The position numbers and the translations under genes were made by a program. The notes under the pieces are model-generated. The model was not told where the DNA came from. It did no database searches and saw only the letters and a list, made by a program, of their open reading frames with translations. Positions 1-41,756 of a DNA stretch of 41,756 nt are shown piece after piece. Numbering within the stretch: the stretch's first letter is position 1; the number at the start of each line of letters is the position of its first letter. The stretch is from Pelagibius sp. (GTDB lineage Bacteria > Pseudomonadota > Alphaproteobacteria > Kiloniellales > Kiloniellaceae), in NCBI RefSeq assembly GCF_028289705.1, contig NZ_JANQOI010000040.1:1-41756 (forward strand), written 5' to 3'.

Positions 1-75
1 ACGGCGAGTCCGGCGGCCAGGAGGGCGACAAGGGCGCCATTTTCAGCGCCGAGGGCGGTGAACTGCAGGTCCGCG
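1..75. repeat. Terminal inverted duplication (fold-back) of alaS sequence
   Basis: Bases 1-75 are the exact reverse complement of bases 175-249, with 99 bases between the arms. Both arms encode the same stretch of alanyl-tRNA synthetase but on opposite strands. Read on the minus strand, alaS stays in register down to about base 76 (ending ...VELRVDG) and then turns into antisense of itself, losing all resemblance to the family. A perfect inverted copy at a sequence end, inside a housekeeping gene, is typical of chimeric reads or assembly fold-back. It is very unlikely to be real genome structure. Confidence 0.9.
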
Positions 76-1741
76 CCCCGTCGACCCGCAGTTCCACCGC
101 GTCGCCCACCTTCAGGCTGCCGTGGCCCATGGTGCCGTAGTGGACGTGCAGATCGCCCAGTTTCTTCTGCGTGTCGCGGACCTGCAGTTCACCGCCCTCG
201 GCGCTGAAAATGGCGCCCTTGTCGCCCTCCTGGCCGCCGGACTCGCCGTAGAAGGGGGTCTGGTTGACCAGCAGCTGAACGTCCTGGCCGGCGGAGACCT
301 CTTGCACCTCCTGGCCGTCGACCAGCAGGGCCGTCACCTGGCCCTCCGCGGTCTCGGTGCCATAGCCCAGGAACTCCGTCGCACCCAGGCGCTCGCGCAG
401 TTCGAACCAGAGGGTCTCGGTGGCGGCATCGCCGGAGCCGGCCCAGGCCTTGCGCGCCGCCGCGCGCTGGCGCTCCATCGCCGCATCGAAGCCGGCGTTG
501 TCGAGGCTGCGGCCCTGACCGCGCAAAATGTCCTGGGTCAGATCGAGGGGAAAGCCGTAGGTGTCGTAGAGCTTGAAGGCCACTTCGCCGTCCAGGGCCG
601 CGCCCTCGCCCAGCTTGCCGGTCTCCTCCTCCAGCAGCCTGAGCCCGCGGTCCAGGGTCTCCTTGAAGCGGGTTTCCTCCAGCTTCAGGGTTTCGGTGAT
701 CAGCGCGTCGGCGCGGCCGAGTTCGGGAAAGGCCATGTTCATGAGCGACGTCAGGCTCGGCACCAGGCGCCACATCAGCGGGTCCTTGCAGCCCAGCTTG
801 TGCACATGGCGCATGCCGCGGCGCATGATCCGTCGCAGCACATAGCCGCGGCCCTCGTTGGAGGGCAGCACGCCGTCGGCGATCAGGAAGGCGCTGGCGC
901 GCAGATGATCGGCGATAACGCGGTGGGAGACCGCGTGCGCGCCGTCCGCCGCCTGCCCGGACAGCTCGGCGGAGGCCTCGATGATGGCCCGCAGCAGGTC
1001 GGTGTCGTAGTTGTCGTGCTTGCCCTGCAGCACCGCGGAGATGCGCTCCAGCCCCATGCCGGTATCGATCGAGGGGCGCGGCAGCTCGACCCGGTTGTCC
1101 AGGTCGATCTGCTCGTACTGCATGAAGACGAGGTTCCAGATCTCGACGAAGCGGTCGCCGTCTTCGTCGGGGCTGCCCGGGGGGCCGCCGGGAAGATGAT
1201 CGCCGTGATCGTAGAAGATCTCGGAGCAGGGGCCGCAGGGACCGGTGTCGCCCATGGCCCAGAAGTTGTCCGAGGTGGCGATGCGGATGATCCTGTCTTC
1301 GGGCAGTCCGGCGATCTTCTTCCACAGTTCAGCGGCCTGATCGTCCTCGGCATAGACAGTGACCAGCAGCTTCTCCTCGGGCAGGCCGTATTCCTTGGTC
1401 ACCAGGTTCCAGGCCAGTTCGATGGCCAGATCCTTGAAGTAGTCGCCGAAGGAGAAGTTCCCCAGCATCTCGAAGAAGGTGTGGTGGCGCGCGGTGTAGC
1501 CGACGTTCTCCAGGTCGTTGTGCTTGCCGCCCGCGCGCAGGCACTTCTGCGAGGTCACCGCCCGGCTGTAGGGGCGGGTCTCGTTGCCGGTGAAGACGTT
1601 CTTGAATTGCACCATCCCCGCCGCGGTGAACAGCAGCGTGGGATCGTTGCGCGGGACCAGGGGCGAAGAGTCGACGATCTCGTGGCCGTTGCGCCCGAAA
1701 TAGTCCAAGAAAGCCGACCGGATGTCGTTGCCTGAGTTCAT
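76..1741 (-). CDS. alaS: Alanyl-tRNA synthetase, C-terminal part missing
   Basis: Class II aminoacyl-tRNA synthetase that charges tRNA-Ala in the cytoplasm. The minus-strand product starts [15 protein letters not shown] at the ATG at 1741. It carries the family signatures in order: [18 protein letters not shown] (motif 2 region), the hallmark GPCGPCSEI, and the conserved [17 protein letters not shown] and [13 protein letters not shown] segments. About 555 of the roughly 880 residues usual for AlaRS are present. The catalytic core, tRNA-recognition region and start of the second beta-barrel are here; the editing domain and C-Ala are missing. The break at about base 76 coincides with the fold-back duplication at 1-75, so the truncation is probably an artefact of the sequence end and not a broken gene. 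It lies downstream of recA on the same strand, a common alphaproteobacterial pairing, although the oppositely oriented ialB gene separates them here. Confidence 0.95.
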
Positions 1742-2030
1742 AAGCTATATCTATTCACCAGAGGCTTGCGCCTCAAGTTGGAATCCTTCCAAAGGAAAAC
1801 TATGGGCGGGCACGGCCCCGCCCGGGGGCAGGCCCCCGAAGCAGGGGGTTGTAGCGCGCACCCCCGGCACTGTCCACCGAAAGCCCCCGGCCCCGGCTCC
1901 TGGCCGGAGGGTCGGGACCCTAGGCTTCGCCCTGGCCTTTTCGTGGCTGGCCGACTATGTCAGAAAGAGCCTTTCCGGATCGCAGCCGCGCGCTGGCGGT
2001 TCCCTTTACTGCCGGAGACAAACTCCTCTT
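1742..2030. other. Intergenic region between alaS and ialB
   Basis: These 289 bases separate two divergently transcribed genes, so promoters for both should lie here. Several GC-rich self-complementary stretches are visible, for example GGGCGGG...CCCGCCC near 1804-1823 and CCCCCGAAGCAGGGGG near 1836-1851. I see no convincing -35/-10 pair, tRNA-like fold or T-box. Confidence 0.4.
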
Positions 2031-2672
2031 ATGGCCCTAAATTCCGTTTCTTTCGGCGGCTGCCGCTCCGCTCGGGCGGTGTCCGCGGTACGGCCGCGAT
2101 TAGCCGGCGCTGTTCTCTGTGCCCTGGCATTGCTGACGGCCCTGCATCCCGTTCGGACCCAGGCCCAGAACCAGCCCCAGGTTCAGCCCCAGATCCAACC
2201 CCAGCCGGGCATCAATCAGCAGCCGCCGCGCCTGGCGCCGACGGGCGAAACCTTCGGGGACTGGCAGGTGATCTGTGCCGTCGCCGATGCCGCCAACAGC
2301 CCCGCACAGCCCCAGCAATGCTTCATTTCCCAACAGTTCCTGGATCCCAGCTCCCAGCAGCCGGTGCTCAAGGTGACCGTCGGCTTCTTCCGGGGCGACA
2401 ACCTGGCCGGCGCGGTCATTGCCATGCCGCTGGGCATCCCTCTGGCCCGGGGCGTGCAGATCAGCGTCGACGGCAGGGCCATCCGCACCGTTCCCTTCGA
2501 GTTCTGCCGCCGCAACGGCTGCCAGGCCTTCGTCCGCCTGAACGAGGAAGTGCTCAACGCCTTCAGGGCCGGGAACCAGGCGGCCGCGATCGTGCCCCTG
2601 GGGCGCGGCGAGGCCCTCAACATGCCCTTCTCCCTGAGAGGCTTCACCAAGGGCTACGCCCGCATTCAATAG
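2031..2672 (+). CDS. Invasion-associated locus B (IalB) family secreted protein
   Basis: The 213-residue product has an N-terminal signal-type hydrophobic segment (about residues 24-45, ending ...VRTQAQ), then a Gln/Pro-rich low-complexity linker (about 47-65). The IalB-type domain follows, opening with GETFGDWQVIC and containing QQCFISQ and FEFCRRNGCQAF. The four cysteines fit the disulfide pattern of this periplasmic family, whose molecular function is poorly defined despite the Bartonella invasion name. The ATG at 2031 is chosen because GGAGA lies 12 bases upstream and it places the signal peptide at the N terminus. The open frame continues upstream to 1722 but that stretch is low-complexity and not conserved-looking. 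It is a single-gene unit facing away from alaS. An envelope role is inferred from the family only. Confidence 0.85.
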   Translation: MALNSVSFGGCRSARAVSAVRPRLAGAVLCALALLTALHPVRTQAQNQPQVQPQIQPQPGINQQPPRLAPTGETFGDWQVICAVADAANSPAQPQQCFISQQFLDPSSQQPVLKVTVGFFRGDNLAGAVIAMPLGIPLARGVQISVDGRAIRTVPFEFCRRNGCQAFVRLNEEVLNAFRAGNQAAAIVPLGRGEALNMPFSLRGFTKGYARIQ

Positions 2673-2682
2673 AATAGCGGCC

Positions 2683-2746
2683 TAGAGCAGATCCTGGTTC
2701 GATGGAATCGCGGGAGCGATCCATCGAGCCTGGTGAATCTGCTCTA
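2683..2746. repeat. Palindromic repeat with TAGAGCAGAT termini (copy 1)
   Basis: The element is bounded by TAGAGCAGAT (2683-2692) and its exact reverse complement ATCTGCTCTA (2737-2746). The interior is partly self-complementary: TCGATGGAATCGC pairs with GCGATCCATCGA around a short loop, with a one-base bulge. The TAGAGCRGAT...ATCYGCTCTA ends are shared with copy 2 just downstream. Similar palindromic intergenic elements with these termini occur in many Alphaproteobacteria as dispersed repeats. It sits 10 bases after the ialB stop and could fold in the transcript and help terminate or stabilise it. Confidence 0.7.
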
Positions 2747-2757
2747 ATTCTCAAGTG

Positions 2758-2822
2758 TAGAGCGGATTCACATGTTTAGACGCAAACACCATGGTGTTTC
2801 CGTCTAAACATGATCCGCTCTA
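2758..2822. repeat. Palindromic repeat with TAGAGCGGAT termini (copy 2)
   Basis: A 65-base almost perfect palindrome. TAGAGCGGAT (2758-2767) pairs with ATCCGCTCTA (2813-2822), ATGTTTAGACG (2772-2782) pairs with CGTCTAAACAT (2801-2811), and the centre AAACACCATGGTGTTT (2784-2799) is a perfect 16-base palindrome. Only a three-base bulge and one mismatch interrupt it. Its ends match copy 1 eleven bases upstream except for one A/G change, but the interiors are unrelated, suggesting a family defined by its termini. It may act as a transcript hairpin between the convergent ialB and recA genes. Confidence 0.75.
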
Positions 2823-2869
2823 GGCGCCTGCCAGGCTGCCATATGCCGTGCGGGCGCGGTGCAGGACAC

Positions 2870-2903
2870 AAAAAAACGGGCCCCCGAGAGGGCCCGCCTT
2901 TTT
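2870..2903 (-). terminator. Rho-independent terminator of recA, probably bidirectional
   Basis: A perfect seven-base stem, CGGGCCC (2877-2883) with GGGCCCG (2890-2896), closes a six-base loop. On the minus strand it is followed by seven Ts (bases 2876-2870), 27 bases past the recA stop. On the plus strand the stem is followed by CCTTTTT, so it could also stop transcription coming from ialB. Confidence 0.9.
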
Positions 2904-2922
2904 CTCCGGTATGGCGTCTTCT

Positions 2923-4032
<1,110 letters not shown>

Positions 4033-4080
4033 GAATCTGCTTCCTTATCTCATAGGGGTTCGGGGACTGCAACGCGGCAC

Positions 4081-4109
4081 TATGTACCATGTTTGTTCTT
4101 TTTCGCCAA
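4081..4109 (-). promoter_or_regulatory. Putative recA promoter
   Basis: On the minus strand TTGGCG (4109-4104) and TACATA (4086-4081) are separated by exactly 17 bases, an acceptable sigma-70-type pair about 50 bases before the recA start. This is a visual match only. Confidence 0.45.
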
Positions 4110-4119
4110 GAAAGAACTG

Positions 4120-4134
4120 GATCAAAATGAGAAC
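4120..4134 (-). promoter_or_regulatory. Possible LexA (SOS) box upstream of recA
   Basis: Plus-strand GATC-AAAATGA-GAAC differs by one base from the alphaproteobacterial LexA consensus GAAC-N7-GAAC. It lies about 90 bases upstream of recA and just upstream of the proposed -35. An exact consensus box was not found in the region, so this is the best candidate and not a firm call. Confidence 0.35.
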
Positions 4135-4251
4135 ATTCAAAATAATTTAGGGCAAATTTGCCTAAAACTGGACACGCCTCACAACCGGACGGCGGGTCGC
4201 CTGGTCTGCGCCGAGACGCAGGCGAAGCGGTGCATGAAGCCCGGCAGCGGG

Positions 4252-6657
<2,406 letters not shown>

Positions 6658-6751
6658 TAGCGGCCCTCCGCCGCTGCGGGGACAGGCGGGCCGCTGCCGA
6701 GACGCGGCGAACAGAAGCGGTTTCGGATCATCTTCGCGATCCTAGCGGCCA

Positions 6752-6773
6752 ATGGTTAACCAAGATTAACCAT
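6752..6773 (-). promoter_or_regulatory. Paired CtrA-type half-sites upstream of cckA
   Basis: ATGGTTAA (6752-6759) and TTAACCAT (6766-6773) are exact inverted copies of the alphaproteobacterial CtrA half-site, separated by six bases (ATGGTTAA-N6-TTAACCAT). The classical spacing is seven, so the arrangement is slightly compressed. It lies 95-116 bases upstream of the cckA start and downstream of the convergent end of the flhB operon, so cckA is the only obvious target. Confidence 0.55.
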
Positions 6774-6838
6774 GTCAACGGAGTCTTCGGCAAGTCGCTT
6801 GGCGGCGACGGTTTCGCCGCGGAAGGCGATCTACGGCG

Positions 6839-7924
6839 CTAGCGCCGCGCCCGGCCCCCAAGTCCGCCCTTGAGACGCATCACGTAACCGATGATCTCGG
6901 CAACCGCCTTGTAGTGTTCCGGCGGGATTTCCTGGTCGATCTCCACCGCGGCGTGGAGCGCGCGGGCGACCGGCGGATTCTCCACGATGGGGATCTCGTT
7001 CTCCTCCGCCAGCTCGCGGATCTTCTGGGCGATGTTGTCCACGCCCTTGGCCAGCAGCTTGGGCGCCTCCATGGTGGCCTGGTCGTATTTCAGCGCGACG
7101 GCGTAGTGGGTCGGGTTGGTGATCACCACGTCGGCTTCGGGGACCGCCGCCATCATGCGCTTGCGGGCCCGCTCGGTGCGGATCTGGCGCAGGCGGCTCT
7201 TGATGATCGGATCGCCCTCGGACTGCTTGTGCTCGTCCTTGACCTCCTGCTTGGTCATACGCAGCTCTTTGTGGTGCTGGTAGCGCTGGTAGAGCACGTC
7301 GGCGAGGGTGATCACGCTCATCACCGACAGCACGCCGATCACAATCTTCACCGCCTCCCACCGCACCAAGGCGAGGAGGTCCTGAACCTCCATGCTCGGC
7401 ATGTCGAGCACCATGTCGCGGTCCGGCCAGATGATCAGCCCGACCACGGTGCCGACGATGCAGAGCTTCAAGAGCCCTTTGAGGAAGTCGGCCAGCGCGC
7501 GGCTGGAGAACATCTTCTTGAAGCCCTTCTTCAGGCCGATCTTGGAGAGCTTCGGGGTGATCTGCTCGGTGGTGACGATGACGCCGTTCTGGATCGTCCC
7601 GGCCAGCAGGGCAGCCAGCACGATGATGGCCAGCGGTATGGCTGCGACGCGCAGCAGGTCGACCGCGGTTCCCTCCAGGACCTGCCGCAGCATGCCGTTG
7701 TCGAGGTGCATGCGGTGCGGCTGCTCCAGATAGGGGCGCAGGATCCCGCCCATGTCTGCCATCAGCGATTCGGAGAAGATCCCGACCACCATGGCCAGAG
7801 CCAGGATCATGAACCAGTGGGAGACTTCCTGCGAGCGGGCGACCTGCCCCTTCTCGCGCGCATCGCTCAGCCGCTTGCTTGTCGGTTCTTCTGTTTTTTG
7901 TGAGTCGTCGTCTTCACCGGCCAT
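6839..7924 (-). CDS. flhB: Flagellar type III export gate protein and substrate-specificity switch FlhB
   Basis: Integral membrane component of the flagellar export apparatus. Its cytoplasmic domain cleaves itself to switch export from rod/hook to filament substrates. The 361-residue product has the N-terminal EKTEEPT-like motif (SQKTEEPTSKRLSDAREKGQ), four hydrophobic segments between about residues 35 and 215, and the autocleavage motif NPTH at residues 270-273 (cleavage between Asn270 and Pro271). The C-terminal FlhB domain reads YAVALKYD...IPIVENPPVARALHA. It is the last gene of flgB-flgC-fliE-fliQ-fliR-flhB, 12 bases after fliR. A diverged copy of its C-terminal domain is encoded separately at 10870-11316. 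Confidence 0.97.
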   Translation of the reverse strand: MAGEDDDSQKTEEPTSKRLSDAREKGQVARSQEVSHWFMILALAMVVGIFSESLMADMGGILRPYLEQPHRMHLDNGMLRQVLEGTAVDLLRVAAIPLAIIVLAALLAGTIQNGVIVTTEQITPKLSKIGLKKGFKKMFSSRALADFLKGLLKLCIVGTVVGLIIWPDRDMVLDMPSMEVQDLLALVRWEAVKIVIGVLSVMSVITLADVLYQRYQHHKELRMTKQEVKDEHKQSEGDPIIKSRLRQIRTERARKRMMAAVPEADVVITNPTHYAVALKYDQATMEAPKLLAKGVDNIAQKIRELAEENEIPIVENPPVARALHAAVEIDQEIPPEHYKAVAEIIGYVMRLKGGLGGRARR

Positions 7925-7936
7925 CGGGCAAGCCCC

Positions 7937-8701
7937 TCACTGCGGCCCCACGAAGGGCAGCGTGACCTCCTGAAATCCGGTGATGAACCAGCCGATGATT
8001 ACCGGCAGGGCGATCATCAGGATCGAAAGTCCGATCAGGATCTGCAGGGGAATGGCGATGAAGAAGACCTGCATCTGCGGCATCAGCCGCGACAGCAGGC
8101 CGAGGCCCAGGTTGAAGATCAGACCGATGGCGATGAACGGCGAGGCGATCTGAAAACCGAGCAGAAAGGCCTTGGCGACCACCCGCGCGATCATCTGGGA
8201 GATGTCGCCAGTCAAAATCGGCTGGCCCGGCACGAAGAGCTGGTAGCTGTCGATCACCCCGCGCAGCAGCAGGTGGTGCAGGTCCAGCAGGATGATGATC
8301 AGCAGCGCCAGGGTCGAGAGGAACGAGCCGGCGATGGAGCCCTGCTGGGCCGCCGTCGGATCGTTGGTCAGGGCGTTGGCGAGCCCCGTGACGGTGGCGA
8401 TCATCATGCCGCCAATGGACAGGGCCGCCATGAGGATGCGCGACAGCGAACCCAGGAAGAGGCCGATGAAGGCTTCGCCGAAAATCAGAATCAGAAGCGC
8501 CGCAGGGCTGGCCGGCAGGTCCGGCAGGCCGTCCATCAGCGTGGGATGGACCACCAGCGAAACCAGCAGGGCGAGCAAGAGGCGAATGCGGATGGAGATG
8601 TAGTTCTCGCCGAAACCCGGCATCAGCATCATGGCGGTGCCGATCCGCGTGAAGATCAGTAGCAGCGCGAAAACCTGGGCGGGGAGCAGCTCTGCCAGCA
8701 C
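7937..8701 (-). CDS. fliR: Flagellar biosynthesis protein FliR
   Basis: Export-gate subunit that co-assembles with FliP and FliQ in the membrane core of the flagellar type III secretion system. The 254-residue product is almost entirely hydrophobic with about six membrane segments. It contains the family pattern LLIFTRIGTAMMLMPGFGE near the N terminus and the conserved GLVLG-like stretch IFGEAFIGLFLG. Length is normal. It begins six bases after the fliQ stop, so translation is probably coupled. Confidence 0.95.
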   Translation of the reverse strand: MLAELLPAQVFALLLIFTRIGTAMMLMPGFGENYISIRIRLLLALLVSLVVHPTLMDGLPDLPASPAALLILIFGEAFIGLFLGSLSRILMAALSIGGMMIATVTGLANALTNDPTAAQQGSIAGSFLSTLALLIIILLDLHHLLLRGVIDSYQLFVPGQPILTGDISQMIARVVAKAFLLGFQIASPFIAIGLIFNLGLGLLSRLMPQMQVFFIAIPLQILIGLSILMIALPVIIGWFITGFQEVTLPFVGPQ

Positions 8702-8707
8702 GGCCGG

Positions 8708-8974
8708 CTACCCCAGGGAGATCATGCGGTCGAAGAGCGATTGCGAGAAGGTGGTCAGGCTGGTCAGCATGAAGGGCAGCATCAGCATGACGCCGACGAA
8801 GATCACGATGATCTTCGGCACGAACGTCAGGGTCATCTCCTGGATCGAGGTCAGCGCCTGAAACAGCGCGATCGCCAGGCCGACGATCAGCGCCATGAGC
8901 ATGATCGGCGCGCCGACCTTCAGCATCACGTAGATCGTCTCCCGGCCGATCTCGATGGCTTCCGTGCCGTTCAC
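8708..8974 (-). CDS. fliQ: Flagellar biosynthesis protein FliQ
   Basis: Small two-helix membrane subunit of the FliP-FliQ-FliR export gate. The 88-residue product has two hydrophobic hairpin segments (VGAPIMLMALIVGLAIALFQ and VPKIIVIFVGVMLMLPFML) separated by the conserved loop ALTSIQEMTLTFVPKI, the FliQ signature. Length equals the family norm. It lies between fliE and fliR in the same operon. Confidence 0.96.
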   Translation of the reverse strand: MNGTEAIEIGRETIYVMLKVGAPIMLMALIVGLAIALFQALTSIQEMTLTFVPKIIVIFVGVMLMLPFMLTSLTTFSQSLFDRMISLG

Positions 8975-9019
8975 CCGAAGCTCCCCACTGGCTCTGCTCG
9001 CTTGCCTTCGGCGCCGGCC

Positions 9020-9328
9020 TTAGATCGGCATGCGCAGGATGTCCTGGTAGGCCTGCACCACCTTGTCGCGCAGGGTCACCACGGTCTGCAGGGTCATCTC
9101 CGCGTTGGAGACGGCCATCACCACCTCGGTTAGATCCGCGGTTCCCGCGGCCGCCTGCAGGGTCTGGCGCTCGCCTTCCAGCATGGTGTCGGCGGCCCGC
9201 TCCGCGGCGCGGCGCAGCATCGAAGAGAAATCGCCGCCGCCCTGATCGCGCGCCTCCAGGCCCGGCGAAGCGCCTTGGCGCAGCATCTTGTCGTAGGCCT
9301 CGACGGCCCCGCTCGGATTGGTAATCAT
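9020..9328 (-). CDS. fliE: Flagellar hook-basal body protein FliE
   Basis: Rod-MS ring junction protein and first substrate of the flagellar exporter. The 102-residue product has the FliE C-terminal pattern EVVMAVSNAEMTLQTVVTLRDKVVQAYQDILRMPI, ending exactly as the family does. The N-terminal part (PSGAVEAYDKMLRQG) is variable. It follows flgC after 85 bases and precedes fliQ by 45 bases. Confidence 0.95.
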   Translation of the reverse strand: MITNPSGAVEAYDKMLRQGASPGLEARDQGGGDFSSMLRRAAERAADTMLEGERQTLQAAAGTADLTEVVMAVSNAEMTLQTVVTLRDKVVQAYQDILRMPI

Positions 9329-9413
9329 GGCTCTCTCCTTGAGGCCTTAGCTGCCTCAGGGGCCATCCTGGCGTACTGCGCTACCTTCCTGGCGGCAGGT
9401 CCGGGCTGCGCGT

Positions 9414-9821
9414 CTAGCGCAGAATGTCTATGGTCTTCTGCAGCATGCTGCGCGAAGACTCGATCACCTTCAGGTTCGCTTCGTAGCTGCGCTGTGCCTC
9501 GCGCATGTCGGACATTTCCATCAGCGAGTTGACGTTTGGCGTCAGCACGTAGCCGTCCTCGTCGGCGGCCGGATGGCCGGGCTCGAAGCGGCGGCCGAAG
9601 GCGCCGCGGTCGACGACGATTGAATCGACTCTGACCATCTCGGCGCCGATGGCGCGGTCGAGCTCGTTCTCGAAGGTCACCAGCTTGCGGCGATAGGGCT
9701 CGCCACCCGGCGTCTGCGCGGTGGAATTGGCGTTGGCGATGTTCTCCGCGATCACGCGCAGGCGCGTGCCCTGGGCACGCATGCCGGCGGCGGAGATGTT
9801 CAAGGACTTGTCCAGATCCAT
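9414..9821 (-). CDS. flgC: Flagellar proximal rod protein FlgC
   Basis: Proximal rod subunit exported through the flagellar type III system. The 135-residue protein begins with the rod/hook N-terminal pattern SLNISAAGMRAQGTRLRVIAENIANANST and ends with the matching C-terminal helix NSLMEMSDMREAQRSYEANLKVIESSRSMLQKTIDILR. The VMTPNVN-like element is present as VLTPNVN. Size is normal. It sits between flgB and fliE. Confidence 0.96.
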   Translation of the reverse strand: MDLDKSLNISAAGMRAQGTRLRVIAENIANANSTAQTPGGEPYRRKLVTFENELDRAIGAEMVRVDSIVVDRGAFGRRFEPGHPAADEDGYVLTPNVNSLMEMSDMREAQRSYEANLKVIESSRSMLQKTIDILR

Positions 9822-9860
9822 GCTGTTCAGGCCTCCGGTTCTTGCGGGTCGGGCCGGTCT

Positions 9861-10265
9861 CTACTGGCGCCCGCGCAACGCCATCTTCATCATCGCCACC
9901 TGCTTGCGGTAGAGATTGGTGATGACGTTGTAGTCGTTCTGCGTCTGAGCCACCTTGATCAACTGCTCCTCGATGACCACAGCATTGCCCGACGGCGCCG
10001 TCTCGTAGCGCTGCTTCTGTTCGACGCTGCGCTGCTCGTCGCTCAGGCTCGAGTTCTGGATATGGCCGGTCTGGGTCACTTCCGGCTTCAGCGACGGCAT
10101 CGCCTGCCGTTCGATCATGCGGCGGAACTCTTGCGGCTTCAGGTCATGGGGCACGTAGTCGGGCGTATCCGCATTGGCGATATTCTGCGCCAATACGGTC
10201 TGGCGCTGGCCAAGCCAGTCCATCCGTTTGCCGAGCAAACTGAAGAGCCCCGGTTTCCCGTCCAT
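9861..10265 (-). CDS. flgB: Flagellar proximal rod protein FlgB
   Basis: First gene of the rod and export-gate operon. The 134-residue product contains the rod-protein pattern RQTVLAQNIANADTPDYVPHDL at residues 23-44 and a C-terminal helix LIKVAQTQNDYNVITNLYRKQVAMMKMALRGRQ. The ATG at 10265 is preferred over the in-frame TTG at 10280 because AGGA lies five bases before it. A CtrA-like box (TTTA-N7-TTAAC) lies about 90 bases upstream. Confidence 0.94.
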   Translation of the reverse strand: MDGKPGLFSLLGKRMDWLGQRQTVLAQNIANADTPDYVPHDLKPQEFRRMIERQAMPSLKPEVTQTGHIQNSSLSDEQRSVEQKQRYETAPSGNAVVIEEQLIKVAQTQNDYNVITNLYRKQVAMMKMALRGRQ

Positions 10266-10353
10266 GACAGTCCTGATCAAGCATCGACAACCTGCAGATC
10301 CCAGCCCCCCTCAAAAATCCAAGATCTGCAATCATCATGATCAGGCTTGCCTT

Positions 10354-10369
10354 GTTAAGAATCCGTAAA
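10354..10369 (-). promoter_or_regulatory. CtrA-like box upstream of flgB
   Basis: Read toward flgB the sequence is TTTA-CGGATTC-TTAAC, one mismatch from the CtrA consensus TTAA-N7-TTAAC. It lies in the 161-base divergent region between flgB and csrA. The same TTTA-N7-TTAAC variant occurs upstream of cheY. Confidence 0.5.
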
Positions 10370-10388
10370 ACGCGCTAAATTGTATCTA

Positions 10389-10396
10389 TTAACCAT
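10389..10396 (+). promoter_or_regulatory. CtrA-type half-site upstream of csrA
   Basis: An exact TTAACCAT lies 31 bases before the csrA start; the expected partner 11 bases upstream is AATT, a poor match. It could be a single half-site or chance, but its position in the same divergent promoter region as the flgB box makes it worth recording. Confidence 0.35.
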
Positions 10397-10426
10397 GGTC
10401 GGGGGGCCGGGGAGCCGAAAAGAGCA

Positions 10427-10696
10427 ATGCTCTATCTGACGCGCAAGATCGGCGAATCTGTGATCATCAACGATGATATCGAGGTCACCGTGGTTGATAT
10501 CCGCGGCAAGTCGATAAAGCTCGGATTCACCTTTCCAAGCTCCGCAACGGTGCTCCGCCGGGAGATATTCGAGCGGATCCAGGAAGAAAATCGGGCCGCC
10601 GCCGCCGTGGGCAGCGACGCCCTGGCAGACGCCATCCGCGATGCCGGCCAGCCGGCCGCTCCCGCCCCGCCCCCGAAAAGCGAAACCGGCTCCTAA
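10427..10696 (+). CDS. csrA: CsrA-type RNA-binding translational regulator
   Basis: CsrA dimers bind GGA motifs in mRNA leaders, usually blocking ribosome binding; in flagellated bacteria flagellin mRNA is a frequent target and FliW the protein antagonist. The 89-residue product begins MLYLTRKIGESVIIN and has the CsrA core through TVLRREIFERIQEEN, keeping the key RNA-binding Arg44. The core is more diverged than most (VVDIRGKSIKLGFTFP instead of the usual GVKGNQVRIGINAP type). The tail after residue 55 is Ala/Pro-rich and dispensable-looking. It opens the csrA/FlhB-like/unknown/fliO/fliP set, and FliW is encoded 23 kb away in the same window. Confidence 0.9.
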   Translation: MLYLTRKIGESVIINDDIEVTVVDIRGKSIKLGFTFPSSATVLRREIFERIQEENRAAAAVGSDALADAIRDAGQPAAPAPPPKSETGS

Positions 10697-10731
10697 GACG
10701 CTATAGAATATCGCTTTTTTTAGGCGTCTTT
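10694..10731 (+). terminator. Possible weak terminator or attenuator after csrA
   Basis: AAGACGC (10695-10701), overlapping the csrA stop codon, is complementary to GCGTCTT (10724-10730), with a 22-base loop containing a run of seven Ts. The T run lies in the loop and not after the stem, so it is not a canonical terminator. It may only reduce read-through into the next gene. Confidence 0.3.
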
Positions 10732-10740
10732 AGATCAAAT

Positions 10741-10755
10741 CTAACCATTCATTAA
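10741..10755 (+). promoter_or_regulatory. Weak CtrA-like box upstream of the FlhB-domain gene
   Basis: CTAA-CCATTCA-TTAA is one mismatch from TTAA-N7-TTAA and is followed by GCAT, so the second half reads TTAAGCAT. It lies 115 bases upstream of the GTG start at 10870 and after the csrA hairpin, so it could give the downstream genes their own promoter. Confidence 0.3.
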
Positions 10756-10869
10756 GCATGGTCAGGCACCATCGCCCGACCAGCGAAGCACGCTTTGCTG
10801 GCGAGACTTGTCGCCTCAACCCGTCAGCCGCGGCTGTGGCGCAGAGAGAGCAGCGAGACGGGAGCCGGT

Positions 10870-11316
10870 GTGAGCGCAGACCAGCAGAGGGGGCAGCCGA
10901 AACAGCCCCCGGCAGAGGCCGGGGCGGGCCGCAGCGATGGCGCCGACTCCGCCAGCCTGGCCATCGCCCTGGAAGACGTTACCCCCGAATCGCTGTGTGA
11001 CTTCACGGCCGCCGGCGGGCCGGCGTCGGACAAGGCCGGTGCCGGCAGAGGGCCGCGGATTACCGCATCGGGCCGCGGCGCGGTGGCCGAACAGATCCTC
11101 CAGATCGCCTTCGACCGGGGCGTCAAGGTGCGCCAGGACAGCGATCTCGCAGAAATCCTCTCGGTGGTCGAGGTCGACAGCGAGATCCCTCTGGCGGCCC
11201 TGGCCGGCGTCGCCGAGATCCTGCGCTACCTCTATCAGACCGACGATGCGGCAGGCGAAGCGACGGAGACCCAAAGCCAGGCCGACAGCGCCGCCTTCGA
11301 GGAGACGAGTTTATGA
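10870..11316 (+). CDS. FlhB C-terminal-domain paralogue (FlhX-like, EscU/YscU/HrcU family)
   Basis: A stand-alone cytoplasmic protein related to the part of FlhB after its autocleavage site. Residues from about 75 on (ITASGRGAVAEQILQIAFDRGVKV...EVDSEIPLAALAGVAEILRYLY) align with FlhB residues from about 285 (LLAKGVDNIAQKIRELAEENEIPI...EIDQEIPPEHYKAVAEIIGYVM) of the same genome. It has no NPTH and no membrane segments. Related free-standing domains can partly replace the cleaved FlhB fragment in other bacteria. The GTG at 10870 is chosen because GGAG lies five bases upstream; the first 65 or so residues are polar, Gly/Ala/Gln-rich and probably disordered. Its stop overlaps the next gene by four bases (ATGA). 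Confidence 0.8.
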   Translation: MSADQQRGQPKQPPAEAGAGRSDGADSASLAIALEDVTPESLCDFTAAGGPASDKAGAGRGPRITASGRGAVAEQILQIAFDRGVKVRQDSDLAEILSVVEVDSEIPLAALAGVAEILRYLYQTDDAAGEATETQSQADSAAFEETSL

Positions 11317-11654
11317 GCCAAGACGGCACCGCGGTCCAAATCGTCATCGAAAAGGAGCTGAGCGCCCTCGGCGCACGGCTCCGCGCCGCGCGGCAAAGCC
11401 TCGCGCAGGGCACGATCGTCGACCTGACGCCTATCGAAGAGGATGTGCGCTGGCTCTGCAGCGAGGTCGAGGCGCTTCCGAATGAGGAGCGCCGCGAGCT
11501 GCGACCGCGCCTCATGGGCCTGCTGGAAGAGGTGACCTATCTTGGCGAGAACCTGCGCGCCGGCATCGACGAGCTGAAGCAGCTGCTGGGTGCTGCCAGC
11601 GACCGGCGCAAGGCGCTCTCGGCCTACGCCTCTCAGAAAGCCAACAAGCCTTAG
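11313..11654 (+). CDS. Unrecognised helical protein in the flagellar operon
   Basis: A 113-residue, highly charged, all-helical-looking protein with no signal peptide, membrane segment or cysteine-based motif apart from one Cys (WLCSEVEAL). It overlaps the FlhB-like gene by ATGA and is followed 25 bases later by fliO, so it is almost certainly co-translated with export-apparatus genes. Size and helical character resemble the small export chaperones FlgN, FliT and FliJ, but I cannot see a specific signature. A chaperone or export-cofactor role is inference from context. Confidence 0.8.
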   Translation: MSQDGTAVQIVIEKELSALGARLRAARQSLAQGTIVDLTPIEEDVRWLCSEVEALPNEERRELRPRLMGLLEEVTYLGENLRAGIDELKQLLGAASDRRKALSAYASQKANKP

Positions 11655-11679
11655 GTCGGCGGGAGCCAGGAGAGCCTCG

Positions 11680-12060
11680 ATGGAACTCGCCGAGTACCTT
11701 CGGTTCTTTGCGGCCCTCGGCGTGGTCCTCCTGCTCATCGCAGGGCTGGCCGCTGTGGTGCGCCGCTCCGGGCTGGGCGACCGTCTGGCGGTGGCCAAAT
11801 CCAACGGACCGCGGCGGCTCGATCTCATCGAGGTGCGCCCGCTCGATGCCAAACGCAAACTTGTCCTGCTGCGCCGCGACGACCGGGAACATCTGGTGCT
11901 GCTGGGCAACACCAGCGATCTGCTGATCGAAAGCGACATTCCCGCCGCCCCGGCACGTAGCAGCGCCTTCACCGAAACAGCGGAGGCCGAAGCGGCCGGC
12001 GGCGACGATCAGAGCCTGGTCGGCCGCGTGCGCGCCAGGCTGCGGAGGGCACCGTCATGA
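11680..12060 (+). CDS. fliO: Flagellar biosynthesis protein FliO
   Basis: Bitopic membrane protein that helps assemble the FliP pentamer of the export gate. The 126-residue product has one N-terminal membrane segment (FFAALGVVLLLIAGLAAVVRR, about residues 9-29). The short FliO beta-domain follows (GPRRLDLIEVRPLDAKRKLVLLRRDDREHLVLLG), with the family pattern of constant-length strands ending in HLVLLG. The ATG at 11680 is preceded by AGGAG. It overlaps fliP by four bases (ATGA), the usual FliO-FliP pairing. Confidence 0.92.
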   Translation: MELAEYLRFFAALGVVLLLIAGLAAVVRRSGLGDRLAVAKSNGPRRLDLIEVRPLDAKRKLVLLRRDDREHLVLLGNTSDLLIESDIPAAPARSSAFTETAEAEAAGGDDQSLVGRVRARLRRAPS

Positions 12061-12815
12061 AGACCCGGATGCTGTTGCTCTTCGGCGGCCTCGCAAGCGT
12101 TGCGGCGCTTGTCTTTCTGTTCCCGGGCGAGGCCCTCGCCCAGGCGCTGACCTTCGATCTTGGCAGCGAGACCGCCGGCACCACCACCGGGCGGATCATT
12201 CAGCTTGTCGCCCTCATCACCATTCTCTCGCTGGCGCCCTCGATCCTGGTGATGATGACCTCCTTCACCCGCATCGTCGTGGTGCTCTCCTTCCTGCGCA
12301 CCGCCATGGGCCTGCAGCAGACGCCGCCCAACTCCGTGGTGGTCAGCTTGGCACTGTTCTTGACGGCGTTCGTGATGATGCCGACCCTGGAGGCGGTCTA
12401 CGACGAGGCGCTGGAGCCGCTGATCGCCGAGGACATCACCGAGTTCGAGGCGCTGGACCGCGCCCAGGGGCCGGTGCGCGATTTCATGCTGGCCCATGTC
12501 CGCGAATCCGACCTGCGGCTGTTCCTCGACCTCACCGAAACCGAGGCGGTGGAAGACCCCGAGGAAACGCCCATGCGCGCGCTGATCCCCGCCTTCATGA
12601 TCAGCGAGCTGCGCCGCGCCTTCGAGATCGGCTTCCTGCTGTTCCTGCCCTTTCTCATCATCGACATGGTGGTGGCCTCGATCCTCATGTCCATGGGCAT
12701 GATGATGCTGCCGCCGGTGATGATCTCCCTGCCCTTCAAGCTGATCTTCTTCGTGCTGGTCGACGGCTGGTACATGGTCGCCGGCAGCCTGGTGCAGAGC
12801 TACGGCGGCGGCTAG
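12057..12815 (+). CDS. fliP: Flagellar biosynthesis protein FliP
   Basis: Core subunit of the flagellar export gate. The 252-residue product has a cleavable signal peptide (about 1-29, ending GEALAQA), unusual for a membrane subunit but normal for FliP. It has the family signatures LAPSILVMMTSFTRIVVVLSFLRTAMG and PPNSVVVSLALFLTAFVM, then the C-terminal GFLLFLPFLIIDMVVASILMSMGMMMLPPVMISLPFKL. Length is normal. It is the last gene of the plus-strand csrA-fliP set; fliQ and fliR are encoded in the opposite operon. Confidence 0.97.
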   Translation: MKTRMLLLFGGLASVAALVFLFPGEALAQALTFDLGSETAGTTTGRIIQLVALITILSLAPSILVMMTSFTRIVVVLSFLRTAMGLQQTPPNSVVVSLALFLTAFVMMPTLEAVYDEALEPLIAEDITEFEALDRAQGPVRDFMLAHVRESDLRLFLDLTETEAVEDPEETPMRALIPAFMISELRRAFEIGFLLFLPFLIIDMVVASILMSMGMMMLPPVMISLPFKLIFFVLVDGWYMVAGSLVQSYGGG

Positions 12816-13041
12816 CTGCCGCGTCGTCTCCCGCCATCTGGGCGGGGCCGCAGCCTCTTTCCAAGACAGCGGATTCCGCCGCTGAAGACCATCGTGCGCA
12901 AGCGCCGAGCCGTTCCGCACACTCCCGTATCGAAGGTTCCGGCGCTTGGCGAAGAAGCGACAAAGAGTGGCGAATTCGGAACGGCGGTGGCGTCGTGCGC
13001 GGCGCAGGCTCAAGATGGCTGTATGGGAGAATGCCTTGATT

Positions 13042-14418
13042 ATGCGCAGCGATTCCGTCGACTTCATCCACAGCCTCCGCTACGCCGAGATTCCGGCGAC
13101 CGCACGCCACGCCGCCCGTCGGGCGCTGCTCGACAGCCTGGGCGTGGCCGCCGCAGGCAGTGTGACCGAAGCCAGCCGAATTCTGCGAGACCATGCCGTT
13201 CGCTTTCACGCCGCAGGTGCGGAAGGGGCGACTCTGCTGTTCGATGGCCGCCGCACCGCACCGCCGGGTGCGGCCATGGCCGGTGCCGGCACCATCGATG
13301 CCATCGATGCCCACGACGGCCACAGGCTGACCAAGGGCCATGTCGGGGCGGCGGTGGTTCCCGCGCTCCTGGCCTATTGCGATGAGCTGGCGCCCTGCGG
13401 CGGCAAGGAGTTCCTGACGCGCCTGGTCGTCGGCTATGAAATCGCCACCCGTGCCGGCATCGCTCTCCATGCCACGGTCGCCGACTACCATACCTCCGGC
13501 GCCTGGAACACGTTGGGCGCGGCGGCCATCGGCGCCCGGGCCCTGAACCTGACTGAGGAACAAAGCGCCCATGCGCTGGGCATTGCCGAGTACTATGGTC
13601 CGCGCAGCCAGATGATGCGGGTGATCGACTATCCCAGCATGGTGAAGGACGGCTCTGCCATGGGCGCCTTCAACGGCGTTTCTGCCGCTCTGTTGGCGCA
13701 AGATGGTTTCACCGGCGCGCCGGCGATTACCGTGATGGACGAAGAGGTCGACGAGGTCTGGGCGGACCTGGGCCGCCGCTGGCGGGTCGAAGAGCAGTAC
13801 TTCAAGGCCTACCCCGTCTGCCGGTGGGCCCAGCCGGCAGTGGAGGCGGTGCTGTCCCTGGTCCGTGCCGAAGGCGAAGCGCCGATCCCCGCCAGCCAGA
13901 TCGCGGGGATTACCATTCACAGCTTCACGGAGGCCACCCGTCTGGTCCTGCGCCACCCCAAAACCACCGACGAGGCCCAGTACTCCCTGCCCTTCCCCGT
14001 TGCCGCGGCGGTTGTCCACGGCAAACTCGGCGTGCCGGAAATCGACGGCCCCGACCTTGCTGACCTGGAGGTGCTGAAGCTCAGCGATAGCGTCCGCATG
14101 GTCGCCGAGCCGCTCTACGACGACAGCTTTCCCGCTGAGCGCTGGGCCCACGCGGTCCTCAGACTCAAGGACGGCCGGCGCCTGGTATCGGCACCCTGCA
14201 CCGCGCGCGGCGACCCGGAGCGCCCCTTCAGCGACAGCAGACTGATAGAGAAGTTCCATGAACTGGCCGCCCCCGTCCTCGGCGAGAGCGAGCGGGAGGC
14301 GATCGTCGCCGGATGCCTGACCGTCGACCAGCAGGATGGCGTGGCAGCTCTGGCGACGGTCCTCTATGGCCGGGCCCTGGATGGCCCTCACAGCAGCCTT
14401 ATGGCCTCCGTACGATAA
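13042..14418 (+). CDS. MmgE/PrpD family protein (2-methylcitrate dehydratase-like)
   Basis: Member of the MmgE/PrpD fold family, which includes 2-methylcitrate dehydratase and cis-aconitate decarboxylase; the substrate here is unknown. The 458-residue product shows the family landmarks RRALLDSLGVAAAG, GAMAGAGTIDAIDAHDGHRLTKGHVGAAVVPALLA, GYEIATRAGIALH, the HTSGAWNTLGAAA segment and VKDGSAMGAFNGVSAALLA. A C-terminal PrpD-type lid region (LEVLKLSDSVRMVAEP) follows. The ATG at 13042 is used because GGGAGA lies about 11 bases upstream; ATG 13015 is an alternative without a good ribosome-binding site. It has no functional link to flagella, is alone on its transcript and is followed by an AT-rich tract, so it may have been inserted between flagellar blocks. 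Confidence 0.9.
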   Translation: MRSDSVDFIHSLRYAEIPATARHAARRALLDSLGVAAAGSVTEASRILRDHAVRFHAAGAEGATLLFDGRRTAPPGAAMAGAGTIDAIDAHDGHRLTKGHVGAAVVPALLAYCDELAPCGGKEFLTRLVVGYEIATRAGIALHATVADYHTSGAWNTLGAAAIGARALNLTEEQSAHALGIAEYYGPRSQMMRVIDYPSMVKDGSAMGAFNGVSAALLAQDGFTGAPAITVMDEEVDEVWADLGRRWRVEEQYFKAYPVCRWAQPAVEAVLSLVRAEGEAPIPASQIAGITIHSFTEATRLVLRHPKTTDEAQYSLPFPVAAAVVHGKLGVPEIDGPDLADLEVLKLSDSVRMVAEPLYDDSFPAERWAHAVLRLKDGRRLVSAPCTARGDPERPFSDSRLIEKFHELAAPVLGESEREAIVAGCLTVDQQDGVAALATVLYGRALDGPHSSLMASVR

Positions 14419-14487
14419 ATTGTGTTATATCAATATATTATAGATCGAAGATTATCTATTTTACGAAATTATCCTGCTGAATCTCTC
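14419..14487. other. AT-rich tract between convergent genes
   Basis: About 60 bases directly after the prpD-like stop are strongly AT-rich (for example TTGTGTTATATCAATATATTATAG), in sharp contrast to the GC-rich neighbours. No clear terminator hairpin is visible. It may be a remnant of an insertion event or a simple AT-rich transcription end region. Confidence 0.5.
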
Positions 14488-17400
14488 CTAATTGAACTGG
14501 CTCAGTTCACCGTCTTTCAGGCGCTCGCGGTAGTTGGCCATGAAGTCCTGGGCCTTCACCACCTTGCTCAGCTCGTCGGCGATGGTGGTGATCGCCGACT
14601 TCTCGCCGTCCCCCACCAGCAGGGTGAAGGTGTCGCCGTGCGGGCCCTTGGCCATGGCCGCACCATAGCGCCGGTTCAGGTCTTCCAACTCGACGGCCTT
14701 CTCCGAGAGCATCAGGGCCACCGCCAGATTCACGACCAACTGGCTCTCTTCCAGGGTCATGGGACGGCGCGGCGGCAACAGGGGCACCAACTGCGACAGC
14801 GAGTCGACAGCCTCAGGCCATTGCCGCAGGCGCCAATGAATGTCAGCACGCAGGGTTTCCGCATCCAGGCTGTCGTCGCCCTCCAGTAGCTCCAGGGCAT
14901 CCTCCGGCCGGTTGAGATCGGAGAAGGCGCGGGCCCGCAGTTGGCGCCGTTGCATGCCGAGCCCCCGGTCAACTTCGTCAACGGCGCTGAGATCCAGGGC
15001 GGCGAGACTGCCCTCGGGGTTGCGGTCGAGAAGATGGACCAAGGCAAGACGGGCACCGATGCGCGCTTTCTCCTCGCCTTCCAGGCGATAGCGCACCTGC
15101 CCTTCCAACAGCTCCGCCGCCCGGTCCAGCAAGTCGACTTCGACCAGCCGATCGGCCAAGCTGGCGATCAGCCGGTCGCCTTCGGCTCCGGCGGGGGTGA
15201 GTTCCTTGAACTCCTGGTAGAGCGCCAGGGCGCGCAGAGGGGGCACCGCCGGATCGCCGGCCCCGCGATAGATCTCGGCGAAGAGCGCACGCATGCGCTG
15301 GGCCGAATCGCGGGCGCCGGGGCTGTCGGGGAAACTGGTCACGGCCTGGCGCAGGGCATAGAGCGCCTCGCGATGCCGGTTCTCGTCTTCATAGAGCTGT
15401 GCCAGGCGGCGCAGCAGGGTGAACTCGAACTGATCGCCGCGCCAGGCAAAGCGCAGGCGCTCCAACTCGGCGATCGCCTCTTCCACGGTGAGCGTGCCGT
15501 CCTCCAGACCGAGGTCGATCAGCGCCAGGCGCGCCCGCGCCTGCGACGGGCGGTGCCGGCTGTCGCGCGCTGCGGTCCATAGGGCCCGGGCCTCACCCGC
15601 CTCGCCCTTTGCAAGCTGGAGTTCGCCCTGAACGACCTGAAGCTGGGCCTCCTGGCTCGGGGACAGCCCATGCCGGCGCAGGCGGCCGAGCTGCAGCGTG
15701 GCGTTGCCCGTGTCGCCCGCCCTGAGGAAGGCCTCGGCGGCGGCCAGGCGCAGCTTCAACCTGACCCGGGGCGGATAGCTGTCGATCAGGCTTTCGGTAA
15801 CGGCAAATCCGCTGGCGGCGGCCTCCCAGTCCTCCGACTGAGCGGCCAGCACCGCCTGCCACAACAAAGCCTCGCGCTCGCCCAGCAGAGAGGGATGGGC
15901 AAGGCTGGCGGCAGCGCCGCGGAAGTCCTGCATGATCAGTTGGCTGGCCGCGTGCATCAGCCGCAGTTCGGGATCCAGGGCCAGACGCGGATGCTCGGCC
16001 TCGATGAGGCGCAGCGAGCCTAGGGTCTCGCTGGCAAATCCATGGGCGAAATAGAAGCGGGCGAGCGCCACCCGGCCGACGCCCAGACGCTCGCCGGTGA
16101 GATCGAGCAACTCGTTCATCAGGATGCCGCGGTTCTCCTGGAAGTTCTCCAGGCTGCCGCGGCGCCAGGCGACGAGATCGAAGAGCCGCGGTTCCGCCGC
16201 GCTCGCATCGCCGGGCCGGCGCGCTTGGCGCCGCTGCTCGGCATCGGAGACCAGCAACCCGCCGGCATCGCGCACCAGGACGCCGGTGCGGGTGACAGCC
16301 ACCTCCAGGCCGGCGCTGAGGGGCTGCAAGATCACACCTTGCTGGCTCTGCAGGCTGCGGAACTGCGGATAGTTGTAGGGCAGCGTCAAGCCCATGCCGG
16401 CGCCGCGGGTGGGCACGATGACCAGGCGGTCGCCGGCATCCGGATCCGTGGCCCAAAGCAGCCGGTCCGCGCCCGACATCGGGAAGCGAACCCGGTTGTA
16501 GTCGCCGCTTTCCACCACGGGCGCCGCCAGCGCCCTCTGCGGCAAGGCGCTGCGCGGGCGGAGATCGACGATCCAGCGGTTGTCCTCACGGGTCAGCCGC
16601 GGCGCCACGGTCGGAAGCGCATTGATGGCCACAACCGTCGCCCCGGGCACGTCCAGCAGGCGCACACTGCCCAGATGCGGGGCCACCGCGGCGACGGCCT
16701 TTTCAAGATCGCGCGGCGGCGGCCGGTCGAAGGCCAGCCAGAGATTCTCGCCACGGCGAAACGCGGCGGCGCCGGCAGGCCGGTCCCATTCGAAGGTCAG
16801 GACCACGGGGTCGAAGCGCTCGGCGGTCGGCCCCTGGGCCGACGAGCTGTCGAAGGTCAGGACCGGTTCAACCGAAGCTTCCAGACGGCCGCGCTCGGCC
16901 TCGGGGATCACCGCCGCCGCCGGAGCCGCGCCGGGTGACGCGGCCGGATCCGCCCCGGCCTTGAGCGCCGCCTCAACCGCCGAAGCGGTATCCGGCGGTG
17001 ACTCTGGAGCCGGCTTTACGGCCTCTGAGGAGGGTGCGCTTGCAGCCTCCGACACCTGATCCGCCACAGCCGGTGCGTCCTCGGCCGTGCCGCCCATGGA
17101 TTGAGGAACCAAGGGCGTCGGTGCGGCCTCGTCGGGGGCCTCGCCAGGGGTCGCGTCGGAGGGCTTCCGCGCAGTCTCCGCCTCGGCATCCGGCACCTTG
17201 GCCGCCGCCTCGGTTTGCGGAGCCGCATCCGCCGGGGGTGTCGGATCGGATTGCGCCGCGTCTTTTGGCTCTGGCCGCGGCGTCAGGTCCACGACCGCGG
17301 GCGGGTCGCCGGCAGGCTTCGGCGCGGAGGCAGTGCCGGCGTCCTCCGCGCCGAAGACATCCAGAATGACCTTGGTGCCGCTGCGGGAAAGCTTCGGTTT

Positions 17401-18045
17401 GGCCTTCGTCGGCAGGATGACGGCAACACCGTCCTCCTCGGGGGTCACCGCGGCGATCTGGGGCAGGCCTTCCGGCCGCACCGCCGCGAGGTCGAAGGCC
17501 GCCTTACGGTCGAAGACAACGCGCAGGCGCCCCGGCGTTTCCTCCAGACGGCTTTCCACCGGCTCCGGCCAGTCGAAGACCAGGCGGCTGTAATCCGGAT
17601 GCCGGCCCCCGCGCACCGTTACCTTCGGCAAGCTCTCGTTTGAGCTGCCAGCCGCCTGCTCGGCCTCCGCCGGCACGGCGCCGGCGGAGGAAGCCGGCTT
17701 GGCGCGAAGGTCCAGAACCACTTTGGATCCGATGCGGAAGTGCTTCAGTTCGGCATCGCCATTGAGCGGAAAGATCAGCCCGCGGCCATCCTCGGCGCGT
17801 TGTGGAGCCGCCGCGTAGCCGCGCAGCCCGCCGCGCAGCGGTGCCCCGGAAAAATCCGCCGGCTCGGCAAAGGTGACGACCAGGGACCCTTCGGAGATGC
17901 GCGCCTCGTAGCCGACCTCTCGCGGCCAGTCGAAGACCAGGCGCCCGTAGTCCTCGTGCAGGCCGCCGCGCAGGGTGACCTCTTCGGCGGCTTGAGCCGA
18001 GGGTGCCCAGACCAGGAGGATCAGCAGGACCAGCCGGCGCAGCAT
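14488..18045 (-). CDS. Large exported protein with AMIN-like repeats and TPR-like region
   Basis: A 1185-residue protein with a clear signal peptide (MLRRLVLLILLVWAPSAQA, cleavage near residue 20). Two homologous beta modules follow at about 22-115 and 140-232; each opens with VT(L/V)RGG-H-DY-RLVFDWP and ends with a GSKVVLDLRA or GTKVILDVFG strand, resembling AMIN-type peptidoglycan or envelope-binding domains. Residues 233-390 are an Ala/Pro/Asp/Glu-rich linker. A third diverged module (395-497) and another beta-rich stretch (505-605) precede a long helical TPR-like region (about 640-1185). Its ATG shares one base with the stop of the MotB-like gene upstream (TGATG), so translation is coupled. 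I know no experimentally defined function; a periplasmic motor or stator scaffold is inferred from context. Confidence 0.9.
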   Translation of the reverse strand: MLRRLVLLILLVWAPSAQAAEEVTLRGGLHEDYGRLVFDWPREVGYEARISEGSLVVTFAEPADFSGAPLRGGLRGYAAAPQRAEDGRGLIFPLNGDAELKHFRIGSKVVLDLRAKPASSAGAVPAEAEQAAGSSNESLPKVTVRGGRHPDYSRLVFDWPEPVESRLEETPGRLRVVFDRKAAFDLAAVRPEGLPQIAAVTPEEDGVAVILPTKAKPKLSRSGTKVILDVFGAEDAGTASAPKPAGDPPAVVDLTPRPEPKDAAQSDPTPPADAAPQTEAAAKVPDAEAETARKPSDATPGEAPDEAAPTPLVPQSMGGTAEDAPAVADQVSEAASAPSSEAVKPAPESPPDTASAVEAALKAGADPAASPGAAPAAAVIPEAERGRLEASVEPVLTFDSSSAQGPTAERFDPVVLTFEWDRPAGAAAFRRGENLWLAFDRPPPRDLEKAVAAVAPHLGSVRLLDVPGATVVAINALPTVAPRLTREDNRWIVDLRPRSALPQRALAAPVVESGDYNRVRFPMSGADRLLWATDPDAGDRLVIVPTRGAGMGLTLPYNYPQFRSLQSQQGVILQPLSAGLEVAVTRTGVLVRDAGGLLVSDAEQRRQARRPGDASAAEPRLFDLVAWRRGSLENFQENRGILMNELLDLTGERLGVGRVALARFYFAHGFASETLGSLRLIEAEHPRLALDPELRLMHAASQLIMQDFRGAAASLAHPSLLGEREALLWQAVLAAQSEDWEAAASGFAVTESLIDSYPPRVRLKLRLAAAEAFLRAGDTGNATLQLGRLRRHGLSPSQEAQLQVVQGELQLAKGEAGEARALWTAARDSRHRPSQARARLALIDLGLEDGTLTVEEAIAELERLRFAWRGDQFEFTLLRRLAQLYEDENRHREALYALRQAVTSFPDSPGARDSAQRMRALFAEIYRGAGDPAVPPLRALALYQEFKELTPAGAEGDRLIASLADRLVEVDLLDRAAELLEGQVRYRLEGEEKARIGARLALVHLLDRNPEGSLAALDLSAVDEVDRGLGMQRRQLRARAFSDLNRPEDALELLEGDDSLDAETLRADIHWRLRQWPEAVDSLSQLVPLLPPRRPMTLEESQLVVNLAVALMLSEKAVELEDLNRRYGAAMAKGPHGDTFTLLVGDGEKSAITTIADELSKVVKAQDFMANYRERLKDGELSQFN

Positions 18046-18812
18046 CAGCGCAGCTCCGCCGCATAGGCATGGATCACGATTTCGACCCGCCGGGCCGCGG
18101 CCATCGCGGCCTGGCTGTCCGCGGGATCGGCGGGGGCCCGGTACTGCGCGTGCCCATAGCCGCGGACCAGGATTTCACCCTCGTAGCCACCCTCCCCCAG
18201 CATCGCGGACAGGACCGTGGCCCTGGCCAGCGAGAGCTCCCAGTTCGTCGCGTAGGTCCGCCGCGGCTTCAAGGGATCGGCATAACCGGCAATCTCGACG
18301 ACATTGCGCAGATTGCCCAGCACCGCGCCCAGCGCGAAGATCGAACCGCTGGCAGCCTCGCCGAGATCCGTGGAGCCGGAGGCAAAGAGCAGGTCCCCCG
18401 GCAAGGCAAGGGTGATCCGCTCGTCCGCATGGGCCACCGTGGCTTTGGCCAGGATCGGATCTTCGGCCATCTGCTCCTGAAGCAGGCTGAAGAGATAGTT
18501 CAGATCGGTGCCGGGAATGCGCTCCACCTCCTCAGCGTCCTCATCGGCGCTGGGCATGGCGACGGTGACCTCCTGAAGACCGGAGAGCCGCGGCGAGAGG
18601 GCATCCACCAGGTTCTGCCAGTCGTCATCGTTGATCGTCGACATGGAATAGAGCAGCACGAAGAAGGTGAGCAGCAGGGCGGTAAGATCGGTGAAGGTGA
18701 GCAGCCAGGCCTGGCCGCCGTTGTCGATCCTGCCCCGATAGGCGGGCCCGCCCAGGCTCAGACCCTGCCAGGGGCTGGCCTTGGGTCTCTTTGACTTGGC
18801 CCGCTGCGGCAT
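18045..18812 (-). CDS. MotB-like stator protein with OmpA-like domain
   Basis: A 255-residue protein with one N-terminal membrane helix (AWLLTFTDLTALLLTFFVLLYSMS). It contains Asp42 at the place of the ion-conducting Asp of MotB/PomB, and a periplasmic OmpA-like peptidoglycan-binding domain. That domain reads EIAGYADP (Asp179, but Tyr-Ala in place of the usual His-Thr), then TNWELSLARATV and finally ARRVEIVIH. The NWELS-ARA pattern is typical of MotB and not of general OmpA. No motA is in the window, so its channel partner must be encoded elsewhere. It follows a second MotB-like gene after three bases and overlaps the giant AMIN/TPR gene. It could be the true stator B subunit or an accessory one. 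Confidence 0.85.
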   Translation of the reverse strand: MPQRAKSKRPKASPWQGLSLGGPAYRGRIDNGGQAWLLTFTDLTALLLTFFVLLYSMSTINDDDWQNLVDALSPRLSGLQEVTVAMPSADEDAEEVERIPGTDLNYLFSLLQEQMAEDPILAKATVAHADERITLALPGDLLFASGSTDLGEAASGSIFALGAVLGNLRNVVEIAGYADPLKPRRTYATNWELSLARATVLSAMLGEGGYEGEILVRGYGHAQYRAPADPADSQAAMAAARRVEIVIHAYAAELR

Positions 18813-18815
18813 CGG

Positions 18816-19493
18816 TCACCCGCCCCCTGCGGCTGCCGGGCGCCCGTCGCTGTTCGGCAATGGCAAGGTGAAATGAATGCGGACCTGGCCGGAAAAGGAC
18901 GGCATGAAGCCGGTCGAGAGGTGGGCGGAGGGCACCGCATCCTGCTCCAGCGTCCGCACCAGGGCGCCGGCCCGGCGCAGCTCCAGCAAATGGCCCGGCG
19001 TGGCGGCATCGCCGGCCTCGAGCCCGTAGAGGAAGTCGACCTGATAGTCCTGGTCGGCGTATCGCTCGTCCGTCAGGACCGCGGCGATGGCCTTGAGGGT
19101 GTCCAGGCCCTGCCCGCTCACTACCGGGCTGTTGTCGGCGAAGAGATCGCCGGCGGGCATGTCCACCTGCAGGGTCCGGGTGTTGGCGGCATCGCTGCGC
19201 TGGACCACCGGAAGGGTATCATCGAAAAGCCGGCCGAGGGCCTCGGCGATGTCTTCCTGTCCTTCGAAGATATCGAGGGCGGCAGCTTCGGAGGAACGGC
19301 TGTGATCCGCCGGTACGATGCCGCGAAAGGCTTCCCGCACGCTTTCGAGAACCGCCGTGCTGCGCTCGTGTTCAAAGTTCGAGAGGGCATTCAGCAGAAT
19401 GAAGAAGGCCAGCAGCAGCACCTTCAGGCTCAGCAGCGCCATGATGTGGCTATTGCTCTGCTGCTGGCCGGGTCGGAGCTGAGGGTCCGACAT
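18816..19493 (-). CDS. Degenerate MotB-like protein lacking the ion-binding Asp
   Basis: A 225-residue protein with an N-terminal membrane helix (HIMALLSLKVLLLAFFILLNALSNF) that aligns with the helix of its downstream neighbour (LLLAFFILLNALS with LLLTFFVLLYSMS). The position of the stator Asp is Ser22. The periplasmic part keeps an OmpA-like outline (LQVDMPAGDLFADNSPVVSGQG, LLELRRAGALVRTLE) but has lost the GHTD and NRRVEI-type motifs. It therefore cannot conduct ions as a normal MotB and may not bind peptidoglycan in the normal way. It starts seven bases after cheZ. A partner subunit for the MotB-like protein is the simplest inference. Confidence 0.8.
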   Translation of the reverse strand: MSDPQLRPGQQQSNSHIMALLSLKVLLLAFFILLNALSNFEHERSTAVLESVREAFRGIVPADHSRSSEAAALDIFEGQEDIAEALGRLFDDTLPVVQRSDAANTRTLQVDMPAGDLFADNSPVVSGQGLDTLKAIAAVLTDERYADQDYQVDFLYGLEAGDAATPGHLLELRRAGALVRTLEQDAVPSAHLSTGFMPSFSGQVRIHFTLPLPNSDGRPAAAGGG

Positions 19494-19500
19494 GGTGGGA

Positions 19501-20160
19501 TCACCCGAAGAGGGCGTCGATATCGTCCTGACTGATCGCGTCCTCGGGCAGCTGCGGCCCGTTCATCAGATCCTCATCAGGACGCGCCGGATCACCGCTG
19601 GGGGCCTTGGTCTTCTTTTCCGGCTTCTTCGGCGCATCGGAGGGCATGAGATCGTCACCGAAGGCATGCAGCAGGGCGTCGACCTTGCTTTCGACCTTCT
19701 GCAGCGCGGTCACCACCTTGGTGATGCGCTGGCCGGTGATGTCCTGAAAGCCACAGGCCTCGTAGATCGAGGTGATCGCCGTGGAAACCTGGTCGGCGAT
19801 CTCCTCCGGCATCTTCTCGGCCAGGGCCTCGATGGACTCGACGGCCTCGAAGATGGTGTTGGTCGCCTGTTCCGTGGAGCCGACGATGGCGGAAAGCTCG
19901 TCGGTGGCCGCCGGCAGATGCTCGGCGTTGATGTCGTCCGGGCGCAGGTCCGCGATTTCGGACCTTGCGGTATTGATGTAGCGGGCCAGCGCCTCGATGT
20001 CGGAATAGACCTTGAGGCTGACCGCCGACATGTCGCCTTCGATGGTCTCGACGATCGCTTCGACGATGGAGACGATTTCCTCCGGATCAAGCGATGCGTC
20101 CGCCTTCCGCAGCTCCTGCAGCTGCGATGCGATTTTTTCTTTGACGGCCGCGACAGCCAT
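19501..20160 (-). CDS. cheZ: CheY-phosphate phosphatase CheZ
   Basis: Dephosphorylates CheY-P to terminate the chemotactic signal. The 219-residue, mostly helical product has the catalytic segment CGFQDITGQRITKVV with Asp140 and Gln144 at the positions of the E. coli CheZ active-site pair (D-x3-Q). After a Pro/Lys/Asp-rich linker it ends in DDIDALFG, equivalent to the C-terminal CheY-binding peptide of CheZ. AAGGAG lies seven bases before the ATG. It is downstream of cheY and upstream of the MotB-like genes. CheZ is less common in Alphaproteobacteria than multi-CheY phosphate-sink systems. Confidence 0.92.
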   Translation of the reverse strand: MAVAAVKEKIASQLQELRKADASLDPEEIVSIVEAIVETIEGDMSAVSLKVYSDIEALARYINTARSEIADLRPDDINAEHLPAATDELSAIVGSTEQATNTIFEAVESIEALAEKMPEEIADQVSTAITSIYEACGFQDITGQRITKVVTALQKVESKVDALLHAFGDDLMPSDAPKKPEKKTKAPSGDPARPDEDLMNGPQLPEDAISQDDIDALFG

Positions 20161-20189
20161 AGTGCGGCTCCTTGCTCTGGAAGGGGCGC

Positions 20190-20579
20190 TTAAAAATTAC
20201 CAAGGACGGCAGTCAGCTTCGTCTTCAGCGTCGCCGCGTTGAACGGCTTGACGATGTAGTTGCTCACACCCGCTTCTTTCGCGGCGATCACGTTCTCGGT
20301 CTTGCTCTCCGCCGTGATCATGATGAACGGGAGCTCCTTGAGCTTGATGTCGGCCCGGACCTCGGTGAGCAGCTGCATGCCGCTCATCGGTTCCATGTTC
20401 CAGTCGGAGATGATCAGGTGATAGTCCTTGTCGCGCAGCTTCTGCAGGGCGGCGCTACCATCGGTGGCTTCATCAACGTTGTTGAAGCCGAGCTGCTTAA
20501 GCAGGTTTCGGATGATCCGCAGCATGGTCTTGTAGTCGTCCACGATGAGGATCGGCATGCCCATGTCGACTGTCGACAT
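20190..20579 (-). CDS. cheY: Chemotaxis response regulator CheY
   Basis: Single-domain response regulator that binds FliM when phosphorylated and changes motor rotation. The 129-residue product has the acidic pair Asp14-Asp15 (ILIVDD), phosphoacceptor Asp59 (LIISDWNMEPMSG), Thr89 (FIMITAES), Tyr108 (NYIVKPF) and Lys111, with GFNNVDEATDG and KEAGVSNYIVKPFNAATL as in CheY of the motor-binding type. AGGAG lies six bases before the ATG. It starts the cheY-cheZ-MotB-like operon, and a CtrA-like box lies about 75 bases upstream. No CheA, CheW or receptor genes are in the window. Confidence 0.96.
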   Translation of the reverse strand: MSTVDMGMPILIVDDYKTMLRIIRNLLKQLGFNNVDEATDGSAALQKLRDKDYHLIISDWNMEPMSGMQLLTEVRADIKLKELPFIMITAESKTENVIAAKEAGVSNYIVKPFNAATLKTKLTAVLGNF

Positions 20580-20650
20580 TACTCACTCCTGTAAGAAATC
20601 GTGCCCGCAGAAGGTGCCAAATCGTCTGACGGAAAAGCTAGTCAATCGGC

Positions 20651-20666
20651 GTTAATAGTCAGTAAA
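20651..20666 (-). promoter_or_regulatory. CtrA-like box upstream of cheY
   Basis: Read toward cheY the sequence is TTTA-CTGACTA-TTAAC, one mismatch from TTAA-N7-TTAAC and the same variant as upstream of flgB. It lies 72-87 bases before the cheY start in a region with lower GC content, as expected for a promoter. Confidence 0.5.
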
Positions 20667-20693
20667 AACCGTTGAAAAAGCTGATAATTCCAA

Positions 20694-21380
20694 TCACTCG
20701 CGGGGGATGGGAAGTTCTCGCCGCTGCGCCAGCTCAAGAGTGACGGTCTTGGCGCGCTGCGGATTCATCTGGGCCAGGATGGGCGCCGACTTGCGCTCCT
20801 TCATGCGCTCGATCACCTCCAGCAGCACATCCATGTCGAGCTCTTCGAAGATCCGCGCCGCCTGCTTCGGCTTCATGCTCTCGTAGATCTTAACGAGGCT
20901 CTTCATCTGTGCCTCGGTCTGCTCGTCGTGCTGGACCAAAAGCGCCTCGATGGTCTCCTGAAGGCCCTCCAATTCGCGGATCTTCTGCTCGATCCGCTGT
21001 TCCGCCGCCTTGAGCAGCACTTCGCGCTCGTCGACCTCGCGGGCCCGCTGCTCCAGTTCCTCACGGCGTTGGGAGAGCGCCTGCAGCAGGCTGAGTTCCT
21101 CGTCGGTCAGATCGAAGATTTCCGAGGACAGATCGGTGATCTGGCCCTCCGGGACCGGAGCCTCCTCCGCAGCGGTGGCTTCGGCCATTTCGGCCGCCGG
21201 CTCGCCCGCGGTCTCGCCCGCCGTATCGGATCCGGCCTCCGTGGTGAGGGGCGGCGTCTCCGCATTCTCGGCCGCCAGGGCCGGCGCAAAGCCGTTGGCG
21301 CTATGCCAGACACCGGCCAGCTTGGCGGTCATGGCCAGGCCGGCGGCCAGGGCGAAGACGGGGAGAAGACGCAGACGCAT
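20694..21380 (-). CDS. MotE family flagellar protein
   Basis: A 228-residue exported or membrane-anchored protein. It has an N-terminal signal-type segment (RLRLLPVFALAAGLAMTAKLAGVW), an Ala/Glu/Thr-rich linker (about 38-78), and a long coiled coil (LLQALSQRREELEQRAREVDEREVLL...). A C-terminal MgtE-N/FliG-like helical domain follows (KIYESMKPKQAARIFEELDMDVLLEVIERMKERKSAPILAQMNPQRAKTVT). In Sinorhizobium, MotE is the periplasmic chaperone of the stator-associated protein MotC. There is no cysteine in this protein, so the disulfide dimerisation described for MotE cannot occur, and no MotC gene is visible. It is the last gene of fliL-fliM-DUF6468-motE. Confidence 0.8.
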   Translation of the reverse strand: MRLRLLPVFALAAGLAMTAKLAGVWHSANGFAPALAAENAETPPLTTEAGSDTAGETAGEPAAEMAEATAAEEAPVPEGQITDLSSEIFDLTDEELSLLQALSQRREELEQRAREVDEREVLLKAAEQRIEQKIRELEGLQETIEALLVQHDEQTEAQMKSLVKIYESMKPKQAARIFEELDMDVLLEVIERMKERKSAPILAQMNPQRAKTVTLELAQRRELPIPRE

Positions 21381-21406
21381 TTCAGGGGCTCGCGGGCGGT
21401 TTCGCT

Positions 21407-21967
21407 CTAGCGCATCGCCTGCAGCGTGCGCATCAGCTCGCTATCCGAACGGGAGAGCTTTCGCTTGGCCAGCTTGGCGATGCCGTTGGACGGTTTGGCC
21501 GGTTCCGACACCGGCGCTGCCGGGTCGTCCTGCATCGCCTTGCGTTCCATCTTGGTGATGCTCATGGGCGCGCGGTGCAGGGACTGCTTGGTCAGGCCCG
21601 CGGCCGCTTTGGGTTCCTCGCGGTCGTGCTTGCGGGAAGCCGCGATGGAAACTTCCAGCCGGTCGGCAATCTCGTTGCCTTTCTTCAGGAGAAAGGCCAT
21701 CTCGTCGGCCAGGCGGCAGGCGTCGTCGACCTTCTTGGCAAGGCCCTCACCCACGTCCTGGCTGCTGTCCCTGAGCGCCTGAAGGCCGTTTTCGGCCTTG
21801 TCGGTCGCCGCGGCGAAGTCGGCGACAAGCTTCTCCATCTCGCCACGTGCCGCGCGCAGCTCGCTGAGCTTGCGGTTCAGCACGGCGGCAAAGCCGATGG
21901 TGGTCAGCAACAAGACGCAAATGGCGACGTCGAGGACAAGACCGTAGTCTTGCAGCCAGGTCATCAT
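21407..21967 (-). CDS. DUF6468-type membrane-anchored coiled-coil protein
   Basis: A 186-residue protein with an N-terminal membrane helix (YGLVLDVAICVLLLTTIGFAAVLNRKL) followed by a cytoplasmic-looking coiled coil (LSELRAARGEMEKLVADFAAATDKAENGLQALRD...), a hydrophilic middle and a basic C-terminal segment (KLAKRKLSRSDSELMRTLQAMR). It matches what is known as the DUF6468 family, found in alphaproteobacterial flagellar clusters next to fliM and motE; function is undefined. It overlaps the fliM stop by four bases (ATGA), so it is translationally coupled to a switch protein. Confidence 0.75.
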   Translation of the reverse strand: MMTWLQDYGLVLDVAICVLLLTTIGFAAVLNRKLSELRAARGEMEKLVADFAAATDKAENGLQALRDSSQDVGEGLAKKVDDACRLADEMAFLLKKGNEIADRLEVSIAASRKHDREEPKAAAGLTKQSLHRAPMSITKMERKAMQDDPAAPVSEPAKPSNGIAKLAKRKLSRSDSELMRTLQAMR

Positions 21968-23034
21968 GATTCTCCCTCACGCACGATCTTTTCCGCCACC
22001 TGGACGGCGATGTGGCCGCCGCGCCGGCCCATGCGCCCCTTGAACATCGCGACGTCACCGCAGCGCAGCTCGACCTTGGAGCTGGGGTTGCAGTTCAGGT
22101 CCAACTGGCTGCCTTCGATCCATTCCAGGACTTCGCCCAGGGGCATTTCAACCTGATCCAGGACCGCGTCGATGCTGATGTCGGTCTGCCAGAGCTCGGC
22201 GGTCAGGTGCCCCTCCCAGATGGAGTCGCGGCCGAACTTCTCGCCCATGAACATCTGCAGCAGCAGCTCGCGCACCGGCTCCAGCGTGGCATAGGGGATC
22301 AGCAGTTCGATCAGGCCGCCACGGTCTTCCATGTCGACCCGCAGGGTCACCACGATGACCGCGTTGGCCGGCCTGGCGATAGTGGCGAAGCGCGGATTGG
22401 TTTCCAGCCGGTCGAAGCGGAAGGTCACCGGCGAAAGCGGGTCGAAGGCTGCCGAGAGGTCCGCCAGGACGACATGGACCATGCGTTCCACCAGGTTCCG
22501 TTCGATGGTCGTATAGGGTCGGCCCTCGATCCGCATGGCCGCTGTACCCCGCCGACCGCCGAGCAGCACGTCGACGATGGAGTAGATCAGGGCGCTGTCG
22601 ACGGTCATCAGGCCGTAGTTGTCCCACTCCTCGGCCTTGAAGACGGACAGCATGGCCGGCAGCGGGATCGAGTTCATGTGATCGCCGAAACGCGCCGAGG
22701 TGATGTTGTCGAGGCTGACCTCGACATTGTCGGAGGTAAAGTTCCGCAGCGAGGTGGACATCATGCGGACCAGACGGTCGAAGACCACCTCCAGCATCGG
22801 CAGGCGCTCGTAGGAGACCAGGGCCGAGTTGAGGATTGCCTGGATGCCGGATTCTTCACCGTCGTCGTCGCCGACCCCGGCAACGCCCAGAAGACTGTCG
22901 ATTTCGCTTTGATCGAGAACCCGTGTGGAGCCGCCCGCACCGCCAGCGGGGGCCGCGTCGTCGCCATCGGCCTCGGCCTCGCCCTCCTCGGCCATGGCCT
23001 CCCACTGCTCCATCATCGCTTCTTCGTCGGCCAT
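21964..23034 (-). CDS. fliM: Flagellar motor switch protein FliM
   Basis: C-ring protein that binds CheY-P. The 356-residue product has the CheY-binding peptide VLDQSEIDSLLG at residues 39-50. The middle domain contains LRNFTSDNVEVSLDNITSARFGDHMNSIP, the GGxxG-type LLGGRRG and PYTTIERNLVERMV, and a C-terminal SpoA domain follows (PLGEVLEWIEGSQLDLNCNPSSKVELRCGDVAMFKGRMG). The CheY peptide is normally within the first 16 residues; here an acidic, Gly/Ala-rich extension of about 38 residues precedes it. It lies downstream of fliL and overlaps the DUF6468 gene. FliN and FliG are not in the window. Confidence 0.97.
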   Translation of the reverse strand: MADEEAMMEQWEAMAEEGEAEADGDDAAPAGGAGGSTRVLDQSEIDSLLGVAGVGDDDGEESGIQAILNSALVSYERLPMLEVVFDRLVRMMSTSLRNFTSDNVEVSLDNITSARFGDHMNSIPLPAMLSVFKAEEWDNYGLMTVDSALIYSIVDVLLGGRRGTAAMRIEGRPYTTIERNLVERMVHVVLADLSAAFDPLSPVTFRFDRLETNPRFATIARPANAVIVVTLRVDMEDRGGLIELLIPYATLEPVRELLLQMFMGEKFGRDSIWEGHLTAELWQTDISIDAVLDQVEMPLGEVLEWIEGSQLDLNCNPSSKVELRCGDVAMFKGRMGRRGGHIAVQVAEKIVREGES

Positions 23035-23103
23035 CTGACTCAGTCTTTCTTGACCTGCCGCCCGCGGCTTCCTCGGCGCCCCGACAGGCGCTCCCGACAG
23101 GCG

Positions 23104-23628
23104 CTACTGGACGAGCATCTCCTTGAAGAGCACGTCGCGGACCTGAATCGGCTGTGCTGCGGTATTGACCCGGATCAGCAGCTCCTCGCGCAGCCGCTGC
23201 AGACCTGCCGAGCCACGGAGGTCTTCGATGCGAAGCTCACGCAGATAGACCTGGAAGTTGTCAACGACGCGTGGCAGCAGGGTCGTGATCTCGTCGCGGT
23301 CCGCCTCGTTGGTCAGCTCCAGGCTGATGGAAATCTTGAGGTAGCTTTTCTTGCGGCCGCTGGAGTTGAGGTTCACCAGCATCTCCGGCAGGTCGTAGAA
23401 GACCGCCTTGCTGGCAACCGGTTCGATCACTTCCTCGACCACCGGCTCCGGTTCCTTGCCGAGCAGAGGGTCGAGCAGACCCGCCATGAAGGCGCCGGCA
23501 CCGGCGGCGATCAGCAGAAGGATCGGCAGGATGATGAAGAGAACCAGCTTCTTGCCGTTCATGCCCCCTTTCGGGGTCGCTTCGATCTCGACGTCAGCGA
23601 TGTCCTGAGTAGCCGCCTCATCGGCCAT
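23104..23628 (-). CDS. fliL: Flagellar basal body-associated protein FliL
   Basis: Single-pass inner-membrane protein that surrounds and supports stator units. The 174-residue product has a short cytoplasmic tail, one membrane helix (KKLVLFIILPILLLIAAGAGAFMAGLL), and the periplasmic FliL/SPFH-like domain. That domain reads FYDLPEMLVNLNSSGRKKSYLKISISLELTN and ends RVNTAAQPIQVRDVLFKEMLVQ. The ATG at 23628 is preferred; the in-frame TTG at 23637 is an alternative. It opens the fliL-fliM-DUF6468-motE operon and has a CtrA-like box about 60 bases upstream, as fliLM does in Caulobacter. Confidence 0.95.
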   Translation of the reverse strand: MADEAATQDIADVEIEATPKGGMNGKKLVLFIILPILLLIAAGAGAFMAGLLDPLLGKEPEPVVEEVIEPVASKAVFYDLPEMLVNLNSSGRKKSYLKISISLELTNEADRDEITTLLPRVVDNFQVYLRELRIEDLRGSAGLQRLREELLIRVNTAAQPIQVRDVLFKEMLVQ

Positions 23629-23687
23629 TGCAGTCAACCTATTCAGTTATCTTGAGTTTTCGACTGCCTAGAGCCTACGGATGGTTG

Positions 23688-23703
23688 GTTAAGACTTGGT
23701 TGA
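23688..23703 (-). promoter_or_regulatory. CtrA-like box upstream of fliL
   Basis: Read toward fliL the sequence is TCAA-CCAAGTC-TTAACC, one mismatch from TTAA-N7-TTAAC. It lies 60-75 bases before the fliL start, in the divergent region shared with flgF. Confidence 0.5.
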
Positions 23704-23737
23704 GGGGAGTGGTTTCCGCGCGGAGTTCTGTCGCCGA

Positions 23738-23765
23738 GGGCAAGTTCTGCCGGGCAAGCTCTGCC
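23738..23765 (+). promoter_or_regulatory. Tandem 14-base elements, possible FlbD enhancer sites
   Basis: GGGCAAGTTCTGCC (23738-23751) is followed immediately by GGGCAAGCTCTGCC (23752-23765), 13 of 14 bases identical. Each copy contains the inverted repeat GGCA-N5-TGCC. They lie 65-92 bases upstream of the sigma-54 promoter of flgF, the usual place for an enhancer-binding protein such as FlbD. A partial third copy (GGAGTTCTGTCG) precedes them. Confidence 0.5.
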
Positions 23766-23829
23766 CGAAATCGGCCCCCGGAGCGCGCGCCGCGGCCTGT
23801 GGCCCGGCGGAAAGGGCGAAATTCCGCCC

Positions 23830-23846
23830 CTGGCATGGGCCTTGCT
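23830..23846 (+). promoter_or_regulatory. Sigma-54 promoter of the flgF operon
   Basis: CTGGCATGGGCCTTGCT has the -24 GG and -12 GC separated by the required ten bases and matches the sigma-54 consensus TGGCAYG-N4-TTGCW. It lies 80 bases upstream of flgF on the same strand. Sigma-54 control of rod and hook genes is standard in Caulobacter-type flagellar hierarchies. Confidence 0.8.
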
Positions 23847-23925
23847 TCGAATGCCGTGCCGGAATGGCGGTCGAAGGCCGGCCCGGCGCCCAACTGCCCA
23901 ACGAGTAAAGCGATCAGGTAGAACT

Positions 23926-24654
23926 ATGGAGAATGCCGGTTATATCGCGCTGTCGCGCCAGATGACCCTGCGGCGGGAGATGGATGTGATCGCCAACAAC
24001 ATGGCGAACCTCAACACCCCCGCCTACAAGGGCCAGAGCATGCTTTTCGTCGAGTATCTGGAATCCACGGACTCCGGCGAGAAGATGAGCTTCGTTCAGG
24101 ACATCGCCCTGGTCAGGAACCTGACCGAGGGGACCATGAACGCCACCGATAATCCCCTCGATACCGCCATCTCCGGTGAGGGCTACTACGAGGTGGAGAC
24201 CCCCCTGGGGCCGCGCTACACCCGCAATGGCGTGTTTCGCCTGGATGCGGACCGGGCCCTGATCACCGCCTCCGGAGAAAAGGTGCTGGATGACGGCGGC
24301 AACCCCATCGTGCTGCCGCCCGACAGCAGCGACGTGACCATCACCCGCGACGGCACGGTCACCACCGACCAGGGGCCTGCCGGCAAGATCCGCGTCGTCC
24401 GCTTTGAGGACGAGCAGGCGCTGATCAAGCTGGCCGGCGGCCTATACGACGCCGACGGGCAGGACCCCCAGCCGGCAGAGGGCTCGGAGGTCGTGCAGGG
24501 CATGGTCGAAGGCTCGAACGTCGCCGGGATCATCGAGCTGACCAAGATGATCCAGACCGTACGCAGCTACAGCTCCACGGGCCGGATGGTCAACGACGAA
24601 CACGAGCGCCAGCGCCGGGCAATCCAGGCGCTCGGCGGCTCCACGCGGACATAG
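23926..24654 (+). CDS. flgF: Flagellar basal-body rod protein FlgF
   Basis: Distal-side proximal rod subunit. The 242-residue product has the rod-family N terminus GYIALSRQMTLRREMDVIANNMANLNTPAYKGQ, the central NPLDTAISGEGYYEVETPLGPRYTRNGVFRLDADRALITASGEKVL, and the C-terminal helix VEGSNVAGIIELTKMIQTVRSYSSTGRMV. Start ATG 23926 has AGG upstream and follows the sigma-54 promoter; the open frame extending further upstream is not coding-like. First gene of flgF-flgG-flgA-flgH. Confidence 0.94.
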   Translation: MENAGYIALSRQMTLRREMDVIANNMANLNTPAYKGQSMLFVEYLESTDSGEKMSFVQDIALVRNLTEGTMNATDNPLDTAISGEGYYEVETPLGPRYTRNGVFRLDADRALITASGEKVLDDGGNPIVLPPDSSDVTITRDGTVTTDQGPAGKIRVVRFEDEQALIKLAGGLYDADGQDPQPAEGSEVVQGMVEGSNVAGIIELTKMIQTVRSYSSTGRMVNDEHERQRRAIQALGGSTRT

Positions 24655-24668
24655 GTGAGGACGAAGCC

Positions 24669-25454
24669 ATGAGATCTTTGAACATCGGCGCGACCGGCAT
24701 GCTGGCTCAGCAGCTCAATGTCGAGGTCATCTCCAACAACATCGCCAACATGACGACCACCGGCTACAAGCGCCAGCGGGCCGAGTTCCAGGACCTGCTG
24801 TACCAGAACATGCGCCGCGTCGGCTCGGCCTCCTCGGACGCCGGCACCATCGTGCCGACCGGCGTTCAGCTCGGCCTCGGCGTCAAGTCGGCGGCCATCT
24901 ACCGGCTGTCCGGCCAGGGCAACATCCTGCAGACGGAAAACCCCCTCGACCTGGCCATCAACGGCCGCGGCTTCCTCATGGTGGAGCTGCCGAACGGCGA
25001 TACCGCCTACACCCGGGCCGGGTCCCTGCAGTTGAGCGCCGACGGCGACATCGTCACGGCCGACGGCTACGTCGTCCAGCCCGGCATTACGGTCCCCGAG
25101 GACGCTCAGTCGATTACCATCAACGAGAGCGGCGAGGTCTTCGCCGATCTGGCCGGCCAGGTCGCGCCGCAGCGGGTCGGGCAGCTTGAGCTGGCCAACT
25201 TCGCCAACGAGGCCGGCCTCGATGCCATCGGCAACAACCTGCTGCTGGAGACCGCCGCCTCGGGCCAAGCCTCCGTGGCAACGCCGGGGTCCGCCGGCTA
25301 CGGCACCATTCTCCAGGGCGCCCTTGAGACCTCCAACGTCAACGTGGTGGCGGAGATCACCAACCTGATCACCGCCCAGCGCGCCTACGAGATGAACTCG
25401 AAGGTCATCGAGTCCTCCGACGAGATGATGCGCAGCGTGACGCAGCTTCGCTAA
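24669..25454 (+). CDS. flgG: Flagellar distal rod protein FlgG
   Basis: Distal rod subunit. The 261-residue protein begins MRSLNIGATGMLAQQLNVEVISNNIANMTTTGYKRQRAEFQDLLYQ and contains the FlgG-type NPLDLAINGRGFLMVELPNGDTAYTRAGSLQLSADGDIVTADGY. It ends in the C-terminal helix LETSNVNVVAEITNLITAQRAYEMNSKVIESSDEMM. Length matches the family. It starts 14 bases after flgF. Confidence 0.97.
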   Translation: MRSLNIGATGMLAQQLNVEVISNNIANMTTTGYKRQRAEFQDLLYQNMRRVGSASSDAGTIVPTGVQLGLGVKSAAIYRLSGQGNILQTENPLDLAINGRGFLMVELPNGDTAYTRAGSLQLSADGDIVTADGYVVQPGITVPEDAQSITINESGEVFADLAGQVAPQRVGQLELANFANEAGLDAIGNNLLLETAASGQASVATPGSAGYGTILQGALETSNVNVVAEITNLITAQRAYEMNSKVIESSDEMMRSVTQLR

Positions 25455-25466
25455 GGCGGGGATGAA

Positions 25467-26450
25467 ATGATGCATAGAAAACTGATGCTTCTTCTGGCCG
25501 CCCTGGTGCTGGCGCTGCCGCCGGCGGCCTTGGCGCAGTCCGGCGAGATCGGGTCCACGCCGCTGATTCGCCTGAAGACCGAGGCCGTGGTCGACGATAC
25601 GGTGGTGCGGCTGGGCGACCTCTTCGACGGGATCGAGCTGCCGGGCCTGGCGGAAACCCCGGTGGCCCGGGCGCCCGAGCTCGGCCAGGAGGTCGACATC
25701 GGCGCGCGCTGGTTGCTCGCCGTGGCGCGCTCCCACGACCTGGACTGGCAGCCCCGGTCCCGCTTTGAGCGGATCACCCTGCGCCGGGCGAGCCAGACCA
25801 TCGGAACCGAGGAAATCGAAGCGGCCGTCCGCGTGGCCCTGGAAGACAGGGCCATGGATCACCGCCTGGAACTGGTGCTCGACAATCCAGGCCTGAGCCT
25901 GCAGTTGCCCAGCGCCAGCGAGGCGAGCCTCGCGGTCACCGGCCTGAGCCACGATCCCGACAGCGGGCGCTTCGTCGCCCACATCACGGCCCCGGCGAAC
26001 GGACAGCCCTTCGCCCGGATCTCCGTGACCGGCCGGGCCATGCAGCTCACCGAAGTTCCGGTGCTGCGCCGCAACCTGAACCCGGGAGATGTGATCCGGC
26101 CTGACGACATCGAGTGGATCACCCTGCGGGTCAACCGCCTGACCCGCAGCACGGTCAGCGACCAGGGCAGTCTGATCGGCATGAGCCCGCGGCGGCCGAT
26201 CCGCTCTCAGCAGATCATTCGCACCACCGACCTGCAGACCCCTATCGTGGTCGCCAAGAACAGCCTGGTCACCATCCGCCTGCAGACCCAGCGCATGGAG
26301 CTGACGGTCAGGGGACGGGCGCTTGAGGACGGGGCCCAGGCCGATGTCGTCCGGGTGATGAACACCACTTCGAACAGCGTCGTCAACGCCGTGGTGATCG
26401 ATGCCGGGACCGTGGTGGTGACGCCTCCTGCGGCGGCCGGCGGCAATTGA
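25467..26450 (+). CDS. flgA: Flagellar P-ring assembly chaperone FlgA
   Basis: Periplasmic chaperone for assembly of FlgI into the P-ring. The 327-residue product has a signal peptide (MMHRKLMLLLAALVLALPPAALAQ) and an N-terminal wing domain. The SAF/FlgA domain reads EVPVLRRNLNPGDVIRPDDIEWITLRVNRL...SLIGMSPRRPIRSQQIIRTTDLQTPIVVAKNSLVTIRLQTQRMELTVRGRALEDGAQADVVRVMN. The C-terminal half is strongly conserved in pattern. It is somewhat longer than enterobacterial FlgA, as usual in Alphaproteobacteria, and starts 12 bases after flgG. Confidence 0.94.
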   Translation: MMHRKLMLLLAALVLALPPAALAQSGEIGSTPLIRLKTEAVVDDTVVRLGDLFDGIELPGLAETPVARAPELGQEVDIGARWLLAVARSHDLDWQPRSRFERITLRRASQTIGTEEIEAAVRVALEDRAMDHRLELVLDNPGLSLQLPSASEASLAVTGLSHDPDSGRFVAHITAPANGQPFARISVTGRAMQLTEVPVLRRNLNPGDVIRPDDIEWITLRVNRLTRSTVSDQGSLIGMSPRRPIRSQQIIRTTDLQTPIVVAKNSLVTIRLQTQRMELTVRGRALEDGAQADVVRVMNTTSNSVVNAVVIDAGTVVVTPPAAAGGN

Positions 26451-26464
26451 CGGGAGACAAGGAC

Positions 26465-27247
26465 ATGATCAACCGAGAAACAAGCCGGACAAGGGCCCTC
26501 TGCACCCTTCTCCACCGCGGCCTGCTGGTGAGCCTGATCGGGCTGTCGCTGAGCGGTTGCAACATGCTGAACCGCCTCTCTCAGGTGGGCGAAGAACCGA
26601 AGCTGTCCACGATCGACAGCCCGGCGCCGCTCGCCGGTGAACAGGCGGTCTCCCTGCCGATGCCGGCGCCGGTCGAGATCGACCGCCAGCCCAACTCCCT
26701 CTGGCGGCCGGGGTCCCGCGCCTTCCTGAAGGACCAGCGGGCGAGCAACGTCGGCGACCTGCTGACCGTGATCATCCAGATCTCCGACAATGCGGCCATC
26801 AACAACACCACCACCCGCAGCCGGACCAATGCCGAGGACGCCTCCGCCAGCGCCTTCCTGGGCTACGAATCCAGGCTGGCAAGAATCTTCCCGGACGCCA
26901 TCGATCCCACCGACCTCGTCGACCTCGACAGCACCTCTTCCTCCGAGGGCACCGGCGGCGTGAACCGCAACGAGACCATCAATCTGCGGATCGCCGCGCT
27001 GGTCACCCAGGTCCTGCCCAACGGCAACCTCGTGCTGGCCGGACGCCAGGAAGTGAGGGTGAATTTCGAGAAGCGCGAGCTCCAGGTCGCCGGCATCATC
27101 CGCCCGGAGGACATCACCTCGCAGAACACCATCGGCTACGACCAGATCGCCGAGGCGCGCATCGCCTATGGCGGCCAGGGCCAGATTTCCGACATCCAGC
27201 AGCCGCGCTACGGCCAGCAGGTCTTCGATATCATCTGGCCGTTCTAG
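26465..27247 (+). CDS. flgH: Flagellar L-ring lipoprotein FlgH
   Basis: Outer-membrane L-ring subunit. The 260-residue product has a lipoprotein signal peptide with lipobox LSGC (Cys about residue 30). The family segments follow: SLWRPGSRAFLKDQRASNVGDLLTVIIQISDNAAINNTTTRSR, then TINLRIAALVTQVLPNGNLVLAGRQEVRVNFEKRELQVAGIIRPEDI and IAYGGQGQISDIQQPRYGQQVFDIIWPF, which is the typical FlgH C terminus. GGGAG lies upstream of ATG 26465. It is the last gene of the operon and is followed by a strong hairpin terminator. Confidence 0.97.
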   Translation: MINRETSRTRALCTLLHRGLLVSLIGLSLSGCNMLNRLSQVGEEPKLSTIDSPAPLAGEQAVSLPMPAPVEIDRQPNSLWRPGSRAFLKDQRASNVGDLLTVIIQISDNAAINNTTTRSRTNAEDASASAFLGYESRLARIFPDAIDPTDLVDLDSTSSSEGTGGVNRNETINLRIAALVTQVLPNGNLVLAGRQEVRVNFEKRELQVAGIIRPEDITSQNTIGYDQIAEARIAYGGQGQISDIQQPRYGQQVFDIIWPF

Positions 27248-27300
27248 GACTTGGCAAGAGGGGTCCGCCGCGCCTGTGGCCCCATGGCCCGAAAAGGAAA

Positions 27301-27335
27301 GAGGGGCCGCCAATCGGTGGCCCCTCGCCTATTTC
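27301..27335 (+). terminator. Hairpin terminator between flgH and dksA
   Basis: GAGGGGCC (27301-27308) pairs with GGCCCCTC (27319-27326), and three inner pairs including one G-U extend the stem to 11 base pairs with the loop AATC. On the plus strand it is followed by GCCTATTTCT, on the minus strand by TTTCCTTTT, so it probably terminates both convergent transcripts. Confidence 0.8.
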
Positions 27336-27374
27336 TCTACCCCGGGGCCTGGCCCCTGGTCATGGAGATTCGGT

Positions 27375-27791
27375 TCAGTCGTCGCGGTGGGTCCGTTCCA
27401 TGCGCTCGTGGCGTTCCTGAGATTCGATGGAAAGCGTGGCGATGGGGCGGGCCTCCAGACGGCGCAGCGAGATCGGTTCGCCCGTCTCTTCGCAGTAGCC
27501 GTAGGAATCTTCTTCGATGCGGCGCAGCGCGGCATCGATCTTGGAAATCAGTTTGCGCTCCCGGTCGCGGGTCCGCAGCTCAAGCGAGCGGTCGGTTTCC
27601 AAAGAGGCGCGGTCGGCGATATCGGGCTCATGCAATGAGACCTCCTGCAGGTGCTGCAACGTCTCGCCCGATTCGCGCTGCAGCTCGTCCTTCCATTGCA
27701 GGAGCTTCCGTCGGAAATATTCACGCATTCGCGCGTTCATGAAGACTTCGTCCTCGCTCGGACGATAGTTCTTCGGAAGTCTGACAGTCAT
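27375..27791 (-). CDS. dksA: RNA polymerase-binding transcription factor DksA
   Basis: Binds the secondary channel of RNA polymerase and acts with ppGpp. The 138-residue product has a coiled coil (EYFRRKLLQWKDELQRESGETLQHL) with the tip motif DIADRA (Asp57, Asp60, Ala62) required for function in E. coli. The globular end reads GYCEETGEPISLRRLEARPIATLSIESQERHE. Of the four zinc-ligand cysteines only Cys100 remains; the others are Thr103, Ser121 and Ser124. Such one-cysteine DksA proteins are known in Alphaproteobacteria, including a functional Rhodobacter example. The ATG at 27791 follows CAGGG; upstream in-frame codons are not family-like. A promoter is visible upstream. Confidence 0.94.
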   Translation of the reverse strand: MTVRLPKNYRPSEDEVFMNARMREYFRRKLLQWKDELQRESGETLQHLQEVSLHEPDIADRASLETDRSLELRTRDRERKLISKIDAALRRIEEDSYGYCEETGEPISLRRLEARPIATLSIESQERHERMERTHRDD

Positions 27792-27827
27792 CCCTGGTCC
27801 CGTTAATGAGTACCAAAACGCGCCGGG

Positions 27828-27855
27828 AGTATATGGAATTTGCCTTGCCCGGCAA
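27828..27855 (-). promoter_or_regulatory. Putative dksA promoter with overlapping palindrome
   Basis: On the minus strand TTGCCG (27855-27850) and TATACT (27833-27828) are 16 bases apart, a good sigma-70-type pair about 37 bases before the dksA ATG. The -35 is embedded in the palindrome CTTGCCCGGCAAG (27844-27856), a possible operator. Confidence 0.5.
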
Positions 27856-27931
27856 GCCTTTGAAATCATCAAATCTTCTTGCGCCTGCGGCGGCGGGCGC
27901 GCGGGCCCGGCGTCAGGCCTGCCGAGGCCCG

Positions 27932-28345
27932 TCAGCGGCCCCGTTTGGCCAATTCTACCGCTGCCCGAATTTCGATTTCGTTGACGATTTCCGCCAGTTT
28001 CGGGTCTTCGATCTGCTCCCGGCGCTGGGCCAGCAGCTCCGTGAGACGCTCAAGCCGCTCCGGCGAAATCTCCCCAAATACGAGTGCCAGACGCAATTCT
28101 TCAAGTTTTTCGAGAATATCTTCGGCCCGCCGCCGCGCCCGGCCGGGGCCTGCCGTGGCATCCCCCACCTCCTGCAGCGCCAGCAGGGCATTCACGGCCT
28201 GGACTGGCGTCGACCCGGCGGCGGTGGCGCTCTGGGTGGCGGTCCCCTCCAGGGCCCGGGCGAAACCGCCGCCGCCGCCGGTGGCGGAAGCGGCCGATCG
28301 CGGCTTCGATGTGGTCCTTGGCCCCGTGAGACGGTTGATTTTCAT
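27932..28345 (-). CDS. fliX: Flagellar assembly trans-acting regulator FliX
   Basis: FliX senses early basal-body assembly and controls the sigma-54 activator FlbD in Caulobacter. The 137-residue product has a basic N terminus (MKINRLTGPRTTSKPR), a Gly-rich spacer, the conserved VQAVNALLALQEVGD segment (about residues 48-62), then the helical EDILEKLEELRLALVFGEISPERLERLTELLAQRREQIEDPKLAEIVNEIEIRAAVELAKRG. This pattern is specific to FliX. It is divergent from flgI, as in Caulobacter, with a perfect CtrA box and a sigma-54 promoter in between. Confidence 0.92.
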   Translation of the reverse strand: MKINRLTGPRTTSKPRSAASATGGGGGFARALEGTATQSATAAGSTPVQAVNALLALQEVGDATAGPGRARRRAEDILEKLEELRLALVFGEISPERLERLTELLAQRREQIEDPKLAEIVNEIEIRAAVELAKRGR

Positions 28346-28393
28346 TCTTTGCCCTGGTGTCGGTGCACTTGGGCCGACACTGCGTGCTGGCGG

Positions 28394-28409
28394 TTAACAA
28401 GCGGTTAAA
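28394..28409. promoter_or_regulatory. Perfect CtrA box between fliX and flgI
   Basis: TTAA (28394-28397), seven bases, TTAA (28405-28408): on the minus strand toward fliX it reads TTAA-CCGCTTG-TTAAC, a full match to the CtrA consensus. It lies about 50 bases before the fliX start. This is the best CtrA match in the window. Confidence 0.65.
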
Positions 28410-28542
28410 CCTCTGATAACGCGGCAAAAATTTCCTACACCGGCGGAGCCCTTTTTGCCTCATCGCGGGCGCACCCAGCCGCTGCCGGAACGCAGATTCC
28501 GCGGAATTCCGCCACTTTTCGCGGGCGGGCCGGGGCCCGTTA

Positions 28543-28561
28543 CTTGGCATGCCTTTCGCAT
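28543..28561 (+). promoter_or_regulatory. Sigma-54 promoter of flgI
   Basis: CTTGGCATGCCTTTCGCAT has GG and GC separated by ten bases, as sigma-54 requires, with one mismatch in the -12 element (TTCGCA for TTTGCA). It lies about 40 bases before the flgI start on the same strand. The -24 half is the same TGGCATG seen at flgF. Confidence 0.6.
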
Positions 28562-28602
28562 AGATGAGGCCGAGTCAAGAACCCTGCTTTGGGATTGCCC
28601 GT

Positions 28603-29781
28603 ATGACCTGTGCCCAGCCCCTGTCCCAGCCTGCCCGGCCCCGCGGCGCCCTCGCCGCTGCCGGAGCGTCCCTGGTCCTGCTGCTGTGGGTCCTTGCCTG
28701 CCTGCTGCTCGGCAGCGGGACGGCGGCGGCCCAGGCGCAGTCACGGATCAAGGACCTGGCGGACTTCGAGGGCGTGCGCGACAACCTGCTGGTCGGCTAC
28801 GGGCTGGTGGTTGGCCTCAACGGCACCGGCGACGACCTGGCCAGCGCGGTCTTCACGCGGGAAAGCCTCATCGGCATGCTGCAGCGCCTGGGCGTGAACG
28901 CGCGCGACGACGATCTGGACAGCGACAACGTGGCAGCGGTGATGGTCACCGCCAATCTGCCGCCGTTTTCCCGGCAGGGCACGCGTATCGATATTCAGGT
29001 CTCCGCCCTGGGCGACGCCGACAGCCTGCTGGGCGGCACCCTGCTGGTGACCCCCCTGCTGGCCGCCGACGGCGAGGTCTATGCCGTCGCCCAGGGCCAG
29101 GTCGCCGTGGCCGGCTTCAGCGCCGCCGGCAATGCCGAGACCATCGTCAAGGGGGTCCCGACCTCCGGGCGCATCGCCAACGGCGCCATCATCGAGCGCG
29201 AGTTGGGCTTCGAACTGGAGCAGATGCGCTCGGTGAAGCTTTCCCTGCGCAATCCGGACCTGACCACCGCCCGCCGGGTCGCCGAGGCGATCAACGCGTT
29301 CACCGGCGAGAACGCGGCCCGCTCCACCGACCCGGCCACCGTGCGGGTCTCGGTCCCCGCCCGCTACAACAACGACACCGTCGCCCTGATGACCGATATC
29401 GAGCAGCTCCGCGTGCGCGCCGACCAGCCGGCCCGCGTGGTGATCGACGAGGCCTCCGGCATCATCGTCATGGGCGAGAACGTGCGGATCAGCACCGTCG
29501 CCATCGCCCAGGGCAATCTGACCATCCGCATCACCGAGACGCCCCAGGTCAGCCAGCCCAACGCCTTTTCCGCAACCGGCGACACCGAGGTCGTCGACCG
29601 GACCCAGATCGAGGTCGACGAAGACGCCGACAACCGCCTGGCGGTGGTCCCCGCGGGCGTCAGCCTGCAGGAGCTGGTCAACGGCCTCAACGCCCTGGGC
29701 ATCGGCCCGCGGGACATGATCTCCATCCTTCAAGCCATCAAGGCCGCCGGCGCCTTGCAGGCGGAAATCGAGGTGCTCTAG
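28603..29781 (+). CDS. flgI: Flagellar P-ring protein FlgI
   Basis: Periplasmic P-ring subunit. The 392-residue precursor has a long signal peptide (hydrophobic core AAAGASLVLLLWVLACLLLG, cleavage near AAAQA). Mature FlgI begins QSRIKDLADFEGVRDNLLVGYGLVVGLNGTGD. Further signatures are DSDNVAAVMVTANLPPFSRQGTRIDIQVSALGDADSLLGGTLLVTPLLAADGEVYAVAQG and the C-terminal VNGLNALGIGPRDMISILQAIKAAGALQAEIEVL. ATG 28603 is preferred over 28564 because it gives a normal signal peptide and lies further from the sigma-54 promoter. First gene of flgI-flgJ-flgN-flgK-flgL-fliW. Confidence 0.96.
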   Translation: MTCAQPLSQPARPRGALAAAGASLVLLLWVLACLLLGSGTAAAQAQSRIKDLADFEGVRDNLLVGYGLVVGLNGTGDDLASAVFTRESLIGMLQRLGVNARDDDLDSDNVAAVMVTANLPPFSRQGTRIDIQVSALGDADSLLGGTLLVTPLLAADGEVYAVAQGQVAVAGFSAAGNAETIVKGVPTSGRIANGAIIERELGFELEQMRSVKLSLRNPDLTTARRVAEAINAFTGENAARSTDPATVRVSVPARYNNDTVALMTDIEQLRVRADQPARVVIDEASGIIVMGENVRISTVAIAQGNLTIRITETPQVSQPNAFSATGDTEVVDRTQIEVDEDADNRLAVVPAGVSLQELVNGLNALGIGPRDMISILQAIKAAGALQAEIEVL

Positions 29782-29783
29782 CC

Positions 29784-30110
29784 ATGCTCGACAGCCCCGT
29801 CATTCCCGCCATGCCGCTGGCGCCGGTCCAACAGGCCGGCCCCGGCCAAAGGCAGATGAGCCAGGAGGCCATGCAGCGCGCCGCCAAGAAGGCGGGCGAG
29901 GAGTTCGAAGCCCTTTTCATCGCCGAGATGCTGGGCCCGGTCTTCGAGGGCCTGAGTTCCGAAGGCATGTTCGGCGGCGGCTCCGGCGAGAAGATCTATC
30001 GCTCCCTGATGGTTCAGGAATACGGCAAGGCCATCGCCCGCGCTGGCGGCGTGGGCATTGCCGAAGCCGTTCAAAGTGAAATGCTCAAGATGCAGGAGAT
30101 GCAATCATGA
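29784..30110 (+). CDS. flgJ: Rod-binding protein, FlgJ N-terminal domain only
   Basis: The 108-residue product corresponds to the rod-binding half of FlgJ: AAKKAGEEFEALFIAEMLGPVFEGL, then GGGSGEKIYRSLMVQEYGKAIARAGGVGIAEAV. There is no muramidase domain, which is normal in Alphaproteobacteria, where a separate lytic enzyme opens the wall. It starts two bases after flgI and overlaps the next gene by ATGA. Confidence 0.92.
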   Translation: MLDSPVIPAMPLAPVQQAGPGQRQMSQEAMQRAAKKAGEEFEALFIAEMLGPVFEGLSSEGMFGGGSGEKIYRSLMVQEYGKAIARAGGVGIAEAVQSEMLKMQEMQS

Positions 30111-30568
30111 CCGAGCAGGATCTCCAGTCCGCTCCCCCCTCTCCGGAAGAGTTGCGGCAGATCATCAGCCTGGTCGAAGACCTCACCGCGGTGATGAGCC
30201 GGGAGGTAGACCTCTTGCGGGCCATGCGCGTGCGCGAGTTCGGCGAGCTGCAGGACCACAAGCTGTCCCTGGTGCAGTCCTATGAGAAGCAGACCTCGCC
30301 GCTGCGCAGCAACCCGGCCTTCGCCGAATTGATCGACCCGCTGCTGCGCGAGGAACTGACCGACGTGATGGAACGCATGCACGGCGTGATGAACGAGAAC
30401 GAGATGGCGATCAACGCGGCGCGCAAGGCCAACGAGCGGATCGCCACGGCGATCGTCAATGCCGTCCAGGGCCAGCAGAGCGAGAGCAGCGGCTACTCCG
30501 AACGCGGCAGCCTCAATCGCCAGGCCGCCCAGCCCCCGGTCTCGGTGCAGCTCGACCAGCACCTCTAG
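30107..30568 (+). CDS. FlgN-like export chaperone
   Basis: A 153-residue all-helical cytoplasmic protein: LRQIISLVEDLTAVMSREVDLLRAMRVREFGELQDHKLSLVQSYEKQTSPL and LTDVMERMHGVMNENEMAINAARKANERIATAIVNAVQ. Arrangement and length fit FlgN, the chaperone of FlgK and FlgL, and it lies directly before those two genes. The C-terminal 30 residues are polar and probably bind substrate or are disordered. FlgN proteins are poorly conserved, so the call rests on helical pattern and position. Confidence 0.75.
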   Translation: MTEQDLQSAPPSPEELRQIISLVEDLTAVMSREVDLLRAMRVREFGELQDHKLSLVQSYEKQTSPLRSNPAFAELIDPLLREELTDVMERMHGVMNENEMAINAARKANERIATAIVNAVQGQQSESSGYSERGSLNRQAAQPPVSVQLDQHL

Positions 30569-30622
30569 GCCGCCGGCCGACAGACCGCAAACCGGGGACC
30601 AGACAGGAACGAGACGCCGCCC

Positions 30623-32506
30623 ATGTCGCTCAGCATCGCCCTTACCAACGCCCTCTCTGGGCTGCAGGTGAACCAGACCGCCCTGCAGGTGACCTCCAAC
30701 AACGTCGCCAACGTCAATACGCCGGACTACGCGCGCAAGATCCACGACCAGCGGAACCGGGTTCTTGGCGGCCAGGGCGTGGGCGTCGAAACAGCGGAGA
30801 TCGCGCGCCAGATCGACCAGTTCCTGCGCCGCGATCTGGTCAGGGAGACGACGGTCCTGGGCAACATCGAAGTTGCCTCGGAGTACTACAACCGCATGCA
30901 GTCGATGTTCGGCTCCCTCGGCAACAACAACGCCCTCGGCAACTCCATCAGCGATCTGGCGGTGGCTCTGGAAGACGTCGCCACCAGCCCGGAGGTCGCC
31001 GCTCATCGCTTTGGCGCGGTGAATGAAGCCGAGGAAATGGCGCAATATATCAATGATATGGCGACCAATGTTCAGACATTGCGTTCGCAGGCGGATTCGG
31101 AGATTGCGGCAGCCGTCGATATCATCAACGCCGAGCTTGAGATCATCTCCGACCTCAATTCCCAGATCGGCAACAACACCTTGAAGGGCCTACCGGTCGG
31201 CGACCTGCAGGACCGCCGCGACGTCGCCATCAAGACCATTGCCGAGTACATGGAGCTGCAGGAGTTCACCGACTCCTTCGGCCAGGTCAGGCTGTTCACC
31301 TCCGCCGGGCGCTCGCTGGTCTCCGGCACCTCCAACAGCACCCTGTCCTACACCGTCACCCCCTTCATGACCGCCAACGAGACCTATCCGACGACCATCA
31401 GCGGCATCTACCTGAACGGTGGCGCGGCACCGCCGCCCAGCAGCGACATGACCACCGAGATTCAGGGCGGCAAGTTGCAGGCGCTGATCGAGATGCGCGA
31501 TCAGACCCTGCCGGCGATGACCGCACAGATCGACCAGCTCGCCGGGCAGATGCGCGACGAAGTCAACCGGGCCCATAATCGCGGCGCCAACACCCCCTTC
31601 GGTTCTGGCACGGCCGCCGGCGATGCGGCCGCCATGTACGGCACGCGGGTGATCAACACCCCGGGCGACCCCCTGACCCTCGGCTCGGACGTGACCTTCG
31701 CAATCCTCGACGCCACCGGTAACGCGGTCATCGCGCCGCTCACCATCGCCGCCGGCGCCACCACGCCGACCGCCATCATCACCGCCATCAACGGCCATCT
31801 GACCTCGGCGCCCGGCTACGGCACCGCGGCCTGGAACAACAGCCGCATGGAGATCAAGCTGGAACCCGGGTACCGGCTGGCCATCCTGGACAACGGCCCC
31901 GCCGCCGATTTGGGCGATGCCACCATCCAGTTCGATGCCGACGGCGACTTGGTCCAGGAAACCTATATGGGCTTCTCGAACTTCTTCGGCCTGAACGACC
32001 TCTTCGAGACCCCGGAGCTCGCCACCGGCGTGCCGGCGCTGGCCAACCAGGGAAGCCAGACCGGCATCTCCAGCACCATGGCCGTGCGCCAGTCGATCAT
32101 CGACGATCCCTCCTATCTCTCTCGCGGCATGCTGCGGGGCACATCGCCGGCATTGACCCTGGGGGTCGGCGACAACGAGATCGCCCAGCAGCTTGCCGAT
32201 GCCTTCGGTGAGAACTTCAGCTACGCCAGCATCACCGATGGACCCTCGGCCACCAGCACCACCTTCTCCGGTTATGCCGGGGTGATCCTGTCGTTCAACG
32301 CCTCGGCGACGGCCGCGGCCGACGACACGCTGAACTTCCAGTCCTTTTTCTTCGAGGATCTGGAAGCGAAGTTCCTCTCGGAGGCCGGGGTCAACCTCGA
32401 CGAAGAGCTGGCCAACATGACCATCTTCCAGAACGCCTACAACGCCTCGGCGCGGCTGGTGCAGGCGGTCGACGAGATGCTCGAAACCCTGCTGAACCTG
32501 AGCTGA
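30623..32506 (+). CDS. flgK: Flagellar hook-associated protein FlgK (HAP1)
   Basis: First hook-filament junction protein. The 627-residue product begins with the axial-protein N terminus SLSIALTNALSGLQVNQTALQVTSNNVANVNTPDYARKI and has the FlgK-specific LVRETTVLGNIEVASEYYNRMQSMFGSLGNNNALGNSISDLAVALEDVATSPE. It ends with NLDEELANMTIFQNAYNASARLVQAVDEMLETLLNLS. The central region is a large variable domain. It starts 54 bases after the FlgN-like gene and is followed by flgL. Confidence 0.96.
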   Translation: MSLSIALTNALSGLQVNQTALQVTSNNVANVNTPDYARKIHDQRNRVLGGQGVGVETAEIARQIDQFLRRDLVRETTVLGNIEVASEYYNRMQSMFGSLGNNNALGNSISDLAVALEDVATSPEVAAHRFGAVNEAEEMAQYINDMATNVQTLRSQADSEIAAAVDIINAELEIISDLNSQIGNNTLKGLPVGDLQDRRDVAIKTIAEYMELQEFTDSFGQVRLFTSAGRSLVSGTSNSTLSYTVTPFMTANETYPTTISGIYLNGGAAPPPSSDMTTEIQGGKLQALIEMRDQTLPAMTAQIDQLAGQMRDEVNRAHNRGANTPFGSGTAAGDAAAMYGTRVINTPGDPLTLGSDVTFAILDATGNAVIAPLTIAAGATTPTAIITAINGHLTSAPGYGTAAWNNSRMEIKLEPGYRLAILDNGPAADLGDATIQFDADGDLVQETYMGFSNFFGLNDLFETPELATGVPALANQGSQTGISSTMAVRQSIIDDPSYLSRGMLRGTSPALTLGVGDNEIAQQLADAFGENFSYASITDGPSATSTTFSGYAGVILSFNASATAAADDTLNFQSFFFEDLEAKFLSEAGVNLDEELANMTIFQNAYNASARLVQAVDEMLETLLNLS

Positions 32507-32523
32507 GGACGGGAGGTCTTGTG

Positions 32524-33444
32524 ATGTTTCGCGTCGCCAACTACGCCCAGCACCAGCTGACGCTGTCCTACACCATGCGCACCCAGGGCAGCGTCGCCGA
32601 ACGGCAGATCGAAATCGCCAGCGGCAAGCGCGCTCAGCAGTATTCGACCATCGCCACCGATGCCAGCGAACTGGTCAACCTGGAGCGCTCGGTGGTGCGC
32701 ACCGAGCAGTTCACGCGCAACATCGACCAGGCTCTGACCCGGCTCGGCATCATGGAATCCTCCGTCGCGATCATGGTGCAGCGCTCGACCGAGGTGCTGG
32801 CCATCATGAGCTCCGCCATCTCCGGCGAGAACATCAGCGACGTTCCTCTGCAGGAATTCTCCGCCACCTTTCTGGCGGAGATGGAATCGCTCCTGAACAC
32901 CCAGCACGAGGACCGCTACCTCTTTGCCGGATCGCAGACCGATGCCCCGGCGGTCGACCTGAGCGACGTCGCCTATACGCCGCAGGCCGGCCTGCCCGGC
33001 GTCTTCACCGCCGACTTCGACTACTACCAGGGCGACACCCTGGTGATGGCGATCCGCACCGACGAGACCTTCGAGACGGATTACGGCATCACGGGCGACG
33101 AGCCGGCTTTCGAGGAGATGCTGCGCGCCCTCTCCTACATGGACTATGCCGGCGCCAACCTGGACGGCGCCGTCCTGCAGCAGGCCTATACGATGATGAA
33201 GTCCGCCGTCGACGGGCTGAGCGATATCCGTGGCCGCATCGGTGCCAGCTCCAAGGTTCTGGAATCCGCCAGAAGCGGCCACGACGACTATCTGACCTAT
33301 GCCAGCAACCTGGTCTCCGTCCTGGAGGACGTCGACGTCGCCGAGGCAACCACCCGCCTGGCCCAGGACGAGGTGCAGCTCCAGGGCTCCTATTTGGCCC
33401 TGTCTCGGGTCAGCGAGCTCAGCCTATTAAATTACCTGAGATAG
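32524..33444 (+). CDS. flgL: Flagellar hook-associated protein FlgL (HAP3)
   Basis: Second hook-filament junction protein, flagellin-like. The 306-residue product has the N-terminal helix pattern QHQLTLSYTMRTQGSVAERQIEIASGKRAQQYSTIATDASELVNLERSV, the central LLNTQHEDRYLFAGSQTDAPAVDLSD typical of FlgL, and a C-terminal helix ending VDVAEATTRLAQDEVQLQGSYLALSRVSELSLLNYLR. ATG 32524 has GGGAGG seven bases upstream; the GTG just before it is less likely. Position after flgK is standard. Confidence 0.95.
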   Translation: MFRVANYAQHQLTLSYTMRTQGSVAERQIEIASGKRAQQYSTIATDASELVNLERSVVRTEQFTRNIDQALTRLGIMESSVAIMVQRSTEVLAIMSSAISGENISDVPLQEFSATFLAEMESLLNTQHEDRYLFAGSQTDAPAVDLSDVAYTPQAGLPGVFTADFDYYQGDTLVMAIRTDETFETDYGITGDEPAFEEMLRALSYMDYAGANLDGAVLQQAYTMMKSAVDGLSDIRGRIGASSKVLESARSGHDDYLTYASNLVSVLEDVDVAEATTRLAQDEVQLQGSYLALSRVSELSLLNYLR

Positions 33445-33500
33445 CGATTTCGTAACCACATCAGAGCGATAATAGGGCCTTCGAGAGTAAGGAGTTAACC

Positions 33501-34013
33501 ATGCCCCGCGAACAAATGGCAGCCAGGACGGCAGCACCAGCAGCCCCTGACGCGACCGCCTCGGCGCCGTTGTCCGATGGGGGGAAGACCCGAACCGTCG
33601 ATACCCGCTTCGGGACCATCGAGTTCGACCTTGACCAATCATTAACCTTTCCGAAGGCCATCCCCGGCTTCATCGGCTATCAGCTTTTCGGCCTGGCGAT
33701 GATCCCCAGCGAGACCCAGTCCAGCTTCATGCTGCTGCAGGCGCTGGAGCCGACGGATCTCTCCTTCATCGTGCTGCCCTACGATCCGACGACAGCCCTG
33801 ATCGACGCCAAGGATGTCGATGCTGCGCAGCAGAGTCTCGGGATCGCGCCGGCAGACTGCGCGATCATGCTGATCGCGACCTTCCGCAAGCTGGGGGACA
33901 GGTTCGAGACCTCGGTCAACATGCGCGCGCCGATCTTCATCGATACGGCAAACCGCCTGGCCTGGCAGTATATCCTGCCGAACGACCGCTACGACGTCCG
34001 CCACGTCCTCTAG
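33501..34013 (+). CDS. fliW: Flagellar assembly factor FliW (CsrA antagonist)
   Basis: FliW binds either flagellin or CsrA; when flagellin is exported, freed FliW sequesters CsrA and flagellin translation resumes. The 170-residue product has a polar N-terminal extension of about 30 residues. The FliW core follows: VDTRFGTIEFDLDQSLTFPKAIPGFIGYQLFGL, FMLLQALEPTDLSFIVLPY and MRAPIFIDTANRLAWQYIL. AGGAG lies six bases before the ATG. Its last three codons and stop are the first unit of a 16-base tandem repeat. CsrA is encoded at 10427-10696. Confidence 0.93.
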   Translation: MPREQMAARTAAPAAPDATASAPLSDGGKTRTVDTRFGTIEFDLDQSLTFPKAIPGFIGYQLFGLAMIPSETQSSFMLLQALEPTDLSFIVLPYDPTTALIDAKDVDAAQQSLGIAPADCAIMLIATFRKLGDRFETSVNMRAPIFIDTANRLAWQYILPNDRYDVRHVL

Positions 34014-34080
34014 GCGCCCCGTCCTCTAGGCGCCCCGTCCTCCAGGCGCCCCGTCCTCCAGGCGCCCCGTCTTCCAGGAC
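34005..34080. repeat. 16-base tandem repeat, 4.75 copies
   Basis: Units of GTCCTCYAGGCGCCCC occupy 34005-34020, 34021-34036, 34037-34052 and 34053-34068, followed by a partial diverged unit GTCTTCCAGGAC. The first two copies have T and the next two C at the variable position, suggesting stepwise duplication. The first copy contains the end of fliW, including the TAG stop, so the array grew from the gene's 3' end. The period is not a multiple of three and each copy of the original type keeps the TAG. Confidence 0.9.
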
Positions 34081-34090
34081 AGAAGGCGGA

Positions 34091-35431
34091 TCACACGGCG
34101 AAGAAGGACATCAGCTTGGTGACGTTCGGATCGAAGACATCCGGATGCCGCCGGGTCTGAATCAGGGATGCCGTGTAGACGTTGTCCCAGACAGTCCCCG
34201 AAACGAGCACCATGAAGAGCAGCCGGGCATCGACAACGAACTCGATGTGCTGGCGGTTCTCGTCCGCCTCGGCCGGCGCCTCCGGCGCGGCGAGATCGAA
34301 GGTGTAGGAAAGCTCGACCGGCCCCAGGGTGTCGCCGGGCTGAACCGAGCCCAGGGGCTCGACCCGCAGCGTCACCAGCCAGTCCGGAAAGAGATCGAGG
34401 CTCTCCTGCCGCCGCCAGAGGTTCTGGCGGGCGCGGCGCAGCATGTTGGGCAAGAGGATGCGGAAGGACTCCGGAATGCAGATCCGCTCGTGGTCGAGCT
34501 GCCTCGCCGCGGCCTCCGCCGCCGCTTCCCGATAGGAAACCGGCGTTCCGTTCCCCCGCGCCAGGGACCGGGTTCCGTCACGCAGTTCCAGGCGGTCCCG
34601 CGATTCCATGGATAGGAGCTCGGTGCCCGTGGGCAGCCGGTGACGCTGTTCCTGCATCACCGCTTCATCGGGCAGGATCTGGGCGAACTCGGCCAAGGGC
34701 GCGAGCGCACCGTTCAGCGTGCAGCCGCCGCAGGGAATGGCGATCCGCGGTTCCAGCCCCGCCATCGCGTCATAGAAGCGCAGCGTCGTCTTGCGGATCA
34801 GTTCTCGGCGCTTCTCCGCCTTCTGGGCATCGTCGTAGTTCAGCATGCACTGCGGATAGGAACTCGCCGATGAACAGACCATGGCGGCGGCGTCAGGCTG
34901 GCCGTACCTGCTGGCAATGCCTTCGGTCTGCCGCCGCGTCGGGATGTCGTCATTCAGATTGAGAAAGCTGACCCCGTCCCGGTCGCGGATGAGAATGGCG
35001 CTGTCGAGCTGGTAGCCGACCTCATCGGTCGGCGCGTCGCTGTCGGTCGAGAAATCATCGAACAGGACGACCGAAAAGGAACCGATGGACTGCTCTTCCT
35101 CGAAGGGAACCTCGACGATGTTCCTCATCCCCAGGCCCTTCAGGCAGCGGCTCAGATGGGGCTGGGCGCGCTTGCCGATGATGACCGGCGTTTCCTTGTC
35201 GAGTTCCTTGAGAACCTCGGGATCCAGATGATCGGCATGGAGATGGCTGATGAAAACGTAATCCGGCGGATTCTCGCTCAGCAGATGGCGCCGGTAGTCC
35301 GGGCTGATGGGCGGATAGAGCGCCCAGGCGCCATGGAAGGCGTTGGTCGAGAACCACCAGTCCAGGGCGATGGTCTCGCCGGACTGCAGCCCGACCAGGA
35401 AGCCGGTGTTGCCCAGGTACTCGATGTCCAT
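34091..35431 (-). CDS. Metallo-beta-lactamase-fold protein, possibly sugar-nucleotide modifying
   Basis: A 446-residue cytoplasmic protein. The N-terminal half is a UlaG-like metallo-beta-lactamase fold with HLHADHLD at residues 63-70 (His63, His65, Asp67, His68) and further metal-region segments such as AMVCSSASSYPQCML. The C-terminal part (HIEFVVDARLLFMVLVSGTVWDNVYTASLIQTRRHPDVFDP) resembles the region seen after the hydrolase-like domain in CMP-N-acetylneuraminate hydroxylase-type proteins. No Rieske cysteine/histidine motif is present. It is the last gene of the flagellin-to-modification series and starts three bases after the methyltransferase stop. Modification of a sugar nucleotide for flagellin glycosylation is an inference from context and loose similarity. 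Confidence 0.75.
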   Translation of the reverse strand: MDIEYLGNTGFLVGLQSGETIALDWWFSTNAFHGAWALYPPISPDYRRHLLSENPPDYVFISHLHADHLDPEVLKELDKETPVIIGKRAQPHLSRCLKGLGMRNIVEVPFEEEQSIGSFSVVLFDDFSTDSDAPTDEVGYQLDSAILIRDRDGVSFLNLNDDIPTRRQTEGIASRYGQPDAAAMVCSSASSYPQCMLNYDDAQKAEKRRELIRKTTLRFYDAMAGLEPRIAIPCGGCTLNGALAPLAEFAQILPDEAVMQEQRHRLPTGTELLSMESRDRLELRDGTRSLARGNGTPVSYREAAAEAAARQLDHERICIPESFRILLPNMLRRARQNLWRRQESLDLFPDWLVTLRVEPLGSVQPGDTLGPVELSYTFDLAAPEAPAEADENRQHIEFVVDARLLFMVLVSGTVWDNVYTASLIQTRRHPDVFDPNVTKLMSFFAV

Positions 35432-35434
35432 GCG

Positions 35435-36295
35435 CTAGGCTTCCAGGGTCATGTAGGCCGCCATATTGCGGCCGATCCCGGCGGCCGCACAGCCGCACCG
35501 GAAGGCCAGCAGCTTCTCCAGAGACTGTTCGCAGAGCGCCACTTCGAAGTCGACACGGGCGAAGTGCGCCGCCCGGCCCAGGCTGCGCTCCCTGGCGTAG
35601 TTGCTGGCGTCGTTCACCTGATAGAGCTCGATGGGAAAGGCGGTCAGGATCTCACGGAGATGCCAGCCGACCCGCTCCAGCAGGGCCTGCAGGCTCTCCA
35701 CCGTGAAGTAGCTCAGGTGCTCCGGCGGGCAGACCCAGAAGTCCGGGCGCGCATGGCCAAGCTCGACCACCAGTTGCTGCAGCCAGGAGCCGTCGTTGGG
35801 AACCGCGAGGCGCACAACGCCACCGGGCGCCACCACGCCCTTCAGGTCCTCCAGCAGCTTCAGCGGATCGATGACATGCTCCAGCACGTTGTTGCAGACC
35901 ACCAGGTCGTAGCGCGCGCCGCCTTCCGCCTCGCGGGTCAGCAACTCGAAGAGGTTGCCGGTCTCGAGTCTGTCAATCAGTTCGGGAAAATGCCGCTCGA
36001 CCCCCTGCGCGGTGAAGTCCAGGCCGCGCACCGCCCAGTCCCGCTCGCTGAAGTACTTGAGAAAAAAGCCTTCCCCGCAGCCTACGTCGAGCAGGCTGCC
36101 GGAGCTCAAGCCGCTGACGGCGCCGGCTTCCCGGCAGTCGATGTACTTGTGAAGGATTTCCTTGTCGGTGTAGTCCTTGGCGTACTGATTCTTGCTGTCT
36201 TCACCAAAGTAGAGGTCGTTATAGAAGGCTTCCAACTCCTGGGGAGTCGGCTTCTCGGTGACGGTGGCAAAGCCGTCTGCGGTGGTCAGTAGCAT
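35435..36295 (-). CDS. Class I SAM-dependent methyltransferase
   Basis: The 286-residue product has the AdoMet-binding motif LDVGCGEG at residues 69-76. The acidic loop after strand 2 (RGLDFTAQGV) and the motif IV/post-I region YDLVVCNNVLEHVIDPLKLLEDLKGVVAPGGVVRLAVPN are present. The VLEHV-P and C-terminal EHLSYFTVESLQALLERVGW pattern is that of Methyltransf_23-type enzymes acting on sugars or small molecules of surface polysaccharide pathways. The extreme C terminus carries two close cysteines (RCGCAAAG) of unknown role. Located between a TPR-glycosyltransferase and the metallo-hydrolase. Confidence 0.88.
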   Translation of the reverse strand: MLLTTADGFATVTEKPTPQELEAFYNDLYFGEDSKNQYAKDYTDKEILHKYIDCREAGAVSGLSSGSLLDVGCGEGFFLKYFSERDWAVRGLDFTAQGVERHFPELIDRLETGNLFELLTREAEGGARYDLVVCNNVLEHVIDPLKLLEDLKGVVAPGGVVRLAVPNDGSWLQQLVVELGHARPDFWVCPPEHLSYFTVESLQALLERVGWHLREILTAFPIELYQVNDASNYARERSLGRAAHFARVDFEVALCEQSLEKLLAFRCGCAAAGIGRNMAAYMTLEA

Positions 36296-36362
36296 CTTCG
36301 ATCCCCAATCTCTTCCCCGGCGTTGAATTCTGTCTCTCTGGTCCCGGCCCCCTTGCCGCAGG

Positions 36363-38516
36363 CTAAGCGCTCACACGCGCCTCCAGGGCCCTGGCGATGC
36401 GCTGGATGAGCACCGACCACTGTTCGGTCCAATGGCGCTGCCAGAGCAGCCTGTTCTTGATCCCGAACTCGCCGTGCGGCGGCTGCAGGGGGGAGCTGGC
36501 GCCGGCGGTCATGATCCAGACCTCCACCCCCGTGGCATCGCCGATCCGGCTTGGCGAGGTGGAGGTCGAGACCACCATGTCCAACTGGGAGGTCAGGGCG
36601 AAGGCGCCCTCCAGATCCATCTTGAGGTCGAGATCGGACCAGCGGTGGATGGAGACCCCCACCTCGTCCTCCACGGCCTTGATCTCGTCCTCGCGCTGAT
36701 CGTACTGAACGTTGACGAAGGTGATCCCGGGAATCCGCAGGATCGGCTCCCACATCTCCAGCTTGGTGTAGTGGATGTCGCGGTCGCGGTGGCTGTATTG
36801 GCTGCGCCAGCAGATGCCGACCCGGATGCCGTCCGGCAAGGCCGCGAGGCGCTCGGCCATCTCCGCCGCCCGCTCGGGGTCGGCCACCAGATAGCCCTTC
36901 TCGTCCTTGCTGCGCTCGCCGCAGGCAAAGGCCGCCTCGATGTCGTCGGTCGGATAGCTGGTTGCCAGGTCCAGCTCCTCCTGGCTGTAGGGGAAGTACT
37001 GCATCAGGTTGCCGGTCGGCAGGTGCAGGTCCATGTCTTCCCGGTACCAGTCGTGCTTGCCGTCCAGGCGCTCCGGCAGGAACTTCGCTTCCGGGAAGGA
37101 GCGCTGGAAGATGGGAAGCAGGCGCTTGTCCGCCTCGATTGTCGTTTCGCCGGCGCAGTCGATGATGTGACGGTAGCGGCGGCTGAAATCGATCTCGTCG
37201 CCCACACCCTGTTCGCGCCAGACCAAGATGCGTTGGTCGGAGATATCCTCACCGCGCCAGCGCGGCAACTGGAACTTGCGGTTCGGCTTGCGCAGGTCAC
37301 CTGCCAGGCCGGCATCGAAGTAGTCCCAGGATTCCTCGCGGAATCCATTGTTCCAGAGCGAGCGGGCGAGGGAGAACTGCAGCCCCAGGTGCTCCGGCGA
37401 CAGCTTGTTGGCCAGGCGGAACTTCTCCAGCGCCGCCGGATGGTCGCCCTGTTCCTGATAGACCAGGCCCTGGTTGTGGTGAAACTCGCCGCGGTCCGGC
37501 TCCAGATCGATGGCCTTGTTGTAGGATTCATGCGCCTTGTCGAGGACGTGGAGCAGGCGCAGCGCGTTGCCGTAGTTGAAATAGCTGGTCGAGAAGCTCG
37601 GCTGGAACTCCATGGCCTGGCGGAAAGCGACCACCGCCTCCTTGTAGCGCTGGAGGTCCATCAGGACGTTGCCGTAGTTGCTCTGCGCGGCGCCGCTGCG
37701 CGGGTCGAGCTCCGCGCCCTTGCGCGCGTACTCATAGGCCTCGTCGAGGCGTTTCTGCTCGCGCAGCACCATGCCCAGGTTCACATAGGCCTGGGCCAGG
37801 GTCGGGTCGGCCTCGATGGCGCGCCGGCAGGACTTCTCGCCCAGTTCGTGCTTGCCCCGGTCGATGGCGATCTTGCCGAGGTTCACATGGGCCTCGGCAT
37901 AGTCGGGTTTGATCCCCACGGCGATGGCATAGGCATCGATGGCCTCGCCCTCCTCGCCCTGCATCTTCTTGATCAGGCCCAGGTGATAGAAGGCCACAGC
38001 ATCCTGCGGATTGAGTTTGATGGCCATCAGCAGCGCCTCGGTCGCCTGGTCCAGGACCCCGGCGTCGATCAGCAGGATGGCCAGCTCGCGATAGGCAGGC
38101 GCGAACTGCGGATCGAGCTGCAGCGCGTGGGTGAAGGCATTGGCCGCGGCATCCATCTCGCCATAGCTGTGCAGCAGGCGCCCGTTCTGGACATGGACCT
38201 CCGGTTCCATGGGGCTGGCCCCCAGTGCGCGGGTGACCAGCTTGCGGGCCTCCTGGAATTTTCTCTGCTCGTGGTAGGCCCTGCCCAGCAGCGCCATGGC
38301 AATGCCGTTGTTACGGTCGGCACTGAGCGCCCGCTTGAGCAGGTTCACGGCTTCCTTCTGCCGCTTGGCCTCGAGCTTCTCCCGGGCCGCGGTGATCATC
38401 TTTTCCGGATTGCGCAGGGATTTGCCGCTCTTGCCGTCGCCGCGCCGCCCCCGCTTGCCGGATTTCTTGGCTTCAGAGGATTGTTTGGCTTCGGCGGCTG
38501 CCGGCTCGTAGCTCAT
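36363..38516 (-). CDS. TPR-repeat glycosyltransferase-like protein, probable flagellin modifier
   Basis: A 717-residue cytoplasmic protein. A Lys-rich N-terminal tail (about 1-38) is followed by about ten TPR units (about 40-400; for example AEAHVNLGKIAIDRGKHELGEKSCRRAIEADP and AQAYVNLGMVLREQKRLDEAYEYARKGAELDP). A C-terminal GT-B-like domain (about 415-717) has VWREQGVGDEIDFSRRY and RVGICWRS, then EVWIMTAGASSPLQPPHG. The EQG-GDE-I motif after TPRs is characteristic of bacterial proteins related to O-GlcNAc-transferase-like enzymes, often beside flagellin genes. It follows fliS after 176 bases. Donor sugar and acceptor cannot be read from sequence. Confidence 0.85.
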   Translation of the reverse strand: MSYEPAAAEAKQSSEAKKSGKRGRRGDGKSGKSLRNPEKMITAAREKLEAKRQKEAVNLLKRALSADRNNGIAMALLGRAYHEQRKFQEARKLVTRALGASPMEPEVHVQNGRLLHSYGEMDAAANAFTHALQLDPQFAPAYRELAILLIDAGVLDQATEALLMAIKLNPQDAVAFYHLGLIKKMQGEEGEAIDAYAIAVGIKPDYAEAHVNLGKIAIDRGKHELGEKSCRRAIEADPTLAQAYVNLGMVLREQKRLDEAYEYARKGAELDPRSGAAQSNYGNVLMDLQRYKEAVVAFRQAMEFQPSFSTSYFNYGNALRLLHVLDKAHESYNKAIDLEPDRGEFHHNQGLVYQEQGDHPAALEKFRLANKLSPEHLGLQFSLARSLWNNGFREESWDYFDAGLAGDLRKPNRKFQLPRWRGEDISDQRILVWREQGVGDEIDFSRRYRHIIDCAGETTIEADKRLLPIFQRSFPEAKFLPERLDGKHDWYREDMDLHLPTGNLMQYFPYSQEELDLATSYPTDDIEAAFACGERSKDEKGYLVADPERAAEMAERLAALPDGIRVGICWRSQYSHRDRDIHYTKLEMWEPILRIPGITFVNVQYDQREDEIKAVEDEVGVSIHRWSDLDLKMDLEGAFALTSQLDMVVSTSTSPSRIGDATGVEVWIMTAGASSPLQPPHGEFGIKNRLLWQRHWTEQWSVLIQRIARALEARVSA

Positions 38517-38692
38517 GCTGTCCTGCTCGTCGGATCATCGGAATGCCCGCGGCCCGGCGCCCGGCCTTTGTGGGCCGGGGCCAAACCCCTTGCGAACAAG
38601 TTAATCCGGCATTTACTAAGAGAACCTTTCCAAGCGCCGGCTTTGCCGCGGCCGCGGCCTGCAGCGCCCGGGCAGCCCATGGCCCGCAGGGG

Positions 38693-39166
38693 TCAGATCG
38701 AAAGGGTCAAGGACGAGATGTCCGGCGCCTGTTCGGCCTTCTTGGGGGCCTGGGCCTGCTGGCGCTGCTTGCCGTCGGGGGACCCGGTCCGTTCCTCGTT
38801 GCGCGCCAGCTCCGCCCAGCTCGCCCGCACCTCGCCCAGGGCGGTCATGATCCCCTCGCAGAGCGCGGCCGAGTTCTTCATGTTGACCTGCTGCAGGTCG
38901 CGGAAGATGGTGTGATAGAACTGGTCCAGCATCAGCGAAACTTCCCCACCCTTCTCGAAATCCAGGTGGGACTGCAGGCCAACGAGGATCTTGCAGGCCT
39001 TCTGCGTCGCATTGAAGCGGTCTTCGATCCGATCCTCTTCGATGGCCGCTTTCGCTTCCGCGACCGCCTTGATCATCGCGTCGTAGAGCAAGACGACGGC
39101 GCCAAGGGAGGTCACCATCTTCGATGCCGCCTGATAGGCGGAAAAGGCGTTACTGGGCTGCGTCAA
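38693..39166 (-). CDS. fliS: Flagellin export chaperone FliS
   Basis: Binds the C terminus of flagellin in the cytoplasm and prevents premature polymerisation. The 157-residue product starts with the FliS pattern NAFSAYQAASKMVTSLGAVVLLYDAMIKAVAEAKAAIEEDRIEDRF and has the four-helix-bundle segments ILVGLQSHLDFEKGGEVSLMLDQFYHTIFRDLQQVNMKNSAALCEGIMTALGEVRASW. About 35 residues of charged, Gln-rich tail exceed the normal length. It follows fliD after 47 bases. Confidence 0.95.
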   Translation of the reverse strand: MTQPSNAFSAYQAASKMVTSLGAVVLLYDAMIKAVAEAKAAIEEDRIEDRFNATQKACKILVGLQSHLDFEKGGEVSLMLDQFYHTIFRDLQQVNMKNSAALCEGIMTALGEVRASWAELARNEERTGSPDGKQRQQAQAPKKAEQAPDISSLTLSI

Positions 39167-39213
39167 GTTCCCGAACCTCGACTGTCAGAAAGGGGGCGCG
39201 CCGCGCTGACCAC

Positions 39214-40947
39214 TTAGTCGTCGCCGCCTTTGAGGAAGGCCTCAAGCTGACTGGCTGCCGCCTCCGCCGCCGCGACCGCCCGTTCCATGGCAGCATACTT
39301 TTCGATCAGTTTGTTCTGGAAGATGACCAGGCGCGCCTCCAGCGACTCGATCTCATCCACATAGTCTTCATTCTGCGACGTGAGCCGCAGCACCTCTTCA
39401 GTGATCAGCCCGTCGCCCTGATTGATATAGTCGTCAAGGCGCTGGTAGAGCCGCTCGGCGATGCCGAGACTGGTAGAAATATCGATGTTCTGGGCCGCCG
39501 CCCCGGCATCGCTGGTATCCCGGGTGTAGGCCAGGGTCATGCCCTCGTAAATCGTCCCCGTCAGCCCGCGCAGCACGCCGCCGTCGACCTCAAAGGCGTC
39601 GACGCCGCCGACCTGCAGGTTGGTCCCATCGATGGCCCCGCCGGGGTCGACGATGGTGAAGTCGCCGACGTTCAGCAGCTCGTTGCGGGCAATCAGGCGG
39701 ATATCCGGCGAACTGGCCTCGAAGCTGAATTCAAAGACGTCGCGCACCTCGTCCAGCTTGTCCACCAGATTGGAGTCCAGCGTGCCGCTGTCGATCTTCA
39801 GGGTGCCGTCCTCGTTGATCTCGATCCCGACGTTGCGCAGCGTGGCCAGGGCCGTGGAGTCCAGACCGTCGACCAAATCGGCCAGATCGGTGCCGAGATC
39901 ACGGCCCAGGGAGCGCAGCAGGTTGTCGCCGAAAAGGATCGCCGAGGCATCCACCTCGCCTTCCTCCGTGACCACCTGCTGGGAGTTGAGGAACAGCTTC
40001 ACGTCGTTGTAGGCCGTCACAAAGGACTCGATCTGGGCCTTCACACCGGAGAGGTCGGCCTCGATCTCCAGGGTGACGATGGTGTTGTTGGCCGTGTCTT
40101 CCTTGAAGAGATCCAAGGTGACGTTGTCGATCAGGTCGTCGATCTCGTTGGAATCGCGCTCGATCGTCGTGGCGATGCCGTCGAGACGGAGCTGCGCCGG
40201 CTGGGAGGCCTGGAGGACGGTGGTATACGTGGCACCGTTGTCGGCGGAAACCCCCAAGGCATTCAGGGTCGCACCGCCGTTGTCGCCGGTGACCTCGATG
40301 TCCTTGTTTGTGTCTTCGGCGGTGAAGACGATGCGATAGTCGTTGTCGGCGATCTTCAGCGCAGAAGCACGGATGCCGGTGGTTCCGGTCACCGCATTGA
40401 TGGCGAAGACCACGTCGGTAGCCGTCATGGTCGCATCGATGTTGATGGTCGCGGTTTTTTCCGCGGCCGCGCCGGCGAGCTTGACGGTCAGGGTCTCGGT
40501 CACGCCGAGCGCGGTACTGACGTCCGCCAGGGTGCTGCCGGAGACCTTGTGCGCCTCGGCGATCTGCAACACCTCGATCTCATAGGTGCCGTGTGCGGCA
40601 TTGTTGGTTGCCGTGGCCCCCAGGATGTCGGTCGCCGGCGTCGAGGTATTGGAGGAGATGAAAGCGGACTTCTGCTCGAAGATATTGCTCAACACCCCGG
40701 CGGTACCGGGCGGATTGCGCAGAGCGTTGACGCTCGACTGCAGCGTCTCCAGCAACCCCTTGAACTCGTTGAAGGCAGCTATCCGGGTATCGTTTTGGGA
40801 GATACTGTTGTTGAGCCGGTCGATCGGAATGCGTTTGACCGCGATCGAGGCCTCGATGATGGCAGCCGTGTCCAGACCGGAAAACGAACCGGTCAGAAGC
40901 GGCGAGTTTCCGATAAAGGAAACCGTGCCTTGGGTACCTGCAACCAT
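39214..40947 (-). CDS. fliD: Flagellar filament cap protein FliD (HAP2)
   Basis: Filament cap that folds exported flagellin at the tip. The 577-residue product has the N-terminal FliD signature SFSGLDTAAIIEASIAVKRIPIDRLNNSISQNDTRIAAFNEFKGLLETLQSSVNALRNPP. The C-terminal FliD domain runs through NNTIVTLEIEADLSGVKAQIESFVTAYNDVKLFLNSQQV, LLRSLGRDLGTDLADLVDG and ALATLRNVGIEINEDGTLKIDSGTLDSNL, with a closing coiled coil (NEDYVDEIESLEARLVIFQNKLIEKYAAMERAVAAAEAAASQLEAFL). Length is within the family range. GGAGGAG lies before the ATG at 40947. It lies between flaG and fliS. Confidence 0.95.
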   Translation of the reverse strand: MVAGTQGTVSFIGNSPLLTGSFSGLDTAAIIEASIAVKRIPIDRLNNSISQNDTRIAAFNEFKGLLETLQSSVNALRNPPGTAGVLSNIFEQKSAFISSNTSTPATDILGATATNNAAHGTYEIEVLQIAEAHKVSGSTLADVSTALGVTETLTVKLAGAAAEKTATINIDATMTATDVVFAINAVTGTTGIRASALKIADNDYRIVFTAEDTNKDIEVTGDNGGATLNALGVSADNGATYTTVLQASQPAQLRLDGIATTIERDSNEIDDLIDNVTLDLFKEDTANNTIVTLEIEADLSGVKAQIESFVTAYNDVKLFLNSQQVVTEEGEVDASAILFGDNLLRSLGRDLGTDLADLVDGLDSTALATLRNVGIEINEDGTLKIDSGTLDSNLVDKLDEVRDVFEFSFEASSPDIRLIARNELLNVGDFTIVDPGGAIDGTNLQVGGVDAFEVDGGVLRGLTGTIYEGMTLAYTRDTSDAGAAAQNIDISTSLGIAERLYQRLDDYINQGDGLITEEVLRLTSQNEDYVDEIESLEARLVIFQNKLIEKYAAMERAVAAAEAAASQLEAFLKGGDD

Positions 40948-40983
40948 CAGACTCCTCCTATCGGTCCAATGCTAGCGCCCCAA

Positions 40984-41033
40984 TCGCTTAAATTTCGTTA
41001 ATAATTGTTGATTATCAACGAGTTAACCTTAAA
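40984..41033 (-). promoter_or_regulatory. AT-rich region with TTAA motifs and palindrome upstream of fliD
   Basis: The 81-base gap between flaG and fliD is AT-rich and contains the perfect palindrome GTTGATTATCAAC (41007-41019) and several TTAA elements, including TTAACCTTAA overlapping the flaG stop and TTAACGAAATTTAA on the minus strand. None has exact CtrA spacing. A fliD promoter or an RNA-processing site could be here. Confidence 0.35.
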
Positions 41034-41418
41034 CCGAGAAGCTCGTCCGGGCCTTTGCCGGCGTCGCCGTGGCCGGCGCGACGGCAGGACGGAAGGTCTT
41101 CTCCGGTGGGAACTCGACCAGCACGTCGCCGCTCTCGCGGTCATAGACCCTTACGATCAGGCGTCCACTGTCCTGGTCGCGGTAGGTGGTCAAGGCCGAG
41201 TTGGGCGCACTCTGCCGCAAGACCGCCTGCTGAGCGTTCCGCTCAGTGAAGACAGGCTGGACAGGCTTGGCCTCCGACGATGACTCCGGTGGAGCGACGG
41301 TGGCCGCCTGTGCCGTCCGGCCGGCAGTGGGCTGGTTTTGCACGGGAGTGCTGGAGCGCGTCTGGCCGCCGCCCTGAGGCGTCACCAGCGCAGTTGAAAC
41401 CAAGAGTTTAGTGTCCAT
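41029..41418 (-). CDS. flaG: FlaG family protein
   Basis: FlaG proteins influence filament length or assembly by an unknown mechanism. The 129-residue product has a Gln/Thr/Pro-rich disordered N-terminal half. The FlaG domain core is SALTTYRDQDSGRLIVRVYDRESGDVLVEFPPEKTF, which carries the family pattern of a short strand, D-x-SGRL-V-V-D-ESG-V, and a closing PPE motif. A basic Ala/Pro tail follows. AAGGAGG lies nine bases before the ATG. Position between flagellin and fliD is the classic flaG site. Confidence 0.88.
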   Translation of the reverse strand: MDTKLLVSTALVTPQGGGQTRSSTPVQNQPTAGRTAQAATVAPPESSSEAKPVQPVFTERNAQQAVLRQSAPNSALTTYRDQDSGRLIVRVYDRESGDVLVEFPPEKTFRPAVAPATATPAKARTSFSV

Positions 41419-41468
41419 TGTCTAAGCCCTCCTTAAGCGGGCTTGAATTCCAGGCCGGGCGGGTGGGA

Positions 41469-41488
41469 ACGGCGCCTGGCCGCGCCGT
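41469..41488 (-). terminator. Stem-loop between flagellin and flaG
   Basis: ACGGCGC (41469-41475) and GCGCCGT (41482-41488) form a perfect seven-base stem with a six-base loop, 22 bases after the flagellin stop. No T run follows, so it may be a partial terminator or an mRNA-stabilising hairpin that keeps flagellin mRNA more abundant than the downstream genes. Confidence 0.4.
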
Positions 41489-41509
41489 CCCCAATCCCGA
41501 TTGCCGGGC

Positions 41510-41756
41510 CTACAGCAGCACCCGCAGCAGAGACTGCGGGATCTGGTTGGCCTGCGAGACCGCCGAGACGGCCGCCTGCACAAGCACCTGGTTCGAGACC
41601 AGGGTGCTCTGCTCGGCTGCCAGATCGACGTCCATGATCGCAGACTTGGCGGCATCGATGTTCTCGAGCGAGGTGGCGATCTGCTGACCGCGGAACTCGA
41701 AACGAGAGATCAGGGCACCGGCCGTGGCCCGCGCCTCAGAGATCGTATCGATGGCC
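41510..41756 (-). CDS. Flagellin, C-terminal 81 residues only (cut by window end)
   Basis: Minus-strand translation up to the TAG at 41510-41512 gives a typical flagellin C-terminal D0/D1 helix: ARATAGALISRFEFRGQQI, then TSLENIDAAKSAIMDVDLAAE and QSTLVSNQVLVQAAVSAVSQ, ending QANQIPQSLLRVLL. The ENI-AA-S-I-DVD-A-E pattern and the NQIPQ-LL ending are diagnostic of flagellin. The N-terminal part lies beyond the window. It heads the flagellin-flaG-fliD-fliS series and is the likely target of CsrA/FliW control and of the modification enzymes downstream. Confidence 0.95.
   Translation of the reverse strand, partial: AIDTISEARATAGALISRFEFRGQQIATSLENIDAAKSAIMDVDLAAEQSTLVSNQVLVQAAVSAVSQANQIPQSLLRVLL

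Follow-up and report, generated by a model that had tools for sequence, protein, structure and literature searches.

The locus and its genes

The window, a 41,756-nucleotide stretch of Pelagibius sp. (contig NZ_JANQOI010000040.1), carries on its minus strand a run of genes in the order fliL-fliM-DUF6468-motE-cheY-cheZ-motB1-motB2, the last member of which, after motB2, encodes a 1,185-amino-acid AMIN-TPR protein (Table 1). A preliminary description had given this open reading frame (14488-18045, 1185 residues), its overlap with a MotB-like gene, a signal peptide, and an operon with cheY and cheZ. All four stand, with the minus strand now added: CheY and CheZ are encoded upstream on the same strand, base 18045 belongs both to the ATG and to the stop of the preceding MotB-like gene (18812-18045), and the N-terminus MLRRLVLLILLVWAPSAQA is signal-peptide-like (judged without a dedicated predictor), with no further transmembrane-like stretch above a crude hydropathy cut. 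The frame is genuinely open, and plus-strand translation of the same span is interrupted by stops. It is not a chance frame, because alignment A1 contains 6 sequences 61-68% identical to it and 16 at 33-43%. A sequence scan gave 0 promoter-like sites, and 7 terminator-like sites against 5.5 expected.

Table 1. Coordinates of the AMIN-TPR gene, its parts and its neighbours in the window
Feature	Position	Strand	Basis
FliL	23104..23637	-	Pfam
FliM	21964..23034	-	Pfam
DUF6468 protein, at pflI position	21407..21967	-	Pfam
MotE/FlgY/FlbB-type protein	20694..21380	-	MgtE_N; NCBIfam FlbB model below its cut-off
CheY-type response regulator	20190..20579	-	Pfam
CheZ	19501..20160	-	Pfam
MotB1: MotB paralogue, Ser replaces channel Asp	18816..19493	-	Pfam, alignment
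MotB2: MotB plug and OmpA domains, channel Asp present	18045..18812	-	Pfam, alignment
AMIN-TPR protein, 1185 aa	14488..18045	-	ORF, homologue alignment
Signal-peptide-like N-terminus, residues 1-20	17986..18045	-	sequence, hydropathy
AMIN-like module 1, residues 21-116	17698..17985	-	model, Foldseek, hhalign
AMIN-like module 2, residues 140-233	17347..17628	-	model, Foldseek, hhalign, Pfam on homologues
Acidic Ala/Pro linker, residues 234-411, poorly conserved	16813..17346	-	composition
AMIN-like module 3, residues 412-499	16549..16812	-	model, hhalign
Further beta domain, residues 505-595, not AMIN by profile	16261..16533	-	model, hhalign
TPR superhelix, residues 624-1144; best conserved 860-1010 (15016-15468)	14614..16176	-	model, Foldseek, conservation

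The nine-gene order was intact in 30 of 35 loci, the remaining 5 being interrupted by contig ends. A motE-type gene adjoins the family gene in 33 of 40 loci from the class, picked to cover the score range and to take in exceptions; four homologues (L236, L249, L251, and L256) lie apart from any flagellar genes recognised. The DUF6468 gene is present in Caulobacter as well. The genome of the window has one MotA_ExbB match, a 243-aa ORF taken as a putative TolQ/ExbB type, and the missing motA is read as an assembly gap because five relatives (G002, G003, G007, G013, and G019) have a motA-type gene on the same contig, 38-93 kb from the family gene.

Domains and folds

Residues 21-245 were modelled by AlphaFold2 as two beta modules (mean pLDDT, 90.2). 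The model of residues 375-1185 (mean pLDDT, 86.3; pTM, 0.74) has a further beta domain after the third beta module and then about 30 helices, bearing out the long TPR-like superhelix anticipated from the sequence. The three AMIN-like modules matched one another in pairwise hhalign comparisons (1-2, 99.9%; 1-3, 97.5%; 2-3, 98.2%). Models and hhalign thus confirm the first two modules, formerly set at 22-115 and 140-232; the third, formerly set at 395-497, exists as an AMIN-like module, with a start that had been put about 17 residues too early. The acidic Pro/Ala linker was likewise recovered from composition (26% Ala, 17% Pro, and 31 acidic versus 11 basic residues). A fourth AMIN module in the further beta domain was considered and ruled out (hhalign, ≤2.3%).

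Pfam searches with the protein alone gave TPR and AMIN-like matches, all under curated cut-offs, and the sole PF11741 (AMIN) match in the genome was a different ORF, so AMIN identity was judged by fold and by a scan of homologues. In an AMIN alignment of 66 sequences, the AMIN-like family PF24837 matched 56 and AMIN PF11741 matched 19 (E ≤ 0.001). Foldseek with residues 21-245 placed a type IV pilus machine chain at the top (E, 1.1e-4) and AmiC (4bin) third (probability, 1.00; E, 0.065), with small heat-shock and p23 folds also among the matches; a PDB sequence search with the same residues returned no match. Between 0 and 3 AMIN modules were detected per homologue, counts from the module-alignment set being lower bounds wherever contigs end. 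The scan of the 40 chosen loci left out the L260 row, and zero counts in it are not proof of absence, because hhalign detects N-termini in L252, L253, and L259 that the AMIN profiles overlook.

For residues 375-1185, the first-ranked of 350,542 PDB chains in Foldseek was 9hmf_K (E, 9.8e-10; next match, 2.0e-8), which belongs to the Campylobacter flagellar scaffold 9HMF and which we infer to be PflA; global TM-scores of this match were low (0.26 and 0.27) at 10% identity, and generic TPR proteins followed close behind. A PDB sequence search with the same residues found solely TPR, TPR-like, and designed chains, none with a flagellar-protein name. Structure prediction and Foldseek, which the preliminary description had named as a check, therefore return an AMIN and TPR fold rather than an unrelated one.

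Relatives and occurrence with flagella

PflA of Campylobacter jejuni has in common with the present protein an AMIN-type beta-sandwich, a linker, and a TPR superhelix, and the FlgY-type protein encoded in the operon adds to the likeness. PflA has one AMIN domain and about 16-17 TPRs, whereas our protein has three AMIN modules and about 30 helices in the model. In Campylobacter, PflA pairs with PflB at the rim; it is reported to form spokes and to have an AMIN domain (PMC11870540; PMC12222027), and PflA-type proteins are stated not to keep sequence similarity across taxa (PMC11870540).

MotK of the Cereibacter sphaeroides Fla2 system is described with the same order of parts, namely a signal peptide, an N-terminal AMIN-type domain, a linker, and a C-terminal TPR region, and with a gene next to motE within the fliL operon, a setting equivalent to that found here (PMC10954123). 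By the same account, MotK is shorter (652 aa, with one AMIN domain, against 1185 aa with three and a further beta domain), and motK follows motA2, whereas our gene follows motB1-motB2. Rotation is reported to depend on both MotK and MotE, which bind each other and MotB2 (PMC10954123).

By sequence, the family is linked to proteins encoded at the motK gene position of Rhodobacterales-type loci. Compared by hhalign with three such proteins, the family profile scored 98.2% and its TPR part 98.3%, against 2.6% for an unrelated TPR protein used as a control. Two motK-position proteins were found directly by the family profile (L252, E 1.4e-7; L253, E 5.9e-6); the Paroceanicella protein at this position gave no direct profile match at E ≤ 0.1 and 13% when aligned alone by hhalign. 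Beyond Kiloniellales and Rhodospirillales, the profile extends to Azospirillum, Erythrobacter, Sulfitobacter, and the Rhodobacterales-type motK-position genes, and this span makes an alphaproteobacterial spoke searchable by sequence.

FssB (CC_2058) of Caulobacter crescentus, as described, resembles our protein in its secretion signal and TPRs (PMC7885107) and in its AMIN-like N-terminus and the position of its gene after motE (PMC10954123); the Caulobacter protein is stated not to be similar to MotK by BLAST (PMC10954123). Deletion of fssB is reported to leave cells that make filaments and are nonmotile, with a paralysed flagellum (PMC7885107). A review places MotC of Sinorhizobium and FlcB of Borrelia in the periplasm as partners, rich in TPRs, of MotE or FlbB, and describes MotC as having TPRs without AMIN, unlike our protein (PMC13023049). 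The scaffold class is already known (FssB, 2021; MotK, 2024; PflA and the E-ring, 2025-2026), and our protein differs from the descriptions of MotK and PflA in its three AMIN modules versus one.

Among 41 related genomes, the family gene and FliM occurred together in 36 and were both missing in 5. In 385 alphaproteobacterial genomes (213 matches for each, treated as one sample because genome handles agree), 196 had both, 17 the family gene alone, 17 FliM without a family match, and 155 neither; FlhA was also missing in 6 of the 17 genomes with the family gene and without FliM. Homologues therefore mostly track flagella, rather than lying away from flagellar genes in non-flagellated species.

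A candidate stator scaffold and the MotB pair

We consider the protein to be most probably a periplasmic spoke of the motor's stator scaffold, the counterpart of MotK, FssB/CC_2058, and, by architecture, PflA. A PflA-like periplasmic stator scaffold had been proposed earlier, and the proposal is supported by the AMIN and TPR fold, by the occurrence of homologues mostly with flagella, by the conserved gene order with fliL, motE, and motB, by the 9HMF chain at the top of the PDB matches, and by the profile link to the motK-position gene. Counting against it are the low TM-scores and the closely following generic TPR proteins, the small heat-shock and p23 folds matched by the AMIN part, the Paroceanicella protein that the profile does not reach directly, the four homologues apart from flagellar genes, and the genomes with FliM or the family gene alone. 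It is strengthened beyond its original case by that profile kinship and by the MotE/FlgY/FlbB-type gene in the operon, the Cereibacter homologue of which is reported to bind MotK (PMC10954123). Under this proposal, the protein would be exported by Sec, and the conserved face of its superhelix (residues 860-1010) would dock on the MotE-type protein, which may ring the MS-ring; the same face could also dock on MotB2, whose gene overlaps by one base. The AMIN modules, on their long acidic tether, might reach peptidoglycan and/or FliL, such that the protein would keep stators at a constant radius and bias MotB toward its open, wall-bound form. If so, a deletion mutant should keep its filaments, and these should not turn. 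The gain and loss of AMIN modules (0 to 3) can be traced across the family, and this variation makes it testable whether stator anchoring requires the wall-binding end.

It is improbable, though the strongest of the alternatives, that the protein is instead a stator activator, a MotE-stabilised periplasmic protein (compare MotC of Sinorhizobium) that would bind MotB to release the MotB plug and would be no ordered part of the motor. MotE was originally described as a MotC chaperone, activation would account for the reported binding by MotK and the paralysis just as well as recruitment would (PMC10954123), and suppressors of fssA, another motility mutant, are reported to map to the MotB plug (PMC7885107); the length of our protein, its superhelix, and its match to the Campylobacter scaffold favour a structural part, and a review argues that MotE is an E-ring component (PMC13023049). 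Far less probable is a peptidoglycan-site factor whose AMIN modules direct a wall enzyme or flag the site of motor insertion: AmiC, whose structure (4bin) residues 21-245 match, is targeted by its AMIN domain, and homologues have up to three such modules, but Pfam finds no enzyme domain in the protein, its neighbours are motor genes rather than wall enzymes, and filaments are reported still to assemble without the putative homologue fssB (PMC7885107). A type IV or Tad pilus protein lying in a flagellar operon by accident, to which two T2SSF genes near homologue L236 would point, is the least credible, given that occurrence tracks FliM and FlhA, that the operon is conserved, and that FlhA is present in the genome of L236 itself.

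Beside the candidate spoke gene, the MotB genes form a pair. In 85 of 86 loci, MotB1, encoded just before the live MotB2, has Ser, Ala, or Gly in place of the channel Asp, whereas MotB2 keeps the Asp in all 86 readable loci; these loci are partly redundant (a named and an unnamed locus may be one genome) and in part served to train the profiles used. The two occurred together in 21 of the 40 chosen loci, were both missing in 19, and were never found singly. Among the literature matches listed, none described an Asp-less MotB paralogue, which is weak evidence of absence, and the Asp-less MotB1 may be a newer finding than the scaffold. One speculative and rather doubtful arrangement is a stator of a new design with a heterodimeric B subunit, in which MotB2 would supply the ion-binding Asp and MotB1 would be a conserved dead partner. 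Its MotA would come from a gene at another point of the flagellar region, and the triple-AMIN/TPR protein would be the spoke tying this one-sided stator to a MotE ring and the wall. A live and dead MotB pair would test the assumption that both stator B subunits need the ion-binding residue.

Architecture of the AMIN-TPR protein and its motor-gene run

The open reading frame and domain organization proposed in the preliminary description, including the single base shared by its ATG and the stop of the second of two tandem MotB-like genes (MotB1 and MotB2), were confirmed. The gene, which we call AMIN-TPR, is the ninth and final gene of a run starting with FliL, and gene spacing suggests a single transcript. 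Its third-position G+C was 0.83, against 0.82-0.86 in the other genes of the run.

Genes of the FliL-to-AMIN-TPR run (contig positions) and domains of the AMIN-TPR protein (residues)
Feature	Position	Strand	Remark
FliL	23637-23104	minus	
FliM	23034-21964	minus	
DUF6468 protein	21967-21407	minus	
MotE/FlgY/FlbB-type protein	21380-20694	minus	
CheY	20579-20190	minus	
CheZ	20160-19501	minus	
MotB1	19493-18816	minus	
MotB2	18812-18045	minus	
AMIN-TPR protein	14488-18045	minus	1185 residues; ATG overlaps MotB2 stop by base 18045
Signal-peptide-like start	before residue 21		N-terminus
AMIN-like module 1	21-116		
AMIN-like module 2	140-233		
Acidic Ala/Pro linker	234-411		
AMIN-like module 3	412-499		
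Further beta domain	505-595		
TPR superhelix	~624-1144		

The three AMIN modules were mutually related (97.5-99.9%, profile-profile). Among 80 family proteins (79 homologues from the named genome collection plus the AMIN-TPR protein), 63 had three modules, 12 had two, and 5 had one, these counts being lower bounds at contig ends. Forty loci of the class, picked to span scores and include exceptions (L260 row disregarded), gave three modules in 18, two in 9, one in 6, and none in 7, where zero does not mean absence because the AMIN HMMs overlook N-termini that hhalign detects (L252, L253, and L259). Conservation was highest in the TPR part, above all at residues 860-1010 (mean identity, 0.58; AMIN modules, 0.36-0.39; linker, 0.20).

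Shorter TPR-family members without an AMIN module by HMM were seen in Erythrobacter (L258:8512-10158), Sulfitobacter (L257:8227-10044), and L237:9096-11060, and are perhaps AMIN-less, MotC-like forms. The homologue at L039 (G011, a metagenome-type assembly) has a TAA stop inside the frame. The window encodes a second, unrelated TPR-rich protein (36363-38516, minus strand; 717 aa), whose neighbors (34091-36295) look methyltransferase- and metal-dependent hydrolase-like by eye; this region possibly has a role in flagellin modification.

Occurrence and gene order

In 41 genomes (the window's own plus 40 relatives), the gene and FliM were found in the same 36, and both were absent from 5. Across 385 alphaproteobacterial genomes, 196 had both the family profile and FliM, 17 the profile only, 17 FliM only, and 155 neither. 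FlhA was present in 11 of the 17 profile-only genomes (in G163 by a fragment); family matches in the other six were at E values of ~2-4e-4 (four genomes), 1.4e-22, and 1.8e-31, the last two being G255 and G351, which had no FliM or FlhA match. FlhA was found in all five FliM-only genomes examined; therefore, some flagellated species have no detectable family member. Relatives were encoded in 326 stretches of the named collection, of which the best 80 were retained as 79 loci; within these 80, Pelagibius and other Kiloniellaceae were closest, and further members included Thalassospira, Rhodospira, Roseospira, a Magnetovibrio, and a SAR116 genome.

All nine genes occurred in 30 of 35 loci from relatives, the remaining 5 ending at contig edges, and a motE-type gene adjoined the family gene in 33 of the 40 chosen class loci. 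A plasmid search with the AMIN-TPR protein returned 11 records; the three inspected all sit in flagellar clusters, with the family gene 3' of fliL-fliM-DUF6468 (Erythrobacter aureus), among flg genes (Sulfitobacter), or adjoining motA-motB and flgFGAH (Azospirillum brasilense, L259:8269-10653). In contrast, no flagellar neighbors were recognized around the family genes at L236, L249, L251, and L256; these genomes (1.4-2.6 Mb) carry FliM or FlhA.

Homology to motK-position proteins, predicted fold, and proposed role

The recognized order in L252 and L253 was fliL-motE-motA-TPR; that reported for Cereibacter (PMC10954123) is fliL-pflI-motE-motA-motK. Paroceanicella profunda, a named Rhodobacterales record retrieved with L252 (E value, 4e-14), has fliL, two nameless genes (the second matching the MotE profile; E value, 2e-26), motA, and a large gene. 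In whole-genome searches, the profile of residues 375-1185 matched the TPR protein at this motK position in L252 (1.4e-7) and L253 (5.9e-6); other, presumably unrelated, TPR matches reached ~2e-4. Profile-profile alignment of the family with motK-position proteins gave 98.2% across 401 columns (TPR part alone, 98.3%; control with the window's other TPR protein, 2.6%), and motK-position N-termini scored 96.7% to AMIN1, 97.8% to AMIN2, and 2.5% to AMIN3. The Paroceanicella protein on its own scored 13%, with no direct family-profile match at E≤0.1. The Azospirillum (99.8%), Erythrobacter (100.0%), and Sulfitobacter (98.4%) proteins also matched the family, the first with one AMIN-type N-terminus (hhalign, 96.3%). 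The family profile joins forms that BLAST had not joined; the homology concerns proteins at the motK gene position.

AlphaFold2 models were confident (mean pLDDT, 90.2 for residues 21-245 and 86.3 for 375-1185). For residues 21-245, the first structural match was a chain of the type IV pilus machine (E value, 1.1e-4), PilQ on our reading of its chain name, and the third was AmiC (probability, 1.00; E value, 0.065). High-probability matches at E values >0.05 included small heat-shock and p23 folds. For AMIN3-beta-TPR, the top match among 350,542 chains was 9hmf_K, which belongs to the Campylobacter jejuni motor's periplasmic scaffold (E value, 9.8e-10; runner-up, a eukaryotic chain, 2.0e-8). 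In the 9HMF paper, the model of mature PflA starts at residue 16; the 773 residues of 9hmf_K agree with this if PflA is 788 residues long, and on this basis we infer that the chain is PflA. TM-scores were low (0.26 and 0.27) and identity was 10%; the match therefore reflects like architecture, not descent.

In Cereibacter, flagellar rotation is reported to require MotK and MotE, which bind each other and MotB2 (PMC10954123). PMC13023049 and PMC11870540 regard MotE, FlgY, and FlbB as E-ring proteins, and MotK (Cereibacter), MotC (Sinorhizobium), and CC_2058 (Caulobacter FssB) as PflA- or FlcB-like partners. Deletion of fssB is described in PMC7885107 as leaving cells nonmotile yet with filaments. 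PMC11870540 reports that Campylobacter FliL interacts in two-hybrid assays with the isolated PflA AMIN domain, not the whole periplasmic region, and that PflB is wrapped by a PflA loop. The preliminary suggestion that the AMIN-TPR protein may be a stator scaffold gains support from architecture, motor-gene order, occurrence, and motK-position homology. By analogy, it would most likely be a spoke linking a ring of the MotE-type protein to wall-bound stators; its export, wall binding, and partners we infer. The kind of protein is already known, and the Pelagibius form is a multi-AMIN variant.

The tandem MotB pair and motA

The tandem MotB pair may be newer biology than the scaffold protein. MotB1 and MotB2 aligned over 191 columns (98.7%, profile-profile). 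The channel aspartate of MotB2, at what we take to be the equivalent of MotB Asp32, was found in 86 of 89 loci; the other three are cut at that site, hence 86/86 readable. At this site, MotB1 of 86 loci had Ser (57), Ala (16), Gly (12), or Asp (1). Both genes were present in 21 of the 40 class loci and both absent in 19, never split. From sequence, this would look like the pattern expected of an obligate live/dead pair; on an equal footing, MotB1 may be an accessory protein.

In relatives (L177, L179, and L180; names partly by eye), the fliF-flhA cluster includes a lone motA-type gene with no motB partner; in five relatives, such a gene is 38-93 kb from the AMIN-TPR gene on the same contig. 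A separate MotB with the usual Asp motif occurs elsewhere, in L182 and L185, with motA adjoining in L182.
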